DNA of 64,000 nucleotides. Origin: a candidate division LCP-89 bacterium B3_LCP (lineage in GTDB: Bacteria; Electryoneota; B3-LCP). Location: assembly GCA_005223185.1 (NCBI GenBank), contig NJBN01000006.1:1-64000 (forward strand), read 5' to 3'. Below the pieces are notes generated by a model, which searched no databases, was not told where the DNA came from, and worked only from the letters and a program-made list of their open reading frames with translations. Shown here piece by piece: positions 1 through 64,000 of the stretch. The first letter of the stretch is position 1. Each line of letters begins with the position of its first letter. A program made the position numbers and the translations under genes.

Positions 1-46
1 AATTTATTTGAGGCAATCATGCCACCTTTTTATCAGGTGAATCCGG

Positions 47-86
47 GTCTGGGGCTTTCCCCTTCCCCCTGGGGAAAGCCCCAGAC
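47..86. repeat. Perfect hairpin-forming inverted repeat
   Basis: Two perfectly complementary 16-base arms (47-62 and 71-86) flank an 8-base loop (TTCCCCCT). No T-run follows on either strand, so it is not a standard intrinsic terminator. It may be a REP/MITE-like palindrome or an RNA hairpin at the end of a transcript that lies outside the window. No coding gene is visible in 1-425. Confidence 0.7.
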
Positions 87-197
87 ATTGAATACCTCAA
101 GTGTCCGGTAAGTAAGTAACTAATTCAGTCTGACACCACTTTCAACCCTTCCACGAATCCCCAATCCCAAACCCCTAAAACCTATTTCTTGACATCC

Positions 198-324
198 GAC
201 AAATATGTCAACCCGACAAATCTGTCCTACACCTTAACCCACTGTAATCCAGGCAATTATCCCCTAAAAACGACAGAAATGACGGAATTTGAAAATCCCA
301 GCACAGCCACCGACACAAATTGTC
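198..324. promoter_or_regulatory. Cluster of GACA-N4/5-TGTC palindromes (possible operator sites)
   Basis: Three short palindromes of the same form occur in a gene-free stretch: GACAAATATGTC (198-209), GACAAATCTGTC (215-226, 17 bases downstream, about 1.6 helical turns) and GACACAAATTGTC (312-324). A TTGACA box lies at 189-194 but no good -10 element follows at 17 bases. An open frame runs through here on the plus strand, but it has no ribosome site or recognisable protein and ends inside the tRNA terminator. I read the region as non-coding. Operator function is inference from the repetition and symmetry. Confidence 0.3.
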
Positions 325-392
325 ACTTTCCCGCACGAAAGGCGAAAATTCACGCCGCCCCCACCGTCAAATCTGACGGCATCCCAAAATGT

Positions 393-420
393 AAAAAACC
401 CGCTCAAAAAGAACGGGTTT
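393..420 (-). terminator. Intrinsic terminator of the initiator tRNA
   Basis: Read on the minus strand directly after the tRNA: stem AAACCCG / CGGGTTT with an 11-base loop, followed by a run of T. It sits six bases past the tRNA 3' end, as expected for a single-tRNA transcript. Confidence 0.8.
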
Positions 421-425
421 CGTTG

Positions 426-499
<74 letters not shown>

Positions 500-510
500 A
501 TGTGAACCGA

Positions 511-539
511 AATTTAACATATTATTAAGCATAAATCAA
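511..539 (-). promoter_or_regulatory. Promoter of the initiator tRNA
   Basis: On the minus strand TTGATT (539-534), 17 bases, TAAATT (516-511), ending 12 bases before the tRNA 5' end. It fits the TTGACA-N17-TATATT form found repeatedly in this window. Confidence 0.6.
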
Positions 540-664
540 GGGATTTAAGCCTAATTTGCTTTCGATTACGGGGGGGTCATATCACTTCTTTATTGATTCA
601 ACTTCATGGTTGATTTCCACTTCATCACCCACGACTAAACTTCCTATTTCAAACACTTTACTCC

Positions 665-2452
665 CTACTTCATAAGTACCATTTTACCCGTTTTCATAGT
701 CGGGATTGCCTGCCCCAATGGGGCCTCTGACCCTGACGTCTCCAGCCTGTAAATATATATTCCAGACGCCAACCCCGATCCATCGAAAGTGATCTGGTGT
801 GTACCGGGGAGATAATGATCCCGTAGATCGGATTCCCCGAATCCGACGTTACGCCCATTGATATCAAATACATCCAGTTTCACCAAACTTGCAACCGGCA
901 GAGAGAAACTAATAACTGTAATCGGGTTGAACGGGTTGGGATGATTATTCAGTTGAACGTAATCATCAGGTTTAGAAGGCGAATCTCTATCTTCCTGTAT
1001 AGCTTCATCCCAGCCATTCAGTTGCCATTTTGCTGAAGGCGAACTGCTAGATAGAGTTCCCAATTTTTCAAACTCGAAGGATGGATCGTTGCATACAATC
1101 AGCGGAAGATAGGAACCTACATGAGCAGTGTAGGAGTATGTACCTGCAGGCGCCAACCCCGGAACGTATTGATTCAGATCGCGAGCTATAATTTCGGAAG
1201 GAGGGAGGATCAAGCGTTCCCGTTTCAGTAATGGATCAGTAACACTTCCATTTGGCAACGTAGCGTCGATCCAGAAATCGAATGAAATAGTATCAGATTC
1301 CAGGTTCTCCAATTCGACATGAAAGTCGAAAGAACCGCCCGATGCAGGGATTGTTACAGGTGGATTAAACGGTTCAAAGACAAGATTGACATCGACCTGG
1401 TAATCCCAATCATGATTGGGGACGCCGATTGTCGTGCAGTGGATAGCTCCACCCAGCCAGGAGATCCAATAACAATCAACACCGATGACATCCCAATTGG
1501 GTCCCAATGCTGCCTGATAGGTGGCTAAAGCTTGATCATCCAATCCGGGGAATCCATAGATTGGAACCAGCGCCAGACCATTGAAAAGCAGACCGTTGAG
1601 ATAGGTGTACCACCAGGGATCGGGAAGTTGGCATCGGATAACGTTAAAAGGAGTTCCATAGACTGTAGGAATCTGTGCCATGGCTACGGCATGATTTTCA
1701 ACCAGTTGGTAATTAGGATCACTGGTAACAAATTGAGCCACCATGATGGTCGTGTCATTCATGAACTTTGCCCAGCCGTCAATGTGATTCCATTCATCCC
1801 CCTCCAAGCCTTCGAAGATGTAAACAGTATCCTGACCGAAATAATCCTGATAGATCTGGTTGATCTCTTCAATAGTCATATGAGGATTCACATCCAGAAC
1901 ATGGTCGGTCATGATCATGGTGCCATGGCCATCAGTCATCATATTGCCACCCTCGTTCTTGATGTCTGCGCCGTAGTATTCCATGTCCCACAGCTCCTCC
2001 AGGAAATCAGGGAAGTCGTCACAAACCTGCTGACCGTCGAAATACCTCTGGTCAGCAATGGATAGAGTACTGTCATCTTCCCAGACGAACCAGGGTCCAT
2101 AATCTCTTGTCCATTCATTATCCGGTGCGGAAAGATAGTAGATAAACTCTATGTTCTCCCAGGGTACTCCGAAGTTGATCAGATCATTGTAACAATCATC
2201 CGCTTGATTTTCATCAGCCACGCGGATATAGACTACACCATATTCCTGTATGGCATCGATCATCCCTGCCAATGTGGGGAATAGAGGCCCAAATGGAAAC
2301 CAGGGATACCAGGGGTAACTGACAATGATGCCTTCTCGAGGTTCCCATTCGGCATCAAGTGTAACCGGATCGGGTGGCGGTGGAGTAATCCTCGCTGATA
2401 GAGCGCTGGCTAATATCAACAACAGGAGAATCGCAATTGTTATTTGTTTCAT
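665..2452 (-). CDS. Secreted peptidylarginine/agmatine deiminase-family protein with sorting domain
   Basis: About 595 residues. A signal peptide (MKQITIAILLLLILASALSA) is followed by a guanidino-group-modifying domain of the porphyromonad-type deiminase family (PAD_porph). The family catalytic residues can be seen: the Asp of WTRDYGP (about D117), KNEGGN, the His and Asp of HIDGW (about H223) and the nucleophile Cys of GGAIHCTT (about C339). The family hydrolyses peptidyl-arginine or agmatine to citrulline or carbamoyl-putrescine plus ammonia. A linker of about 110 residues and a C-terminal sorting domain (NHPNPFNP...GIYIYRL...KMVLMK) follow, so the enzyme probably acts outside the outer membrane. 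An in-frame ATG lies 30 bases upstream, but it sits at the predicted transcription start. The ATG at 2452 has AAGGAAGAG before it, so I use that. The substrate cannot be told from sequence. Confidence 0.85.
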   Translation of the reverse strand: MKQITIAILLLLILASALSARITPPPPDPVTLDAEWEPREGIIVSYPWYPWFPFGPLFPTLAGMIDAIQEYGVVYIRVADENQADDCYNDLINFGVPWENIEFIYYLSAPDNEWTRDYGPWFVWEDDSTLSIADQRYFDGQQVCDDFPDFLEELWDMEYYGADIKNEGGNMMTDGHGTMIMTDHVLDVNPHMTIEEINQIYQDYFGQDTVYIFEGLEGDEWNHIDGWAKFMNDTTIMVAQFVTSDPNYQLVENHAVAMAQIPTVYGTPFNVIRCQLPDPWWYTYLNGLLFNGLALVPIYGFPGLDDQALATYQAALGPNWDVIGVDCYWISWLGGAIHCTTIGVPNHDWDYQVDVNLVFEPFNPPVTIPASGGSFDFHVELENLESDTISFDFWIDATLPNGSVTDPLLKRERLILPPSEIIARDLNQYVPGLAPAGTYSYTAHVGSYLPLIVCNDPSFEFEKLGTLSSSSPSAKWQLNGWDEAIQEDRDSPSKPDDYVQLNNHPNPFNPITVISFSLPVASLVKLDVFDINGRNVGFGESDLRDHYLPGTHQITFDGSGLASGIYIYRLETSGSEAPLGQAIPTMKTGKMVLMK

Positions 2453-2484
2453 CTTCTCTCTTCCTTGTGGTGGTTGTTTCATAT

Positions 2485-2513
2485 AATTTAGGCATATTAT
2501 ATCATGAAGTCAA
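2485..2513 (-). promoter_or_regulatory. Promoter of the secreted deiminase gene
   Basis: Minus strand TTGACT (2513-2508), 17 bases, TAAATT (2490-2485). The predicted RNA start near 2478 lies inside the upstream in-frame ATG, which supports translation from 2452. Confidence 0.65.
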
Positions 2514-2696
2514 GCACTCGTGAAGAAATATTATTCTTGACAAAACATGAACTATAGAAGTGAGAACCTTAACTTCCTGATAACAGGAACTTTAAAGTTA
2601 TTGATATTACAGGTTGAGTTGATTAAGGGTGGTGAGATTTGATAGCAATCCGTCCGAAGGATGCGGATAATTGAAACTGCTGTGGTGGTCGGCAAA

Positions 2697-2719
2697 GCGG
2701 GGAAAAATCCCCGCCCTAC
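2697..2719. repeat. REP-like palindrome (GCGGGG...CCCCGC-CCTAC)
   Basis: GCGGGG (2697-2702), loop AAAAAT, CCCCGC (2709-2714), then CCTAC. The same design recurs at 56861-56885 inside a coding sequence, also followed by CCTAC. Apart from this element and the promoter at 2485 I see nothing in 2514-2781. Confidence 0.55.
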
Positions 2720-2781
2720 CGCTGAACCTGGTGATGTCTCGAAGCAAGATCCATTGATTACTAAAATAGTAACCGACTTAA

Positions 2782-3135
2782 TTATGAGGAACCTTTTACC
2801 ATTACAGCTACCTGCCTGGCTACATTCTGATTATAATCGAATGCCAGATGCCGGTAGTTGACCAGGTCGATGATGGTGCCGATCAAGCACAGTCCTCCGG
2901 TGAAGAAATACAGCAAACCCATACCTATGTGTCCCAGTAGAAATCTCTGCACTCCCGCGATGACTACCAATCCCAGGCATGCGGTGAGAAGTATCAGCAT
3001 GGGATCCCGGCGACGGGGGCGGTAGGCATTGGCGAACATGTGAGCTTGTTGTTCGTCCATGTCCTGTACAAGTTGTTGGATTAACACCATCTCTTCACCA
3101 TCGAGATCCGGCATAATTTCAATTACTTTTGCCAT
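2782..3135 (-). CDS. TM2-domain membrane protein
   Basis: About 117 residues. An N-terminal acidic region (residues 1-45) ends with RPRRRDP. Two hydrophobic segments follow (about 48-68 and 75-98) with the TM2 pattern: the first helix, a short LGHIGMG turn, the second helix containing FFTGGLCLIGTIIDL. Such proteins sit in the inner membrane and their role is poorly known. I start at MAKVIE (3135) because the longer open frame only adds sequence overlapping the upstream gene. The start overlaps the end of the DUF2752 gene by 17 bases, which implies translational coupling. This pair is common in Bacteroidota-related genomes. Confidence 0.8.
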   Translation of the reverse strand: MAKVIEIMPDLDGEEMVLIQQLVQDMDEQQAHMFANAYRPRRRDPMLILLTACLGLVVIAGVQRFLLGHIGMGLLYFFTGGLCLIGTIIDLVNYRHLAFDYNQNVARQVAVMVKGSS

Positions 3136-3487
3136 GATGTGCTCCTGTATAACTGGTTGATTTATTGAATGATACTGATTTTCGTCTTGAGTTCTTAAAC
3201 AGAGTGAACACACGCCAGAGTAAAACCGTCAGGGCAAACGTTCCCAAAGGGTGTGCCTGAAATGAGCTTACTATATCTCCGTGAAGAAGATATGAAATGG
3301 AGTGCCCTAAACCGCAGCCGGGACAATGTTCGAAACCGAACAGCCGGAAGATGCAGAAACTGTAATGACCGGCGTCCGGATTTGATAAACCTAAATACAA
3401 CAGTGCTGTAATCCAAAGCCCAGCTTCGGTGGGGATGTTCAGTAAACGGTTTATAAAGTTAGCGGGAAACCGATTAAGTTCTTTCAT
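3119..3487 (-). CDS. DUF2752 membrane protein
   Basis: About 122 residues. The DUF2752 signature is clear: a short helix, then CIFRLFGFEHCPGCGLGHSI, a segment with HGD and HPLG, and a second transmembrane helix (TFALTVLLWRVFTLF). Conserved Cys residues in HCPGCGLG suggest metal or disulfide chemistry, but no function is established for the family. The start at MKELNRF (3487) lies just past the stop of the CNNM gene and is preferred over a start nine codons upstream that overlaps it. It is coupled to the TM2 gene downstream. Confidence 0.8.
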   Translation of the reverse strand: MKELNRFPANFINRLLNIPTEAGLWITALLYLGLSNPDAGHYSFCIFRLFGFEHCPGCGLGHSISYLLHGDIVSSFQAHPLGTFALTVLLWRVFTLFKNSRRKSVSFNKSTSYTGAHHGKSN

Positions 3488-3488
3488 T

Positions 3489-4703
3489 TTAATCAGCCGA
3501 TACTTCCAGTACAATTACCCGTATTTTAGTGCGTGTAGCCTTAATTATTATGAAGCTATTTTCTTCTATTTTGATCGTCTCGCCTTCTTTAGGGATTCGA
3601 CCCAGAGTTTCCACCAGATATCCACCCAGGGTTTCGTAGTCACCTTCAGGAATTTGAAGATTCAGGCGGTGGTTAATCTCTTCGACCTCCATGCGGGCGG
3701 ATATTACCCAGCGATTTTTGCTAAGATGTTGAATACTGAACTTAGTTTGATCGTATTCATCTTCAATTTCGCCGGTCAGTTCTTCGATGAAATCTTCTAT
3801 AGTGACTATTCCGGACGTTCCACCCCATTCATCTAATATTATTGCGATTGACTGTCGGGCAGACCGCAAATCACGGAAAATTCTCCAAGCCCTCTTCTGA
3901 TCGGGAAAGAACGCTACAGGACGAATAATGGAACTGAGATCAGCAGGCTTTTCGAAAAGATCTCGAGCATATACTACACCGATAATATGATCAACGTCCT
4001 TTAGGTAAATAGGGATCTTTGAGAAACCGGAGGAGATTGCAGTCTGGCGTAAATCATCCAGTGTGGCGGACTCATCAAGAGCTATCATTTCGGTTCTGGG
4101 GGTCATAACTTCATGAGCGCTAAGCGAGTGGAATTGCAGTATTCTAGTGATATGCGTTTCCTGTTGTGCTTTCAGCATTCCATCCTTGGCTCCTTCTCTT
4201 ATCAGGATTTCCAGATCGCGACGGGTAAAAAGTTGGCGGATTTCGGATCGATCCATACCGAATATCGTTAGGATCATAGAGCTTATCCAGCCGTAAAAGA
4301 CAATTAAGGGGAATAGGATAATTCTGAAGACTACTAATAATGGTGCCACCCTACGGGAAGCGGGGTCAGCCAGATCCCGCCCCATTGATTTGGGCACTAT
4401 TTCACCAAAGATCAGAATGGTTATTGTAGCAATTGGCGTTATCCAGACAGAGGGAACCCCACGTTCGATTAAATAAACAGCCAGCACTGATGAGAACGCA
4501 ATATTCACCAGATTATTTCCTACCAATGTGGTTAATACAAAACGGGTCGGTTTTATCAGGAACCACTGAGCCGATTTTGCACCAGTCAGTCCCCTGTGGG
4601 CAAAGCCTTCAAGCCTAATGCGATTGACCGACAAAAAGACAGTTTCTGTACCGGCGAAAAAGCCTGATAAAATCAGGAAGATTATAATCAGCCAGAGATC
4701 CAT
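3489..4703 (-). CDS. CNNM/CBS-domain transporter (HlyC/CorC family)
   Basis: 404 residues. The N-terminal CNNM membrane domain (about 1-190, four hydrophobic helices, start MDLWLIIIFLILSGFFAGTE) is followed by a CBS pair (about 200-315, with the typical VMTPRTEM and GVVYARDLF motifs) and a C-terminal CorC_HlyC domain (about 325-404, including GDYETLGGYLVETLGRIP). The family is linked to magnesium or cobalt efflux and sodium-coupled divalent transport. CBS domains usually sense adenine nucleotides. The stop of the YigZ-like gene shares base 4703 with the first base of this ATG, so the two genes are likely co-transcribed with dnaE. Confidence 0.9.
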   Translation of the reverse strand: MDLWLIIIFLILSGFFAGTETVFLSVNRIRLEGFAHRGLTGAKSAQWFLIKPTRFVLTTLVGNNLVNIAFSSVLAVYLIERGVPSVWITPIATITILIFGEIVPKSMGRDLADPASRRVAPLLVVFRIILFPLIVFYGWISSMILTIFGMDRSEIRQLFTRRDLEILIREGAKDGMLKAQQETHITRILQFHSLSAHEVMTPRTEMIALDESATLDDLRQTAISSGFSKIPIYLKDVDHIIGVVYARDLFEKPADLSSIIRPVAFFPDQKRAWRIFRDLRSARQSIAIILDEWGGTSGIVTIEDFIEELTGEIEDEYDQTKFSIQHLSKNRWVISARMEVEEINHRLNLQIPEGDYETLGGYLVETLGRIPKEGETIKIEENSFIIIKATRTKIRVIVLEVSAD

Positions 4704-5308
4704 CAGGAATAATCCGAAAATATCGATGATCCAAAACGGTTCAGAAGAGCTTCCCGACAGGATTGATAGTGACTCATGCCGATGGATAAACTGATCCGGG
4801 CTTTCAGGTCGTATGAAATGGAAGCAACTTCCGCGCCGAATTTTGCGGCGATAGTTTTAGCTGTGTTCACCTGTTCAACTGCCAGAATCAGGTCGAGATT
4901 GGAACAGTTCTGTTTGGTTTGCACGCCTGCTTGTTCAAGGGTCAGGTGAGCGCATTGGGAAAAAGCACGCGCCAAGCCACCCTTTCCTAACTTGGTTCCG
5001 CCGAAATAGCGGACGATAACCACCTGCACGTCGTAAAGATCAGCAGCTTGGATTTCTTTAAGGATAGAGATGCCGGAAGTGCCTCGTGGTTCTCCGTCAT
5101 CGGATGAACGTTCTAAACCATTAGCCAACCGAAAGGCGAAGGGCTGGTGAGTAGCGTCATGACGCTCTTTCTTAAGTTCAGCTCTCCTAAGATCCGCTTC
5201 GTCCTTAGTACTCACAGCATGAACAAAACCGATGAAGCGGCTGCCTTTTACTCTGGTAGAGGCGTGTCCTTGACGGGCGATGGTTAGATATTTGTCGGGA
5301 GTGGGCAT
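4703..5308 (-). CDS. YigZ/IMPACT family protein
   Basis: About 201 residues, the usual family length. The N-terminal UPF0029 domain carries SRFIGFVHAV, DDGEPRGTSG and RYFGGTKLGKGGLARAF, the three family motifs. The C-terminal half is the DUF1949-like ferredoxin-fold domain. The bacterial members are conserved but their biochemical role is not settled; the eukaryotic relative IMPACT modulates GCN2 signalling. A start 14 codons upstream (5350) would overlap the Cys-rich gene. The ATG at 5308 gives the usual N-terminus, though no strong ribosome site precedes it. Confidence 0.85.
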   Translation of the reverse strand: MPTPDKYLTIARQGHASTRVKGSRFIGFVHAVSTKDEADLRRAELKKERHDATHQPFAFRLANGLERSSDDGEPRGTSGISILKEIQAADLYDVQVVIVRYFGGTKLGKGGLARAFSQCAHLTLEQAGVQTKQNCSNLDLILAVEQVNTAKTIAAKFGAEVASISYDLKARISLSIGMSHYQSCREALLNRFGSSIFSDYS

Positions 5309-5330
5309 GAGGATTAAAACGCTTTCTCGT

Positions 5331-5528
5331 TTACCTGAGCATTCCCACACCTGGCGGAAACTTACACTTCTGATATTTCTCCACGTTGCTGTCGTCTTCT
5401 GTGCAGATTAAACCGCCAAACTTATAGCACTGTTCTTTGGGATCAGGAAAGCGCGCCTTAGCACAGTGCATGCAGACTAAACCGGGGTTATCGGACTGCA
5501 GATCGGTGCTTGTTTGATGATGATCCAT
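5331..5528 (-). CDS. Small Cys-rich protein of unknown function
   Basis: About 65 residues, not recognised. It contains one CMHC pair and three further Cys residues spaced like a small metal-binding or Fe-S knuckle (C-x2-C, then C, C, C over about 35 residues). The start at MDHHQ (5528) has AGAGGGA six bases upstream. The open frame 5' extension uses TTG. The first 41 bases overlap the end of dnaE in another frame, and the end lies 22 bases before the YigZ-like start, so it fits as a coupled operon gene. No signal peptide or membrane segment. Confidence 0.55.
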   Translation of the reverse strand: MDHHQTSTDLQSDNPGLVCMHCAKARFPDPKEQCYKFGGLICTEDDSNVEKYQKCKFPPGVGMLR

Positions 5529-8500
5529 TGTTCCCTCTTGCAACTAAGTGTACATTTCCCTGGCCCACCAGCTTTTCCAGTGAATCTATGAGGTGATCTC
5601 CAAGTTTCAATTGGAAGTTTTCTGCTAAGTACTGTCTATCTCCGTTCTCTCCGCCGGTCAAGCGGATGTATAGAGGCAGATTTCCTGGATGCTGCGTACA
5701 CAATCTCTCTATCCTTTCGGCTAAATCCGGACCGTTTTCGTTGCGATCTAATTGAATTTCAATGCCCTTCGCCAGACGTGAACGCGCGGTTTCCAATGGA
5801 AAAGCATCTTCAGCGATGACCTTGACGGCTTCGTTTTCCCGGGTGGAGCAACGTCCCGTTACCACAAGCGTAGCGTCTTTGACCACAATGCTGTTCAGTT
5901 TCTCCAGCGCATCAGAGAAGAAAATTAATTCCAGCGAACCAGTGAAATCCACCAGAGTGACAAAAGCCATGGGACGGCCGTTTTTATCAGTTAATCTGCG
6001 TATATCACTGATATAACCGATCAGACGCACCGGTTGAGAATCAGCGGCTTGATCCATTTCACTGAAAGGCAGGTGAGAGAAACTGGCGACTTCCAATCGG
6101 TAAGGTTCCAGCGGATGGGTTGACAGGAAGAACCCCAGAGCGTCTTTCTCTAAAATCTGCATTTCGGTACTAGACCAGGGTTCGACTTCGGGCAGGGCTA
6201 AAGGTGATGGAGGTTGAAAGTCTGCACTGTCCACATCGAAAAGAGATTCCTGGCCGCGCGATTTTTCTTCCCGCATCTGCTGACCATAACGCAAAACGTC
6301 ATCTAAGGCAGCTTTCATTTGGGCGCGATGCCCTTCTAAAGAATCACAAGCGCCTGCTTGAATAAGGCTTTCCAGAACTTTACGGTTGACCTTCTGTCCG
6401 TCCACTCGTTCTACAATATCGTACAGCGAGCGAAACGCACCCTGATCTTCCCGTGCTTCGACAATCATATTGACTGCAGCCACGCTGGAATGTTTAATAG
6501 CTCCCAGTCCAAAGCGGATACCGTCATCCTCAACTGTAAACTTTGAATAACTGCGGTTGACGTCCGGCGGATAAACAGGAATATCTAAACGCTGGCATTC
6601 ATCCACTAAAAGGAGGATGCGGTCGGAATCGTTCATCTCCGAAGTCAAGCAGGCAGCTAAAAATTCTGCGGTGTGATGGGCTTTCAAGTAAGCAGTCTGA
6701 TAAGCAACCAGCGCATATCCTGCTGAATGGCTTTTGTTGAAGCCGTAGGAAGCAAATCTTTCGATGTAATCGTAGATTTCGCTTGAGATTTTCTCATTGA
6801 TGCCCTTATCCTTCGCACCTTGAATGAATTCACCCTTCAAGCGCTGCATTTCAGCGATCTTTTTCTTACCCATAGCACGTCGGAGTATATCCGACTTACC
6901 CAAAGAGAAACCTGCGACGTCAGATGCGATGCGGATGACCTGTTCCTGATAGACAATGATCCCGTAAGTCTCTTCCAAGATCGGTTTTAGCAAGGGGTGG
7001 AGGTAACTGATCTCTTCCTGACCGTGCCGGCGAGCGATGTAGGTGCTGATCATCTCCATGGGGCCCGGGCGGTACAGGGCATTCATAGCGATCAATCCGT
7101 GAAGGCGCTGCGGTTGCAGTCTCGCTAAATTTTCCTTCATACCGGAACTTTCAAACTGGAAAATGCCGACCGTGCCTTTTTCGGCGAAAAGTTTGAATGT
7201 ATCAGGATCATTCAGGGGGACGTCATCGATATTTAGGTCTATACCCTTATTCCGCAGTGCTGTCAGAGTGTCATCAATTACAGTAAGGGTGCGCAGCCCC
7301 AGGAAGTCCATCTTTAACAGACCGATGGTGTCCAGCCACTTCATGTCCCACTGAGTGGTGGTTTCACCAGTTTCAGCAGCTTTAAACAGGGGCACATAAT
7401 CCTGTAGATCCCCCGGAGCAATAACTACACCTGCGGCATGTGTAGAGGCGTTACGATGAACGCCTTCAAGTACTTTGCTGATACTGATGAGCTTGCCGTA
7501 ATCGGGATTGGATTCGACCAGGGAACGGAATTCGGGCGCTTCATCCAGAGTGCGTTCTAAGGTTATACCCAGAATTGGGGGGATTAATTTTGCCAGCCGA
7601 TCAACCTCGCTGTAGGGAATTCCCATGACCCGCCCCACGTCACGCACAACGGCGCGCGCCAGCATCTTGCCGAAAGTAATGATCTGGGTGACAGAATCGT
7701 CTCCATACTTACTGCGGACGTAATCTATAACTTCACCGCGCCTGTTATCAGCGAAGTCTATGTCTATGTCTGGCGGGGAGACTCGTTCGGGGTTCAGAAA
7801 CCGTTCGAAGAGGAGATCATACTTGAGGGGATCTATGTTGGTGATACGCAGACTGTAAGCAACCAGGCTACCCGCGGCTGAACCTCTTCCCGGTCCCACG
7901 GGGATTTTATGTTCCCTGGCGAAATCAACAAAATCCTTTACAACCAAGAAATAACCGGAGAAGCCTAACTGCCGGATGATTGCGATCTCATGCTTGAGTC
8001 TGTCAACCGCTTCTTGTGAGGGCTCAGGGTAACGTTGCTTTAATCCCGCCCAGCTTATCTTTTCAAAATACTCATCGGCGCTGGATCCTTCTTCGGATGG
8101 AATGGGAAAAGCGGGGAAATGTTGTTTGCCGAAGCTGAGTTCTAAGTTGCACTTTTCAGCGACTTCTAAAGTAATTTCCAGAGTTTCGGGCATGTCCCTA
8201 AAGAGCGCTTCCATCTCTTGAGGGCTGCGCAGGTGATATCCGGCACCGGAGAATTTCAACCTCTGTGGATCAGCCAGGGTTTTTCCTGACTGGATGCACA
8301 GCAGGGCATCATGAGCTTCGTCGTGTTCTTTACGGAGATAATGGACGTCGTTGGTGGCAACCAGTTTGAGGTCCAATTTCTTTCCCAGTTCAATTAGAGC
8401 GTTCAGGGCAATAGCTTCATCATTTATACCGTGGTTCTGTACTTCAAGGTAGAAATCTCCGTTAAACAATTCTTTCATTCGGGCTGTGGTTGCTTCAGCC

Positions 8501-8964
8501 TCTTTCACTCTATTCTGCAGCAGCAGTTGGGGAATCTGCCCCTTAAGACAAGCGGTAAGGCATATCAACCCTTCGTGATATTTTTCCAACAGCTCCCAAT
8601 CAATTCGGGGACGGTAATAAAAACCTTCTAAATAAGCTAGCGAGCTCAGTTTGATCAGGTTATGATAACCAGCCTCATCCTTTGCCAGAAGTACCAGGTG
8701 ATATGAAGTATCCTTGATACCGGCAGAAACATTCCGGTCCTGGCGTTTACCGGGCGCCATATATATTTCGATACCGATGATTGGTTTAATCCCGGCTTTT
8801 AAGGCTTCCTGATAGAATTCTATCGCTCCGAACATGTTGCCGTGGTCGGTTAACGCTAGAGCAGGCATTTCCATTTCCCTGGATAGTCGCACCAGATCTC
8901 TGACCTTGGCGGCGCCATCCAAAAGCGAATAATCGGAGTGGGTGTGCAGATGAACGAAACTCAT
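5488..8964 (-). CDS. dnaE: DNA polymerase III subunit alpha
   Basis: 1158 residues, normal length for a DnaE1-type replicative polymerase. The PHP domain opens the protein (FVHLHTHSDYSLLDG, residues 3-17) and retains its His and Asp residues. The palm contains GPGRGSAAGSLVAY (357-370) and the catalytic aspartates in PDIDIDFAD (D399, D401, D403); MDFLGLRTL holds the third catalytic Asp region. The beta-clamp/OB region follows near 960-1040 (VRLIGYISDIRRL). It synthesises the chromosome in the replisome. Its promoter is at 9042-9070. Confidence 0.97.
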   Translation of the reverse strand: MSFVHLHTHSDYSLLDGAAKVRDLVRLSREMEMPALALTDHGNMFGAIEFYQEALKAGIKPIIGIEIYMAPGKRQDRNVSAGIKDTSYHLVLLAKDEAGYHNLIKLSSLAYLEGFYYRPRIDWELLEKYHEGLICLTACLKGQIPQLLLQNRVKEAEATTARMKELFNGDFYLEVQNHGINDEAIALNALIELGKKLDLKLVATNDVHYLRKEHDEAHDALLCIQSGKTLADPQRLKFSGAGYHLRSPQEMEALFRDMPETLEITLEVAEKCNLELSFGKQHFPAFPIPSEEGSSADEYFEKISWAGLKQRYPEPSQEAVDRLKHEIAIIRQLGFSGYFLVVKDFVDFAREHKIPVGPGRGSAAGSLVAYSLRITNIDPLKYDLLFERFLNPERVSPPDIDIDFADNRRGEVIDYVRSKYGDDSVTQIITFGKMLARAVVRDVGRVMGIPYSEVDRLAKLIPPILGITLERTLDEAPEFRSLVESNPDYGKLISISKVLEGVHRNASTHAAGVVIAPGDLQDYVPLFKAAETGETTTQWDMKWLDTIGLLKMDFLGLRTLTVIDDTLTALRNKGIDLNIDDVPLNDPDTFKLFAEKGTVGIFQFESSGMKENLARLQPQRLHGLIAMNALYRPGPMEMISTYIARRHGQEEISYLHPLLKPILEETYGIIVYQEQVIRIASDVAGFSLGKSDILRRAMGKKKIAEMQRLKGEFIQGAKDKGINEKISSEIYDYIERFASYGFNKSHSAGYALVAYQTAYLKAHHTAEFLAACLTSEMNDSDRILLLVDECQRLDIPVYPPDVNRSYSKFTVEDDGIRFGLGAIKHSSVAAVNMIVEAREDQGAFRSLYDIVERVDGQKVNRKVLESLIQAGACDSLEGHRAQMKAALDDVLRYGQQMREEKSRGQESLFDVDSADFQPPSPLALPEVEPWSSTEMQILEKDALGFFLSTHPLEPYRLEVASFSHLPFSEMDQAADSQPVRLIGYISDIRRLTDKNGRPMAFVTLVDFTGSLELIFFSDALEKLNSIVVKDATLVVTGRCSTRENEAVKVIAEDAFPLETARSRLAKGIEIQLDRNENGPDLAERIERLCTQHPGNLPLYIRLTGGENGDRQYLAENFQLKLGDHLIDSLEKLVGQGNVHLVARGNNGSSSNKHRSAVR

Positions 8965-9041
8965 GGAAGGAATGTGTTAGGGTTGTGAGCGTAACTGTAT
9001 GGTTATCAGTATAATGCGATTATGTGTGAATTGCTGTAGAT

Positions 9042-9070
9042 AATATAGAAAGGATAGGGACAATAGTCAA
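9042..9070 (-). promoter_or_regulatory. Promoter of the dnaE operon
   Basis: Minus strand TTGACT (9070-9065), 17 bases, TATATT (9047-9042), with a leader of about 70 bases before the dnaE ATG. Confidence 0.65.
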
Positions 9071-9131
9071 GTTAAAAGTTGGTGGGAGTTGAGAGGGAGC
9101 TGTCCAAAACGGTAAATCCACATAGTTCCTC

Positions 9132-11189
9132 TCAAATACTCATTTTTATCAACGCATCCACAGCAGTCAACTGGTCACCGCTGGCTAACATGGGATTGAT
9201 ATCTAATTCGACTACTTCGGGATTAGCCAACATGAAATCGGATATGGAGGTTATCACCTTTATTAGAATATTTTCATTGATTCCGGGTTGACCGCGATAT
9301 CCTTCCAAAAGTGGTTTCGCCTGCAATGAAGCTAACATATGGCGGGCTTGATCCGCCATTACCGGACAGATACCCAGGGAAATATCCTGGAATATTTCCA
9401 CGAAGACACCTCCTAAGCCCACTGTCACCACAGGTCCAAAAGCAGGATCTCTCTTAGCGCCTAAAATCAGTTCCAGGCTGGGGGGCATCATGCGTTGCAC
9501 CAACAAATCATCAGAAGGGAATCGGTGGTTCAATTCTTTCCAGGCACGGAGTAAGCCCTCTTCATCAGCTATGTCCAATATTATGCCATCGGTCTCAGTC
9601 TTATGGATTATGTCCACGGAATGAACTTTCAGCGCCAGTGGATAGCCTATATCCTGCGCAGCACGCACAGTGGAACTGTAAATCTTAACTATTTGTTCGT
9701 CAACTGTGGGGATACCGTATTCGGAAAGCGCTTTCTTGGCATAGGCTTCAGGCACCAGATCGCATTTGGGATTATCATGTCGGTAGGCCCGCAAAGTTTC
9801 TGAGGGTGATTTCGTCCTGATTTTTTTGTCATATTTACGGTAAGATGGGCGAGCTGCGAAGGTTGTGAGTGCTCGATATGCTTTCACAGCCCGTTCCGGT
9901 GTAGGGTATATGGGCACACCGGCTTCTTTGAAAAGTCTGGTAAGTTCGGGAGTATCGATTGTGAAGGAAGTAATCGGTTTGTTGTACTTTTGGGTCGCTT
10001 TAATGAAGGCGTTGGCGAATTCCGGACGATCCAAGCCGACGTTAATAGCGATGACTCCATCTAAGTTACTGCGTCCCACAACCAGATCCACACAAGCTTC
10101 GTAATTGGCAGGATTCATTTGCGGTGTCATGTCCACCGGATTGCTGGGTGCGGCGAAAGGCGGGGTTAAATTCAACACCTGCTTCTGAACCGTTTTGGGC
10201 AGTGCCGGGACGTCTATTCCGGTTTCTTCACACAGGTCGCCAGCAACTACGCTGGGGCCTCCAGAGATGGTCATAATGGCGACACGATTATTTTTTGGTG
10301 GTCTCTGGGATGACAGCGCCATCAATGCATCGAAGAATTCTTCCGATTCCTCTACGATGATGGCTCCGGCTTCCTGCAGTGCAGTTTTATAAACGTCATA
10401 GCTGCCAGCTAATGATCCTGTATGGGAAGAGGCGGCACGCATTCCCGCATCCGATCTACCACCCTTGAATGCCACTACCGGACGGTCTTTGGTGATCTGT
10501 GCAAGTGCGCGCAGGAAACGATCACCGTCTTTTACCGCTTCGATAAACAGACCGACCACGCCCGTGTCTTCATCATCCACTAATGCTTCCAATAGATCGG
10601 CGTGGGAAATGTCAACCTGGTTGCCGATGGAGAAGAACTTGGATACTCCCATTTCCCGGGCGCGGATTTCATTGAACATCACCCCCCCGAAGGCACCGGA
10701 TTGACTGATGAAGGAGACGGATCCTTTCACCCGGGGCAGTTCCCAGAAATAGGTGCCGTTAAGGTCGTCCGTATTATTGTAAACTCCCATGCAGTTGGGA
10801 CCCAGGACGCGCAGGCCGGTGGTTTCGCTAACTGTGCTGATAATTTTCTGAGCGGCTGCGCCTTCACCGCCCATTTCCCCGAAACCGGAAGACAGGATGA
10901 CGGCGTTTTTGCATTGGCACCTGCCCGCCTCTTCGATAACGCCAGGAACTGCGGGTGCAGGTATGCTGATTAAAACCAGGTCTGCGGGCTTGCTTAAGTC
11001 TGAAAGAGATTTAAATGACGCATGCCTGAGAATCTTACCACCGGCAGGATTGATGGGATATATCTCTCCTTTGAAGCCGTAATCAATGACGTTTTTCAGT
11101 AGAACGTAGCCCAGTTTATCGGGATTGGCAGAAGCGCCCACTACGGCAATAGATTGGGGTTTGTAAAGGGATTGTAGAGTATGAGGCAT
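9132..11189 (-). CDS. Acetate-CoA ligase (ADP-forming), fused alpha-beta chain
   Basis: 685 residues. It has a CoA-binding Rossmann domain (1-130, IAVVGASANPDKLG, VLGPNCMGVYN), succinyl-CoA-ligase-like flavodoxin domains (150-440) with the phospho-His in SSHTGSLAGS (H256), and an ATP-grasp beta domain (about 470-685, HKTETDGI, AKRDPAFGPVVTVGLGGVFVE, ELDINPML). The reaction is acyl-CoA + ADP + Pi to acid + CoA + ATP, usually the energy-conserving last step of fermentation of acetyl-CoA, or of amino-acid-derived acyl-CoAs. The substrate range cannot be read from sequence. It is transcribed alone on the minus strand. Confidence 0.92.
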   Translation of the reverse strand: MPHTLQSLYKPQSIAVVGASANPDKLGYVLLKNVIDYGFKGEIYPINPAGGKILRHASFKSLSDLSKPADLVLISIPAPAVPGVIEEAGRCQCKNAVILSSGFGEMGGEGAAAQKIISTVSETTGLRVLGPNCMGVYNNTDDLNGTYFWELPRVKGSVSFISQSGAFGGVMFNEIRAREMGVSKFFSIGNQVDISHADLLEALVDDEDTGVVGLFIEAVKDGDRFLRALAQITKDRPVVAFKGGRSDAGMRAASSHTGSLAGSYDVYKTALQEAGAIIVEESEEFFDALMALSSQRPPKNNRVAIMTISGGPSVVAGDLCEETGIDVPALPKTVQKQVLNLTPPFAAPSNPVDMTPQMNPANYEACVDLVVGRSNLDGVIAINVGLDRPEFANAFIKATQKYNKPITSFTIDTPELTRLFKEAGVPIYPTPERAVKAYRALTTFAARPSYRKYDKKIRTKSPSETLRAYRHDNPKCDLVPEAYAKKALSEYGIPTVDEQIVKIYSSTVRAAQDIGYPLALKVHSVDIIHKTETDGIILDIADEEGLLRAWKELNHRFPSDDLLVQRMMPPSLELILGAKRDPAFGPVVTVGLGGVFVEIFQDISLGICPVMADQARHMLASLQAKPLLEGYRGQPGINENILIKVITSISDFMLANPEVVELDINPMLASGDQLTAVDALIKMSI

Positions 11190-11480
11190 GGTATTCTTTT
11201 AAGATTGTGGCGTTAGTATCAAGCGCTAAACAGGCAGTTCTCCGTTCTCGTGATCCATATTATGTGAATGAAAGCTCGATGGTAAAGATAATAACAGGAA
11301 GGGGGTAGAAACAAGTATAAAGAGGGAAAAGGGGTGATGGGGCAACGGATAATGGAATAAAACCCCAAATCGCTTCGTCTTATAAATAATATGAAATGCA
11401 GCAGATATTTAGAAACTTTTAATGATTCAGCTTCGTTAAAAATCCGTATGTGAAGGAATTCAATCTCTCGAGGAATCTGA
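11190..11480. other. Intergenic region between divergent genes, nothing recognised
   Basis: 291 bases between the ADP-forming ligase (minus) and the TonB receptor (plus). Short open frames here have no support. I see no strong -35/-10 pair, no terminator and no structured element. A GAGGAA ribosome site seven bases before 11481 belongs to the receptor gene. Confidence 0.5.
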
Positions 11481-13775
11481 ATGAAATTATGGTGTAAGTG
11501 TCTCATAGTATTAGTTCTGTTATCCGGCACATCGGTATCAGCTCAGATTAAAAACCCCATTCGCGGTTTCGTTGTGGACGCCACCAGTTCGGAGACTCTA
11601 CCGGCTGCTAACGTGGTTATCGAAGGCACTCAGCGCGGAGCTTCCACCAACCTGGATGGTTATTTCGTTCTGAGCAATATGTATCCGGGGACTTATTACC
11701 TGGTGACGAGTTACTTAGGATACCATCCCAAGACCACGGCGATTGAGGTCACCGAAGACTTGATGGAGCCGATTCGCGTGGAGTTAGTGCCTTTATCCAT
11801 GCAATTGGAAGAGGTGGTCTACGCGCTTGAGAATGTTAAAGAAAAGGAAGCACGCTTAAGCCCCAAAGTTTCGGTTATACCAGTGGATGTAGGTACCATC
11901 CGCAAGATGCCATCACTGGGTGGAGAGATGGACGTTCTGCGGACTCTGCAGATGCTACCCGGCGTAAAAGCGTCGTCTGACATAAGCAGCGCTTTGTACG
12001 TTCGCGGAGGCAGCCCTGATCAGACTCTGATACTGATGGATCACAACGTGGTTTACAACCCATCGCACATGTTCGGTCTGTTCAGCACTTTCAACGCTGA
12101 TGCCGTCAAGCACATCGAGCTTATGAAGGGCGGATTTCCAGCAGAATATGGAGGGCGTTCCGGCAGTGTTTTAGACGTGATCACCAACGAGGGCAACCGC
12201 AAGGAGACCGAAGGGATGTTCTCCATCGGCTTGATATCATCCAAGGCGGCCCTTGAGGGTCCCCTTCCGGGGAATAAGGGTTCTTACGCTGTATCAGGGC
12301 GGCGTACCTATATGGAACCGATTCTGGATCTGATGCGCTCGATGGATGAAGACCTCGATCTGCCGAATTACTACTTTTATGATGCTAACGGTAAAGTGAA
12401 TCTGGACTTGACTAAGAAAACCACTCTTTCGATGGCGGGGTATTTCGGTGAAGACAATTTTATAATGAATACCGGTCCCAAGGATAGCCCAATTAACTTC
12501 GGTTTGAATTGGGGAAACCGCACATTCAGTACACGGTTGCGGCATGTGTTAAGCAGGGACATGTTCTTCTCACTTGGTGCGGCAGTGAGCAGGTATCGTT
12601 CAGAATGGCTCTTTGAAAATGATGGCGTGGTATTGGAAGAGGCGTATGACAGGCTGTACGATTATTCCCTGAAATCTGATCTGGAATATTACGGTTTGGA
12701 TAATCATAAGATCAAGACCGGATTATGGCTCAGTTACTATGATTTTGAGCTGGATATATTCAACGAAGAGCAGACCTGGGTGGACATACATGACGGAACG
12801 TACAATCTGTCCCTATACCTTCAGGATAGCTGGCGAGTGCATCCCATGTTCGAGATACAACCGGGCTTAAGAAGTTATTACCACCAGGGACGGGATGAAC
12901 ACCGGTTCGATCCCAGACTGGCGCTGGTACTGCATTACGACACAAACATGCGCTTCAAATTAGCCGGAGGACGTTATACCCAGTGGATTAATCTGATCAC
13001 TTTCGGTGAAGGGATGAGCAGTTTTGATATCTGGTCACCGGTGGATGAAACCATGGATCCCACATACTGTGACCAGATAGTGTTGGGATATGAGTGGGAA
13101 CCTGCAGAAGACTTAGAGTTCACCGCTGAAACATACTACACGGACATGAACAACGTGCAGAGTTTCAATATGCTGACGTCTGATCCTTCCTACGATGGTT
13201 CCACCGCTTTTATCGAGGGTGAAGGCAACGCCTACGGAGCGGAATGGATGCTGCGGCGAAAGACCGGTAACTTAACCGGTTGGATCGGATATTCGCTTTC
13301 GTGGACCAAGCGGCGTTATCCGGATACTTACCAGAATAACGGTGAGTGGTATTATCCCAAGTGGGACCGGCGGCACGATTTTTTAGCCACAGCCATGTAT
13401 GAACTTAACCACAGATGGGATTTTTCCTGTTCCTGGAGATACAATACGGGTCAGGGATTTACCCAACCGATTGGGATAACTACAACCCAGATGGCGGGAA
13501 TCGATCCTGATTATATGACGGGATCGGGCAGGATGGTGATCAACGGGTCAATGAACAATTACCGCTTCCCGGCAGATCACAGGATGGACCTCACCGCAAC
13601 CTGGAAACACCGCATTTTCGGTCAACCGGCTAAGCTAATTTTGAGCGTTTACAACCTGTACAATCGCCGCAGTTACTGGATGCGGGTTACCAATACCAAT
13701 GAGAACCCGGTGGAGATAACCGATATAAAACTGCTCCCAATACTACCGCTTATTAGCTACGAAGTGAGGTTTTAA
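11481..13775 (+). CDS. TonB-dependent outer-membrane receptor (SusC/RagA-like)
   Basis: 764 residues. Signal peptide (1-21, ending VSAQ), a carboxypeptidase-regulatory-like beta-sandwich (about 25-105, GFVVDATSSETLPAANVVIE and STNLDGYFVLSNMYPGTYYL), a plug domain (about 135-245, LRTLQMLPGVKA, YVRGGSPDQTLILMD, GGFPAEYGGRSGSVLDV) and a beta-barrel ending in an aromatic residue (SYEVRF). Such receptors take up large ligands across the outer membrane using TonB energy. The DUF4249-type lipoprotein starts two bases after the stop, a pairing known from Bacteroidota, so the two probably form one uptake complex. The ligand is unknown. Confidence 0.93.
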   Translation: MKLWCKCLIVLVLLSGTSVSAQIKNPIRGFVVDATSSETLPAANVVIEGTQRGASTNLDGYFVLSNMYPGTYYLVTSYLGYHPKTTAIEVTEDLMEPIRVELVPLSMQLEEVVYALENVKEKEARLSPKVSVIPVDVGTIRKMPSLGGEMDVLRTLQMLPGVKASSDISSALYVRGGSPDQTLILMDHNVVYNPSHMFGLFSTFNADAVKHIELMKGGFPAEYGGRSGSVLDVITNEGNRKETEGMFSIGLISSKAALEGPLPGNKGSYAVSGRRTYMEPILDLMRSMDEDLDLPNYYFYDANGKVNLDLTKKTTLSMAGYFGEDNFIMNTGPKDSPINFGLNWGNRTFSTRLRHVLSRDMFFSLGAAVSRYRSEWLFENDGVVLEEAYDRLYDYSLKSDLEYYGLDNHKIKTGLWLSYYDFELDIFNEEQTWVDIHDGTYNLSLYLQDSWRVHPMFEIQPGLRSYYHQGRDEHRFDPRLALVLHYDTNMRFKLAGGRYTQWINLITFGEGMSSFDIWSPVDETMDPTYCDQIVLGYEWEPAEDLEFTAETYYTDMNNVQSFNMLTSDPSYDGSTAFIEGEGNAYGAEWMLRRKTGNLTGWIGYSLSWTKRRYPDTYQNNGEWYYPKWDRRHDFLATAMYELNHRWDFSCSWRYNTGQGFTQPIGITTTQMAGIDPDYMTGSGRMVINGSMNNYRFPADHRMDLTATWKHRIFGQPAKLILSVYNLYNRRSYWMRVTNTNENPVEITDIKLLPILPLISYEVRF

Positions 13776-13777
13776 TA

Positions 13778-14653
13778 ATGATACAGGCAATATTTAAGAG
13801 TAAAATGCAAGCTGCAGCAATTCCTGCGCTTCTGCTGCTTATGTTGATGTTTGGATGTGATAGAGTACCGACCGAAGTTGAGGATTACGTTGCAGAGCCG
13901 ATGCTGACTGCGTTCTTGTACAACGGCGAACCGGCAGACACGGTGATGCTGGAAAGGGTGGCGCCTCTGTATGGGTATTACGATCCCGCTGATCACGTCA
14001 TCCCAGGCGCTGATATCAAGATTATCCGTCAGAACGATCAGGCGGAATTCATCTTCACCGATCCCGACAGCGACGGCGTGTACACTCCGGACGGCAATGT
14101 GTTGGTTCCTGCTGGTGGGGAACAATTCAGCATCGAAGCCAGAAAGGATGATGAAGGGTTGTTCCTCTGGGCGGAAACCATGATCCCGGATACCTTCGCC
14201 ATGGCAATTACGCCTGCGCCGATAGATACAGTGGATGGCTTTCCCATCTTAGATACGCTGACACGCGCGGACCCCAATATTGTACTCAACTGGACAGATC
14301 CCGGAAATTATGCGGGCTATGTGCTGAACGTCATCTGCGAAGATAGCACATTTGTCCCTTTAGACCCTGATTTCTCCTTTCATGGTGATGAGGATTCCAG
14401 CAGGGTGTCCTTCGATGTGATAATGGAAGGGTTCAACATGGATATCATCCCCTGGATACACTTCAACTGGGCGGGCTGGCACCGCGTGGAATTACTGGCA
14501 GTTGACGATGGCTATTTCAATTACTTCTTCTCCGTATTCAGAATGATGATGGGACAGGTGACGGAATTAGAGTACAACGTACAGGGTGGATTGGGCATAT
14601 TCGCTGGTTTATCGGAGAGAAGCTTCCGGGTTTACATAGAGCCGGTGGAATAA
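13778..14653 (+). CDS. DUF4249-type lipoprotein partner of the TonB receptor
   Basis: 291 residues. The signal peptide ends in a lipobox (LMFGC, Cys at about residue 27), so it is anchored in the outer membrane. The mature part opens with VEDYVAEPMLTAFLYNGEPADTV and continues with PGADIKI, matching the Ig-like start of DUF4249 proteins, which are usually encoded directly after TonB receptors. The ATG lies two bases past the receptor stop. A second ATG at 13805 would give a shorter signal peptide and is also possible. The function is inferred from context. Confidence 0.8.
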   Translation: MIQAIFKSKMQAAAIPALLLLMLMFGCDRVPTEVEDYVAEPMLTAFLYNGEPADTVMLERVAPLYGYYDPADHVIPGADIKIIRQNDQAEFIFTDPDSDGVYTPDGNVLVPAGGEQFSIEARKDDEGLFLWAETMIPDTFAMAITPAPIDTVDGFPILDTLTRADPNIVLNWTDPGNYAGYVLNVICEDSTFVPLDPDFSFHGDEDSSRVSFDVIMEGFNMDIIPWIHFNWAGWHRVELLAVDDGYFNYFFSVFRMMMGQVTELEYNVQGGLGIFAGLSERSFRVYIEPVE

Positions 14654-14688
14654 CCGTTGACTATGAGCCGTGAACCGAGGACTGTAGC

Positions 14689-14713
14689 GCGGGGGCTTGC
14701 CCCCGCTTTTTTT
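14689..14713 (+). terminator. Intrinsic terminator after the receptor-lipoprotein pair
   Basis: Perfect 8-base stem GCGGGGGC / GCCCCCGC (14689-14696 and 14699-14706) followed by seven T. The TGTAGCGCGGGGG surround resembles the REP-like palindromes elsewhere in the window. Confidence 0.85.
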
Positions 14714-14741
14714 ATAAACTTTCCCCAAAAAAACAAATCAC

Positions 14742-14770
14742 TTGACAAAATCGAAAATATTGTGTATATT
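14742..14770 (+). promoter_or_regulatory. Promoter of the first beta-helix gene
   Basis: TTGACA (14742-14747), 17 bases, TATATT (14765-14770). The same promoter, with a very similar spacer, stands before the paralogous gene at 53471. Confidence 0.8.
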
Positions 14771-14803
14771 AATATGAAGCATTGTCCCAGCAGCAAGGAA
14801 GTC

Positions 14804-14869
14804 TGTCATTCCGGCAAGCCCTTCAGGGCGCAAGCCGGTGCGTAGCACTCCTACGGAGAATCCAGTGAC
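14804..14869 (+). repeat. Duplicated structured leader element (copy 1)
   Basis: Nearly identical to 53376-53440. It can fold as CCGGC...GCCGG enclosing a GCCC-TTCA-GGGC hairpin, followed by a CGTAG-CACTC-CTACG hairpin. Its ends (GTCATTCC ... GGAGAATCCAG) resemble the widespread GTCATTCC...GGAATCCAG palindromic repeat family. It lies in the predicted 5' leader, so it may be a dispersed repeat that was co-duplicated with the gene, or a cis-acting RNA. The GGCAAGCC...GCGCAAGCC pattern faintly recalls c-di-GMP riboswitches, but the second domain does not match. Confidence 0.6.
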
Positions 14870-14899
14870 TAAGCCCAAAGAAACATTTTGGAGGATATC

Positions 14900-17029
14900 A
14901 TGAAACGTTCACATGTAATTCTCATATTGATAATTCTACTTTGGAGCAGCAACACCTTTGCCGAAACCATAACCGTCTCAGGGAACGTATCCGGCACCTG
15001 GTCAGCGGATACGGTGCTGGTAGTGGGGGAAGTGCGCGTGCCGCAAGAGCAGACGCTTGTGATTGAACCGGGTGTGAAGGTGTTGTTTCAGGTTTACTGT
15101 TCAATAATTGTCGAGAGTAATGCAACTTTGCAAGCAATAGGAACGGTAGTAGATTCCATCTCATTTGATGAACTCACTTCGGGCAACAGTTGGAGTGGTA
15201 TCAGGTTCATGAGTGCTTCTGATTCATGTATGTTGATGTATTGTTATATAGCAAATGCTACTAATGGTGCAAATGGTGGGGGAGTTTACTTCGGGCATAC
15301 GAATGCTTATATTGAAAACTGTTTAATAGAACACTGTACGGCAGAGGGACAAGGTGGGGGCATATGTGGCTATTATTCAACTCTTATAGTGCGATCTAAC
15401 ACGATAAAAGAATGTTGTGCAGGCGGTAGTGGCGCGATAGATTTAGATTTTTGTCGATACTCAAAAATATTAGATAATATCTTGTCTCAAAATGCAGCAT
15501 ATTACTCTGACGGTGGTTTGAATTTATATGATTCTGATAATGTGCTGGTAAGGAACAATGTTATAATGGGGAATTCCACAGTACGTTATGGTAACGGTGC
15601 TTTTAGCTGTGTCTATTGCAATGATCTAATCTTAGAAAGAAATATAATCTTAGCAAACACTACAAATACTGGACCAGGGGCGTTCGAGATTTTCGATCAT
15701 AATGCTGTGATAAGAAATAATTTGATAATAGGGAATACTTCAGAGATTGGATTCGGAAGCATACTGTTATATTCATTAAATTCCTGCTTATTCACTCATA
15801 ATATCGTTAGCGGTAACTATGGACGAGGATTACATGTCTCTGGATGCACCTACAATTTTTCAATTTCTTACAATATTATCAGTAATAATGCGGGAGGCAT
15901 ATATAGTAACGATAACCTAGATTCAATTGTAGGAAATACAATTTACCGTAATTCGCCTGGCAGCGGAATCTACTGCACCGATTATGCAAATCCACTAATC
16001 AAGGACAATACTCTTTTCCAGAATACTTCCGAAATAGGTGGAGCGATATACTGTTTCAATTCTTCCCCCACATTAACACAGGACATTTTTTGGGAGAATA
16101 ACCCACAGTCTTTTCAATTTGAGGTTAATCCACTCCCACTTATTGAATATTGCGACATTGGAGACACCCTCTGGCCCGGCATAGGCAACATCAACGAAGA
16201 TCCTCTGTTCGTCAATCCCGATCTTAATGATTACCGTTTGCAATGGGGTTCACCATGTATTGACTCAGGCGATCCTAATCCGCAGTACAACGATCCTGAC
16301 AGCACCCGCGCTGACATGGGCGCTTTCTACTTCGATCAGAGTGTACCAGTGCGCATCTTACTTTCCCCCCACGAAATCCCCTACCTGATCGAGCCCGAAG
16401 GTGGAACCATGGATTACACCATCCAGGGCACTAATATCTACCAGAATCCTCATGATGTCACTATATGGTGCGATGTGGAACTGCCGGATAGTACCATATA
16501 CGGGCCGGTTCTTGGTCCGGTTACCATCACCATCGAACCCGGGCAGACTGTCGAACGCATCCGCACGCAAACTGTCCCTGCCGTAGCTCCGATGGGCGTG
16601 TATCATTACAACGCTTACGCAGTCGTGGATCAGGATACCTCTAAAGACAGCTTCATGTTCGGTAAGTTGGGAACGGTAGTTGGCGGATCGGATGGCTGGG
16701 GAAATGCAGGGGAAATGTTCCCGTATAGTGGTGAATTCGAGCCAGCTCAGATTCATAATTCATCATTCATAATTCATAATTTATTCCCCAACCCCTTCAA
16801 TCCGACCACCACCATCACCTTCACCCTGCCGGTTGCGAGTATGGTGAAGTTGGAGGTGTTCGACATCTCCGGCTCGCGCGTAGGGGGCGACCTTGCGTCG
16901 ACCCGCCAATATCACCCCGGCACCCACCAGATCACCTTCGATGGATCCGGTTTGTCTTCCGGTATCTACATCTACCGCTTGACTGCGGGAGAATTTACAG
17001 CAAACGGAAAAATGATCCTGATGAAATAA
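14900..17029 (+). CDS. Secreted right-handed beta-helix protein with sorting domain
   Basis: 709 residues from ATG 14900, which has GGAGG six bases upstream; a TTG start four codons earlier falls on the ribosome site itself. Signal peptide (ending NTFAE), an opening shared with the 53471 protein (TITVSGNVSGTWSADTVLVV), a right-handed parallel beta-helix of short repeats (about 60-430; many N-x-I, GG and Cys turns), a conserved PIDSGDP-type closing block, a domain of about 90 residues shared with three other exported proteins, and a C-terminal sorting domain ending KMILMK. Such proteins are surface polysaccharide-binding or lyase-like folds. No catalytic site is evident, so I call it a surface protein only. 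Confidence 0.87.
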   Translation: MKRSHVILILIILLWSSNTFAETITVSGNVSGTWSADTVLVVGEVRVPQEQTLVIEPGVKVLFQVYCSIIVESNATLQAIGTVVDSISFDELTSGNSWSGIRFMSASDSCMLMYCYIANATNGANGGGVYFGHTNAYIENCLIEHCTAEGQGGGICGYYSTLIVRSNTIKECCAGGSGAIDLDFCRYSKILDNILSQNAAYYSDGGLNLYDSDNVLVRNNVIMGNSTVRYGNGAFSCVYCNDLILERNIILANTTNTGPGAFEIFDHNAVIRNNLIIGNTSEIGFGSILLYSLNSCLFTHNIVSGNYGRGLHVSGCTYNFSISYNIISNNAGGIYSNDNLDSIVGNTIYRNSPGSGIYCTDYANPLIKDNTLFQNTSEIGGAIYCFNSSPTLTQDIFWENNPQSFQFEVNPLPLIEYCDIGDTLWPGIGNINEDPLFVNPDLNDYRLQWGSPCIDSGDPNPQYNDPDSTRADMGAFYFDQSVPVRILLSPHEIPYLIEPEGGTMDYTIQGTNIYQNPHDVTIWCDVELPDSTIYGPVLGPVTITIEPGQTVERIRTQTVPAVAPMGVYHYNAYAVVDQDTSKDSFMFGKLGTVVGGSDGWGNAGEMFPYSGEFEPAQIHNSSFIIHNLFPNPFNPTTTITFTLPVASMVKLEVFDISGSRVGGDLASTRQYHPGTHQITFDGSGLSSGIYIYRLTAGEFTANGKMILMK

Positions 17030-17056
17030 CAACATAATGATAGCTAATGGTTGTAG

Positions 17057-17078
17057 GGGCGGACCTGTGTGTCCGCCC
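17057..17078. repeat. REP-like palindrome GTAGGGGCGGAC...GTCCGCCC
   Basis: Stem GGGCGGAC (17057-17064) / GTCCGCCC (17071-17078) preceded by TTGTAG. A close copy follows the CxxCH gene at 53253-53274, in the same position relative to the stop codon and after nearly the same bases (CATAATGATA-CTAATGGTTGTAG). No T-run follows this copy. Confidence 0.65.
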
Positions 17079-17092
17079 TTCTTCATTTCAAT

Positions 17093-17118
17093 CCCGCTGC
17101 AGCGGGACTGCTTTTTTT
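17093..17118 (+). terminator. Intrinsic terminator after the beta-helix gene
   Basis: The palindrome CCCGCTGCAGCGGG (17093-17106) is followed by ACTGC and a run of seven T, giving a plausible rho-independent terminator. Confidence 0.65.
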
Positions 17119-17183
17119 ATCCATACATAATTTTTCACCAAATAGTTGCACTATCCTTACCCCTGAAATTTATCTCTTTTTCA

Positions 17184-17212
17184 TTGATTATTAAAAATTT
17201 GTATGATATTTT
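17184..17212 (+). promoter_or_regulatory. Promoter of the PAS-protein gene
   Basis: TTGATT (17184-17189), 17 bases, TATTTT (17207-17212), about 40 bases ahead of the ATG at 17253. Confidence 0.55.
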
Positions 17213-17252
17213 GCGGGAAATTCCGCATTACCTGTTTTAAGTTGTCGTTTTC

Positions 17253-17987
17253 ATGGTATCTATGGAAGTGGTGCGCAGTTCAAAAAAACGCATCGCACAG
17301 TCGAATGCTGAAAAAGCGCTAAAGGAAAGCGAAGAACAGTTCCGCACCCTTTTTGAGAGTTCTTCTGATGCGATCATGCTGTTAGATGAATATTCCTTCA
17401 TCGACTGCAACAGCGCGACTCTGAAAATTTTCGGGTTGCAGAACAAAGAGGACTTCTTTGGGATACGCCCGTCAACGCTTTCGCCGCAGCAGCAGCCCAA
17501 CGGAGAAGAATCCAAGATAGAAGCCAATAGAAGGATAAAATCAGCCTTAGAGAACGGCAGTGAGCAGTTTGAATGGGTTCATCGTAGGCAGAACGGCGAG
17601 GATTTCCACGCTGAGGTCCTGCTGACTGCTTTTCAATGTGGTGATAAGCGGCTGCTTCAGGCTTCAGTCAGGGATATTACTGAACGAAAGAATGCGGAGA
17701 AAGAGCGCGAGAACCTCATAACGGAATTACAGGAGGCTTTGCAGAGGATCAAGACTTTGCGAGGTTTAATACCTATATGCGCGAAGTGCAAGAAAATTCG
17801 CGATGACCAGGGCTTTTGGAATCAGGTGGAAAGCTACATAGAGGAACATTCCAGTGCTGAATTTTCGCATGGGATATGTCCTGATTGCATGAAAGTGCTG
17901 TATCCCAAGTACCATGCCAAAAGACACGGAACTCATCTTAAGGAAGACAAGAAGGAAGTTCAGATAGATTTGGAAAAGCAGACGTAG
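17253..17987 (+). CDS. PAS-domain sensor protein without a kinase domain
   Basis: 244 residues. A short helical N-terminus (SNAEKALKESEEQFRTLFE) leads into one PAS domain with PAC motif (about 28-150, ending VRDITERKNAEKE). The C-terminus is a Cys-rich module (LRGLIPICAKCKKIRDDQGFW...HGICPDCMKVLYPKY) that is often found at the end of bacterial PAS and response-regulator proteins and looks like a C-x2-C...C-x2-C metal site. There is no histidine kinase, GGDEF or DNA-binding domain, so the output is unknown; it may signal to a partner by protein contact. It has its own promoter and terminator. Confidence 0.82.
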   Translation: MVSMEVVRSSKKRIAQSNAEKALKESEEQFRTLFESSSDAIMLLDEYSFIDCNSATLKIFGLQNKEDFFGIRPSTLSPQQQPNGEESKIEANRRIKSALENGSEQFEWVHRRQNGEDFHAEVLLTAFQCGDKRLLQASVRDITERKNAEKERENLITELQEALQRIKTLRGLIPICAKCKKIRDDQGFWNQVESYIEEHSSAEFSHGICPDCMKVLYPKYHAKRHGTHLKEDKKEVQIDLEKQT

Positions 17988-18022
17988 AAATTTTCTTTTA
18001 AAACCATCTTAAATACGAAGAG

Positions 18023-18048
18023 ACCCGCCCCATCAAGCGGGTTTTGTA
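18023..18048 (+). terminator. Intrinsic terminator after the PAS gene
   Basis: Stem ACCCGC (18023-18028) / GCGGGT (18037-18042) followed by TTTTGTATTG. It separates the PAS gene from the following operon. Confidence 0.75.
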
Positions 18049-18091
18049 TTGTGTTGTAATTAGGATTTTGTCAGGTTTTTTTATTTTTTGC

Positions 18092-18120
18092 TTGATATTT
18101 GATGTTAATTTCACTACTTT
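18092..18120 (+). promoter_or_regulatory. Promoter of the radical SAM operon
   Basis: TTGATA (18092-18097), 17 bases, TACTTT (18115-18120). The RNA would start near 18126. No further promoter or terminator is visible until 29235, so all ten genes are probably one transcript. Confidence 0.55.
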
Positions 18121-18165
18121 ACTTGTAATCTGTGTGCAATGAGTAATGCGGAAATACAGGTTTTT

Positions 18166-19503
18166 ATGCGAATTCTTTTCATTCAATCTTACCTGGGACG
18201 CAGGGAGCCGCCGGTTGCTCCCTTAGGGTTGGCTTCTTTAGCGGCTAATCTTCCGAATCACGATTGCAGGATTTTTGATCCCAATGTCGCCACAGATCCT
18301 CATGAAGAGACAAGAGCCATAATAAAAGCTTACACACCGGATATAGTGGCGCTATCTCTTCGCAACATAGATACTACCAAGTACAGCGATCAATTCCTCT
18401 ATTTTGAGTATTTCCGGCGGTATGTCGAATTCGTGAAGGAAGTCGATAAGAACCCCTTGATAGTTGTGGGTGGCAGCGGTTTTTCCCTGTTTCCCCGCCG
18501 TATCATGGAAATGGTAACTGAGATCGACGTCGGATTTACGCTGGAAGCCGAGGTATCCTTTCAAAACTTTTTAGATAACAACGGGCGACCGGATAATATC
18601 AAGGGCGTAGTTTACAGAAATGAGGGATCAGTCGTTTCTACAGGTTTCCCGGACCTCGTTGACGTTAAGGAAATAGCGCCTCCCGCCTGGGATATGGTAG
18701 ATCTTACTGCATATCTTCCATATACAACCAGAGCATCGATCGGTCTGGAGACCAAGCGGGGATGTGCGCTGGCTTGTTCGTACTGTACCTATCCGGTAAT
18801 AAGCGGATCAGAGGTCAAGCAAAAGAGACCTGCCGCAGTTGTCGATGAGCTGGTCAAGTTGAAGGAAAAGCATGGCGTTGACCGGATTTTCTTCTGCGAT
18901 CCGGTTTTTAATTACCCCTTAGACCATTCAAAGAGTATCTGTCGGGAGATACTGGACAGAGGCTTACAAATCAAGTGGGGTGCTTACCATCAGGACCGGT
19001 TTATCGATGAAGAATACATCGATTTAGCCTTAGCTGCTGGTTGTGATGATTTCTACTTTTCTCCCGATGCAGCTTCCTCGGAAGGCCTGCAGGTGCTGAA
19101 CAAAGCATCAAGCGTGGATTCGCTGAAGCGGTCGGTTGAGATAATAAAATCGCGCGGACAAGCTAAGGCGTCTTACAACTTCTTCGCAGCAGTACCGGGT
19201 ATCGGATGGAAGAATTTCGGAGCTGCATTACAATTTCTTATCAGTACACGTTGGAAGTTGGGTTCACGATTGGTTAGATGGAAGTTAAGTTACATAAGGA
19301 TAGAACCAGAGACTGAGATCACTAAGTTAGTGTTGGGCGCTGATCACATACGTAACGAGGAACTACTGCTTCCTGTAAGTAAAAAACAACTACGCCAGCT
19401 TTTTGTCAGAAAGACCTCTTCTAAATTGTTAAATATATTACTCTTCTTCCATTTTTACACAGGTGCGTTATTCGGCAGGAAAAATGTCATCAGACAGGAT
19501 TGA
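18166..19503 (+). CDS. B12-binding-type radical SAM protein
   Basis: About 445 residues. The N-terminal cobalamin-binding Rossmann-like domain (about 1-150) contains PPVAPLGLASLAA and ends in VVGGSGFSLFP; it lacks DxHxxG, as is normal for this class. The radical SAM barrel follows with the Fe-S motif C-A-L-A-C-S-Y-C (C200, C204, C207). Class B members methylate unactivated carbons or carry out ring and C-C bond chemistry; this one is not assignable to a known family. Start: an ATG at 18139 lies only about 12 bases from the predicted RNA start and has no ribosome site, so I prefer 18166, where MRILFIQSYLG begins the domain. The end overlaps the next gene by 20 bases. Confidence 0.85.
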   Translation: MRILFIQSYLGRREPPVAPLGLASLAANLPNHDCRIFDPNVATDPHEETRAIIKAYTPDIVALSLRNIDTTKYSDQFLYFEYFRRYVEFVKEVDKNPLIVVGGSGFSLFPRRIMEMVTEIDVGFTLEAEVSFQNFLDNNGRPDNIKGVVYRNEGSVVSTGFPDLVDVKEIAPPAWDMVDLTAYLPYTTRASIGLETKRGCALACSYCTYPVISGSEVKQKRPAAVVDELVKLKEKHGVDRIFFCDPVFNYPLDHSKSICREILDRGLQIKWGAYHQDRFIDEEYIDLALAAGCDDFYFSPDAASSEGLQVLNKASSVDSLKRSVEIIKSRGQAKASYNFFAAVPGIGWKNFGAALQFLISTRWKLGSRLVRWKLSYIRIEPETEITKLVLGADHIRNEELLLPVSKKQLRQLFVRKTSSKLLNILLFFHFYTGALFGRKNVIRQD

Positions 19504-21706
19504 AACGGTGAAGCGGGACGATTTTACATGGAAAGATGGGGACCTTCAGGTTACCAGGTCTATTTGCTGGTCACCACCGGGTTGTCACGGGGGCTGCGGT
19601 CTGCTGTTGTTTCACCGGGACGGGAAGCTGATACGCGTTGAAGGTGATATAAAGAACAGGTACAACGACGGCAGACTCTGTGTGCGCGGGTTATCTGTTG
19701 GTGAGATGATCGAGCATCCGCTGAGACTGAAAAAACCTCTATTGCGTACGGGTAATAGAGGTGAGGATAAATGGCAGGAGGTCACCTTTGATGAGGCAAT
19801 CAGCGTCATTTCTGAACGTTTGACGGCTATTCGGAATGAGCATGGATCTGAATCGGTGATATTCTGCAAGGGTACAGCCAGAGACATTGGAGCGTGGCTG
19901 CCGCGTTTATGTTACGGTTTCGGAAGTCCCAATTATTTCGGTTTCGGTCCCGGCAGCGGTAATGCCTGTTTCAGACCCCGAGTAACTGGCGCCACGGCAA
20001 TGATGGGTGGAATGCCAGTGCCGGATTTAGGACAGTTCGATTATTCCGGAAGCGGCGGCAATTTTCAGCAGCCGCGCTGCATCCTGATATGGGGGGCAAA
20101 TCCCATAATTTCCAATCCGGACGGGCTCTTCGGAGGATGGGTGATTGACGCTCTAAAAAATGGCAGTGAACTGATTGTTGTCGATCCCCAAAAAACCTGG
20201 CTGGCGTCAAAAGCTAAGCACTGGCTAAAGCTGAAACCCGGCACCGATGGCGCATTGGCGATGGGGATGATCAGGCAGATATTTGCAGATAACCTGATTG
20301 ATGCAGATTTCTGTGATGAATGGGTGTCGGGCATTACTGGTGTACAAAAAGTTTGTGATCCTTATACGCTTGATAGAACCAGCCGAATAACCGGAATTCC
20401 CCATGATGAGATAAAGCAAGCAGCACAGTTTTTCGCCCGGAGCAAACCAGCCAACCTGATCTGGGGCGTTTCGGTTGACATGAATCCGGGATGTTTGGGT
20501 ACCATTTCCGGTTTGGTCAGCTTGATTACACTGACCGGAAACATCGAAATACCGGGCGGTATGATTTTACAGCCTGATCCTTTCGGAGTCCAGCGGCGCG
20601 GGGATGATATAGCTGAGTTTCCCGGTGTAAAAGTTCGGCGTATCGGCGCTGAAGAGTATCCGATTATTGAAATAGGGAACCCTTACGGTCAACCGGACGT
20701 ACTGTTGGACCAGATGGAATCCGGGAAACCGTATCCTATTAAAGCTGCCTGGCTTCAGGGAACCAGCGTCATACCTTCTTCTTTCGCTGATCCGAAAAGA
20801 GTGATGAAACTGTTCGGATCGTTGGATTTCTGCGTGGTGGTGGATGTTTTTAAAACACCTGCTGGTGTCGCCTTCGCTGACGTAATACTCCCTGCCGCAC
20901 TATATCCTGAAAAGGATAGTATCTTCGTTCAATATTCTCAGGTAGGTACTATAAATAAAGTGGTTGAACCTCCACCGGAATGCCGCAGCGATGCTGAGAT
21001 CATTTTGGAAGTCGGCAGAAAAGTCGCACCAGAATATTTCCAGTGGGATTCGGTAGAGGAATGGATCGATCATCGTCTGCAACCGATGGGAATGGATTTC
21101 GAAGAGCTGCGTGATGTAGGATCGGTTTTCCCCACAGTAGAATACAACAAACAGACTAAAGGGAAGCTGCGTGCAGATGGACACCAGGGATTTGATACCC
21201 CTTCCGGTAAGATCGAATTGGATTGTTCGGTTTTTAGGAAGTTTGGACTCAACGGATTACCTCATTTTGAAGATTGTACGGCTGAATATTGGCAACGTTT
21301 TGGTAAAGAAGACTATCCCTTCATCTTAACCACAGGATCACGGCGATCCTATTACTTTGGTTCAGAACAACGCCAGGTGGAATCATTACGCAAACTGCAG
21401 ACCGATCCTCAAGTTCAGATTCATCCTGAAGTGGCATACCAAAAAGGGATTTCACAGGGTGATGAAGTGCGGATCTTCAGTCCGTTCGGAAGCTGCACCA
21501 TGAAAGCCGACATAAGCGACCTGTTCGATCCAGAAGTGATTCACTGCGATTATGGATGGTGGTATCCGGAAAGGAAGGGGCGGCTGCCAGAGCTATTCGG
21601 CGTTGGCGAATGCAACGTAAACGAGCTGCTTCCGTCCGGACTGCAGGGTCCGGGTGGGTTAGGTTATCCTTTCAGGTGTTTCATTTGCAGTATTGAAAAG
21701 GTATGA
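19484..21706 (+). CDS. Molybdopterin-dependent (Mo/W-bisPGD) oxidoreductase
   Basis: About 740 residues of the DMSO-reductase/acetylene-hydratase superfamily. The N-terminal Fe4S4 motif reads C-x5-C-x3-C...C (C28, C34, C38, C66), with a wider first gap than the usual C-x2-C. GPGSGNACFRPR offers a candidate Mo/W-ligating Cys (about C162). IWGANPIISNPDG, VVDPQKTWLASKA and LKPGTDGALAMGMI are cofactor-binding motifs. The C-terminal MoCo-binding domain starts near FILTTGSRRSYYFGSE. No Tat signal is seen, so it is probably cytoplasmic. It could be an oxidoreductase, a transhydroxylase or a hydratase. I start at ATG 19484 (GGCAGG upstream), not the GTG at 19463. A methyl-, aldehyde- or alcohol-level change on a biosynthetic intermediate is inference from context. 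Confidence 0.88.
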   Translation: MSSDRIETVKRDDFTWKDGDLQVTRSICWSPPGCHGGCGLLLFHRDGKLIRVEGDIKNRYNDGRLCVRGLSVGEMIEHPLRLKKPLLRTGNRGEDKWQEVTFDEAISVISERLTAIRNEHGSESVIFCKGTARDIGAWLPRLCYGFGSPNYFGFGPGSGNACFRPRVTGATAMMGGMPVPDLGQFDYSGSGGNFQQPRCILIWGANPIISNPDGLFGGWVIDALKNGSELIVVDPQKTWLASKAKHWLKLKPGTDGALAMGMIRQIFADNLIDADFCDEWVSGITGVQKVCDPYTLDRTSRITGIPHDEIKQAAQFFARSKPANLIWGVSVDMNPGCLGTISGLVSLITLTGNIEIPGGMILQPDPFGVQRRGDDIAEFPGVKVRRIGAEEYPIIEIGNPYGQPDVLLDQMESGKPYPIKAAWLQGTSVIPSSFADPKRVMKLFGSLDFCVVVDVFKTPAGVAFADVILPAALYPEKDSIFVQYSQVGTINKVVEPPPECRSDAEIILEVGRKVAPEYFQWDSVEEWIDHRLQPMGMDFEELRDVGSVFPTVEYNKQTKGKLRADGHQGFDTPSGKIELDCSVFRKFGLNGLPHFEDCTAEYWQRFGKEDYPFILTTGSRRSYYFGSEQRQVESLRKLQTDPQVQIHPEVAYQKGISQGDEVRIFSPFGSCTMKADISDLFDPEVIHCDYGWWYPERKGRLPELFGVGECNVNELLPSGLQGPGGLGYPFRCFICSIEKV

Positions 21707-22494
21707 GTATTTTGAATAAGATCGGTTTCAGACTTTCCGGGTTCAGGCAGGTACCGCTTGCTGATGCTTTATTTTCACTGCCGGAAATCGGCTACGATGC
21801 GGTGGAAATATGCCTCGAACACCCGGATTTAAATCCCGATAACCCTTCAAGTGTGAAAACGGATGAATTAAAATCACTGCTGGAAGAGGCAAACCTGGAC
21901 GTTTCGGCAGTCAGTTTTCACGGGAAGAAGGCTGATTGGGAAGAGAAGGTAAGAAAGTGCCGCATAGGCATAAAAATGGCTTCGGATTTGGGCACTGACT
22001 GCTTCATATCAGGGTCGAGAATTGAGGTTGACGATGACGAGTTCGACGGGATGTGCGCTTTCACCATTCAGATGTGCAAACAGACTTCAGATCACGGGAT
22101 CTATTTTGCCGTAGAACCGGAACCGGGCACTCTGATAGATGGAACTGAGGAAATGGAAGCGTTGATCTCTAAAGTAGGATCAGAATATTTGAAGGTCAAT
22201 TTAGACATCGGTCATTCGTTCTTGACGGAAGATGACGTTTGCGCGGATATCCAGCATTGGGGTGAAAGAATAGCGCACATTCATATAGAGGACATGAAAA
22301 GCGGTTTACACCGCCATCTAATCCCCGGAGAGGGCGATTTGGAATTCGGGGGAATATTTTCGGCTTTGGAAAGAATAGAATATAACGGTTATCTGACGAT
22401 AGATCTCTTCGACATTATCGATCAACCTGCCAAACATGCGCGCAGTGCATTGACGGCTTTAAGGCGGTATATTGATGAATACAATGAAAAATAG
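21703..22494 (+). CDS. Sugar phosphate isomerase/epimerase (TIM-barrel, xylose-isomerase-like)
   Basis: 263 residues. AP-endonuclease-2/xylose-isomerase-like TIM barrel: GYDAVEICLEHPDLN, FAVEPEPGT (metal Glu), KVNLDIGHSFL (Asp and His), HIHIEDM and HLIPGEGDLEFG, which supply the usual divalent-metal site. Members isomerise or epimerise sugars, inosose or hydroxypyruvate. ATG overlaps the previous stop (ATGA at 21703), so translation is coupled. It could make or rearrange the polyol or sugar moiety handled by the later nucleotidyltransferase; that is inference. Confidence 0.85.
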   Translation: MSILNKIGFRLSGFRQVPLADALFSLPEIGYDAVEICLEHPDLNPDNPSSVKTDELKSLLEEANLDVSAVSFHGKKADWEEKVRKCRIGIKMASDLGTDCFISGSRIEVDDDEFDGMCAFTIQMCKQTSDHGIYFAVEPEPGTLIDGTEEMEALISKVGSEYLKVNLDIGHSFLTEDDVCADIQHWGERIAHIHIEDMKSGLHRHLIPGEGDLEFGGIFSALERIEYNGYLTIDLFDIIDQPAKHARSALTALRRYIDEYNEK

Positions 22495-23503
22495 CGAGAA
22501 AAGGTTCACAGTAGGAATAGGTCTGACCGACCGCTGCAACGTCAACTGTTCTCACTGCTATTCGAGACCGGAGAGCGGTTCCAGTGATCTGGATTTAGAC
22601 CAGTTATACAAACTGTTGGACAGTGTCCCTATCAAGAGTGTCAATTTCGGAACGGGGGAGAGTATTCTGTATCCTTATTTCAGAAAGGTTATACGGGAAT
22701 TGGCTGCACGAGATGTTGAAATGGCGGTTACCACCAATGGTACTACAGTCTTGGAGTTATCCGATGATGAACTGCGGTTATTCCACGATATTGATTTCTC
22801 GCTGGATTACCCCGATCCCGTTCAGAATGACCGCTGGCGTGGATCAGGATCGCACGATAATATCATGAGGGGCTTGGAACGCTGCCGCGATTTAGGTGTG
22901 GAAGCCAGCTTAGTGGCTTGCCTTATGAAGGGAAATTCGGGACAAATGGGTAAGTTGGCCCAACTGGCAGTCAAACTGGGGGTGAGTCTGCGCATCAATG
23001 TGTATAAATCAGTATTTACCAGAGAGTATCAGCCTGATTATAACGAATTCTGGGGGGCGATTAAGGATATGGCACAAGCTGCCTACTTTTGCGCCTGCAG
23101 TGAGCCTGTGGTCAGCGCCGCTGTAAATAACCGCAAGCAGAAGAGCGGCAATCCCTGTGGACAAATGAGTTTTAGAGTACATCCAGATGGCAATATTGTC
23201 CCCTGTGTGTACCTGCGAGACAGCGATATAAATATAGATGATACTGTAGATGATTTCAGCAAGCAGAAGCGTATGCTCACGGAAAGAGTTAATCTGCCTC
23301 TACCAGAGGTATGCGGGGAATGCTCTCAGGTGGATATCTGCAATGGAGGGTGTGCTGCACGGCGGCTATTAGGTGACCCCAACGACCCCGATGAATATTG
23401 CTATTTTATACGCGGCGATAATCCGGACATTCCAGTACGCTGGAAGGAAAGTAAAGGCTTGGTACATGAGGACTATTTATGCACGATGATTTTATCAGGA
23501 TAG
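22475..23503 (+). CDS. Radical SAM/SPASM protein (first of three)
   Basis: About 342 residues. The Fe-S motif C-N-V-N-C-S-H-C lies near the start (about C21, C25, C28), followed by SVNFGTGESILYPYF, the GGE-like motif in variant form (GTGES). A SPASM domain closes the protein: C in NPCGQMSF, CVYL, then VCGECSQVDICNGGC and a terminal C. SPASM enzymes mostly modify peptides, but some act on small molecules or sugars (for example BtrN). No precursor peptide is encoded nearby. Overlaps both neighbours. An ATG at 22484 is an alternative start. Confidence 0.86.
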   Translation: MNTMKNSEKRFTVGIGLTDRCNVNCSHCYSRPESGSSDLDLDQLYKLLDSVPIKSVNFGTGESILYPYFRKVIRELAARDVEMAVTTNGTTVLELSDDELRLFHDIDFSLDYPDPVQNDRWRGSGSHDNIMRGLERCRDLGVEASLVACLMKGNSGQMGKLAQLAVKLGVSLRINVYKSVFTREYQPDYNEFWGAIKDMAQAAYFCACSEPVVSAAVNNRKQKSGNPCGQMSFRVHPDGNIVPCVYLRDSDINIDDTVDDFSKQKRMLTERVNLPLPEVCGECSQVDICNGGCAARRLLGDPNDPDEYCYFIRGDNPDIPVRWKESKGLVHEDYLCTMILSG

Positions 23504-24969
23504 AGAACTTATTTCCCCATGTAACCGATTGGGCGGATTCATCTGACAAAGGTTACAAATGGTCTGAAAACCTGTGGGTATCCCAGAAGGACGGCTGGAT
23601 AGCTCTTTATCGCCCGTTGAACTTAGGGTTAGTCTATTTCAAACAGGATTTCTTCGAAGAACTAATCAACGGAGTTCATACTATTACCAAAGATCGATTG
23701 ACAAAGCTTATCGATGAGGGTATTTTAATTCCTGCAAATGATGATAGAGATAGAAGGGAGCACGAAAACCTGATATCGAAGGCGCGTTCGGGCGTATTTC
23801 GTTTCATCTGTATTTTACCCACAACTTCATGTGATCTGAACTGCCTCTATTGCCACCAGCGTCCCGATGCAGGGCAGGAACGATATATGACAACCGAAGA
23901 AGCGGATGCAGGGTTGGACAAATGTGCTGAAGTTTGTTCAGATAAAAGCAAGCCTGTGGACATTCTGATTTATGGTGGCGAACCATTGCAGGCTTTTCCG
24001 GTCTGTCAGCGGATTTTCGCAAGAGCTTGTGGCGATAAACCAATCTTTTCGCAGCCGGTGCGCTTATCCTTCACCACGTCGGGAATCGGTTTAACTGAGG
24101 AGCAAGTCGCTGTACTGGTGCGATATGACGTCTTCGTCATTATATCCATTGACGGTATGCCGGAAGTAAACGACAGGGTGCGCCGGTCTGGGGATGGAAG
24201 AAGTTCGTTTAGACATGCTTCGGAAGCATATAATCTGCTGAAGAAAGAGGGCGTTCGCGTCGGCTTGTCCGTCACTATAGGTAAGCACAATATCGATACC
24301 CTTTCAGAACAGGTAGAATTTCTACTAAACAATTTCGAACCGAACGACATAGGGTTGAACGCTTTTCTACACAGACGCGGCGAAGGAATTAATCCATTCC
24401 AGGTAAACAGCCGCAGCGCTTTCGATCAATTTATCGATGCTTTCGAGATAACGCGCGAACGGGGCGTGTATGCCGAACAGCCTTTCAGGCGGTTGAAGCC
24501 GTTTGTATTTCGTCAACCTCTGCTGAAAGATTGTTCCTCGCCGGGTGAACGTTTAGTGCTGGCGCCCGGTGGATTGATGGGATTTTGCGATTCCTGCTAT
24601 CCTGATGGAGTTGATTTTTACACAGTAGAGGAATTCCCCGGACGGGACCAAGAGGAGTATCTTAAATGGGCATCTCTTTCATCGGTAGAAATGCCTCAAT
24701 GTCGATCTTGTCCGGCGATGAGCGTTTGCGGCGGCGCCTGTCGTTATGATGCGCTTAAAGCTTCAGGACGGTACGATGGCGTTGAACCGGAACGCTGCTC
24801 ATTTGAAAAAACCTTCCTGAACTGGACTATATGGGAACTTTTTGCTTTAAGAAAATCACGACTTTCTGACCCCTACTTTCCCCAGGATGAGGAGCGCAGG
24901 GCACTCTTTGGAAATGTCATGATGCACGAACAGAACCAGCCGTTCACTGCAGGCAGTTATTCAGAATGA
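23479..24969 (+). CDS. Radical SAM/SPASM protein (second; tandem paralogue)
   Basis: 496 residues. An N-terminal region of about 110 residues (ENLWVSQKDGWIALYRPLN) resembles the small substrate-handling domains that precede peptide-modifying radical SAM enzymes. Fe-S motif C-D-L-N-C-L-Y-C (C118, C122, C125), IYGGEPL, SIDGMPEVNDRVR, and a SPASM region with CRSCPAMSVCGGACRYDA. Blocks such as GLNAFLHRRGEG, LKDCSSPGERLVLAPGG and an ...IWELF tail match the next protein, so the two are duplicates. Start codon ATG 23479 has GAGGA upstream and overlaps the previous gene by 25 bases. Confidence 0.86.
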   Translation: MHDDFIRIENLFPHVTDWADSSDKGYKWSENLWVSQKDGWIALYRPLNLGLVYFKQDFFEELINGVHTITKDRLTKLIDEGILIPANDDRDRREHENLISKARSGVFRFICILPTTSCDLNCLYCHQRPDAGQERYMTTEEADAGLDKCAEVCSDKSKPVDILIYGGEPLQAFPVCQRIFARACGDKPIFSQPVRLSFTTSGIGLTEEQVAVLVRYDVFVIISIDGMPEVNDRVRRSGDGRSSFRHASEAYNLLKKEGVRVGLSVTIGKHNIDTLSEQVEFLLNNFEPNDIGLNAFLHRRGEGINPFQVNSRSAFDQFIDAFEITRERGVYAEQPFRRLKPFVFRQPLLKDCSSPGERLVLAPGGLMGFCDSCYPDGVDFYTVEEFPGRDQEEYLKWASLSSVEMPQCRSCPAMSVCGGACRYDALKASGRYDGVEPERCSFEKTFLNWTIWELFALRKSRLSDPYFPQDEERRALFGNVMMHEQNQPFTAGSYSE

Positions 24970-26207
24970 ATCAGGGCGAACAAAAAGTTCTAAACCTTCA
25001 GGAGAGGTATCATACCTTTCGCAGGAACGATGAAATCTGCCGCTATGGCATCTTTGGCATGAACCGGGAATATTTTGAGGTCGCGCATCCTCTGGACGAA
25101 CCGGCGAAAAGGACTGTTACCCTTAGCATACCTGCACCTAAATTGCGGGTCATGCAGGCTGTGATTACCTCAAAGTGCAATCTGAAGTGTGCTTACTGTT
25201 CGTTCATGGCGAACGCACCGGTATCGTCAGCTCCCGAAATGAGCAGAGCTGAAATCGAAGATCTGTGCCGGAAGTTCAACCGGGAGATCGGATCTGATGG
25301 GCTGCTGTTGATCACCGGCGGGGAACCTGAACTGTATCCCGATGCGGTTGACTATTTTTTGGACAATATCGATGGAAAGGTCATCATCTTCACGAATGGG
25401 ACGCTGAGTGATAGGGACAGGTTGTTATCCTACCAAAAACGCCGTGCAGGAGTACTGTTCTCTTTGGATGGGGATCTGTTTGCCCAGGATTCGGTGCGCA
25501 AGGGAAAACATGGATCGTACAATCGCGTAGCAGCAGCCTTGAAGACAGCACAGACAATCGGATTGGATTACGGCATATCGGCTGTTGTGGGTGATCATAA
25601 TATTGAAAAACTGCCAGAGTTGATCGCCTATATTCACCAGGAATTCAAACCAGCCAGCCTGGGACTCAACCTGCCCCACCGTTTCGGTGATGGAGTTTGG
25701 ACGCGGATCGAAGAGTACACCCAAGCCTTAAAGCAGGTCTTCAGGTACGCCAGGAGAAGGGATTTATTTATAGATCAACTAAACAGGAGGTTATCGCCTC
25801 TGGTTACAGGTCAGTTCCGTTTTCGGGATTGCGCTGCTCAGGGCGAAAAAATTGTGGCGTTTCCCGGAGGAGTTGCCCTATCCTGCGTAAACGAGGCGGC
25901 TTTAGAGGAACCAACATTTGATTGGGGTTACCGCATTCCGCTGCTGAATGAGCAGTGCAGTGATTGCTTTGCCATAGCTATCTGCGGCGGTGGGTGCATC
26001 TTTGACGGTGAGGCTATTTACGGCAGCAGAAAGTTCGATGAACGTAACTGCTATTTCACCAGAGAGATGTTGGAATATTTCATCTGGGATTTCAGGGATG
26101 AACTTGGGGAAAGCGCCAGCGATCCCGCTGCTTTGGCGAAAAAATACGGCGCGTTGATAAAACGTGCAAAAGGGACTAATTTTTCGGTGGGACATGAAGC
26201 TGTCTGA
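24966..26207 (+). CDS. Radical SAM/SPASM protein (third; tandem paralogue)
   Basis: 413 residues. Fe-S motif C-N-L-K-C-A-Y-C (C71, C75, C78), ITGGEPELYPDA, FSLDGDLFAQDSVR, then GLNLPHRFGDG, FRDCAAQGEKIVAFPGG and a SPASM region CSDCFAIAICGGGCIFDG with a final ERNCYF. The C-terminal EYFIWDFRDEL parallels the tail of the previous protein. The N-terminal domain is shorter (about 60 residues). ATGA overlap with the upstream gene. Confidence 0.86.
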   Translation: MNQGEQKVLNLQERYHTFRRNDEICRYGIFGMNREYFEVAHPLDEPAKRTVTLSIPAPKLRVMQAVITSKCNLKCAYCSFMANAPVSSAPEMSRAEIEDLCRKFNREIGSDGLLLITGGEPELYPDAVDYFLDNIDGKVIIFTNGTLSDRDRLLSYQKRRAGVLFSLDGDLFAQDSVRKGKHGSYNRVAAALKTAQTIGLDYGISAVVGDHNIEKLPELIAYIHQEFKPASLGLNLPHRFGDGVWTRIEEYTQALKQVFRYARRRDLFIDQLNRRLSPLVTGQFRFRDCAAQGEKIVAFPGGVALSCVNEAALEEPTFDWGYRIPLLNEQCSDCFAIAICGGGCIFDGEAIYGSRKFDERNCYFTREMLEYFIWDFRDELGESASDPAALAKKYGALIKRAKGTNFSVGHEAV

Positions 26208-26925
26208 AGAAAGAGCGATGCGTTCTCATTGGGAAGATCAAGCGGATCAGTATAGCACAAGGAGAACACTCAGCGAAGTTGATAAACGGGTTGTCGCACT
26301 TTTAAAACCTGCAGGCAAGCAGAAGATTTTAGAAGTTGGATTTGGACCGGGTATAGTAGCGCGAGAAATCGGGCGAAGTTATCCTTCTTGTCAATATGTC
26401 GGTCTGGATGCCGCACCGGGTTTCTTCAAACATGCGCGGGAACGAATAGGGGATACAGCAAGGCTGGTTTTAGGCAGCGCTGCAGCTTTGCCATACAAGC
26501 AAGCGAGTTTTGACGTTATCTTTGAGATGGTCACTATTCATCATTTTCCTCGTGATGTGATACCATCAGTTGTGCAGCAGATATCAGATGTACTAAAAGA
26601 TGGCGGCAGATTTATTTTAGCGGAGGATTGGAGTGTAGAGCCGAAGGGTGAAAAGGCTGTACAGGCGTGGAAACTGCAAAGTAAGCGGTTGACTGTGCAA
26701 TCGGGGTTGGAGTATCATCCTTCGGAAGATGAGTGGGGGGAAATGATACACAAGGCCGGCTTGGAAACCGAATCGGTCGAACGCGTGCGCCGTCCGTTGA
26801 ACTTTTCCCAATTCGACAGTTTACAAGGTTCGGAATATGAGGCAGAGATTGACCATTTACACAAACTCTGGGGTGAAGAACAACCTACTACAGAAATGTC
26901 CCTTTTTCAATGCAGGAAGAGGTAA
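26194..26925 (+). CDS. Class I SAM-dependent methyltransferase
   Basis: About 243 residues, Rossmann-fold methyltransferase. Motif I is KILEVGFGPGIVAREIG, motif II YVGLDAAPGFF, then FDVIFEMVTIHHFP and LKDGGRFILAEDW. Substrate not predictable; the family includes UbiE/COQ5-like and natural-product methyltransferases. The ATG at 26194 follows GGTGGG and overlaps the previous gene by 14 bases; a GTG at 26164 is less likely. Confidence 0.87.
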   Translation: MKLSEERAMRSHWEDQADQYSTRRTLSEVDKRVVALLKPAGKQKILEVGFGPGIVAREIGRSYPSCQYVGLDAAPGFFKHARERIGDTARLVLGSAAALPYKQASFDVIFEMVTIHHFPRDVIPSVVQQISDVLKDGGRFILAEDWSVEPKGEKAVQAWKLQSKRLTVQSGLEYHPSEDEWGEMIHKAGLETESVERVRRPLNFSQFDSLQGSEYEAEIDHLHKLWGEEQPTTEMSLFQCRKR

Positions 26926-27627
26926 ATGCAGGCTATAATTTTAGCTGCTGGTGCAGGGAGGCGTTTAGGGGGTAGGGTCCCTAAACCGCTGATAGAAATA
27001 AACGGCGAACAACTCTTGATCAGGTCAATCAACCAGCTTAATGACCATAATGTGGTTGACATTATCGTGGTTACAGGGTACCAGAAGCATTTGGTAGAAG
27101 GTGCAGTCACCAGTTTAAATGTAAGGACTGTGTTCAACCCCTTCTATCCCATGTCAGATAATCTGGCTTCTTTCTGGGCGGGGAGGATGTATCTTGATGA
27201 TACCTGCATTATGGCGCACGGAGACCTGATCCTCGAGGACGAACTGCTGGAACGATTGATACATGCAGAAGGCGATATAGTCTTACCCATGGATAGATCA
27301 AGTGTCGATGAAGAAGCCATGAAGATGAAGGTGGATGATGGAATGCTGATGGGTTTGAGTAAGTCCATTCCCGTTCACCAGGCAACCGGCGAGTCAATAC
27401 CACTGATGAAGTTTTCGGCTGGCGTGCTTGAAGATCTGAAGATAGTTATCGAAGAAGCTCTAAATAAGGGAAATTTCAAGCAGTTGCTAGATGAGGCCGT
27501 CTTTAAGGTCGTGCAGAGAGCCAAATTCGTCACTACTATTTTGGATGTAACCGGATTGAAGTGGATCGAAATAGATACGAAAGATGATTTGAAAAGGGCT
27601 GTGGACATCTTTGGCGAAAACGCATGA
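26926..27627 (+). CDS. Nucleotidyltransferase (phosphocholine/inositol-phosphate cytidylyltransferase-like)
   Basis: 233 residues. The NTP-transferase fold is clear: AIILAAGAGRRLGGRVPKP (P-loop-like nucleotide motif), VTGYQKH, NPFYPMSDNLASFWAGR and HGDLILE (metal Asp). The MSDNLASFW block is typical of the phosphocholine- and inositol-phosphate-type cytidylyltransferases. It would activate a phosphorylated alcohol as a CDP (or other NDP) derivative. The ATG directly follows the previous stop with GAAGAGG as ribosome site. Pairing with a CDP-alcohol phosphatidyltransferase two genes on suggests they act in sequence. Confidence 0.86.
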   Translation: MQAIILAAGAGRRLGGRVPKPLIEINGEQLLIRSINQLNDHNVVDIIVVTGYQKHLVEGAVTSLNVRTVFNPFYPMSDNLASFWAGRMYLDDTCIMAHGDLILEDELLERLIHAEGDIVLPMDRSSVDEEAMKMKVDDGMLMGLSKSIPVHQATGESIPLMKFSAGVLEDLKIVIEEALNKGNFKQLLDEAVFKVVQRAKFVTTILDVTGLKWIEIDTKDDLKRAVDIFGENA

Positions 27628-28478
27628 ATGCTTCAGACCCCCAAAATGCCCAAGAACAGAAGCTGATAACCGAGGCACAACTTAATTGGAATCAGCACTG
27701 GAAGAAGATAACACAATTGCCAGCGTCGCCTGCTACCACAGGATTTTCAGGAGCGGTGAAGAGAACCTTACGGCGGTCTGGCGGTCTGGAATTAGGTTAC
27801 CGTATTGTCAAAAAGGAGATCCGGCGAAATAACGGGCAGGTTATAATGGAAGCTGGTTGCGGAACGGGTGAAATGTCTCTACGGATGGCATTAGAGGGTA
27901 AGAGCCTGTTCACGCTGGATACCTCCCGTTCTGCCTTGGATTACGTTAAAAGATGTGCTAAAAGGTCGGGTATTAAGGTAAATATCATCCAGGGTTCGGT
28001 TCTGCACCTGCCTTTCAGGGAAGCTGTCTTCGATGCAACTTTTAACGTTGGCGTTCTGGATCATTTAGGCCCGCAAAACCGCATTGAAGCTGCCCGAGAA
28101 ATGGTTCGGACATTGAAGCCATTGGGTAGGACAGTGATACTGATCAATAGCTCACGAGCGTTTGTCCACCGGTTAGCTGTCAGGTGTGCTGAGAAGAAGG
28201 GATTATGGAAGTTCGGATTCAAGGATGCTGTGCATTCGTTGGCGAAGGAGGTTGCGGAGCGCTTACGAGGATGCAGAATCAGGGAATATGAAAGAGGTTT
28301 CTTAAGTCAGTTTGAATTTCTGCATTATTGTATTCCTCAAGCTGCTGTAATAAAACGGTTATTCTTCAGAACTTTCTACCTTCTCACTTTCCCGTTTGGC
28401 TTTTTGAATCGTTTTGCCGGTCAGTACCTGATAACAGTAATAGAAAAAAGTGAGGTTAAAGATCGCAGACACAGATGA
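27624..28478 (+). CDS. Class I SAM-dependent methyltransferase (second of the operon)
   Basis: 284 residues. VIMEAGCGTGEMSLRMALEG is motif I, FTLDTSRSALDYVKR motif II, then FDATFNVGVLDHLGP and LKPLGRTVILINSSRAF. The C-terminal 90 residues add a basic, hydrophobic tail (FKDAVHSLAKEVAERL ... FLNRFAGQYLITVIEK), which may bind a lipid or membrane substrate. ATGA overlap with the cytidylyltransferase gene. Confidence 0.85.
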   Translation: MNASDPQNAQEQKLITEAQLNWNQHWKKITQLPASPATTGFSGAVKRTLRRSGGLELGYRIVKKEIRRNNGQVIMEAGCGTGEMSLRMALEGKSLFTLDTSRSALDYVKRCAKRSGIKVNIIQGSVLHLPFREAVFDATFNVGVLDHLGPQNRIEAAREMVRTLKPLGRTVILINSSRAFVHRLAVRCAEKKGLWKFGFKDAVHSLAKEVAERLRGCRIREYERGFLSQFEFLHYCIPQAAVIKRLFFRTFYLLTFPFGFLNRFAGQYLITVIEKSEVKDRRHR

Positions 28479-29235
28479 GAACAAATCAGGAAATGAAGCG
28501 CCGCCGATATATGATAATTCCCTCTATCGCCGCTGGATCATAAGACCAATAGCTAAACGTATAGCACCCGGGCTGGTTTCGGCTGGTTTGACCGGTAACG
28601 GAGTCTGCTGGGTTAAACTGTGGTTCGGATTAGCGGGAGCTGTTTTATTAGCATCAAAGTCGGCGGAGGTCTGTTTCTTGGGGATGCTGCTGCTTCAGGC
28701 AAATTTCTTACTGGATGCCGCCGACGGAGAAGTGGCGCGTTTGCGCGGGGAAGCGGCTAAACTTTCCGGGGAATTCTTAGATAAGCTCTTCGATCATCTA
28801 CCCAAGACAGCCATGTACTTTTTCTGGGGTTACGGCACTTACAGGTTAACTGGTATGCAGTTGCCCATATTCTGCGGAGTATTTTTAGCGGCATGGAATA
28901 TATTCCCTCGCTTCTGCTGTGTGGAAACGCTCCTGGAAAGATTGGACAAAGCGCCGCATGTCGCCGAAAAACCGGATTTCCACAAGGCGGTTGGAGAGTC
29001 CTTCGTGGTAAAAAAGGAACGTGGTGGGACCGACTTTGTATTGACGCTGTTAGTGCACCCTGCCATGAACCTGCTTACCATCTTTTTTGTAATCGAGATT
29101 TTTTATTCTCGTATGACATGGGGTAATTTCGGTATAGAGACACGTTACGCGTTGTTAATAGTATATACAATCGTTGGCGCGTCAAATTTCATACGAAAGA
29201 GCGTAAAATTTTACCGGGTGCTGGATTTTTCATAA
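28450..29235 (+). CDS. CDP-alcohol phosphatidyltransferase family membrane enzyme
   Basis: 261 residues. The diagnostic motif is present (D-A-A-D-G-E-V-A-R ... G-E-F-L-D-K-L-F-D). By my count the gap between AR and G is nine residues, one more than the usual eight. About six hydrophobic segments surround it. Enzymes of this family join a CDP-activated alcohol and a second alcohol into a phosphodiester, usually a phospholipid head group. The frame starts at GTG 28450, which overlaps the previous gene by 29 bases; no better start is visible before the conserved core. It is the last gene of the operon. The converging DUF4097-like gene ends 22 bases away. Confidence 0.88.
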   Translation: MRLKIADTDENKSGNEAPPIYDNSLYRRWIIRPIAKRIAPGLVSAGLTGNGVCWVKLWFGLAGAVLLASKSAEVCFLGMLLLQANFLLDAADGEVARLRGEAAKLSGEFLDKLFDHLPKTAMYFFWGYGTYRLTGMQLPIFCGVFLAAWNIFPRFCCVETLLERLDKAPHVAEKPDFHKAVGESFVVKKERGGTDFVLTLLVHPAMNLLTIFFVIEIFYSRMTWGNFGIETRYALLIVYTIVGASNFIRKSVKFYRVLDFS

Positions 29236-29256
29236 ACGCGTCATTTTGCAGCATAA

Positions 29257-30153
29257 TCAGCGGTTAGTTAGCCTGACTCTGCCGTCCTCCATACGGATAC
29301 GCACCCGGGCATTTCCACCAGGAAGATCATAGAATGAAAAGTCGTCATCCTCCTCTGCTATTTCGAAATCACCGGATGCTTTTACGCGTCCATCTTCGTA
29401 GGATACCTTGAATTCTCCTCCTCCACCCAGAATGGTGAGATTGATTTCTCCATCTTCACATTCAATGTGGTAGGAGCCTTCATCGTTTAGGGTGGTGGCA
29501 ATCTCCAGTTCCCCATCCTCCGCTTCGGCGTTAATCTCCTTGAAATCACCCTCGCTGACTGAAAAATATCCATCTTCAAGGAATACTTCCAGTGAGCCTC
29601 GACCACCCTCCATTTCTATGCTGCCGTCTTCCACTTCGAAATTGAAGTTATTTCCACGACAACCTTCGATCACGGCATCACCATCCTCGAAGTGCATGCT
29701 GATATCACCTTCAACATTACGGATATCATAATCATCATCCTCGCCACGGATCTTAAGGTTAGCCTCTTTGGGGACTTCGATCAAAATGTCGTATCGAGTC
29801 AGTCGTCGGTTGACAACCAGACCGACGGTGGTTACGTCGCGATCGACCTCTCTGATAATCAGATCGTCTCCTTCGCTGAAAACTTCCACACTGAAAGGTC
29901 TGTCTTCACTTGACCAGTAGATGCCGGAGGTGCGGGCTTCGTAATCAACTACCACATGTACATCGGAACGGTCGCTGCCTTTGATTTCAACGTCAGCATC
30001 ATCTGAGTATAGTTCCACTCTACCGTCTGTGCCCAGGGGATAAACTTCATCCAGGTGGAAAGTATCCTTGTTTTTCTTCGCGTTAGTTACCTGCAGCGGA
30101 ATTATCAGCGCTGGGATTAAGAGAAAGATGAAAACCGGAAACAGTTTCTTCAT
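29257..30153 (-). CDS. Exported DUF4097-like beta-strand-repeat protein
   Basis: 298 residues. Signal peptide (MKKLFPVFIFLLIPALIIPLQ) and then repeated short beta strands separated by acidic turns (EDG, EDD, GDG), giving the right-handed solenoid typical of DUF4097 adhesin-like proteins. Strongly acidic; one Cys pair only. The start has AAGGAGAT six bases upstream. Function unknown; many members lie near envelope-stress sigma factor genes, and here a sigma/anti-sigma pair lies on the other strand downstream of the divergent CHAT gene. Confidence 0.75.
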   Translation of the reverse strand: MKKLFPVFIFLLIPALIIPLQVTNAKKNKDTFHLDEVYPLGTDGRVELYSDDADVEIKGSDRSDVHVVVDYEARTSGIYWSSEDRPFSVEVFSEGDDLIIREVDRDVTTVGLVVNRRLTRYDILIEVPKEANLKIRGEDDDYDIRNVEGDISMHFEDGDAVIEGCRGNNFNFEVEDGSIEMEGGRGSLEVFLEDGYFSVSEGDFKEINAEAEDGELEIATTLNDEGSYHIECEDGEINLTILGGGGEFKVSYEDGRVKASGDFEIAEEDDDFSFYDLPGGNARVRIRMEDGRVRLTNR

Positions 30154-30334
30154 GAGTATCTCCTTAAGGATGAAACCTTTTTATTTGGACGGCTTAAACG
30201 GTGCAAAGGTTACTTGAAGGGAATATTTACTTCATCTACAAAATAGTCATTTTAAACAGTTTGCTCTTTCATTTGGAATTAACCAGCAGTATAAAAAAAC
30301 ATGTAGCTGTCCATTCAGCTTTGTTAAAGAGGAC

Positions 30335-30363
30335 TTGACAGTTATAGGCAAAATAGTTATATT
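30335..30363 (+). promoter_or_regulatory. Promoter of the CHAT-sigma operon
   Basis: TTGACA (30335-30340), 17 bases, TATATT (30358-30363), a perfect match to the form seen before the surface-protein genes. RNA would start near 30370. Confidence 0.75.
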
Positions 30364-30383
30364 TTGGGGGATTATGGTGTTGT

Positions 30384-32981
30384 ATGATAAAAAACACAGG
30401 GATATTGGTGATAACGCCATCTGCTAAACGGGCGAATGCGGTATTTGCCGCCATATTGATCCTCCTGGTGAGCGCATACTCCGCTTTTTCGGTTGAAGAA
30501 GTGAGTAATCTCTCAGTTGAACAACTCGTTGCGCGCGGGGATTCTCTTTATGACGAATTTCTGTTGGAAGAGGCATTCCTAACGTGGACAAAGGCAGTTG
30601 AATTGTACAGAACGCTGGGTAAACAGGCTTCAGAAGCGGAGATTCTCAAGAAAATCGGCTGGATATTCGATGACATAGCCGATTATCACAAGGCGATCGA
30701 ATACTATCAACACAGCTTGCAGATCGCCAAAGACATATCTGATCATAAACTGCAGGGGCAGGTACTAAACAACTTAGGTATAGTGTACATGAATCTGTCT
30801 GAATATGATTCCGCCCTTGATTATCTTCAGCAGAGCCTGCAGGTCCGCCGAAACTTGGGTGATAAAAGAGGGGAAGGCAGAGTCTTAAACAATATGGGTA
30901 TGGTTTATGACATACTTTCAGATCGGCGAGAAGCGCTGAAGTTATATAGTCAAAGTCTGGATATAAGCAGGGAGATTGATGACAGGCGTATGGAAGCACG
31001 AGTCTTGGGCAATATGGGGGTTATATATAAGAATATATCTGATTTTCCCCGGGCACTTGATTACTATGATAAAAGCTTAATGATGAAGAGAGAATTAGGT
31101 GATCGTTACGGGGAAAGCTCAACACTGACCAATATAGGTGTCGTTTACGACCTGCTGGGTGACCACAACCGGGCGCTGGAATATTACTTCAATAGCCTCA
31201 ACATGTGCGAAGAATTAGGAGATAAATCCGGCGAATCTGAGAACATTGATAATATCGGAGCTGCTTATGAAGCTTCTGAGCGAAACGGGGAAGCCCTGGA
31301 ATGGTACAGTAAGAGCCTCGTACTAAAAGAGGAACTGGGAGATCGCCGGGGCGCAGGTCAGGTGCATAATAATATTGGAATTATCTACTATCATCAGGGA
31401 TTGTATAAAGAAGCATTGAATCATTGCCGCATTGATTTGGAAATCTGTAGAGAGATAGGTGACAGAAATGGCGAATGCGTGACTTTATCCAATATCGGCA
31501 TGATCTACGTTAAGCTGGATAGGATTGAAGAAGCCGGGAAAGCTGTAGAAAATGCAATTGAAATGGCTGAAGAAAGTGATTTGGCAGTGAACATTCAGTT
31601 AGCCTGGCTGGCGCAGGGGAGAATTTACGCACACCGGAGATTGGATCTGCAGGCAGTAAAATGTTTTGAAAAGGTGATAAGTAGTATTGAATCAGTTCGC
31701 GGTGATCTGGAGATATTCGCTCAGAAGAGCAGCTATGCTTCTCGCATGCATAAGGCTTACAACGAGATAATTTCCGCCTTGATCCGCCTGGATAGAGACG
31801 ATGATGCTTTTGAATACGTTGAACGCAGCCGGAGTCGAGCTTTTCTGGACATTTTGGAAGAGGGCGACGTTCAGGTTGTTGAGAGCCAACATGAAGATTT
31901 CCTGAAGAGGAACAGCAGAACGCCAGATGACAGGTCGTACGAGCCCGACCTTGCTTCCCTTTCTACTGCTGCGCCCCTGAAACTGATCGAAGTGCAAAGA
32001 ATGTTACGGCCTCAAAGCGCACTTCTGGAATATTTTTTAACTGATACTACGGTGTACGTCTGGCGCATTACGCGGGAAGAAGCAGAGTTAAGTTCAATTA
32101 ATATCGCCATCGATGACGTCATCGAGCAGGTAGAAGGCTTCAGAGATGCCATTACGGTCGGGGGAGCAGTTAGAAAGAGGTCTGATAATCTGTATAAAGC
32201 ACTGCTTGAGCCTGTTATTGCTGCTGTCAAAGATGGTTCTTTAGTGATAGTTCCCCACGGAATCCTGCACTATCTGCCCTTTCATGCCTTGCTTGACAAC
32301 GAAGGTAGATATTTAATTGAACGTTTCCCATTGACTTACCTGCCATCAGCATCGGTATTGAAGTATATAGATGAGAAGGAAAATGCCGAAACCAACAGGT
32401 TGTTAGCCTTTGGCAATCCTGAAGCTGCAGGACCGGATAAAGCAAAGCTCCCCCAGACAGAGGTCGAGGTGGAGAAAATTGGCAAGTTGTTCAGTATAAA
32501 GGACATATTTGTGGGAATGCAGGCGACTGAGGCGAAGTTTCATGAAATAGCATCGCAATACGATATCATACATTTAGCCTGCCATGGAGAACTCAATGCT
32601 GCGCATCCGTTGTTCTCTGGGCTTTATTTCACATCCGGAGGAGATTTCGATGGGAAGCTGGAGGTACATGAGATCTTTTCCCTTAAACTTGACGCGCAAT
32701 TAGTTACGCTCTCAGCCTGTCAGACTGGTATGGGGAAATTGACCAATGGTGATGACCTGGTGGGACTTTCAAGAGCGTTTATCTTCGCCGGGACGACTTC
32801 AGTATTGGCGTCTATATGGATGGTAGCGGACGAATCCACAGCCTTTCTGATGGAAAAATTCTACCAATACCTGCGTCAAAATAGCAAGGAAAGGGCTTTA
32901 CAGAAAGCCCAGTTGGATACGATGAAAGAATATCCAGAAGTGTACGCCTGGGCTCCTTTTATTCTGATTGGCAGTCCTTAA
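30384..32981 (+). CDS. Exported TPR-CHAT protease-like protein
   Basis: 865 residues. A hydrophobic export signal (about 18-36, VFAAILILLVSAYSAFS) precedes nine or more tetratricopeptide repeats with the NNIG signature (about 45-430). The C-terminal CHAT domain (about 560-865) retains the caspase-like dyad: His in HLACHGELN (H734) and Cys in LSACQTGMG (C779). It is therefore probably an active cysteine protease in the periplasm or on the outer surface. The ATG at 30384 lies only about 14 bases from the predicted RNA start; an in-frame GTG at 30408 with AGGG upstream is a plausible alternative. It is followed by sigma and anti-sigma genes, which suggests regulated proteolysis. Confidence 0.9.
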   Translation: MIKNTGILVITPSAKRANAVFAAILILLVSAYSAFSVEEVSNLSVEQLVARGDSLYDEFLLEEAFLTWTKAVELYRTLGKQASEAEILKKIGWIFDDIADYHKAIEYYQHSLQIAKDISDHKLQGQVLNNLGIVYMNLSEYDSALDYLQQSLQVRRNLGDKRGEGRVLNNMGMVYDILSDRREALKLYSQSLDISREIDDRRMEARVLGNMGVIYKNISDFPRALDYYDKSLMMKRELGDRYGESSTLTNIGVVYDLLGDHNRALEYYFNSLNMCEELGDKSGESENIDNIGAAYEASERNGEALEWYSKSLVLKEELGDRRGAGQVHNNIGIIYYHQGLYKEALNHCRIDLEICREIGDRNGECVTLSNIGMIYVKLDRIEEAGKAVENAIEMAEESDLAVNIQLAWLAQGRIYAHRRLDLQAVKCFEKVISSIESVRGDLEIFAQKSSYASRMHKAYNEIISALIRLDRDDDAFEYVERSRSRAFLDILEEGDVQVVESQHEDFLKRNSRTPDDRSYEPDLASLSTAAPLKLIEVQRMLRPQSALLEYFLTDTTVYVWRITREEAELSSINIAIDDVIEQVEGFRDAITVGGAVRKRSDNLYKALLEPVIAAVKDGSLVIVPHGILHYLPFHALLDNEGRYLIERFPLTYLPSASVLKYIDEKENAETNRLLAFGNPEAAGPDKAKLPQTEVEVEKIGKLFSIKDIFVGMQATEAKFHEIASQYDIIHLACHGELNAAHPLFSGLYFTSGGDFDGKLEVHEIFSLKLDAQLVTLSACQTGMGKLTNGDDLVGLSRAFIFAGTTSVLASIWMVADESTAFLMEKFYQYLRQNSKERALQKAQLDTMKEYPEVYAWAPFILIGSP

Positions 32982-33077
32982 TTTTGAGACTATTGAATAA
33001 GTATTTTTACGGTCATGGCTTCGCTTTCGGCTCAAAATGATTTTTGAGGGGTTTTACATTAGAAATAGGGTGAGAAT

Positions 33078-33695
33078 TTGTCTAACGACAATCATAACAG
33101 TTGGAACGACCTGCTGGAACTGTCGAAAATTGGGGATGGTGAGGGACAGCGGCAACTTTTCGAAAAGTTAGCGGTAACGCTCCGCCCCATCCTTCAATGT
33201 AGATTAAGAGGATGGGCTCATGAAGATCAAGATGACATTCTTCAGGAAACACTCATAACGGTTGGTCAAAAGTTGCCCCAAATTGAATCAAATCCCCATA
33301 AGTACAGCATGATAATTCTGCGAAATAAGATCGGTGATGCGTTGCGGGCGCGTAAGCGTCGCATCCAGGTTTCCATAGATTCGCTGACAGATCCAGACTC
33401 AACTTCCCTGAAGAGTGCTATTGAGCAGGCTCTAAGCCAGAGCAGCCACGAAGAGGAAGTGTTGTCCGGGCTCGACAACCGCCGCCAGATTGACAGCATT
33501 AAAGAGGGGATTAAGAGACTCTCATCGTTCTGTCAGACCTTCTTCTTAGGGATATTAGAGGATCTGGATCCGCAGGAATTATGGGAGCTTTTCAAATCAT
33601 CCGAACCAGGGTTGCAAAGAAATACATATAGAAAGCGGATATTTGACTGCCGCAGAAAACTGAAAGAGACTCTACTGGAATGTGAAGGACAATAG
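33078..33695 (+). CDS. ECF-type RNA polymerase sigma factor
   Basis: 205 residues. Region 2 is recognisable (QDDILQETLITVGQKLPQI and YSMIILRNKIGDALRARKRR), and a C-terminal helical region 4 (LSSFCQTFFLGILEDLDPQELWELF ... NTYRKRIFDCRRKL) is more divergent than usual. It would direct RNA polymerase to a dedicated regulon. The start is TTG with GGGTGAG five bases upstream; no ATG is available before the conserved part. It overlaps the following anti-sigma gene by 14 bases. Confidence 0.82.
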   Translation: MSNDNHNSWNDLLELSKIGDGEGQRQLFEKLAVTLRPILQCRLRGWAHEDQDDILQETLITVGQKLPQIESNPHKYSMIILRNKIGDALRARKRRIQVSIDSLTDPDSTSLKSAIEQALSQSSHEEEVLSGLDNRRQIDSIKEGIKRLSSFCQTFFLGILEDLDPQELWELFKSSEPGLQRNTYRKRIFDCRRKLKETLLECEGQ

Positions 33696-34542
33696 CATAA
33701 CTATGAAACCTTGTACAGATGAGACAAAAGGTCATCTCATTACTTTCTACGAGATGAACGCATTGAGTGAAGAGGAAAATATCCTGTTTGAAGACCATCT
33801 GTTGGAGTGCGATTTCTGCCGTGGGGAATTGACTGCTTTAAATACTGCATATTCGGTTATTGCTGAAAATAAATCCCTGATAAGCAGAGAACTGAGTAAA
33901 GAAGGAGTGAGCTTTAGTGCCAACAAGCAGACACTTATTTCCAGCTTGAAAGACGCAATTGCAGAGGAGAAACTGCATTTATATGATAGAATAAGGTTTT
34001 TCTTGAAGGACGTCTTCACGACTAAAGGCATAGTGCCAGCTATGGCAGTGACCTGCGCCTTAATATTGCTATTGATTCTACCTAAAAACCCCCAACAAGC
34101 AAATCCCTATCTACCTGCATTGAGTTTTGAAAAATCGCTATATCGATCAGTTCAGGTGCGCACTGCTGAGGAACCGGAATTTCAGGATCTTTTCAACAGG
34201 GGGATGCAATGTTACCAGGAGGATGAGTTTGAAAGCGCTATCCCGCTTTTAGAAAAGGCGGTAACAGGTGATCCTGATAATGGTACGTACTTGCTCTATT
34301 TAGGTATCTGTAATTACCTGGATAGAAATCCATCTCCTGCCATTGAAGCACTGATTCGAGCTGAACTGCGCACACCGCCCGCTCAACGGAATAGAGCGCG
34401 CTGGTATTTGGCACAATCATACCTGCTGGCTGGGAATCACACCGAAGCTGTGAAAATTTTGGAATTGCTGACAGAACAGCAGTTGGAATACGCAGAAGAG
34501 GCTGAAACGCTCTTAATGAAAATAGATGATTTGAAACCGTAA
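33682..34542 (+). CDS. Zinc-finger anti-sigma-like membrane protein with periplasmic TPR
   Basis: 286 residues (279 from an alternative ATG at 33703). Order of parts: a cytoplasmic zinc-finger of the zf-HC2 anti-sigma type (H-L-L-E-C-D-F-C, residues 38-45), a helical linker, one transmembrane helix (GIVPAMAVTCALILLLILP, about 115-133) and a C-terminal tetratricopeptide region (about 165-280: GMQCYQEDEFESAIPLLEKA, YLAQSYLLAGNHTEAVKIL). The arrangement lets a periplasmic interaction control release of the sigma factor. The partner is inferred to be the TPR-CHAT protein encoded upstream. Confidence 0.85.
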   Translation: MKDNSITMKPCTDETKGHLITFYEMNALSEEENILFEDHLLECDFCRGELTALNTAYSVIAENKSLISRELSKEGVSFSANKQTLISSLKDAIAEEKLHLYDRIRFFLKDVFTTKGIVPAMAVTCALILLLILPKNPQQANPYLPALSFEKSLYRSVQVRTAEEPEFQDLFNRGMQCYQEDEFESAIPLLEKAVTGDPDNGTYLLYLGICNYLDRNPSPAIEALIRAELRTPPAQRNRARWYLAQSYLLAGNHTEAVKILELLTEQQLEYAEEAETLLMKIDDLKP

Positions 34543-34636
34543 AATGTAGTTTATACCTCTTTGAATTTGAAGAAATCCCGTAGTCGAGGTCGCCTGCGCC
34601 TATGGTGTCCCTGACCCCGACGAGATGCATATTACT

Positions 34637-34676
34637 GCTCCGCATCCTCAATATTGAGACTGCGGAGCTTTTTTTT
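34637..34676 (+). terminator. Intrinsic terminator of the CHAT-sigma operon
   Basis: Stem GCTCCGCA (34637-34644) / TGCGGAGC (34661-34668) with an inner CTCAAT-ATTGAG palindrome and eight T downstream. Confidence 0.9.
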
Positions 34677-34791
34677 ATTAATAATTCTGATTTACCCGGT
34701 AACGCCATATACTTTGTGGCAATATAACTGGAAAGAGCGGACTGCAATTTATGCCCAATAATCAATGGTTTGGATAGAGTTAAGTATATCT

Positions 34792-35559
34792 ATGCTGGTT
34801 TTCGTGGATGAAAGCAGGTGGCAGAAGCCTGAAAGAACGGACTTCTTTGCCACGGTCGCTGGTGTAGCGATAGATGAGAATTGTTACGACGATTTCTGCA
34901 AGAGGTTGCTGCGTTTGAAGGAGAAGTTCTTCAAATGTACCGATATAGGGAAATATCCTTTAAAGGGAAGATTACTCTTAAATCGCAGAGCGTGCGAAAG
35001 TTATCGTAAATGTGAATTCGTTCGAGAACTGTTCAGCCTCTGCAGACTGCAAAATATCACCACCTTTTCAGCTACCAAATATTTCACGGTGAGTAGTGAG
35101 GCTGAAGAAGCACAAGCAATCGGTTCAGGAATGGGTGGCAGTGGATTAACCTTACCCGGATCAAGCAGTCAGGGAAACGGGTTCGCTCAGCTTTTAGCAA
35201 TTGTCCTTGAACGAGTGAATTCCTTCATGCTTGAGCAACATTCCGGAGACTTGGCAAAGCTTGTATTTAAGGTTCAATCCGACCAGCATACCAGTCTATT
35301 GAGTTCATCATTTATGCGCTTTATGTACCAGACTCCGCTGGGTGGAGGTTTCAAGTCAATAATGGGTAGTCCGCTTTTTGCTCCGGCTGAGGTTAACCAT
35401 GGACTACAGTTTGCGGATCTGTCTGCATATATAATCAATCAACATCACGGCGGTCGTTACCAGATGCGCGAATACTTCGCCGAGCTGATAACGATGCAGT
35501 TCGTTTCATCATTTGAACGGGATGAATTTGAATTAAGAGGAATGAATCTGGTAGAATAG
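34792..35559 (+). CDS. DUF3800-family protein
   Basis: About 255 residues. The N-terminal LVFVDES, the middle LLSSSFMRFMYQTPL and the C-terminal GLQFADLSAYII match DUF3800, a fold with RNase-H-like Asp residues that is often found in phage and defence-associated genes. Function unproven. I start at MLVFVDES (34792) as in the family; an ATG at 34765 would add nine residues. The gene follows a terminator, so it is separate from the CHAT operon. Confidence 0.78.
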   Translation: MLVFVDESRWQKPERTDFFATVAGVAIDENCYDDFCKRLLRLKEKFFKCTDIGKYPLKGRLLLNRRACESYRKCEFVRELFSLCRLQNITTFSATKYFTVSSEAEEAQAIGSGMGGSGLTLPGSSSQGNGFAQLLAIVLERVNSFMLEQHSGDLAKLVFKVQSDQHTSLLSSSFMRFMYQTPLGGGFKSIMGSPLFAPAEVNHGLQFADLSAYIINQHHGGRYQMREYFAELITMQFVSSFERDEFELRGMNLVE

Positions 35560-35595
35560 GATGCCATAAAACGCTGCATAGCGCGGGAGAATAAA

Positions 35596-35955
35596 ATGCA
35601 AGATCTGTTTACAGCGATAGATACCTTAAAAGAAACTGTCAAGAATAATCCGGATAATGCCTGGGCTTACTGCTGTTTAGGTGTGTTTTACACTAAAATT
35701 AGTAAGCATGCCGAGGCGATAGAAGCGCTCAAGAAAGCTGTCTATATCGTACCGGACTTCAGTCTGGCACTGCGTAAATTAAGCGCACTTTACCATCAGA
35801 TTGAGCGCCATGCAGAGGCGATCAAGCTGCAGAATCGCGCCGAAGAGATAGATGATGAGATCCGCAGGAAGGCAGAAAAATCGAGAGCGGTGAAGATCAA
35901 CCGATATGAATTAATGCCCGAAGATGGCAGGATAAATATAATTAATCGGGGTTGA
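35596..35955 (+). CDS. Small TPR protein
   Basis: 119 residues. Two to three tetratricopeptide repeats (NPDNAWAYCCLGVFYTKISK, HAEAIEALKKAVYIVPDF, and ALRKLSALYHQIERHAEAIKL) followed by a basic tail. No signal peptide. ATG 35596 follows GGGAG. It lies 36 bases after the DUF3800 gene and is likely co-transcribed. Probably a protein-protein adaptor. Confidence 0.8.
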   Translation: MQDLFTAIDTLKETVKNNPDNAWAYCCLGVFYTKISKHAEAIEALKKAVYIVPDFSLALRKLSALYHQIERHAEAIKLQNRAEEIDDEIRRKAEKSRAVKINRYELMPEDGRINIINRG

Positions 35956-36002
35956 AGGACAGTTATGATGAGTCATAACTCAACAGAAAAGCAAGGCATA
36001 TT

Positions 36003-36278
36003 TTAATCGAAAGGTCCCAAAATAGCAACGTGGTGGGTGGTTTGATTATGGTGGTCGATCGCATCTCTGATGGCGTCCCGGCGATCGGATCTTTTCGTTC
36101 CCATCCAGGCGTTCCCATCTTGATGAGCATGGTTTAGACAGACAGCGAAAAAGTATCGCTTCTGAGGTTTCTGGTGCGTTTCAATGGCATGCTTGATGAG
36201 TTTCGTCAAGCTCTTTTCTGTGAACTCAAACGTTGCATTTTCGCGCTGGTCGTGGGCGTGCTTATCTTCAGTAGCCAT
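36003..36278 (-). CDS. Small His-rich protein of unknown function
   Basis: 91 residues, not recognised. Rich in His (HAHDQ, HAIETH, LNHAHQDG, DHHNQTTHHVA) with no signal peptide or membrane segment. A possible metal-binding or nucleic-acid-related role is conjecture. The gene has a ribosome site (GAAAGGGA) and a promoter of the common form (36325-36353), so I regard it as real. Confidence 0.55.
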   Translation of the reverse strand: MATEDKHAHDQRENATFEFTEKSLTKLIKHAIETHQKPQKRYFFAVCLNHAHQDGNAWMGTKRSDRRDAIRDAIDHHNQTTHHVAILGPFD

Positions 36279-36324
36279 TTTTATTTTCCCTTTCTATAAT
36301 TATTACAGGAAGATAGACGGCATA

Positions 36325-36353
36325 AATATAGGTGGGGTATAAATAAATATCAA
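36325..36353 (-). promoter_or_regulatory. Promoter of the small His-rich gene
   Basis: Minus strand TTGATA (36353-36348), 17 bases, TATATT (36330-36325), about 45 bases upstream of the ATG. Confidence 0.6.
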
Positions 36354-36533
36354 GTATTATTTAAATATTTTTCTTTGGTGATGCCAAACTCATAATAATC
36401 AATACTAACTCCAAACCCAACGGTCAAGAGTCGGTTATCGAATAATTCTAATAGGTGCGGAACCACGTAATAATGACAGCGTTTGAATGTTCATATGACG
36501 TAGTTTCTAAGATTAGAATGTTGCCTACAATTC

Positions 36534-37643
36534 ATGAAGGAAAATACCCGGAAAAAAGAAGATGTCGCATTACCTCCAGGTTTGGAACGTGCCAGCAGCT
36601 TCAGAATTCAGCCGTACCGGAAGATTATACAATACGGCTTCTTGGTAATAACGTTGCTGATCGGTTACCGGTTTACCCTGTTCGTAGGACAGTTGGAATC
36701 CAGCGGTCCGGTAATAACGAGCCGACCGCCGGGCGTTGAGGCTTTTCTCCCCATTAGCTCGCTGATAAGTTTAAAGTACTGGCTGTTGACGGGAATATTC
36801 AACAAGATACATCCGGCAGGATTGGTTCTTTTCTTGATAATTTTGGGCACTGGAATTCTGCTGAAGAAAGGTTTCTGCAGTTGGGTATGTCCCATTGGGC
36901 TGTTATCAGAAATACTGGCGAAGATTCCTAAGACGTTCTTTGGCAGGGGTTTAAATCTTCCCAAATGGTTGGATTACCCTCTGCGTAGCATAAAGTATTT
37001 CCTGCTTATATTTTTTCTTTGGGCTATATTAGCGCAGATGGATTTACCATCACTGGAAAAATTCGTATATAGTCCTTATAACAAGGTCGCAGACATAAAA
37101 ATGCTGAAATTCTTCACGGAGATTTCGGCATTTGCACTTTGGGTGCTTGTGGGATTGGTGTTTTTTTCCGTAGGTATTCCCTACTTCTGGTGCCGGTACT
37201 TGTGCCCTTATGGAGCGCTGTTGGGTTCTATAAGCTGGTTGAGTATCATGAAAGTTAAGCGGAATGAGCCTACCTGCATCGACTGTCAACGGTGCACGGA
37301 CGCCTGCCCAGCACGGATTAAGGTTCACGATTCTTCCACCATCCATTCCGATGAATGCCATTGCTGTATGAAATGTGTAGACGCCTGTCCGGTGAAGGAC
37401 ACGCTTAGTCTGCCGATCGTGGGGGTTAAGAAGAAAATGAGCAGGATGGTTTATGCGGTTTTAATTGTGCTACTTTTTCTTTTAGGAACGTCCATAGCCA
37501 GATGGACTGGATTTTGGCAGAATGAGATCTCAATTGAGGAGTATAATCTTCACATAGAACACCTGGATGAACCTTGGTTTGACCATAACAGGGGTGAAGT
37601 GGAGGATATATCGGAAGGCGTGAAACTTAGAGAGGATCAATGA
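36534..37643 (+). CDS. NapH-like membrane polyferredoxin (4Fe-4S electron transfer)
   Basis: 369 residues. Five to six transmembrane segments carry two CxxxCP motifs (CSWVCPIG and CRYLCPYG) and a cytoplasmic loop with two 4Fe-4S clusters (CIDCQRCTDACP and CHCCMKCVDACP). This is the NapH/NosR/CcoG type of quinol-linked ferredoxin-like protein. It feeds electrons to or from periplasmic redox enzymes. The C-terminus adds one more helix and an acidic tail, including HIEHLDEPWFDHN. No partner reductase is encoded next to it. The ATG lacks a strong ribosome site. Confidence 0.85.
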   Translation: MKENTRKKEDVALPPGLERASSFRIQPYRKIIQYGFLVITLLIGYRFTLFVGQLESSGPVITSRPPGVEAFLPISSLISLKYWLLTGIFNKIHPAGLVLFLIILGTGILLKKGFCSWVCPIGLLSEILAKIPKTFFGRGLNLPKWLDYPLRSIKYFLLIFFLWAILAQMDLPSLEKFVYSPYNKVADIKMLKFFTEISAFALWVLVGLVFFSVGIPYFWCRYLCPYGALLGSISWLSIMKVKRNEPTCIDCQRCTDACPARIKVHDSSTIHSDECHCCMKCVDACPVKDTLSLPIVGVKKKMSRMVYAVLIVLLFLLGTSIARWTGFWQNEISIEEYNLHIEHLDEPWFDHNRGEVEDISEGVKLREDQ

Positions 37644-37710
37644 GATAAAGAATCGGAGATTCAACTAAATGGCTGATTTTATATGATCAGAACGTTTCGC
37701 CCTTCTCCGT

Positions 37711-38433
37711 TCAGCGCTTCGCTACCATGACGAAACATGTCCTCAAATATCTCAGAGGTTTAAAGTTCACAAGATGGTAATAGAACAGAGACAGGAAGAA
37801 GAACGCGCCATAAGCCGTGTGGACGTCCTCTACGGTCTGGATTTTTATATCGTGAAATCCCGCCTCCTTGCACAGTTGCATAAGCCTGCCATAAGAATTA
37901 GCCCGGTAGTACGTCGGGAAAACGTCCTCCGACAGCACACCGAAAACCCAATAGATCAGCCGTTTCTTTAATTTTTCCGGGATCAAGCGACCGATCAGGA
38001 TCAGCGGATGCAATACATTGGGAGTACGCACAATCACCCGCCCGTCCGGCTTCAAAACCCGCCGCATCTCTGCCAACGCACTTATCGGGCTTGATAGATG
38101 CTCGAATACGTCGTTGGCGCTGAGGAGGTCCAGGGATTTGTCGGCAAACGGCAGGTTGTTGACGTCTCCTATGACAAAGCGCAGTGGCGTACGGAGCAAC
38201 TGCGGATGGGTCTGCCGGTCCAAACCGACGGCCGTCGCTCCAGAGTCGCTGAGTTCATCGATCAGCTCATTCCTGCCACAGCCCAGATCCACCCAGCGGA
38301 CGCTTTCACCCAATCGTTCCTTGATAGCGTCTTCGTAAATGTCATTGCTGAAGCGGTAAGAAGGGATCAGGCGGTAGAGTCGGCGTTTCCAACGCTTCTC
38401 TTTTTCGAGGATAACCTGGTGGCGGGTGGACAC
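37711..38433 (-). CDS. Class I SAM-dependent methyltransferase
   Basis: 240 residues. RWVDLGCGRNELIDELSDSG (motif I), AVGLDRQTHPQLL (motif II), SLDLLSANDVFEHLS, LKPDGRVIVRTPN. A C-terminal hydrophobic stretch (AYGAFFFLSLFYYHLVNF) may contact a membrane. Substrate unknown. It is the last gene of a minus-strand run that starts at the pentapeptide/channel gene. Confidence 0.85.
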   Translation of the reverse strand: MSTRHQVILEKEKRWKRRLYRLIPSYRFSNDIYEDAIKERLGESVRWVDLGCGRNELIDELSDSGATAVGLDRQTHPQLLRTPLRFVIGDVNNLPFADKSLDLLSANDVFEHLSSPISALAEMRRVLKPDGRVIVRTPNVLHPLILIGRLIPEKLKKRLIYWVFGVLSEDVFPTYYRANSYGRLMQLCKEAGFHDIKIQTVEDVHTAYGAFFFLSLFYYHLVNFKPLRYLRTCFVMVAKR

Positions 38434-38477
38434 GATTATTCTTTGGTTTTCACTATACTATACTTGCAGAAAACTCG

Positions 38478-39119
38478 CTATTTATACTTCTGTCCGACGT
38501 ACAGCCTACAGTAGTGCTCTTCCTTCGTTTCCGGGTTGATGGAAGCGATAAACTCGAGCATCTTCAATTGCGTGAAGTCGTTTTCTTTCAGCAGTTTTTG
38601 AATGTAACTGTCAGAATGAAAGTAGATGCTGGTTCCCGATGCTTCATCAAGCTTCTGAATATATTCGTTCTCCTTTACCTGATCCTCTTCCACTTTCAAA
38701 GGGCCGACTGTAAATCCGAAAATACCGCCTTTCTTCAAGATTCTGGCGGTTTCGCCAAAGAAGGATCTCAAATCTCCGAAGAAATGAAACACTCCTCCGC
38801 AGATAGCATGATGACAGAATTCATCAGGATAAGGCAGGGGCGTTTTAAGCAGATCGTGCTGTTTTAATTCTGCAGCGATGTTCTTAGGCTTGCAGGCTTC
38901 TAACATTTCCGATGAGCCGTCCACTCCATAAATCTTCAACCCAGCCCTGTGAAAGGGAACCGAACATAAACCGGTACCAATGCCTATGTCCAGAAGCATT
39001 TCTCCGCTGTTGACATATTCATACATCAATCCGAAGATCACCTCCGGATTCCAACCCCAGTCTTGCGCTTGTTGATCGTATTCAGGAGCGGATTCTCGGT
39101 GAGCTTGGATGGAGTTCAT
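38478..39119 (-). CDS. Class I SAM-dependent methyltransferase
   Basis: 213 residues. MLLDIGIGTGLCSVPFHRAG (motif I), YGVDGSSEML (motif II), HHAICGGVFHFFGD, LKKGGIFGFTVGP. The gene starts directly next to the stop of the channel gene (39120/39119) and precedes a second methyltransferase by 44 bases. Substrate not predictable. Confidence 0.85.
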   Translation of the reverse strand: MNSIQAHRESAPEYDQQAQDWGWNPEVIFGLMYEYVNSGEMLLDIGIGTGLCSVPFHRAGLKIYGVDGSSEMLEACKPKNIAAELKQHDLLKTPLPYPDEFCHHAICGGVFHFFGDLRSFFGETARILKKGGIFGFTVGPLKVEEDQVKENEYIQKLDEASGTSIYFHSDSYIQKLLKENDFTQLKMLEFIASINPETKEEHYCRLYVGQKYK

Positions 39120-40586
39120 TTATGACCTCCTCGCGAACCGGTTCGCCAATACTGAAATCAACATACCTAACATCATGAAGCCTAAAACAGATTCGAATAT
39201 CATAAGGATAACGCCTAATGGATTGTTAGGATAGGTTGAGCGAATCCCTAAATTACTGAAAATGTCGAATGAGACATAGATCCATTTCCAGAAGGGTGTC
39301 AAGTTCTCGCTATATTTAAAGAAAGGTTCGGGATTGATAGGCTGCGAAGGGATAATGCCATAGAGGAGAGCGAACAGCCCAACAAACGCTAACGACCAGA
39401 AGAAGACAACGGATAGTTTGCCACCGCAGTCGGAAAAGAGTTTCCAGATCCCATAAATAATACAATGGCGTTTTTTAAACATATAGAGGAATTGTTGGTC
39501 ATCAGCATATCTTTTTAAGTCCTTTGCCAAGACCATGTTGGCGTTGTCAAGCTCAGTTCCAATAAATTTTGTTAAGAACCACCTATGAAAATTGTGATTA
39601 TAGAGATTAATCAGATTTATTCTAATTCCAAAATGTCTACAGTAATAATTTTTTGTTCCAAATACTTTTAACTCATCTCGTAGTCTAATTATTTTTTTTC
39701 CTTTTCTTTTTCTTCTAAATTTATAAAATGATATAACCAGTTTGATGTCCGTTAGTAAGTCTTTGAGAGGCGTCCCATAATAAAAGTGATTTCTCCACTT
39801 GGTCAGGAATTCATTCAATGAAAAATCCGTAATCCTACGTTCTCTAGAAAGTTTTTCCTTATCGTTATCGGATAAACTACATTCTTCATGAAAGAAATCA
39901 TAACTTAGTGCTCCTGTTTTCATAAGCGATAAATCAGCACTTATAAAATTAGCTCCTTTAAAGTTAACACCATATGCCCATGTTTTGTTAATATATGAAT
40001 TACTCATATTGGCTTTATAGAAATTAGCACCTGATAGAAAAGCGCCTTGAAGATTAGCATTTACTAGATTTGCTGCATAGAAATTTGTACCCTCTAAGTG
40101 CGATTTTCGAAAGATAGTCTTGTAACAGTTTGATCGTTCAAAGTCTGCCATTTCGAGATGGCATTTATAAAACTCAGCTCTCGTTAGATTTGCGTGATGT
40201 ATTTTTGATTTTTCTAAAAAAGAATGCGATAACACACCATTTTCAAGATCAGTCTGAATAAGCTCGGCGCCCTCTAGATTGGCCCCTGCCAGTACAATAT
40301 TTCTACAATCCTTATTTACCAAATGAATCCCTCTTAGATTCATCCTAGGAATAATTGGATTCGCAAGGGGGAAAGAAGGGCTAAATAACCTAAATTCTTT
40401 AGCGCCAGAAGTAAATCCGTTCTCGAATAATAGTTCATTTGCTTCCTCAATTCTATTGGTTAATTCCTCAATATTTTGTGGGAAACCCGAGCCTTTAAGT
40501 ATCTTAATGATTCTCTCTACTAGTTGATCTTTACCATCCCAACGCCTCCAGAAATCGTATATTTCATCTTCAGTATAAGTAGCCAT
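39120..40586 (-). CDS. Pentapeptide-repeat protein fused to a two-helix ion-channel domain
   Basis: About 488 residues. Pentapeptide A(D/N)LxX repeats occupy about residues 80-235 (GANLEGAEL, HANLTRAEF, GTNFYAANLVNANLQGAF, GANFKGANF) and form a quadrilateral beta-helix. A basic linker follows. The C-terminus has two transmembrane helices with a pore loop (about 395-485) as in two-TM ion channels. The usual TxGYG filter is not obvious; the loop reads SNLGIRSTYP. The ATG at 40586 has GGAGG five bases upstream. The gene looks more AT-rich than its neighbours, a sign of possible transfer. Confidence 0.83.
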   Translation of the reverse strand: MATYTEDEIYDFWRRWDGKDQLVERIIKILKGSGFPQNIEELTNRIEEANELLFENGFTSGAKEFRLFSPSFPLANPIIPRMNLRGIHLVNKDCRNIVLAGANLEGAELIQTDLENGVLSHSFLEKSKIHHANLTRAEFYKCHLEMADFERSNCYKTIFRKSHLEGTNFYAANLVNANLQGAFLSGANFYKANMSNSYINKTWAYGVNFKGANFISADLSLMKTGALSYDFFHEECSLSDNDKEKLSRERRITDFSLNEFLTKWRNHFYYGTPLKDLLTDIKLVISFYKFRRKRKGKKIIRLRDELKVFGTKNYYCRHFGIRINLINLYNHNFHRWFLTKFIGTELDNANMVLAKDLKRYADDQQFLYMFKKRHCIIYGIWKLFSDCGGKLSVVFFWSLAFVGLFALLYGIIPSQPINPEPFFKYSENLTPFWKWIYVSFDIFSNLGIRSTYPNNPLGVILMIFESVLGFMMLGMLISVLANRFARRS

Positions 40587-40731
40587 TCCTACCTCCAAAT
40601 AATCTGAATCACAGATTCACGCTGATTATTAGATTTCACAGATAAAGTCAAACTGTTATCATTCTGCACGAAAATTCTCCATTCTGCATTCAAATTTAAA
40701 TTTTGCAATTTCCATTTTGCAATCTGCAATG

Positions 40732-40752
40732 AGAAAAGGCGCTCACGCGCCC
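40732..40752 (-). terminator. Intrinsic terminator after nuoN
   Basis: Minus strand stem GGCGC-GTGA-GCGCC (40751-40738) followed by TTTTCT, seven bases past the nuoN stop. Confidence 0.75.
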
Positions 40753-40758
40753 TTTCGA

Positions 40759-42192
40759 CTACCCTATAGCCGCTTCAACCCACTGAGCCAGCGGTCCCCA
40801 GTAAACCCCCAGTACAAGCGTTGGTATGACGAATATCAGAGTCAACAGAGAAAGTCCGAAGGTCATAGGAATGGATTTGGCGTCCTCTTCCGGTTCGTAG
40901 ATGAACATGTCCCGGATGACACGCACGTAGTAGATCAGTGATATTGCAGTGTTGGCAATACCGATCAAGGCTAAAGTCCACATGTTTTCTGCGATAAGCG
41001 CCTTGAATAAGTAGAACTTACCGATAAATCCCGCCAGCGGCGGCAAACCCACTAAGGAAAAGAGAAAGACCGCCAGGGCAACCGCTAATGCAGGGGAGGT
41101 TTTACCTAAACCCTTTACATGTGAAGTAGTCTCTCCACCTAAAAAACGTCCAGCCGCATCCACAACCAGGAAAGCGCCTAAATTCATGAACAGATAGACT
41201 ACTAAGTAGAAGAGCACCGCTTGATAGGCATCGTGCGTCCCTGCAGCAAAGCCCATCAGAATGTAACCCGCATGGGCGATGGAACTGTAGGCCAACAAGC
41301 GTTTCAGGTTGATCTGGTGTAGTGCCCCTAAGTTACCGAAAGTCATCGTCAGTGCAGCGGCGATGGAGAAGAGGAAACGGGTATCCATACCTGCGAATTC
41401 GGCAGGTGCGCCGAAGATATCCATCAAGCGGAAGAGAGCGGCGAATCCGGCGGCTTTGGGCGCTACGGAAAAGAAAGCCGTAAATGGCGTGGGCGCTCCT
41501 TCATAAACGTCCGGGCACCAGAAATGGAAGGGCACCATGGCGATTTTGTATCCTATACCTGCTAATACCAGAACGATTGCCACCAGGAACAGACCGGAAG
41601 AGAAATCGGCGCTGGCGAAATAGGCAGCAATATCAGGGATGGAAGTGGCACCAGACATGCCGTACAGAAGGGAGAACCCGTAAAGCATCACTCCGGTAGA
41701 AACCGCTCCATAGAGGACGTACTTCAAGCCCGCTTCAGCGGAACGGGAATCTCCTCTGTGGTACGTCGCCAATATATACGATGGGATGCTTACCAACTCA
41801 ATGGCAACAGCCAAAGTGACGATGTCCATTGATCCCGCCAGCAGGAACATGCCCAGAACGCTGGATAATAGCAGGATGTACGGTTCGCCCTGTTTCTTGA
41901 AGGTGAAGAGGGTCATGGCGATAGCCAGCAGTACTGCCGAAGCGAAGAACACCTTGAAGAACACCGCTACTCCATCGCCGATTAGGGCTCCGAAGAGGTA
42001 AGTGCCGGGACGCGCACCGATATTAAGCGCTAAAATGATCAGCGCACCTAAGAGCACCATACTGCCCCAGCCGATGCCTAAAGCGGATCTGTTCTTTCGC
42101 ACTAAATCCCTGATGATCAGCACCAGCGTACCGATAACCAGCGTCAATTCAGGGATAAAGGAGGTTAGGTTTAGTTGTGATAAGTCGATCAT
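40759..42192 (-). CDS. nuoN: NADH-quinone oxidoreductase subunit N
   Basis: 477 residues, about 14 transmembrane helices, family length. The proton-pumping MrpA/NuoN-type motifs are visible: AIELVSIPSYIL (the conserved Glu), GIGYKIAMVPFHFWCPDVYEGAPTP, and SSIAHAGYILMG with a discontinuous-helix Lys region (LKRLLAYSS). It is one antiporter-like module of complex I. No other nuo gene lies in the window: a four-helix-bundle cassette gene and an OPT transporter gene lie on the upstream side. The gene is bracketed by short TTGCAAT-rich spacer sequences on both sides. Confidence 0.93.
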   Translation of the reverse strand: MIDLSQLNLTSFIPELTLVIGTLVLIIRDLVRKNRSALGIGWGSMVLLGALIILALNIGARPGTYLFGALIGDGVAVFFKVFFASAVLLAIAMTLFTFKKQGEPYILLLSSVLGMFLLAGSMDIVTLAVAIELVSIPSYILATYHRGDSRSAEAGLKYVLYGAVSTGVMLYGFSLLYGMSGATSIPDIAAYFASADFSSGLFLVAIVLVLAGIGYKIAMVPFHFWCPDVYEGAPTPFTAFFSVAPKAAGFAALFRLMDIFGAPAEFAGMDTRFLFSIAAALTMTFGNLGALHQINLKRLLAYSSIAHAGYILMGFAAGTHDAYQAVLFYLVVYLFMNLGAFLVVDAAGRFLGGETTSHVKGLGKTSPALAVALAVFLFSLVGLPPLAGFIGKFYLFKALIAENMWTLALIGIANTAISLIYYVRVIRDMFIYEPEEDAKSIPMTFGLSLLTLIFVIPTLVLGVYWGPLAQWVEAAIG

Positions 42193-42251
42193 GATCAGTC
42201 GTTATGTTAAACTCATTGCAAAGTGAAGATTGTAAATTGCAAATTTTTAAT

Positions 42252-42617
42252 TTATTTATTCTTCTTTGCGGTGATAATTGATTTCGCTATGATATTCGTT
42301 AGTTCTTGTGCTTCGCTAAGAAGTGAATTCAGATTATTACTAACAGATGCGTTTAAATCGGCTTTTTCTATCAGACGAATCCAATACAGTGATTCTCTTA
42401 GCTCCTTTAGAACAATTTGCATTTTATGTAAAAAATCTTTACGACTCTCAGCTCCACAAGCTTCCTCATAGTTGGCACCTGCTGAAGTTGCCGATCTCAT
42501 TAGCTGGCCTGAAACATGTCTGCCAGTATATGTCTTTTCGAGACTGGTCGTAAGTTTAATCGTACCTGCAGCTAAGTCTAAAAGACGCTCTGAAATAACA
42601 GTTTTATCAATTTTCAT
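42252..42617 (-). CDS. Four-helix-bundle protein (23S rRNA intervening-sequence type)
   Basis: About 121 residues from ATG 42617, or 128 from 42638. Four-helix bundle of the IVS/TIGR02436 family: ISERLLDLAAGTIKLTTSLEK, GRHVSGQLMRSATSAGANYEEA, ESRKDFLHKMQIVLKELRESLYWI, LLSEAQELTNIIAKSI. These genes behave like small mobile passengers and have no firm function. The flanks carry inverted AATTGCAAATTTT / TTTTGCAATT sequence, and the first seven residues of the longer reading are encoded by that repeat. I therefore use the shorter start. Confidence 0.8.
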   Translation of the reverse strand: MKIDKTVISERLLDLAAGTIKLTTSLEKTYTGRHVSGQLMRSATSAGANYEEACGAESRKDFLHKMQIVLKELRESLYWIRLIEKADLNASVSNNLNSLLSEAQELTNIIAKSIITAKKNK

Positions 42618-42653
42618 TTTGCAATTTTCAATCTTCAATTTGCAATTACAGAT

Positions 42654-44537
42654 TTAGCCGCCAAGCCACCCCATCGCAAACAGCAGCGTGATAAACACCC
42701 CCATAAGACTTTCCCCGGCGATGATGCCGGATGCCGAAGCAATAGTGTACTTTTCGGCTATAGCGGGTTTTTTCTTCTCCAGGATTAAAGCGATCAAACC
42801 ACCTAAAAACATGGACAGCGCATACCAGAAATGGAACGTCCAGGAAAGCCCCAAACCCATCGCTGAAGGGATGTACTTGCGCTTGTTTGGAAAAGCCTTC
42901 TCCAACAAAGGTATGATAATGCCAATTACTCCTCCGATCACCAGCGCCCAGCGAGCGCTCACGTGAAGCGAGGTAAATCCATTCGACAGCAGCTTTGCCA
43001 CTGACGCCCAGACCTGTGCCGCCGGCGCCGGAAACTTATCCGATCCCAGCACATCTACGTTGGGGACGATCAGATAGAATGCGGGCACGATAACCGCCGT
43101 TCCTGCGAAAATGCCCATAAATTGAGCTAGAAACTGCAGTCTCGGATTAGCTCCCAGACGGTAGCCGGATTTCAAGTCAATTAAAAGATCGGAAGCGCTG
43201 TCAGCGACGCCTGCCGTTACACAAGCGGTCATCAGGTTGACGTTCATCTGCCTGGGAGCGATAGCTCCGTAGAAAAGCTGGGTAATCTTACCCATAGCGC
43301 CGATCGGAGTAGTGTCGGTTTCGCCGGTGGCACGGCAGGCTACCAGTGCCAGAAAGAAGGACATGATTATCGCCAGCACCGCCATCCATACAGCGACTCC
43401 GAAGTAAGCATTGATAATGTAAACGACTCCGATACCGCCCACGGTCATCCCGATCATGAACCAGGAACCTGGAACTTCAATGGCGTCCATTTTTTCCTGG
43501 ATGGGGTCTCTGACTTTTTCCCGTTTGGAAAATATAGCGGATATGCCTGAGAAAGCCCGCAATGCCGTGCGCCACTGAAGCCCGAACGACAGCAAACCTG
43601 ACGTAACCATACAAGCCGCCCCACCCCATAACGTCCAGGAAACCATGCTTTTATAGGTCAACTCTTCAATAATGCCGAGGCTGTGCATCCAGGGAGTGAA
43701 AACACCCCAGCATAGAACCGCTCCCAGCATGATAGACCAAGCTACCCTGAAGCCCATGATGGCTCCGGCAGCAACCAGCAGGACGCTGTTATCGAAAGCG
43801 ATGGTGTACTGCCCCAGCCTTGATCCGAAGATATAGAGTTGAGCGGGAATCCATTCCAGCGCATCCCGCAGGATGGCGATAACGGCTCCCAAACTGCCAG
43901 CAGCAAATAAAGCTCTGGCGCTGTCCTTAGCGGCGTCAGCGGATGTTACTTCGGCGTGTTCTGACGAGACGTCAGCCATACCATGAAGACTCTTTAACGT
44001 TTCGGCTGCGGCTATACCGGACGGGAATTTCAGCTGTTCTACGTTGATCATCTGGCGTTTCATGGGTATCGCCAAACTGACGCCCAGTATCGCCAGGAAG
44101 AAAATCCACGCAGTCAGAAGTCCATAAGGTATGTGCACTCCGTTGACCAACAGGTAAGCGCTGATAGCTGAAACCAGAGTGCCGCCGGTGGAATAGCCCG
44201 CCGCGCTGGCGGTGGACTGCATGGCATTGTTTTCAAGGATCGTGAAATCGGTTTTAAGGAGGCGTGGAAACAGTTTGCGCAGTGATTTCCATATAGTGAA
44301 GGAAAGAATACAGGACGTAATTGCCACACCCAAACCCCAGCCTGTCTTCAAACCTATATATAGGTTGGAAAGCGACATGAACCCACCCAGAAACCACCCC
44401 ATAACGATCGCCCGCCAGGTGAGCTGCACCATGGAATCACCACGTCCGGTATAGACGTTAAGGAACCATTCCTTTTCGATCTCTTCAGGGGTCTGGGGGA
44501 GGGGTTTGTCTGACAACTTAAAGCCTGCTTTTAGCAC
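42654..44537 (-). CDS. OPT family oligopeptide transporter
   Basis: 627 residues, 14 or more hydrophobic segments. It matches the OPT family: GDSMVQLTWRAIVMGWFLGG, NLYIGLKTGWGLGVAIT, GYSTGGTLVSAISAY, KFPSGIAAAETLKSLHG, RATGETDTTPIGAMGKITQL and GLGLSWTFHFWYALSMFLGG. Such permeases import peptides or siderophore-type ligands using the proton gradient. The first codon is probably GTG (44537-44535). A possible promoter lies at 44577-44605. Confidence 0.93.
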   Translation of the reverse strand: MLKAGFKLSDKPLPQTPEEIEKEWFLNVYTGRGDSMVQLTWRAIVMGWFLGGFMSLSNLYIGLKTGWGLGVAITSCILSFTIWKSLRKLFPRLLKTDFTILENNAMQSTASAAGYSTGGTLVSAISAYLLVNGVHIPYGLLTAWIFFLAILGVSLAIPMKRQMINVEQLKFPSGIAAAETLKSLHGMADVSSEHAEVTSADAAKDSARALFAAGSLGAVIAILRDALEWIPAQLYIFGSRLGQYTIAFDNSVLLVAAGAIMGFRVAWSIMLGAVLCWGVFTPWMHSLGIIEELTYKSMVSWTLWGGAACMVTSGLLSFGLQWRTALRAFSGISAIFSKREKVRDPIQEKMDAIEVPGSWFMIGMTVGGIGVVYIINAYFGVAVWMAVLAIIMSFFLALVACRATGETDTTPIGAMGKITQLFYGAIAPRQMNVNLMTACVTAGVADSASDLLIDLKSGYRLGANPRLQFLAQFMGIFAGTAVIVPAFYLIVPNVDVLGSDKFPAPAAQVWASVAKLLSNGFTSLHVSARWALVIGGVIGIIIPLLEKAFPNKRKYIPSAMGLGLSWTFHFWYALSMFLGGLIALILEKKKPAIAEKYTIASASGIIAGESLMGVFITLLFAMGWLGG

Positions 44538-44545
44538 TCCGATTT

Positions 44546-44884
44546 TTAGTTACGTACAATTTTCACAAATTTGTCAAATATAGGCAATTGGAGGCGAAGA
44601 TGCAAGCGGAATTTGGGGAAGAGGAGTTTGGGGTGACTCGGGATGCGGGAGTCAGGGGTGTACCATGCGTTAGACGAGGGGTTCTGACGCCACTCTAAAG
44701 TGACAGATGTGGCGGACAAAATCCAGTGTCGGACGATTATGGCGGTGATATCACGCACGATTGGGACCGTGCAGCGACATTTGAGTTGCTTATCCCCCAC
44801 TCCCTGCAGCTCTATTTCATAATGAGCCAGGACTTGCGAGAACTTCACGCTTGATTTTATGTGCTTATAATCCACCCATGTCAT
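44546..44884 (-). pseudogene. Decayed CHC2-type DNA primase-like fragment
   Basis: The first 40 residues (MTWVDYKHIKSSVKFSQVLA and HYEIELQGVGDKQLKCRC) read like the start of CHC2 zinc-finger primase proteins of mobile elements. After CRC the frame loses similarity; another frame contains HRHNRPTLDFVRHICHF, which would fit the missing zinc-finger and LDFV region, so a frameshift or deletion is likely. The intact GGAGGTAATAAT ribosome site before ATG 44884 shows it was once expressed. It marks the left side of the accessory island. A short real protein cannot be excluded. Confidence 0.5.
44577..44605 (-). promoter_or_regulatory. Possible promoter of the OPT transporter gene
   Basis: Minus strand TTGCAT (44605-44600), 17 bases, TATATT (44582-44577). 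It lies within the tail of the decayed CHC2 fragment and 40 bases ahead of the OPT start. Confidence 0.5.
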
Positions 44885-44991
44885 ATTATTACCTCCTCGA
44901 TTAGTCAATATTTGTACAATGATCTAATCGATTTTAGCATCCCTTAAAGGGGCTGTCAAAAAAGGTAGTAAAAAATGGACTTAGAAACCTC

Positions 44992-45020
44992 TTGATTTTA
45001 ATGGTTTTTCTCTCTATAAT
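44992..45020 (+). promoter_or_regulatory. Promoter of the nucleotide-enzyme island
   Basis: TTGATT (44992-44997), 17 bases, TATAAT (45015-45020). The RNA would start near 45027, leaving a leader of about 170 bases with no recognised structure before the first gene at 45197. Sequence 44885-45196 otherwise holds only AT-rich spacer. Confidence 0.65.
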
Positions 45021-45196
45021 TTCTAGTGTCTAAAAGGTAATGATTATTGATAATCCTGATAAATAACTTTCTTGTACCACTTGCTCGAAAGAAGAAGCCT
45101 ACACCGAGCGAGATGGATATTTGAATATTGGAGATTCTCCTAGTGCACTACCAATGGTTTTCTTCCTTCGACACCGTCTCCCGTCAAAAGGACGTC

Positions 45197-45778
45197 ATGG
45201 TAAATCGTTTCTTAGTTATTGCTGGCCCTTCTGGTGTGGGTAAGAGTGTCCTAGCAACGGCTCTTAGCAAGATTAACACAGTATACATTATACTTCGTAA
45301 CTATACGACGCGAGATTCGCGTCCCACCGACTCCCCTGGCCATTTTGCGTATCTTTCAGACCAAGACTTTATTCAGACGCATGATAAAAGGCAATTCTTC
45401 ATGTGTCGTCTGGAACCACCTCCTATGTACGGATATAAAACAAAAGAACTATCGCTCATACTTGCCTCAGGTAAACGTCCGACACTTATGTTTAGACATA
45501 GTGGTATAAAGTATATCCTTGAATCCCTTGGCGGAGTACCTACAGTATTTATTGAGGGCGATCCGAAGGAAGTTGCTCGACATTCACGAAACAAGATATC
45601 CCCACCAACTGATAAAGACGTAATGAATACCATTAGTGCAAATAGACAACTTCAGGATTTAATGACACAAAGGCAATTCCGATGGCTACGAATCACCAAC
45701 AATTACGGCGGGAATGCTGAGGTTCGTACATTGGCTAATACTGTTAATGAATTCCTATCCAACACAGATGAACCTTGA
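45197..45778 (+). CDS. Guanylate-kinase-like P-loop NTPase
   Basis: About 193 residues. Walker A GPSGVGKS near the start, then NYTTRDSRPTDSPGHFAYL and SDQDF, which correspond to the nucleotide-monophosphate-binding part of guanylate kinases (YTTRPxRxxE...Y.F). The acidic residue normally found after the TTR segment is replaced (PTDSPG), so the phosphate acceptor may differ from GMP. Similar kinases phosphorylate ribose 1,5-bisphosphate (PhnN). ATG 45197 follows AAAGGA; the open frame upstream has no support. It overlaps the next gene by 11 bases. Confidence 0.75.
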   Translation: MVNRFLVIAGPSGVGKSVLATALSKINTVYIILRNYTTRDSRPTDSPGHFAYLSDQDFIQTHDKRQFFMCRLEPPPMYGYKTKELSLILASGKRPTLMFRHSGIKYILESLGGVPTVFIEGDPKEVARHSRNKISPPTDKDVMNTISANRQLQDLMTQRQFRWLRITNNYGGNAEVRTLANTVNEFLSNTDEP

Positions 45779-46385
45779 GGCTGTTACTAGACGCGAGCGG
45801 TCATTATCTGAGCCGCGTTATGGCATTTCACTTATTGCCGGAAGACCGCTAGATGGTCCTGTAGTCGAGGCTATATTGAATCTTCAATTGCAAATTGCTA
45901 ACATAATTCAAAATGGCTTAATACTGATGGACCCAAAACTGGTGCACATTACCATCTTTAGAGGCCAATCATCTGTGAGTCCCTGCAACACCTCCATTCA
46001 ACCTCCGCCGGTATTGTCTGCTACGTTCAATGATATTGCACCTGTGACTTTAGGATGGCGAGAGATTATGATTGATTTTGATGGTGCTATTCGTGCCTAC
46101 ACTTCCCCATCGGTGTGGCCCTTCCCATCGCAACGTCAGGCGCATGCAGTCACTAGGATTCTCTCAGATTCCTATGGCGTGCAGATTTCAGTTCAACAAC
46201 GGCTTTGGGCTACTTTAGGCACACTACAGGGAATAGCATGTCAGCCAAGATTGATTAAAGAAACACGAGCGTTGATAGGTCACTACACTATACCAGAAAT
46301 TACAATAAATTGTCTTAAATTGCTTTACTACCAAGACCTTCAGTTGGTATTAGCAGACACTATTGAGGTATATGATTTACAGTAA
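45768..46385 (+). CDS. 2H-phosphoesterase-like protein
   Basis: About 205 residues, not recognised as a named family. LVHITIFRG in the first half is a typical H-x-T/S motif of 2H (LigT/RNA ligase-like) phosphoesterases. At the second motif position the protein has RLWATLGTLQG, with no His, and the end (CLKLLYYQDLQLVLADTIEVYDL) follows the usual closing strands. A degenerate second site suggests ligand binding or a changed activity. The family acts on 2',3'-cyclic or 1'',2''-cyclic nucleotides and RNA ends. The start could also be the ATG at 45747. Overlaps both neighbours, so it is translationally coupled. Confidence 0.5.
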   Translation: MNLEAVTRRERSLSEPRYGISLIAGRPLDGPVVEAILNLQLQIANIIQNGLILMDPKLVHITIFRGQSSVSPCNTSIQPPPVLSATFNDIAPVTLGWREIMIDFDGAIRAYTSPSVWPFPSQRQAHAVTRILSDSYGVQISVQQRLWATLGTLQGIACQPRLIKETRALIGHYTIPEITINCLKLLYYQDLQLVLADTIEVYDLQ

Positions 46386-48120
46386 TGAATCGAGTAGCAT
46401 AGAACGTGTGATTGATGTTGGAATCATCACGATAGTTCCAACCGAGGTGGAGGCTCTTTTTAACACCTTGGCTATCGTTCGAAACGCGTACGAGCCTGTA
46501 TCAAGTCCTTTGCAGTATTGGCGGACATCCTATCGAAGTACTTCCTCTGGTCGCGCTCTTTCTATTATAGTCTCAATCCTCGGGGGCGAGGCAGGCAACA
46601 CCGAAGTCGCTATCGCCACGTCTTATTTTCTCCGAGATTGGTATCCGAAGCTAGTGTGTCTTGTTGGAATTGCAGCTGGAACCCCGGGTAAAACTCGCAT
46701 TGCGGACGTAGTTATGCCGAACAAGGTGCATGATAGAACAATCAAGGTTTTTGAAAATGGGGTTTATAGAGTCAGAGGACGTACCTATGCCCGTAACGAC
46801 ACAATTGATAGAATGCTAAAGATTTTGCCATTAACTGGTGATCATTTTCTTCCTGCACTTAACCTTGCTGTAAAGGATGATATCGCCCATGCAGTTGAAA
46901 TTGCTAGGGAAAGGTATTTACCGTCTAGTCAGTTTGATGGTCGACCACGTATTATAGATGGATCAATTGCATCGGACAACGTCTTAATCAGGGATCCAGC
47001 ATACTTCAATGGTATCTTAGATTCTACGGACGAGAAATGCAGGGCAGGAGAAATGGAGTCAGCCGGTTTCGTACTTGCTTGTCAAAGAGAACGCATCGAC
47101 TTCCCTTGGCTTGTCGTTCGCGGTATCTCTGACTTTGGCGATAGCGCGAAAGATGACTCATTCCAGTTACTCGCCGCTAAAGCTGCCTGTACTGCACTTA
47201 AGCTTTTTATTGAAAAAACACTCACAATAGACGCCCTTCCCCTTAATCCTCGAGCCCTGCGTTCTACAAGTACATTAGAGTTCAATCTCGTGCGTCAACT
47301 CAGAGATGCGTTTGCAGCAAAGCGATGGAAAGAAGTTTGTCGTATTGGCGCAGTGATTAGCCGACCGCTATGGCTATCGGGGAACACAATGCTACGTTAT
47401 GAGATTGGTGAACTAGTTGAGAACGCAGCTGCGTTCTCCAACAACACTCCTCTTCGAGCTATGGCACTTATCGACGACCTTGGCTGGACTGCTATTAAGC
47501 TCGGAAAAGAAGCACAAGCCGAGAAGCACATTCTTGATGGAATCCGCCTGGCAAAAGAATCTGCAGATAACTACTTCGTTGCAAAAGGCTACCGTCACCT
47601 TGCCTCCTTATACCGCCAGAAGAGTAATATTACTGTTGCTGAATCATACCTAGCAAATGCTCGTGATGCTACCAGCCGTATAACTGACCAAGAGCAACGA
47701 GGCGAGATGGATTCTGCATTGCTGGTTTCCACAGCCAAACTTCAAATGGAGAGTTTACACTATCCAGAGGCTATTAATTTGTTGCAACAAGCACTTGATT
47801 CCTTCAAAAAATCTAATGATTTAGAGCGGGAGGTTAAGATATATGCTTTGCTTGCCCATTGTAGTGAAAAATTAGGAAAACCTAAAGAAGCTGAGAAGTT
47901 TTATTTGACTGGTCAGACTAAAGCGAGAGAAGCAGGTCGATTCGACGAATTCTCTCAAAATACCCAGGGTTTGATCCTTTTATTACCAAAAGGTGATCTT
48001 GCGCGCTGTAAGTCTCTTGCGCAAGAGGTTTATGATTTTGCTATAACAAATGGTCTTTGGGATGCGGCAAGAATATGGCGCGAAAAATACGATCTCTCAG
48101 ATTCACCGAAAAAAGCATGA
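46372..48120 (+). CDS. Nucleoside phosphorylase/nucleosidase fused to TPR repeats
   Basis: About 582 residues. The N-terminal 270 residues are a PNP/MTAN-type phosphorylase: DVGIITIVPTEVEALF, VGIAAGTPGKTRIADVV, AGEMESAGFVLAC (substrate-binding Glu) and VVRGISDFGD (catalytic Asp). The C-terminal 300 residues are tetratricopeptide-like repeats (DDLGWTAIKLGKEAQAEKHI, YRHLASLYRQKSNITVAESY, YALLAHCSEKLGKPKEAEKF). Fusions of nucleoside phosphorylase-like enzymes to repeat sensors are known from predicted bacterial conflict and NLR-like systems. ATG 46372 has TGAGG upstream. Confidence 0.83.
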   Translation: MIYSNESSSIERVIDVGIITIVPTEVEALFNTLAIVRNAYEPVSSPLQYWRTSYRSTSSGRALSIIVSILGGEAGNTEVAIATSYFLRDWYPKLVCLVGIAAGTPGKTRIADVVMPNKVHDRTIKVFENGVYRVRGRTYARNDTIDRMLKILPLTGDHFLPALNLAVKDDIAHAVEIARERYLPSSQFDGRPRIIDGSIASDNVLIRDPAYFNGILDSTDEKCRAGEMESAGFVLACQRERIDFPWLVVRGISDFGDSAKDDSFQLLAAKAACTALKLFIEKTLTIDALPLNPRALRSTSTLEFNLVRQLRDAFAAKRWKEVCRIGAVISRPLWLSGNTMLRYEIGELVENAAAFSNNTPLRAMALIDDLGWTAIKLGKEAQAEKHILDGIRLAKESADNYFVAKGYRHLASLYRQKSNITVAESYLANARDATSRITDQEQRGEMDSALLVSTAKLQMESLHYPEAINLLQQALDSFKKSNDLEREVKIYALLAHCSEKLGKPKEAEKFYLTGQTKAREAGRFDEFSQNTQGLILLLPKGDLARCKSLAQEVYDFAITNGLWDAARIWREKYDLSDSPKKA

Positions 48121-48213
48121 TTATACAAGTTATAATAAGCTATCAGATTTCTATTAAGATAACAAATACACCCCATAATAAATACCTACAGATATAACTC
48201 AATTGGTAAACCT

Positions 48214-48843
48214 ATGATTGATAAATTACTCGATCCGCTTGAACTAGCGTCTTTAGTTGCAGGATCAGAAAACGATGTTAGTAGTTCATCTGGCGAACTT
48301 CTTCGAGTATTCGCTGAAGATGGTAAATCTATAGGTCTGGCACCACGTCTTCTTTGCCATAGGCTTGGTCTTCTGCATAAAGTTGCTTTTTGTTTTTTTT
48401 CTGCCCCTGACTCACGTCTTCTTCTTCAGAAACGTAAAGGCGGTCGTTTAGATGTTGCAGTTGGAGGTCACCTTAATCGTCAAGACAATAGTGCTGAAGA
48501 TGCGATTATCCGCGAGATTCATGAGGAAATCGGCATTCTTCTAAATCCAAATAGACTTACTAAAATAGCCGAGTATCAAAGGCATAGCAGCGACCGTCTT
48601 TCTAAGCCACGGGAGGTTAATAACGAGTTCCGCGTGTTATTCCTTCATGAATTTTCCAAGGCTGAAGTCCAGAACTTGGACCGCCATTTCAGTAACAGAA
48701 AGGATCAGAAAGCGGTACTCTCTATTCAGTGGTTTACTCTTAAAGAAGTCTTATCGGCATGTGATTCTGGTAAAACCGCAGATGGGCTTTTAGCATCTAT
48801 CCCCTATTATCTTTTATGGCTAGTAAATCGTCGCCCTACCTAA
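48214..48843 (+). CDS. NUDIX hydrolase
   Basis: 209 residues. A NUDIX fold with a box ending A-I-I-R-E-I-H-E-E-I-G-I (REIHEE is the metal site). By my alignment the first Glu of the canonical box is replaced by Asn, with Asp next to it. LHKVAFCFFSAPDSRLLLQKR and GRLDVAVGGHL resemble isopentenyl-diphosphate-isomerase-like NUDIX proteins. It should cleave a nucleoside-diphosphate-linked compound. It lies 93 bases after the phosphorylase gene in the same direction, probably one transcript. Confidence 0.85.
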   Translation: MIDKLLDPLELASLVAGSENDVSSSSGELLRVFAEDGKSIGLAPRLLCHRLGLLHKVAFCFFSAPDSRLLLQKRKGGRLDVAVGGHLNRQDNSAEDAIIREIHEEIGILLNPNRLTKIAEYQRHSSDRLSKPREVNNEFRVLFLHEFSKAEVQNLDRHFSNRKDQKAVLSIQWFTLKEVLSACDSGKTADGLLASIPYYLLWLVNRRPT

Positions 48844-48877
48844 ATATCAACCACCTATCCCCCACTCCGCATAACCT

Positions 48878-48973
48878 ATGACCAAAAGAGTTACAATTTA
48901 TGCCCGGGTATCCACCAAGGACCAGCACCCGGAAACCCAAGTCAAGCAACGCTCGCCGTTTACAGCATCTTAG
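48878..48973 (+). pseudogene. Serine recombinase (resolvase) 5' fragment
   Basis: The frame starting ATG 48878 reads MTKRVTIYARVSTKDQ and then ETQVKQ, a perfect start of a serine recombinase with the nucleophile Ser of ARVST. It breaks off after about 24 residues and ends at TAG 48973 in unrelated sequence. Catalytic core, DNA-binding domain and C-terminus are missing. It marks the right edge of the island. Confidence 0.8.
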
Positions 48974-49125
48974 GCGCTAAAGTTACTACCCTCACTTCCG
49001 GTATCCAACCACCCGGCACCCACACCCACATCTGGGATGCAGCGGAGTATTCCAGTGGGGTGTATATTATTCGGTTGGAGACGCCACAGTTGACCTCATC
49101 GCAGAGGATTACGGTGGTGAAGTAA
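48946..49125 (+). pseudogene. 3' fragment of a sorting-domain surface protein
   Basis: In a frame shifted from the resolvase fragment, the sequence reads ATLAVYSILGAKVTTL, WDAAEYSSGVYIIRLE and ITVVK, ending at TAA 49123-49125. This is the last 55-60 residues of a C-terminal sorting domain, of a different subtype from the other four in the window. No start or upstream part exists here. The junction with the resolvase fragment lies near 48940-48957, so a deletion or insertion fused the two genes. Confidence 0.75.
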
Positions 49126-49238
49126 ATCTGTTAACCGTTGACAGGTAGCCGTTTTATGTTGCGCCAGGTTGAATCAGTTAATCACTTACCGGATACATTT
49201 AAGGTTGTCTGTATTTATGAACAATTTCCCTGTAGATT

Positions 49239-50378
49239 TTGACTAAACGTGCCGATATAAACAATGAACAACCACGTTTAAATCTATCGGTCGGTGAAAT
49301 GTATAATGCCTGGGTGGAAGCCTGGAACAATTTCAAAATATCCGGTACCGAGTTATTTTTGTGCTTGCTATTCCTTGCTGTGTTCGTTCTGCTCTTTGCC
49401 TGGAGTGGATATTGGGTATGGTCGAAGAATCGGCGCCAGCGCGTATTGAGCATTCTGCACCTGTTCAGGTTAGCATGCAGGAAAAAGGGGCTTGCTGCTG
49501 AAGAGGTCAACACAATGCGCAAGCATGCTAAATCTGTCGGGCATAACCTGGAATCTGCATTGCTGGAATCCAATATTGCCTTCGATAAATTTATATCGAA
49601 AGTAGTGGATTCAGGGAAAACGGAAAGGGGGCAAGAGTTCAACGAATTCTATGCCCAAATGCGCCACAAGCTGGGATTCAGACCGCCTGCTCGCGGTCTG
49701 GCTCTGAATTCTACGCGCGAATTGCCAGCAGGTCAGAATTTATATGTAGTGCTTTCAGAAGATTTGTTTCTGGAAGGGTACATCGAGAGTATAGATGAGA
49801 TAAACCTGGCGGTGAAATTGCTGGCAGTGGTTCCGGCGTATATCAATCTTACCATAGGTCAAGCGGTGCAGGTATTCTTCAACCGCAGCGGCGATGCCAG
49901 ATATTCCGGTTCCTGTGATATTGACAGCGGATATTCCGATGCCCGGGGGGAGCATATCATTTTAAGTCACTGCACCGAGCTGCGGCGCGACCAACGGCGC
50001 CAGGATTTTCGTGTAGAAGAGGGGCGTTCGGTGTCGGTCTGGGTGATGGACGATGCGTTGGAACAGGCAGCCGATCCCATGCTTATCATAGCAGACCGAG
50101 TGCCCATCAGAGCCCGGTTGGATGATATTTCCGGTGGTGGCGCTTCAATTATCTTCCACCGAAATCTACAACCAAATCAAGGCTTGATGGTTAACCTGGA
50201 TCCCGCCGGTGTTTATGGATTACCCATTGTCAAGGCTGTTGTCGTTCGTTCCAGTGACCGCAGCAGAACCGACCGCTGGGTGCTGTCAGTTCGGTTTGAA
50301 GATCTGCGACCTTCGGAACATCAGAGATTGATCAATTATATATTCCAGAAGGAACGCGAAAACCTGCAGATCGCGTAG
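49239..50378 (+). CDS. Membrane-anchored PilZ-domain protein (c-di-GMP receptor)
   Basis: 379 residues. One transmembrane helix near the N-terminus (ELFLCLLFLAVFVLLFAW, about 38-56), a helical region (60-130), a YcgR-like N-terminal flanking domain (about 150-245) and a PilZ domain with RRDQRRQDFR and DISGGGASI, the c-di-GMP-binding motifs. It would couple c-di-GMP to motility or envelope functions. The frame opens with TTG (49239) without a clear ribosome site; an ATG at 49299 has GGTGAA directly adjacent. I keep the longer form because it retains the residues before the helix. Confidence 0.85.
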   Translation: MTKRADINNEQPRLNLSVGEMYNAWVEAWNNFKISGTELFLCLLFLAVFVLLFAWSGYWVWSKNRRQRVLSILHLFRLACRKKGLAAEEVNTMRKHAKSVGHNLESALLESNIAFDKFISKVVDSGKTERGQEFNEFYAQMRHKLGFRPPARGLALNSTRELPAGQNLYVVLSEDLFLEGYIESIDEINLAVKLLAVVPAYINLTIGQAVQVFFNRSGDARYSGSCDIDSGYSDARGEHIILSHCTELRRDQRRQDFRVEEGRSVSVWVMDDALEQAADPMLIIADRVPIRARLDDISGGGASIIFHRNLQPNQGLMVNLDPAGVYGLPIVKAVVVRSSDRSRTDRWVLSVRFEDLRPSEHQRLINYIFQKERENLQIA

Positions 50379-50545
50379 TATGGCACTAAAGAATTGCCAG
50401 AAAGTTCTACACATCAACCTGATACTTTCTTTACCCTTATAAACATTGAAAAAAGATTGGCTAAACTACGCAGGTTAGGTATATTTAGAATTGGAACTCT
50501 GCACACAAGGCGCAATAAACATCCATCAATTGATCCTGTGTCTTT

Positions 50546-51745
50546 ATGAGTTATAAGGATCCAAAAAAACAAAAGCTCCCAACTGAACATCTGCCTGAAT
50601 CAGAACGCACACGCGCCATAATAAATATGATGCGTGAAGGAGTAATTTGCACTGATGCTGGCGGTGTTATTACTGAGATCAACACTACTGCTGAAAATTT
50701 CTTAAGCGTCTGCCGCGATGAAGTAGTCAGCAGAACTGTTTACGAATTCCATCCCCCTGACATTCAGCATAAGATTCGAACGCTGCTGGAAGGTTTCAAT
50801 TCCGGAACAGCTACCGTACCGGTAAATATCCGCCGGGAACTTGATGGTCACTGGCTGCAAATCAGCTTGATTCCCGTCCATGATGAGAATGGAAAGTTCC
50901 AGGGAGTTGTTACAACTTTAGTCGATGAGACCGAACAGAAGAGACTCGAGGAGGTTAAACATTCCTTAGAACTGAAACTCTTGCAGGAACATAAGTTATC
51001 AGTTATCGGCGTCTTAGCTTCCGGGATAGCCCATAATTTGAACGGTCCTCTATCAATAATAGTCGGTTATCTTGATCTTTTATACAGCCGCATCGGTGAT
51101 CTCGACGAAATACCAATCATTCTGTCTCAAACTGAACGGATGAAAGAGATCATCAACAACATGATGTACAAAAGCCGTCAGGAACAGGATGACCGCAAGC
51201 GGATGATAAACCTGAACACGCTGTTGAAGAATGAATTGGCTTTCTTAGATGCGAACCTCGATTTCAAGCATAAAATCGACAAACAGTACGAATTTGCCGT
51301 TGGATTACCGGACATTTTCGCTGTCTATAGTGACTTTTCACAGAGTTTTTTAAATATTATCAATAATTCCATTGACGCCATGTTCGATTCTCCTGTTAAG
51401 AACCTATTTGTTAAAACAAGCTATGATTCGGAGAATATCACCATTGAATTCCAGGATACCGGTTGTGGCTTGGATCCCGCAGATGCTGAAAAGATATTTG
51501 ATCCCTTCTATACCACCAAGCCTTTGGTGGGAGAAGCTCCTGCAGGTCATCCTACCGGTACGGGTCTGGGACTATCCAGTACTCACAAACTAGTGCAGGA
51601 ATATGGTGGTGAGATAAGTGTCAATGGGCATCCCGGAAAAGGTGCGCATTTCATAATTACCATTCCCATCAAAGCCAACCTCACAACAGAAGAATCTGAC
51701 TACAAAGCTTTAACAACCCCGGAACTGGAATTGGCGAACACCTGA
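50546..51745 (+). CDS. PAS-domain histidine kinase
   Basis: 399 residues. A PAS domain (about 22-135) followed by a coiled region, a HisKA-type dimerisation helix with the phosphoacceptor in GIAHNLNGPLSII (about H163) and an HATPase domain: NIINNSIDAM (N box), DTGCGLDP (G1), FDPFYTTKP (F box), GTGLGLSSTHKLVQEYGG (G2). Asn replaces the common Glu after the His (HNLN). No transmembrane helix, so it is a cytoplasmic sensor. No response regulator is adjacent. It follows the PilZ gene in the same direction after 167 bases. Confidence 0.9.
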   Translation: MSYKDPKKQKLPTEHLPESERTRAIINMMREGVICTDAGGVITEINTTAENFLSVCRDEVVSRTVYEFHPPDIQHKIRTLLEGFNSGTATVPVNIRRELDGHWLQISLIPVHDENGKFQGVVTTLVDETEQKRLEEVKHSLELKLLQEHKLSVIGVLASGIAHNLNGPLSIIVGYLDLLYSRIGDLDEIPIILSQTERMKEIINNMMYKSRQEQDDRKRMINLNTLLKNELAFLDANLDFKHKIDKQYEFAVGLPDIFAVYSDFSQSFLNIINNSIDAMFDSPVKNLFVKTSYDSENITIEFQDTGCGLDPADAEKIFDPFYTTKPLVGEAPAGHPTGTGLGLSSTHKLVQEYGGEISVNGHPGKGAHFIITIPIKANLTTEESDYKALTTPELELANT

Positions 51746-51835
51746 TTCTGGACCTTACTCTCCCTGATTGCTTAAATTACTTCATTACATAATGTTATCT
51801 CTGAAGTGAAATTTTAACTAATTTTAAAGGATCAC

Positions 51836-51864
51836 TTGACATTTAAGTAAATAATTTGTATATT
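51836..51864 (+). promoter_or_regulatory. Promoter of the secreted CxxCH gene
   Basis: TTGACA (51836-51841), 17 bases, TATATT (51859-51864), identical in boxes and spacing to the promoters of the two beta-helix genes. The leader of about 90 bases lacks the duplicated element. Confidence 0.8.
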
Positions 51865-51962
51865 ATTGTAGCAGTTCTCTAAATTTGGGATTAAATCCTT
51901 ATAATCCAAATACCTCACTTCATACAAAAAACAACGCAACCATAATCTGTTAGGAGGCAATT

Positions 51963-53225
51963 ATGAAACATGGTAAAGTGGTTTTCGTAGGATTAGCCTT
52001 GTTGGTGATGGGTCTATGGGTAGGAAATGCGTTCGCCAATTCTGCAGGCCCGCCTGATAATCATGCAGCCAATCCGCCTGGCTATAATAACTGTACTTTA
52101 TGCCATGGCACCTTTCCTGTTAATTCAGGGATGGGAGCGGTCTTCATGGTATTTCCACCAATATCTTATGTCTCAGGAGCTACAATTCCGGTTGACATCA
52201 GCGTTTCAGATCCAACGGCGACAAGATGGGGATTTGAAATGACCTGCACGGATGGCATGGGCAATCCGACCGGTCAGTTCATCGTGATTGACCCAGCACA
52301 TTCCCAGTTGTCTGGTAATTACATGAAGCAAACCAGCTTCGGCACTTTTCCAGGCTCTGGATTTGGCGTCGCCTGGCCTATCCTGTGGACGGCACCTGTA
52401 AGTGCTTTTCCGGTTACTTTCTACCTTGCTGGCTGTGCTGCTGATAACGATGGCACAAATAATGGTGATTACATCTACACTGACTCCTTGGTGGTTAACG
52501 CAGCTTCCCCGGTGTACATTGATTTGACAGCAATCGGGACGACAACCTTTCCTGATTCGGGTGGCATTCTGACTTATGACATAGAGGCAACGAGCTGGTC
52601 AGGTCTGCCTGCCGATACAATTGATATCTGGGTTGATGTAACCTTGCCGTACGGAACAATCTTTGGTCCGGTACTGGGACCGGTACTGGATTTCCCCATG
52701 CCCGGAATACCTCCACCGCAATCCGTAAGCCGTACTCGTACTCTAACCGTCCCGCTCGGGGCGCCAGCGGGGAATTACACGCTCAATGCATACATAGGGC
52801 AATACAGCCCGCCCAACAATTTGATAATGGCGGAAGATCACTTCCCCTTTGACAAAACCGCTCTGGATGGAGATCTCACCTCTGAAGAAGCAGTAAACTT
52901 TGTTGATTCAGGGGAGGAGTTCGAGGAACTCATACCGCTGTTCAGCACTCCCGACGAGCATTTACTACTGAAGAATCATCCCAACCCGTTCAATCCCACC
53001 ACAGTTATCAGTTTCTCTCTGCCGGTTGCAAGTTTGGTGAAACTGGATGTGTTTGATATAAACGGGCGGAATGTCGGATTCAGGGAATCCGACCTACGGG
53101 GTCATTATCTCCCCGGCACACACCAGATCACTTTCGATGGCTCTGATCTTGCTTCTGGCATCTACATTTACCGCTTAACTGCTGGTGACTTCACCGCCAG
53201 CGGTAAGATGGTGCTGATGAAATAG
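51963..53225 (+). CDS. Secreted CxxCH (heme-binding) protein with sorting domain
   Basis: 420 residues. Signal peptide (ending NAFAN), then a single c-type heme motif C-T-L-C-H (about residues 43-47) inside a GPPDNHAANPPGYNN...CHG context, followed by a beta-sandwich that resembles the reelin-like/choice-of-anchor V domain often found on such proteins. A domain of about 90 residues shared with three other exported proteins (VDVTLPYGTIFGPVLGP, VPLGAPAGNY) precedes the sorting domain, which ends KMVLMK. AGGAGG stands eight bases before the ATG. Probably a surface-exposed redox or adhesion protein; redox function is inference. Confidence 0.83.
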   Translation: MKHGKVVFVGLALLVMGLWVGNAFANSAGPPDNHAANPPGYNNCTLCHGTFPVNSGMGAVFMVFPPISYVSGATIPVDISVSDPTATRWGFEMTCTDGMGNPTGQFIVIDPAHSQLSGNYMKQTSFGTFPGSGFGVAWPILWTAPVSAFPVTFYLAGCAADNDGTNNGDYIYTDSLVVNAASPVYIDLTAIGTTTFPDSGGILTYDIEATSWSGLPADTIDIWVDVTLPYGTIFGPVLGPVLDFPMPGIPPPQSVSRTRTLTVPLGAPAGNYTLNAYIGQYSPPNNLIMAEDHFPFDKTALDGDLTSEEAVNFVDSGEEFEELIPLFSTPDEHLLLKNHPNPFNPTTVISFSLPVASLVKLDVFDINGRNVGFRESDLRGHYLPGTHQITFDGSDLASGIYIYRLTAGDFTASGKMVLMK

Positions 53226-53252
53226 CAGCATAATGATAACTAATGGTTGTAG

Positions 53253-53282
53253 GGGCAGACCTGCGTGTCTGCCCTTTTTCTA
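53253..53282 (+). terminator. REP-like palindrome acting as terminator
   Basis: Stem GGGCAGAC (53253-53260) / GTCTGCCC (53267-53274) followed by TTTTTCT. It is the second copy of the 17057 element, but here with a T-run. The sequence from the stop codon to the stem is almost the same in both. Confidence 0.8.
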
Positions 53283-53312
53283 TTACAATTCCCCCCCGAA
53301 AAAACAAATTAC

Positions 53313-53341
53313 TTGACAAATTCGAAAATAATGTGTATATT
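53313..53341 (+). promoter_or_regulatory. Promoter of the second beta-helix gene
   Basis: TTGACA (53313-53318), 17 bases, TATATT (53336-53341). The spacer and following bases nearly repeat those at 14742-14780. Confidence 0.8.
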
Positions 53342-53375
53342 AATATGAATCATTGTATCAACCGAAAGGCAAACT

Positions 53376-53440
53376 GTCATTCCGGCAAGCCCTTCAGGGC
53401 GCAAGCCGGTGCGTAGCACTCCTACGGAGAATCCAGTAAC
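53376..53440 (+). repeat. Duplicated structured leader element (copy 2)
   Basis: Same element as 14804-14869: the CCGGC/GCCGG, GCCC/GGGC and CGTAG/CTACG hairpins are all conserved, whereas the 25 bases before it differ between copies. The block thus looks conserved by constraint or by recent exchange. Confidence 0.6.
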
Positions 53441-53470
53441 TAAGCCCAAAGAAACATTTGGGAGGATGCC

Positions 53471-56400
53471 ATGAAACGTTCATTTTCGATTCTCGCATTG
53501 ATAATTCTACTTAGCTGCAGCAACATTTTCGCCGAAACCATAACCGTCTCCGGGGATGTCTCCGGCACCTGGTCTGCGGATACGGTGTTGGTGGTGGGAG
53601 AAGTGCGCGTCCCACAAGAGCAGACGCTAACCATTGAACCGGGGGTGGAGATCATTTTCCAGGGGCATTACAAACTGATTGTGGATACTTTGGCAACACT
53701 GCTGGCTGTAGGTACAGAGCAGGATTCGATACTTTTCACGGCGGCGGATACGAGTGTTGGGTGGCATGGGGTGAGGTTTTATGCCTCTGGTGATACAAGT
53801 GTTTTTGCCTATTGCTTAATAAAGAATGGATCCGCATTTGAAAATTATATCCCATATGAGGACTCGCACGGTGGTGCAATCTATCTGCGAAGCACGGACA
53901 TTCACCTACATAATTGTTATTTAACTCAAAACCGCGCTGAAAGATGGGGGGGGGGAATCTATGCAAACGATCAATCATCGATAACCATTCAAGATTGTAT
54001 TTTTACGGAAAACACATGTGTAAATAACAGCTACACAGTCAGGGGTGGTGCAATATTCGCAGATGAAACCATGCTAAACATACACGGTAGTGATTTTATC
54101 GAAAATCTTCTCAGTGGGCACGGTGGAACAACCAGTGGTGGAGCTATCGATTGTATTGAAGTGGAGCTAGTAGTCGACAATTGTATATTTCTGAATAACG
54201 ATGCTATAACGGTCTATGCTAATCCCAATGGTGGTGCTATTGCAACGAGCACATCTGTAGCAAGAATTAATAACTGCTATTTTGAAGGAAACTCAGCACC
54301 AGACGGTAGCGGCGGCGCGATTAAATGTTATGGTGAAACTGTTATTAATAACTGTATGTTCTTTGAAAACAGCACTTGGCGAGGAGGTGGAATCAGTTGT
54401 GCTGGAAATACGGCTATCGAGGGATGTATATTCAGCGATAACACAACTGAAAGTTGGGGAGGTGCCATTCGCTCTGAATACCAGGCAAATACTTCAATTC
54501 TTAACTGCACCGTAAGCAGGAACACAACAGGGGGAAATGATCCAGGGGCAATATGTACGGGCAATTATTCATCCTTGGATGTAAAAAACGCAATTGTGGA
54601 AGGCAACGTAAATGGCGGAATTAGAATCAACGGATTAGCTACAATCAATATCGATTTTTGTGATATTTACAACAACACTGGGGGTAATATTAGTGGAAAT
54701 CCCCCACCTATGACAACAGTGTTTTTTGAAGATCCGCTATTCATTGATCCAGACAACAGAAATTTTAATATACAGGCTGGTTCCCCCTGCATAGATAGAG
54801 GCGATCCAAGATTATTCGATCCTGATAGCACACGTTCAGACATTGGCGTCCATTATTTCGATTATACCGACCGAGTAAGAATTACTGGTAATTGCTTCCT
54901 GCAGAACCAAATTCAACACCAGGGAACTAGAATTCTGTTTCAAGCTAACTCAGGTGGTGCCATTACCGATTCCAGCTTCACAACATCGAACAGTTCTTAC
55001 CAAGTTTTCATATTTCCAGGTATTTATGATATTTTCTTTACTCATATAGGCTATGAAGACTCTTCTATTCTCAATTATAATTGTGGTGAACCAATTGTTA
55101 TACCGGAGGTTAGACTACGTTACTTGCCAGGTTCCATTCATATATCCGGTCCAATAAGTGGATTGATGGAAACTCAAACCTACTTTGTTGACGGGGACAT
55201 TTCCGTACAGGAGGGAGACTCGCTCACTATAGAGTCTGGCTCTATTCTTATTTTTTGCGGTGCCTACGAATTCGATGTAGACGGATATTTATTAGCTGCT
55301 GGAACGATGCAGGACAGTATAAAATTCATACCTCATGAAGTTGTCTATGGGTGGGAGGGCATTGATTTTAATAATTCTGCTTCAGATAACTGCAAATTAG
55401 AATATTGCTTTATAGAAGGAAGTCTCTCATCGGGTATCCATTGCGAAGATGCCTCTCCTACTATTGCACATTGCAGCATCGCGAATAATCTTTCGGATGG
55501 GTATGGGGCAGGAATACGCTGTGATTATGCTGATCCATATATCTATGAGTGCTTGATATACCAGAACTCTGCTATCATTGGAGATGGAAGGGGAGGAGGT
55601 ATCTCTTGTTATTATTCCTATCCATTGATTGAAAATTGTATTCTCATTGGCAATAATGCAAATTCGCAAGGTGGTGGAATTTACTGCGGTTTCTCAGACC
55701 CCGATATTAATGGATGTATCCTTAGTAATAACGAAAGTCTTATCATGTATGGGGGTGGAATTAGTTGTGAATTTGGATCTGCAAGCATTAATAATTCAAT
55801 ATTTTATGGCAATAATGCAGATTTGCGAGGAGGTGGAATCAACACGTTCCACAATGATTTGACTATGAATGATTGTGCAATTAGCAACAATTATGTGAGA
55901 GGGACGAATGATTGGTCAGGTGGGGGAGGTTTATACTTATTTCAAAATGAAATTACGATTAGTAATTGTATAATTAGTATGAATTCAGCGGGTACCTATG
56001 GTGGTGGAATCAGTTGTCGACAAACCGATATTCTGGTGATAGATAATTGTTTAGTTTGTTTTAATTCCGCTGAGGGGGCAGGAAGCGGAATAAGGTGCAA
56101 CGCTAATTGCAGATTTCATTTGAACAATAGCAATGTCGTAGATAATCTTGGACAAGGAAGTGGTCTATCTTTCGGTAGTACTAGCATCACTGCTAATAAT
56201 GTCTCTTCTATTTTCTGGGGAAATGAACCTGAACAAATTAGCCAGAATATTTATATGCCAGTTAATCCTCTAGTAACCTATTCCGATGTCCAAGACACCC
56301 TCTGGCCCGGCATTGGCAACATCAACGAAGATCCTCTGTTCGTCAATCCTGCGTTGAACGACTACCGCTTGCAGTGGGGTTCGCCGTGTATCGATTCCGG

Positions 56401-57157
56401 CGATCCTAGTCAGTATTATAACGATCCTGATAGCACCAGAGCCGATATGGGTGCTTTCTACTACGATCAGAGTGTGCCGGTACGCATCTTACTTTCCCCG
56501 CATGAAATTCCCTACCTGATCGAACCCGAAGGTGGAACTATGGATTACACCATCCAGGGCACTAATATTTACCAGAGTTCGCACGATGTTACCATCTGGT
56601 GCGATGTGGAGTTGCCGGACAGCGCGATATATGGACCGGTTTTAGGTCCGGTTACCATCACCATCGAACCCGGACAGACGGTCGAGCGCTTCCGCACGCA
56701 AACCGTTCCCGCAGCAGCACCGATGGGCGTGTATCATTACAACGCCTACGCAGTCGTGGATCAGGATACATCCAAGGACAGCTTTATGTTCGGCAAGTTG
56801 GGTACGATAGCGGGCGGCTCCGATAGTTGGGGAAATGCTGGTGATCCGTTGATCGAGATTGGCGGGGGAAACACCCCCGCCCTACAAGAGACGCATGTGG
56901 TAGTGGAGAACTACCCCAATCCATTCAACGTCACCACGGTTATTAGTTTCTCCCTGCCGGTTGCGAGTTTGGTGAAGTTGGAGGTGTTTGATATCAATGG
57001 GCGTAACGTCGGATTCGGGGAATCCGACCTACAATGGTACCTCCCCGGTACTCACCAGATCACATTCGATGGATCGGGGTTGGCTTCCGGTATTTACATC
57101 TACCACTTGACTGCTGGAGAATTCAGCGCTAGTGGTAAGATGGTGTTGATGAAGTGA
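53471..57157 (+). CDS. Large secreted beta-helix protein with sorting domain
   Basis: 1228 residues. Signal peptide (ending NIFAE), the same opening as the 14900 protein (TITVSGDVSGTWSADTVLVV), a first right-handed beta-helix (about 55-455, many C-x-F, N-x-I and GGG-I turns), an inserted carboxypeptidase-regulatory-like segment (about 465-555), a second helix-like opening (GPISGLMETQTYFVDGDISV) and second beta-helix (about 565-930), the PCIDSGDP closing block, the shared domain of about 90 residues and the sorting domain. It is a fused or duplicated form of the 14900 architecture. GGAGG precedes the ATG. Probably a surface adhesin or carbohydrate-binding protein; no active site seen. Confidence 0.88.
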   Translation: MKRSFSILALIILLSCSNIFAETITVSGDVSGTWSADTVLVVGEVRVPQEQTLTIEPGVEIIFQGHYKLIVDTLATLLAVGTEQDSILFTAADTSVGWHGVRFYASGDTSVFAYCLIKNGSAFENYIPYEDSHGGAIYLRSTDIHLHNCYLTQNRAERWGGGIYANDQSSITIQDCIFTENTCVNNSYTVRGGAIFADETMLNIHGSDFIENLLSGHGGTTSGGAIDCIEVELVVDNCIFLNNDAITVYANPNGGAIATSTSVARINNCYFEGNSAPDGSGGAIKCYGETVINNCMFFENSTWRGGGISCAGNTAIEGCIFSDNTTESWGGAIRSEYQANTSILNCTVSRNTTGGNDPGAICTGNYSSLDVKNAIVEGNVNGGIRINGLATINIDFCDIYNNTGGNISGNPPPMTTVFFEDPLFIDPDNRNFNIQAGSPCIDRGDPRLFDPDSTRSDIGVHYFDYTDRVRITGNCFLQNQIQHQGTRILFQANSGGAITDSSFTTSNSSYQVFIFPGIYDIFFTHIGYEDSSILNYNCGEPIVIPEVRLRYLPGSIHISGPISGLMETQTYFVDGDISVQEGDSLTIESGSILIFCGAYEFDVDGYLLAAGTMQDSIKFIPHEVVYGWEGIDFNNSASDNCKLEYCFIEGSLSSGIHCEDASPTIAHCSIANNLSDGYGAGIRCDYADPYIYECLIYQNSAIIGDGRGGGISCYYSYPLIENCILIGNNANSQGGGIYCGFSDPDINGCILSNNESLIMYGGGISCEFGSASINNSIFYGNNADLRGGGINTFHNDLTMNDCAISNNYVRGTNDWSGGGGLYLFQNEITISNCIISMNSAGTYGGGISCRQTDILVIDNCLVCFNSAEGAGSGIRCNANCRFHLNNSNVVDNLGQGSGLSFGSTSITANNVSSIFWGNEPEQISQNIYMPVNPLVTYSDVQDTLWPGIGNINEDPLFVNPALNDYRLQWGSPCIDSGDPSQYYNDPDSTRADMGAFYYDQSVPVRILLSPHEIPYLIEPEGGTMDYTIQGTNIYQSSHDVTIWCDVELPDSAIYGPVLGPVTITIEPGQTVERFRTQTVPAAAPMGVYHYNAYAVVDQDTSKDSFMFGKLGTIAGGSDSWGNAGDPLIEIGGGNTPALQETHVVVENYPNPFNVTTVISFSLPVASLVKLEVFDINGRNVGFGESDLQWYLPGTHQITFDGSGLASGIYIYHLTAGEFSASGKMVLMK
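56861..56885. repeat. REP-like palindrome inside a coding sequence
   Basis: GGCGGGGG (56861-56868), loop AAACA, CCCCCGCC (56874-56881), then CTAC. It encodes the GGGNTPAL part of the linker just before the sorting domain, keeping frame. Same design as 2697-2719. Confidence 0.65.
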
Positions 57158-57194
57158 GAGAGTAAAACCTACACTGACGCTGATATAAAGAGCG

Positions 57195-57224
57195 AATGGC
57201 GATCTGCGAGGATCGCCATTCTTA
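57195..57224 (+). terminator. Hairpin, probable terminator after the large beta-helix gene
   Basis: Perfect 10-base stem AATGGCGATC (57195-57204) / GATCGCCATT (57211-57220) with a six-base loop, followed only by CTTAC. The T-run is weak, so termination is uncertain. Confidence 0.55.
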
Positions 57225-57245
57225 CTATCTATGGATGTAAATCGC

Positions 57246-57274
57246 TTGAAATGTTTAAAACGAATGGTTATATT
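57246..57274 (+). promoter_or_regulatory. Promoter of dapL
   Basis: TTGAAA (57246-57251), 17 bases, TATATT (57269-57274). RNA start near 57281, downstream of the most upstream open-frame start at 57251. It supports the shorter dapL coding region. Confidence 0.65.
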
Positions 57275-57281
57275 AGTTGTC

Positions 57282-57331
57282 ATGTTGAATTTGAAATCAC
57301 TGGCGGTAGCCTTCAAAATTTAATTCAACAT
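57282..57331 (+). promoter_or_regulatory. Hairpin in the dapL leader
   Basis: ATGTTGAATT (57282-57291) and AATTCAACAT (57322-57331) are perfectly complementary and begin at the predicted RNA start, with extra TGAA/TTCA pairing inside. The hairpin ends 21 bases before the dapL ATG. It is much shorter than a lysine riboswitch. Confidence 0.45.
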
Positions 57332-57352
57332 CAAGATAAAGTGGTTAAGGAT

Positions 57353-58498
57353 ATGAATTTTTCAAACCGGTACAACAATTTGCCTTCATACCTGTTCGCA
57401 GGGCTGGAAAAGAAGGCTGCGCAGATGCGTGCCCAGGGAATCGACCTGATCGACTTAGGGATAGGAGACCCGGATCTTCTGCCTCCCAACTTCTTCATCG
57501 AGTCAATGCGAAGACATCTAAATGATCCTGACACTCACCTCTACCCCACCAGTCAGGGTGATCCCCAAGTTCGACAGAAAATAGGGCGTTGGTTTTTAGG
57601 GCGCTTCGGTGTGGATCTAAATCCTGATGAAGAAATTTGCGTCACCATCGGCGCTAAGGAGGGTTTGGCGAATTTCTCAAGGTTAATCGTGAACCCCGGA
57701 GATAAAGTTGCCGTTCCCGACCCGGCCTATCCGGTATATGCTCAGGGTGGCGCAATTTTAAACGATGCCGTGCCGGTCAAGCTGCCACTGAACCCTGAGA
57801 ATGGGTTCATCCCTGATATAGCTCCTGCGGGGGAATGTAAGCTCTTATATCTCAACTATCCTAATAATCCTACCGGCGCTGAAGCACCTGCAGGATTTTT
57901 CAGCGAAGTCGCTAATTTTATAGAAAGTCACCCGGGGACGACAGTCGTTCACGATGCGGCGTATTCCGAAATGACATTCGGGGGTTACCGATCACCATCG
58001 CTGCTGCAGTTCACCAGAAAAGCGGTGGAATTTCATTCAATGTCCAAGCTGTTCAATGCTACGGGTTTCAGAGTTGGATTTGTAGTGGGCGATTCCCGCT
58101 TGATAAAGGGATTTGCGGCTTTGAAGGCTCAACTGGACAGCGGCGTTCCGGTTTTCATTCAGCGGGCTATGGCGGATGGATTGGATATGTACGATGGCGG
58201 GAAACCACCCGAAGAGGTTCAAGCCAACCTGCAAGAATACGCACAACGCCGCAACCTGGTCGAAGATAGACTTGATAAATTAGATTGGGAAGTCCTGAAA
58301 TCCAGAGCGACTTTCTATGTCTGGGCTAAAGTTGGTGAAGATGAAGCAGCTACTATCGATGGTGCTTTGCGAAAAGGTGTGATATTAACGCCGGGAAGTG
58401 GATTCGGAATATCAGGGAAGGGTTACGTGCGTCTGGCATTGTGCCAGCCATTGGCGCGCATTGAAGAGGCGATGGACAGATTGTCAGAATCCGCTTGA
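57353..58498 (+). CDS. dapL: LL-diaminopimelate aminotransferase-like enzyme
   Basis: 381 residues, class I/II PLP aminotransferase. The start MNFSNRYNNLPSYLF is that of DapL-type proteins; IDLGIGDPDLLPP, YPTSQGDPQVR, YLNYPNNPTGA (PLP Asn), HDAAYSEMTF and SMSKLFNATGFRVGF (PLP Lys) follow. DapL converts tetrahydrodipicolinate to LL-diaminopimelate, one step for lysine and peptidoglycan, using glutamate. Related enzymes act on aspartate or other substrates, so the assignment rests on the N-terminus and motifs. AAGGA stands just before the ATG at 57353; the promoter excludes the longer frame. Confidence 0.85.
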   Translation: MNFSNRYNNLPSYLFAGLEKKAAQMRAQGIDLIDLGIGDPDLLPPNFFIESMRRHLNDPDTHLYPTSQGDPQVRQKIGRWFLGRFGVDLNPDEEICVTIGAKEGLANFSRLIVNPGDKVAVPDPAYPVYAQGGAILNDAVPVKLPLNPENGFIPDIAPAGECKLLYLNYPNNPTGAEAPAGFFSEVANFIESHPGTTVVHDAAYSEMTFGGYRSPSLLQFTRKAVEFHSMSKLFNATGFRVGFVVGDSRLIKGFAALKAQLDSGVPVFIQRAMADGLDMYDGGKPPEEVQANLQEYAQRRNLVEDRLDKLDWEVLKSRATFYVWAKVGEDEAATIDGALRKGVILTPGSGFGISGKGYVRLALCQPLARIEEAMDRLSESA

Positions 58499-58520
58499 CG
58501 TCCTGATGGAAAGAAACAAC

Positions 58521-58552
58521 GAAAGCCCGGTCATTCAATCCGGGCTTTCTAT
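58521..58552 (+). terminator. Intrinsic terminator after dapL
   Basis: Stem AAAGCCCGG (58522-58530) / CCGGGCTTT (58540-58548) with a nine-base loop and a short T-rich tail. It may also serve the converging small gene, as the stem begins with A-run complement. Confidence 0.75.
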
Positions 58553-58590
58553 CTATGTGAACTCTTGTCAATCCTCCTCAAACATGACAA

Positions 58591-58737
58591 TCAGTCGCAT
58601 ACTTTTTCAATAAGGGAAATTGAGGTGTACGGCGTCAGTGGTAGATCGTCGGTGGTAGTTTCCCATGTTGCCAGTGTTCCCAAGACCAGACTACTGATCA
58701 TCAGAATTGTTATTGTCAGCAAGGTTAGATCCTTCAT
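58591..58737 (-). CDS. Small exported or membrane peptide
   Basis: About 48 residues from ATG 58737 (GGGGGAT upstream). A hydrophobic N-terminus (DLTLLTITILMISSLVLGTLA) looks like a signal or membrane anchor; a 25-residue polar tail with many Thr follows. Not recognised. The longer open frame upstream is not supported. Confidence 0.4.
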   Translation of the reverse strand: MKDLTLLTITILMISSLVLGTLATWETTTDDLPLTPYTSISLIEKVCD

Positions 58738-58903
58738 GTTATCCCCCTGGTACTCATACTTCTGCCCTTCACTTCTATGCTGATGCAACAGACGTGCCAC
58801 TTTGTTATTCAATATATTACAACATGTTATAGACAAAGCTGAGGATTGGGGGATAATGAATAATCACGGAACGGTACACTATCGGGGCTAAGCTATCGGA
58901 ATG

Positions 58904-60259
58904 CTACTCTGTCCAGTCAGGATTAGAAGCATAGAGGTCGTGGTCTGAAGGGAGATTTTCAGGGAGGTGGCATTTATTGCAGGTTTCCGGAGTTGGAAGA
59001 GGCATGTTGAGTAGTTCAGATTTCACCGCATGGTCGTAGCCGGCGCCATGACAGGCTTCGCAGGAAACCTGAAGAAGATCAGGGCGTTCCCAGGGCAGGA
59101 TGAATCCGCCAGGATCGTCAAAACCGGTGCTATGGCAGCCCAAACAACGCTCATATACAGGGTAATTCCTGAGTGCTCTTGAATACGTGGACAGATGCTT
59201 TTGGGCTAGATCATCCTTATGAGTCAAATCGTGGCATTGGAGGCACAACTCAGATCCAGCGTAGGCGTTGGGTGTTTCCCGATGCAAGTCTTTCAGATCA
59301 GACAGTTGACGTAGCAATTCGTCCGTCTGCTGCATCTGCAGGGAAGTCTCTTTATGGGGGGAAACATATTCAGGAACCGCCCACAAAAAGGCTCGCAGGT
59401 GCGGTTTTTTTCTCCAGAATGCCCATCTGGACAGGATTCTTTGTCTCAAGGGGTGATGTTCCTGCGGTTTTCGATCCAGCCAGCCGGAAAGGTCACAACT
59501 CTGAAGATTTTCTATACCTTCATCAATATCAGATAATTCTATTCTACCCAGGTTGCTGCCAGCAGAACCCGTTCCAAGCACTAACACATCATTCATTACT
59601 GCGACAATAGGCTCACCCTCGTTTCTCCAGATCACTAAACTAACGTCAACAAACTGACTTAAGAATTGCGTTAGGGATTCCTTGTCGGTATCAGTAATAA
59701 GGATAGTGAATTCAGGCTGGTCCGGAATATTTATCTTCGATCGTGATGGCGGCCATGCATAACCGCTAAAGGCTATTATGCGAATTATTCTCCCGTAAGT
59801 TTGAGTATGTTCGATGGAAGATACTATCAACGGCTCATCAACACCGATATAGCAGCTTGTCGCTGGCAAGTCGTGTTCATTAGCATTTGCAGCAAATTCC
59901 GGGGGCCAGGGCATTACATCGGAGCGGCTGGCATTTATGGCGGTGTAGTTCATGCGCGCCATCGCTTTTAAGAATCCATCAGCATGAATACGCCAGGTTC
60001 GCTGTGATCCATCTGTTCCTTTCAGGTGGCGGAAGTTCCCCAGATCAACCAGAATATCGTCGGGCTGGCGGTACAGTTCCAGGGCTCGGGCGGTGCGCAG
60101 TAGTCCGCCATGCTTAGCATCTCCCGGTTTCCCACGTGGCAGCCACTCGGCTTCTAAATCAGCAGTAACCCAAATAACCAAGCTTGGGTCAGGAGAGGAT
60201 CTCTGACAACCCATTAAAAGGAGCAAAACTGCGATAGACAATATACTTCTATTCATCAT
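58904..60259 (-). CDS. Lipoprotein with phosphatase-like domain and four CxxCH heme motifs
   Basis: 451 residues. A lipobox signal peptide (LLLLMGC) is followed by a region of about 270 residues whose opening (VTADLEAEWLP, GGLLRTARALELY, LVDLGNF) resembles 5'-nucleotidase/UshA metallophosphatases but lacks much of the metal site. The C-terminal 110 residues hold four heme motifs (CLQCH, CLGCH, CEACH, CNKCH) as in cytochrome c-554-type proteins. It is probably a periplasmic electron carrier on the outer or inner membrane. It starts inside the end of the MauE gene (11-base overlap). Confidence 0.83.
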   Translation of the reverse strand: MMNRSILSIAVLLLLMGCQRSSPDPSLVIWVTADLEAEWLPRGKPGDAKHGGLLRTARALELYRQPDDILVDLGNFRHLKGTDGSQRTWRIHADGFLKAMARMNYTAINASRSDVMPWPPEFAANANEHDLPATSCYIGVDEPLIVSSIEHTQTYGRIIRIIAFSGYAWPPSRSKINIPDQPEFTILITDTDKESLTQFLSQFVDVSLVIWRNEGEPIVAVMNDVLVLGTGSAGSNLGRIELSDIDEGIENLQSCDLSGWLDRKPQEHHPLRQRILSRWAFWRKKPHLRAFLWAVPEYVSPHKETSLQMQQTDELLRQLSDLKDLHRETPNAYAGSELCLQCHDLTHKDDLAQKHLSTYSRALRNYPVYERCLGCHSTGFDDPGGFILPWERPDLLQVSCEACHGAGYDHAVKSELLNMPLPTPETCNKCHLPENLPSDHDLYASNPDWTE

Positions 60260-61409
60260 ATTCGTTTAATGCCTCTTCTAACTTTCCAATAGAAGGCAAT
60301 CTACCTTCTTCGAATACATGGCGGACAGTATCACCTTCAAGGTATAACAATAATGGGGTTCGGTTGACATTTTCCTCAAATAGCATCGCATTAGCGGAAA
60401 AGACGGGGATACTTAGGTTCTCTTCATTCCTATAGCGATCCAATTTTGTCTGCGATTGGGGCGCATACCCCACAAGAACAGGAAGATTCTTTCTCTGTGA
60501 AATAGATTGGGCAACAGGCAGCCACAGTTGGCAGGTCTGGCAATCGGGAGATAACAGGAGTACTAACTTTTTATCACTGCCCGGACTTTGAGACTGCTTT
60601 TCATGGATAAAATAATCCGGCAATGTGGCGCCAGATTTGAAAATTGTTTTCGATGTAGAAGGTGTCGCTGGATAAAGTAGATAAAAGCCAGTTATCATCA
60701 GCACGAGAATGGAGATAACAATTGGTTGTAGCTTATGACCAGGTGCTTGGATTACCAGAATAAGATAGTATAAACACGCTGCGAAAGGCAAAATCAGCAG
60801 AGTGATCTGAAGGTGGTGAAATATTATGCCCAGTATCAACCCACCAATTAATGACAGGATATGCTTCTGCTTGCATTTTGAAATAATGATGACTGGCGCT
60901 ATTAATAGCGCCAATAAGTAAAGGTTACCTCCAAGAACGCCGCCAAGGATAAATGTAAATGCGCCCCAGGGATTTCGACGTTCAGGGATATTCTTTCGAA
61001 ATGTAACTGCAAGGATTAGTAAAAGAATCAGGATCAGATTCTTAACCAGCGCAAATGCGGGACTTAATTCTTCAGATCCCAGACATCCACAGCGCTCTAG
61101 ATAGCCAAGGGGCAAACCCAGAAATATACTTAACGAAAATGTCAGGAGCAATACTATTAACAACACCGGAGCGAAATAGGATTTTTTCAGGCAAAGGGAG
61201 AGCCCCAAAAACATCTCCACTGCAGGAATGATCAGGACAACCACAGCCTTTATGTCCAGGGATTTAATGAGGCTATAATTGTCAAATTCAGAGAGGAAAA
61301 CAAAGGGATGGACCGCTTTGGAGAGCGCTGCTGTGATGAAGAAGAGCGCGGGGAGGACTGCCAATAAATCAATCCAATTGTGCGTAAAAGCTGTCCTTTC
61401 TGATTTCAT
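60249..61409 (-). CDS. MauE/DoxX-like membrane protein with thioredoxin-like domain
   Basis: 386 residues. Four N-terminal helices (about 10-140) form a MauE-like domain with the motif RCGCLGSE between helices, then three to four more helices (150-245), and a C-terminal thioredoxin-like domain (about 265-386) with C-Q-T-C. MauE helps assemble periplasmic redox proteins; the thioredoxin part probably moves disulfide electrons. The neighbouring multiheme gene is a plausible client. Start codon base 61409 coincides with the CDF stop. Confidence 0.8.
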   Translation of the reverse strand: MKSERTAFTHNWIDLLAVLPALFFITAALSKAVHPFVFLSEFDNYSLIKSLDIKAVVVLIIPAVEMFLGLSLCLKKSYFAPVLLIVLLLTFSLSIFLGLPLGYLERCGCLGSEELSPAFALVKNLILILLLILAVTFRKNIPERRNPWGAFTFILGGVLGGNLYLLALLIAPVIIISKCKQKHILSLIGGLILGIIFHHLQITLLILPFAACLYYLILVIQAPGHKLQPIVISILVLMITGFYLLYPATPSTSKTIFKSGATLPDYFIHEKQSQSPGSDKKLVLLLSPDCQTCQLWLPVAQSISQRKNLPVLVGYAPQSQTKLDRYRNEENLSIPVFSANAMLFEENVNRTPLLLYLEGDTVRHVFEEGRLPSIGKLEEALNEYDE

Positions 61410-62839
61410 TATTTTCTAATCGCAAAATCGGGTTCAGCGTGTATCAGTACATCATGCAATTCCCTGATCTCTTTCCGGAGTTCCTCTTCCAGTTCCGTTG
61501 TCTGTATATGAACTTCATGAACTGTCATTTCTACCGGGAACAGACAGTGCATGGCAACGCTTATCTTACCACTCAGTTGCCCGAGGACCACCGAATGGCA
61601 CTTATCTTTCCCCAAACGCTTGTCGCAAATTATCCCGATCTGTTCGACTATATCAGGACATCGATTATTTAAAGGCACTTCCACTTCAGCGGCTTTGCAG
61701 ATGTCTTCGATGTGAATCTGGATATCGCATATTTCGGGAAAATGAGACAGGATTAGTTTTTCCAGTTCGTCGGTAGTCCGGTGGGCTTCGCCAATGGTCA
61801 GTTCACCACTGAACTCTAAATGAAGTTCCGCGACGAATTTTTCTTCTCTGCGGCGGAGTGTCAAATTGTGAGCTTGCAGGCCTTGCGTTTTTATAAAGTT
61901 CAGGATACCAAGTTCCAAAGATTCTCCCGGCACTGTTTTTGGATTGGCATGAATTACTGCATCAAGTCCGGGGATGTGAGATGCCAGTTTTTCCAGTAGA
62001 ATTTTCTTGGTATTGTGAGCTTCTGCCAGCGAGAAAGATCGATCCAGACCGATACGTAAATCCGCAAAAACAGCAGAACCGGATCTACGCAGTCGTAACT
62101 GATCGACACTCAGAACGCCGTCAGTACCAAGCGTCAGAGTTGCTATTTTTTCAGCATATCCTTCGGGTACGCGATCTGCCAGAACGTCCACATTTCTTTT
62201 TCCTAAACGAACGGCTAAGATCCCCACCCAGATTATCACCAATATGGCTGCCAATGCATCAGCCCAGATATATCCCAGAGACACTGCAGCCAAACCCAGC
62301 AGAACAAAGCTGGAACTGATAATGTCAGAATAGAAGTGAAGGGCGTCCGCTTCAAGAGCCTGAGAACGGTGTTTTCTGGCGGTTTTAATTAAAGCGCGAT
62401 ACCGGTACCAGTCAATTACAATAGCTGTTAGAACCACAGCAAAACTGTACACGTTCACCTGCGGCGGGCTCCCTGGATCACTGAACCGGTGAATCGCCTC
62501 TTTTAAGATCCACAGGCATGTTATAATGAGTAGCAGAGATTCGAAGAGAGCTGATAGACTTTCGATTTTGCCGTGACCGTAATGGTGGGTCTTATCCGGG
62601 GGGCGGTCAGCAGCACGTACAGCAAACATGGTAATTATGGAAGCGAACAGATCCAGACCGGAATGCGCAGCTTCGGAGATCAGAGCAAGCGATCCTGTCC
62701 ATACACCCACAATTAGCTTGGCGCCGGTTAAAAAGAGAGCCGCCCCGACGGAAATCAGGGCGACCCGAAACTTTTCGACCGCAGCAAGTGTGTTCTTCTT
62801 ATCGGTTCTGGTATCGATCACAAGAAGTTCTCTTCCCAT
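61409..62839 (-). CDS. Cation diffusion facilitator with three C-terminal dimerisation domains
   Basis: 476 residues, against about 300 for typical CDF proteins. Six transmembrane helices (about 25-210) keep the metal-site residues (SEAAHSGLDL in helix 2, EADALHFYSDI in helix 5). The cytoplasmic part contains three tandem ZT-dimer-like modules (about 213-300, 305-385, 392-476), recognisable from repeated SVDQLRLR / HNLTLRRR and SLAEAH / TIGEAH / TVHEVH patterns. It exports Zn, Fe or other divalent cations in exchange for protons. Overlaps the acidic gene upstream by 22 bases. Confidence 0.9.
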   Translation of the reverse strand: MGRELLVIDTRTDKKNTLAAVEKFRVALISVGAALFLTGAKLIVGVWTGSLALISEAAHSGLDLFASIITMFAVRAADRPPDKTHHYGHGKIESLSALFESLLLIITCLWILKEAIHRFSDPGSPPQVNVYSFAVVLTAIVIDWYRYRALIKTARKHRSQALEADALHFYSDIISSSFVLLGLAAVSLGYIWADALAAILVIIWVGILAVRLGKRNVDVLADRVPEGYAEKIATLTLGTDGVLSVDQLRLRRSGSAVFADLRIGLDRSFSLAEAHNTKKILLEKLASHIPGLDAVIHANPKTVPGESLELGILNFIKTQGLQAHNLTLRRREEKFVAELHLEFSGELTIGEAHRTTDELEKLILSHFPEICDIQIHIEDICKAAEVEVPLNNRCPDIVEQIGIICDKRLGKDKCHSVVLGQLSGKISVAMHCLFPVEMTVHEVHIQTTELEEELRKEIRELHDVLIHAEPDFAIRK

Positions 62840-63177
62840 TCTGAATCTTCTAAGATCAATTCTTCACCATCAGTTTCATCCCCCATTGGCAGCGGATTTA
62901 CGTACGATATCCAGTCCATAAAATCCTGCTTCCCTGAGAACTGATCTAAGAACTGATAAACTTCACACTCTTCGGCTTCGACAGTTTCACTGGCTTGTCT
63001 GCTGCCGCGGATCAGGTAGGAATCAACTTCACAGCCGTTTTCATCAGCCCAATCAGCTATCATCCTCTTCAGCGTCCACCAGTACATGCCAAAGTTCACA
63101 TAGGCTTCGGGGTTCAGCATCAACCCTTCGAAAATGACACTGAAGTCGAGTTGGGAATGATCGTCTAAGCTATTCAT
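62818..63177 (-). CDS. Acidic protein of unknown function
   Basis: 119 residues, strongly acidic (C-terminus ETDGEELILEDSEWEENF). No signal peptide, helix or known motif. It is the first gene of the CDF operon, has its own promoter (63212-63240) and overlaps the CDF start, which supports a real gene. A role with metal transport is only suggested by position. Confidence 0.65.
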   Translation of the reverse strand: MNSLDDHSQLDFSVIFEGLMLNPEAYVNFGMYWWTLKRMIADWADENGCEVDSYLIRGSRQASETVEAEECEVYQFLDQFSGKQDFMDWISYVNPLPMGDETDGEELILEDSEWEENFL

Positions 63178-63211
63178 CGATGATGATTATGGGGTTTGGC
63201 TTTTTCCCCTT

Positions 63212-63240
63212 AATTTAATCATCAACCATATTCATGTCAA
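63212..63240 (-). promoter_or_regulatory. Promoter of the CDF-cytochrome operon
   Basis: Minus strand TTGACA (63240-63235), 17 bases, TAAATT (63217-63212), about 35 bases before the first ATG. The remaining 63241-63410 holds no recognised feature. Confidence 0.65.
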
Positions 63241-63410
63241 GTAATTTTTTTCAGCAATATGGGTAAGGAGAGTACTGAATTATGAATTATGAAAAAAGGG
63301 GAGGTCGCACTCTGTAGGTTCAAGGGACTCCTATTGACAGAATGACATTTCTAACATCCGTAGGGTGTATCCGGTAGGCGCTATTACAGAGGAGAGTCGA
63401 CAGATGTAGA

Positions 63411-63442
63411 AAAAAGGCTAACCTCACGGTCAGCCTTTTTTT
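63411..63442 (-). terminator. Bidirectional intrinsic terminator after the type II/IV pilus F gene
   Basis: Stem AAAAAGGCT-ACC / GGT-AGCCTTTTT with a TCAC loop and one A-C mismatch pair. On the minus strand it stands 25 bases past the 63467 stop and ends in six T. Confidence 0.8.
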
Positions 63443-63466
63443 TATCATGCAATTATCTATTAGCAG

Positions 63467-64000
63467 TTACAACCCCGACCGCATAGCCATGCCAAGGTAG
63501 AAGATGGGCAGATAGAGCGCGATGATGATGACCAAAACCACAGAACCGATCAACACAATCAGGAGTGGTTCGATCAGAGAAGTCAGGCGGTCAACTATGG
63601 CGTCCAATTGCTTTTCATAAAATTCTGCCGCTTTATCCAGCAGGGCGTCAATTTCGCCGGTCTCTTCACCGGTGGCGGTTAGCTGTACCAAAGTCGGCGG
63701 AAACACCTGTGATTTCTTCATCGCTACGGAGATAGCAAAGCCGTCCTTTATCAGTACCTTCGATTCCCTAATGCCCTTTTCGATCACCTTGTTACCAACT
63801 ACCTTCTGGATCTGGGACAGGGAATCCAAGACCGGCACGCCAGCGCCCAATAGAACGCCGAACGTCTTGGAAAATTTGTTCATCACCGAATTGGTCAGAA
63901 GAGATCCGAAGACCGGGAAGCGGAGCTTAATGGAATCCATGATAAGTCCGCCCCTTTCAGTCATGGAGATCAACCAAATAACAACTATAAAAAGAAAGAC
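63467..64000 (-). CDS. Type II secretion/type IV pilus inner-membrane protein F (GspF/PilC), partial
   Basis: The frame is open through the window end (178 residues visible, 5' part missing). It shows the second cytoplasmic repeat of the GspF/PilC family: PVFGSLLTNSVMNKFSKTFGVLLGAGVPVLDSL, NKVIEKGI, FPPTLVQLTATGEETG, LLDKAAEFYE and the final helix PLLIVLIGSVVLVIIIALYLPIF. The upstream residues (VFLFIVVIWLISMTERGG) are the preceding membrane helix. Such proteins assemble the pilus or pseudopilus platform. Confidence 0.93.
   Translation of the reverse strand, partial: VFLFIVVIWLISMTERGGLIMDSIKLRFPVFGSLLTNSVMNKFSKTFGVLLGAGVPVLDSLSQIQKVVGNKVIEKGIRESKVLIKDGFAISVAMKKSQVFPPTLVQLTATGEETGEIDALLDKAAEFYEKQLDAIVDRLTSLIEPLLIVLIGSVVLVIIIALYLPIFYLGMAMRSGL

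Follow-up and report, generated by a model that had tools for sequence, protein, structure and literature searches.

Ten co-directional genes at positions 18166-29235 (forward strand) of the window, the whole 64,000-nucleotide stretch of DNA analyzed here, constitute a real and old pathway, conserved in order in seven genomes. In our judgment there is about an even chance that this is a dedicated anaerobic pathway ending in the CDP activation of a tailored phospho-alcohol (here called X) and phosphodiester transfer. The core of this model, which we hold with moderate confidence from sequence comparison, is that gene 8 would generate CDP-X and gene 10 would convert it to a phosphodiester, as in the Lic/Pnt, DIP and AF2299 systems. 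Protein families, catalytic motifs and the constant composition and order of the ten genes are observed directly, whereas we infer the CDP-X logic, the order of steps and the destination of the product.

Organization and distribution of the operon

The first-pass annotation had described ten co-directional, overlapping or abutting genes of named families, and this description is accurate: all ten ORFs are present on the same strand at the coordinates given below, each shares 4-44 nt with the next or, at 26925/26926, directly adjoins it, leaving no intergenic gap inside the operon, and Pfam and NCBIfam agree on the family assignment of every gene. The start of gene 1 at 18166 is supported, since homologues align from residue 1 of that start. 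The overlaps suggest that the operon is co-transcribed as one transcript. The same annotation had placed the genes behind one promoter, and this was not confirmed: no sigma-70-like site was found in the gap upstream of the operon, and promoter-like counts there equal those in shuffled sequence (21 versus 18.5). A terminator-like hairpin (18020-18045) closes the gene upstream, a convergent gene lies 22 nt downstream of the operon end, and no riboswitch or structured RNA was matched in Rfam. Further upstream, 14888-17029 encodes a parallel beta-helix protein whose C-terminal sorting domain is of the Por secretion type.

A search with gene 5 recovered strong orthologues in six relatives, four from the same family as the window's genome and two from other families. 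The full ten-gene set occurs with identical order and strand in these six and the window's own genome, as the co-occurrence check suggested in the first-pass annotation called for; these seven carriers belong to three families within a single phylum of the FCB group, Ca. Electryoneota to judge by named relatives. Named carriers include Ca. Tariuqbacter arcticus, placed by taxonomy in Ca. Electryoneota (FCB group), the MAG BS750m-G18, presumably from the Black Sea to judge by its name, a Lac Pavin MAG, and a SURF MAG labelled Zixiibacteriota. In one carrier (G010) the operon is divided between two contigs with the order kept in each half, and in another (G003) a contig end cuts the locus inside gene 1, leaving only the end of that gene. 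Gene 3 is in place in six of the seven; it is missing from the operon of G005, where a 40% homologue lies elsewhere in the genome and the TIM-barrel gene has moved or been replaced. One genome of the window's own family (G001) is without the operon.

Profile searches of 386 genomes spread over the domain, the seven carriers included, separated the carriers clearly from all others. Full-scoring orthologues of gene 5 were confined to the carriers; gene 10 scored 447-481 bits in carriers and at most 85 bits in the other genomes searched, and gene 2 about 1280-1450 bits versus at most 499 bits. Close orthologues of genes 2, 5 and 10 were therefore absent from the other ~379 genomes searched. Pairwise identities of the operon proteins across carriers range from 33 to 71% with the catalytic motifs retained, and the mean per gene runs from 42% (gene 7) to 62% (gene 2), low enough for motif conservation to be informative. 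In a concatenated tree the split between the five genomes of the window's family and the other two is fully supported, which is compatible with vertical descent of the operon. The claim that this is a coherent but unrecognized system withstands the refuting conditions named in the first-pass annotation: homologous loci keep the whole set, no split version with scattered gene subsets was found among them, and neither Pfam, NCBIfam nor literature searches for the gene combination matched the set to a characterized pathway. A paper on Electryoneota/Tariuqbacteria mentions neither radical SAM enzymes nor lipids.

Proposed CDP activation and transfer

Gene 8 (26926-27627, +; 233 aa) encodes a CTP:phospho-alcohol cytidylyltransferase of the LicC/PntC/IPCT class by Pfam and NCBIfam. 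We assigned this class by full-length similarity together with the loop LAAGxGxR..PK and a C-terminal (E/D)(I/V)D metal motif. Gene 8 aligns over its full length to LicC (1jyk), then to IPCT and PntC, and carries an invariant L6-A-A-G9-x-G11-x-R13 loop, P19 and K20, and E215-I216-D217, which lines up with the EID of LicC. At the two amine-contact positions of PntC, gene 8 has an invariant histidine (His98) and a residue that remains acidic, so that its specificity is not readable from sequence.

Gene 10 (28450-29235, +; 261 aa) encodes a six-helix CDP-alcohol phosphotransferase by Pfam, PDB and fold matches. This family is defined by the motif DxxDGxxAR-x8-GxxxDxxxD and about six transmembrane helices. 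Gene 10 displays D89xxD92G93xxA96R97-x9-G107xxxD111xxxD115, with all eight motif residues invariant in seven sequences and a spacing between R97 and G107 (x9) one residue longer than that of the family (x8); its model shows six long helices and an N-terminal one (mean pLDDT 71.5). AF2299 and PIPS head both the PDB and the fold comparisons, with AF2299 best in sequence and in fold, although the fold match is weak (E about 1e-3). AF2299 and DIPP synthase join a CDP-alcohol phosphotransferase domain to an N-terminal cytidylyltransferase-like domain (PMC4634129), and genes 8 and 10 thus look like a split form of the same arrangement. More distant relatives of gene 10 (G364, G174, G023) are without radical SAM partners; one lies among glycosyltransferase-like genes and the others beside a methyltransferase or in unrelated settings.

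The first-pass annotation had proposed that an activated alcohol is made and attached, perhaps as a lipid head group. The CDP-alcohol step of that proposal is supported by the likeness of gene 8 to LicC and of gene 10 to AF2299 and PIPS; the lipid head group is only a possibility, because six-helix enzymes include both lipid and non-lipid processors. AF2299 and DIPP synthase, each with six helices, are not lipid-processing enzymes, while additional helices are found in those with lipid acceptors, for example the choline phosphotransferases (PMC4634129). PIP synthase, also similar to gene 10, has six helices and does process lipids, using CDP-DAG. The window's genome contains separate PgsA and PssA+Psd, identified from their sequences and setting, which means that the operon comes on top of the standard lipid pathways.

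In the pathway we propose, gene 8 would join CTP and a tailored small phospho-alcohol X to give CDP-X, and gene 10 would transfer phospho-X onto a hydroxyl acceptor at the membrane, forming a phosphodiester; the product would most likely be either a lipid or a glycan decoration of the cell envelope, or else a soluble phosphodiester. The fixed order in seven genomes argues for this model, as does the similarity of gene 3 to sugar and polyol epimerases. Against it stand the absence of a kinase gene among the ten operon genes and the presence of three SPASM enzymes, which would be unusual for a small phospho-alcohol. If the model is right, an order-fixed anaerobic pathway present in three families would unite CDP-alcohol transfer with radical chemistry of the B12, Mo/W and SPASM kinds, for which the sources searched offered no precedent. 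The named members of this uncultured phylum come from anoxic waters and sediments, and the pathway would point to a polar lipid, a glycan decoration or a phosphodiester metabolite that is new. Genes 8 and 10 would then provide an assayable handle on the substrate.

It is instructive to compare the operon with the closest known systems. AF2299 and AfDIPP synthase / IPCT-DIPPS of Archaeoglobus likewise combine a cytidylyltransferase-like unit with a six-helix CDP-alcohol phosphotransferase to make a phosphodiester, but in the operon these units are two separate genes, eight radical SAM, Mo, TIM and methyltransferase genes are added, and most carriers are without inositol-phosphate synthase. The Lic (LicC) and Pnt (PntC) surface-tailoring systems and Kennedy-type pathways share a LicC-class cytidylyltransferase and the CTP activation of a small phospho-compound. 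In contrast to Lic and Pnt, the operon is without a LicA-type kinase or LicD, its carriers are without PEP mutase, and transfer would be carried out by a CDP-alcohol phosphotransferase. An analogous enzyme pair occurs in FCB bacteria in the alternate inositol-lipid cluster of Bacteroides/Prevotella (NTP transferase, CDP-alcohol transferase, HAD, MIPS), where the NTP-transferase and CDP-alcohol transferase of Bacteroides have been proposed to make inositol lipids (PMC9246714). That cluster is itself unconfirmed, and the operon differs from it (PMC9246714) in having radical SAM, Mo/W and TIM-barrel genes in place of MIPS and HAD.

The putative tailoring enzymes

Gene 1 (18166-19503, +; 445 aa) encodes a B12-binding radical SAM protein (Pfam B12-binding and Radical_SAM) with a CX3CX2C motif at residue 200, conserved in the seven genomes; it may carry out a B12-dependent radical C-methylation or rearrangement of X or of the product. 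Its best NCBIfam matches are BzaD (TIGR04385; 257 bits, cut-off 450) and the ladderane-associated TIGR04072 (193 bits, cut-off 360), so that it falls short of both equivalog cut-offs. Gene 1 shares the architecture of these proteins, but no other gene of either pathway is present in the operon.

Gene 2 (19463-21706, +; 747 aa) is a Mo/W-bisPGD protein by Pfam, with a [4Fe-4S] motif (C35-x5-C41-x3-C45-x27-C73) and a candidate metal ligand, C169, surrounded by GNAC(F/Y)RPR; these motifs are common to all seven carriers. It shares a single-chain Mo/W-bisPGD fold and the [4Fe-4S] motif with acetylene hydratase (2e7z, the best PDB match) and MopB enzymes of the formate dehydrogenase type, the nearest solved structures. 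In contrast to its Cx5Cx3C spacing, homologues outside the operon (30-35% identity, unrelated neighbors) have mostly CX2CX3C. In acetylene hydratase the catalytic Asp adjoins the second Fe-S cysteine; in gene 2 and its homologues His42 follows C41, and the alignment to 2e7z does not reach the Fe-S region. Inspection by eye revealed no Tat-like N-terminus, and the operon encodes no partner or electron-transfer subunit. Gene 2 may be a non-respiratory cytoplasmic hydratase or dehydrogenase. Homologues of gene 2 in two distant genomes (loci L071 and L074) have in their vicinity a gene for a B12 radical SAM protein, one resembling glycosyltransferases and one for a protein beginning MFRFD; these neighbors look similar at both loci, possibly as a separate conserved cluster.

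Gene 3 (21703-22494, +; 263 aa) is an AP_endonuc_2 / xylose-isomerase-like TIM barrel (Pfam, 120 bits) whose nearest NCBIfam relatives are fructoselysine 3-epimerase, IolO and IolE at ~66 bits; an isomerase or epimerase step shaping X or the finished product is its putative role. Genes 7 (26164-26925, +) and 9 (27624-28478, +; 284 aa) are class I SAM methyltransferases by Pfam and would add two ordinary methylations. Gene 7 is 253 aa long when read from a GTG, and the ATG at 26194 is the likelier start.

Three genes encode radical SAM/SPASM proteins: gene 4 (22472-23503, +; 343 aa; Pfam, NCBIfam and motifs), gene 5 (23479-24969, +; 496 aa), with an RRE-like N-terminal domain at about residues 26-86, and gene 6 (24966-26207, +; 413 aa), a diverged paralogue of gene 5. 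Both CX3CX2C and CX2CX5CX3C are found in every carrier sequence of all three, which would contribute three SPASM radical SAM steps on X or the product. We observed that each also ends in a near-invariant C-terminal motif, which is new: LVHE[DN]YLCTMI(L/F)(S/T) in gene 4 (codons 23437-23503), NQPFTAGSY behind a variable linker in gene 5 (24937-24969), and SVGHE behind a moderately variable linker in gene 6 (26176-26207). Conservation of these blocks is 0.90, 0.86 and 0.81 for genes 4, 5 and 6, compared with whole-protein means of 0.72, 0.68 and 0.72. The DNA for the final eight residues of gene 4 also encodes the start of gene 5. This dual coding can account for some of the conservation of the gene 4 tail but not for that of the residues preceding these eight. 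The C-terminal tail is missing from the one outside homologue examined (G089). The ordinary reading of these motifs is active-site capping, or docking within a shared complex.

Competing readings and neighboring loci

The SPASM proteins raise a direct question: is the substrate a small molecule at all? The main rival to the CDP-X model is that the enzymes act on a peptide or protein, although we consider it rather unlikely. The targets of genes 4-6 would be a ribosomal peptide or some protein, for instance the product of gene 2, recognized through the RRE-like domain of gene 5, and the modified residue would then be trimmed or decorated, as in PQQ or mycofactocin. Gene 5 matches TigE and CteB, RRE-bearing SPASM maturases, by sequence and fold over most of its length (nearly full length for TigE); its N-terminal domain, modeled as strands followed by helices (pLDDT 63-84), has a predicted RRE-like secondary structure and may correspond to the N-terminal domain of TigE and CteB. 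The AlphaFold model of gene 5 has a mean pLDDT of 57.8 and is poor past residue 300, and the N-terminal domain and barrel were used alone. Genes 5 and 6, which share the radical SAM and SPASM architecture of TigE, CteB and FibroRumin TIGR04136, are closest to peptide- or protein-modifying SPASM enzymes, and no other observation weighs as heavily against a reading based on small molecules alone. Most of the families that genes 4-6 match in NCBIfam are peptide maturases, but all score far under the cut-offs, Pfam detects no PqqD in gene 5, and neither a peptidase nor a transporter was found with the operon. The operon also differs from the TigE, CteB and FibroRumin systems in its extra conserved C-terminal motifs and in having no precursor gene: when small ORFs inside the operon, in its gaps and in 3 kb on either side were compared between eight loci, none proved conserved, the matches being at chance level apart from an antisense pair that spans the junction of genes 2 and 3 in two loci, in agreement with the earlier remark that no precursor peptide is visible. 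A cytidylyltransferase together with a CDP-alcohol transferase is not known to act in peptide maturation systems. One way around the missing precursor, which we regard as a long shot, is that the tails themselves (gene 4 LVHENYLCTMIFSG, gene 5 NQPFTAGSY, gene 6 FSVGHET) are tethered substrate or docking peptides that replace it and lead to a peptide-derived, CDP-activated phosphodiester; if true, the product would be a wholly new class.

Other readings concern the identity of X or of the donor. In an improbable inositol route, a variant of phosphatidylinositol or di-inositol-phosphate synthesis, gene 8 would make CDP-inositol, gene 10 would transfer inositol phosphate, and the remaining enzymes would modify the ring. 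The best NCBIfam match of gene 8 is IPCT/DIPPS (91 bits), that of gene 10 is archaetidylinositol-P synthase (48 bits), and gene 3 matches IolE/IolO. However, Ino1 (searched with PF01658, as PF07994 gave no match in a Corynebacterium control) is present in only two carriers (G002, G010) and absent from five, the window's genome included, and G010 holds a separate fused IPCT-DIPPS-like gene beside Ino1; myo-inositol is thus unlikely as a common X, and we rejected this route. Phosphonate tailoring of the Pnt or fosfomycin type, through CMP-phosphonate intermediates and B12 radical SAM methylation, is highly improbable: gene 8 resembles PntC and gene 1 weakly matches the PhpK family (95 bits, cut-off 600), but PEP mutase (PF13714) occurs in none of the seven carriers, while the same search was positive in 11 of 14 controls and put two other phylum members over the cut-off. 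Phosphonates are therefore unlikely as X, and this route too was rejected. It is also doubtful, to much the same degree as the inositol route, that genes 8 and 10 use the standard chemistry of CDP-DAG to make a lipid and merely share the operon with a functionally separate radical-enzyme pathway of genes 1-7. Gene 10 also matches PIP synthases, users of CDP-DAG, and its low Pfam score (25 bits) and extra motif residue leave room for CDP-diacylglycerol, instead of CDP-X, as the donor; the ten genes nevertheless stay together in constant order in all seven genomes, except for gene 3 in G005.

Two database-derived assignments were also rejected. For an anti-phage defense island, PADLOC gave no match beyond superfamily level (models of viperin, mad2 and PDC-M51A, none above 56 bits). 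Genes 8 and 7 match the DVU_1551/1556 system weakly, but the DVU_1556 model is also the best match of two unrelated methyltransferases (37711-39119) and is thus uninformative. Those two small methyltransferases, with a pentapeptide-repeat protein, occupy 37711-42192, directly adjoining a NuoN gene. Elsewhere in the window, 30384-34542 encodes a TPR protein of 865 aa with a CHAT domain, then a protein of 205 aa that Pfam does not match and another TPR protein, perhaps a partner of the anti-sigma type, possibly forming a sigma-factor-linked CHAT/TPR module, and 46363-48120 encodes a 585 aa protein whose N-terminal domain resembles 5'-methylthioadenosine/SAH nucleosidase. In the Tariuqbacter genome G010, an inositol-1-phosphate synthase homologue (L077; contig 416, 13542-14762) contains one in-frame TGA, and a second, stop-free copy lies beside the fused IPCT-DIPPS-like gene (L044, 7201-9721).
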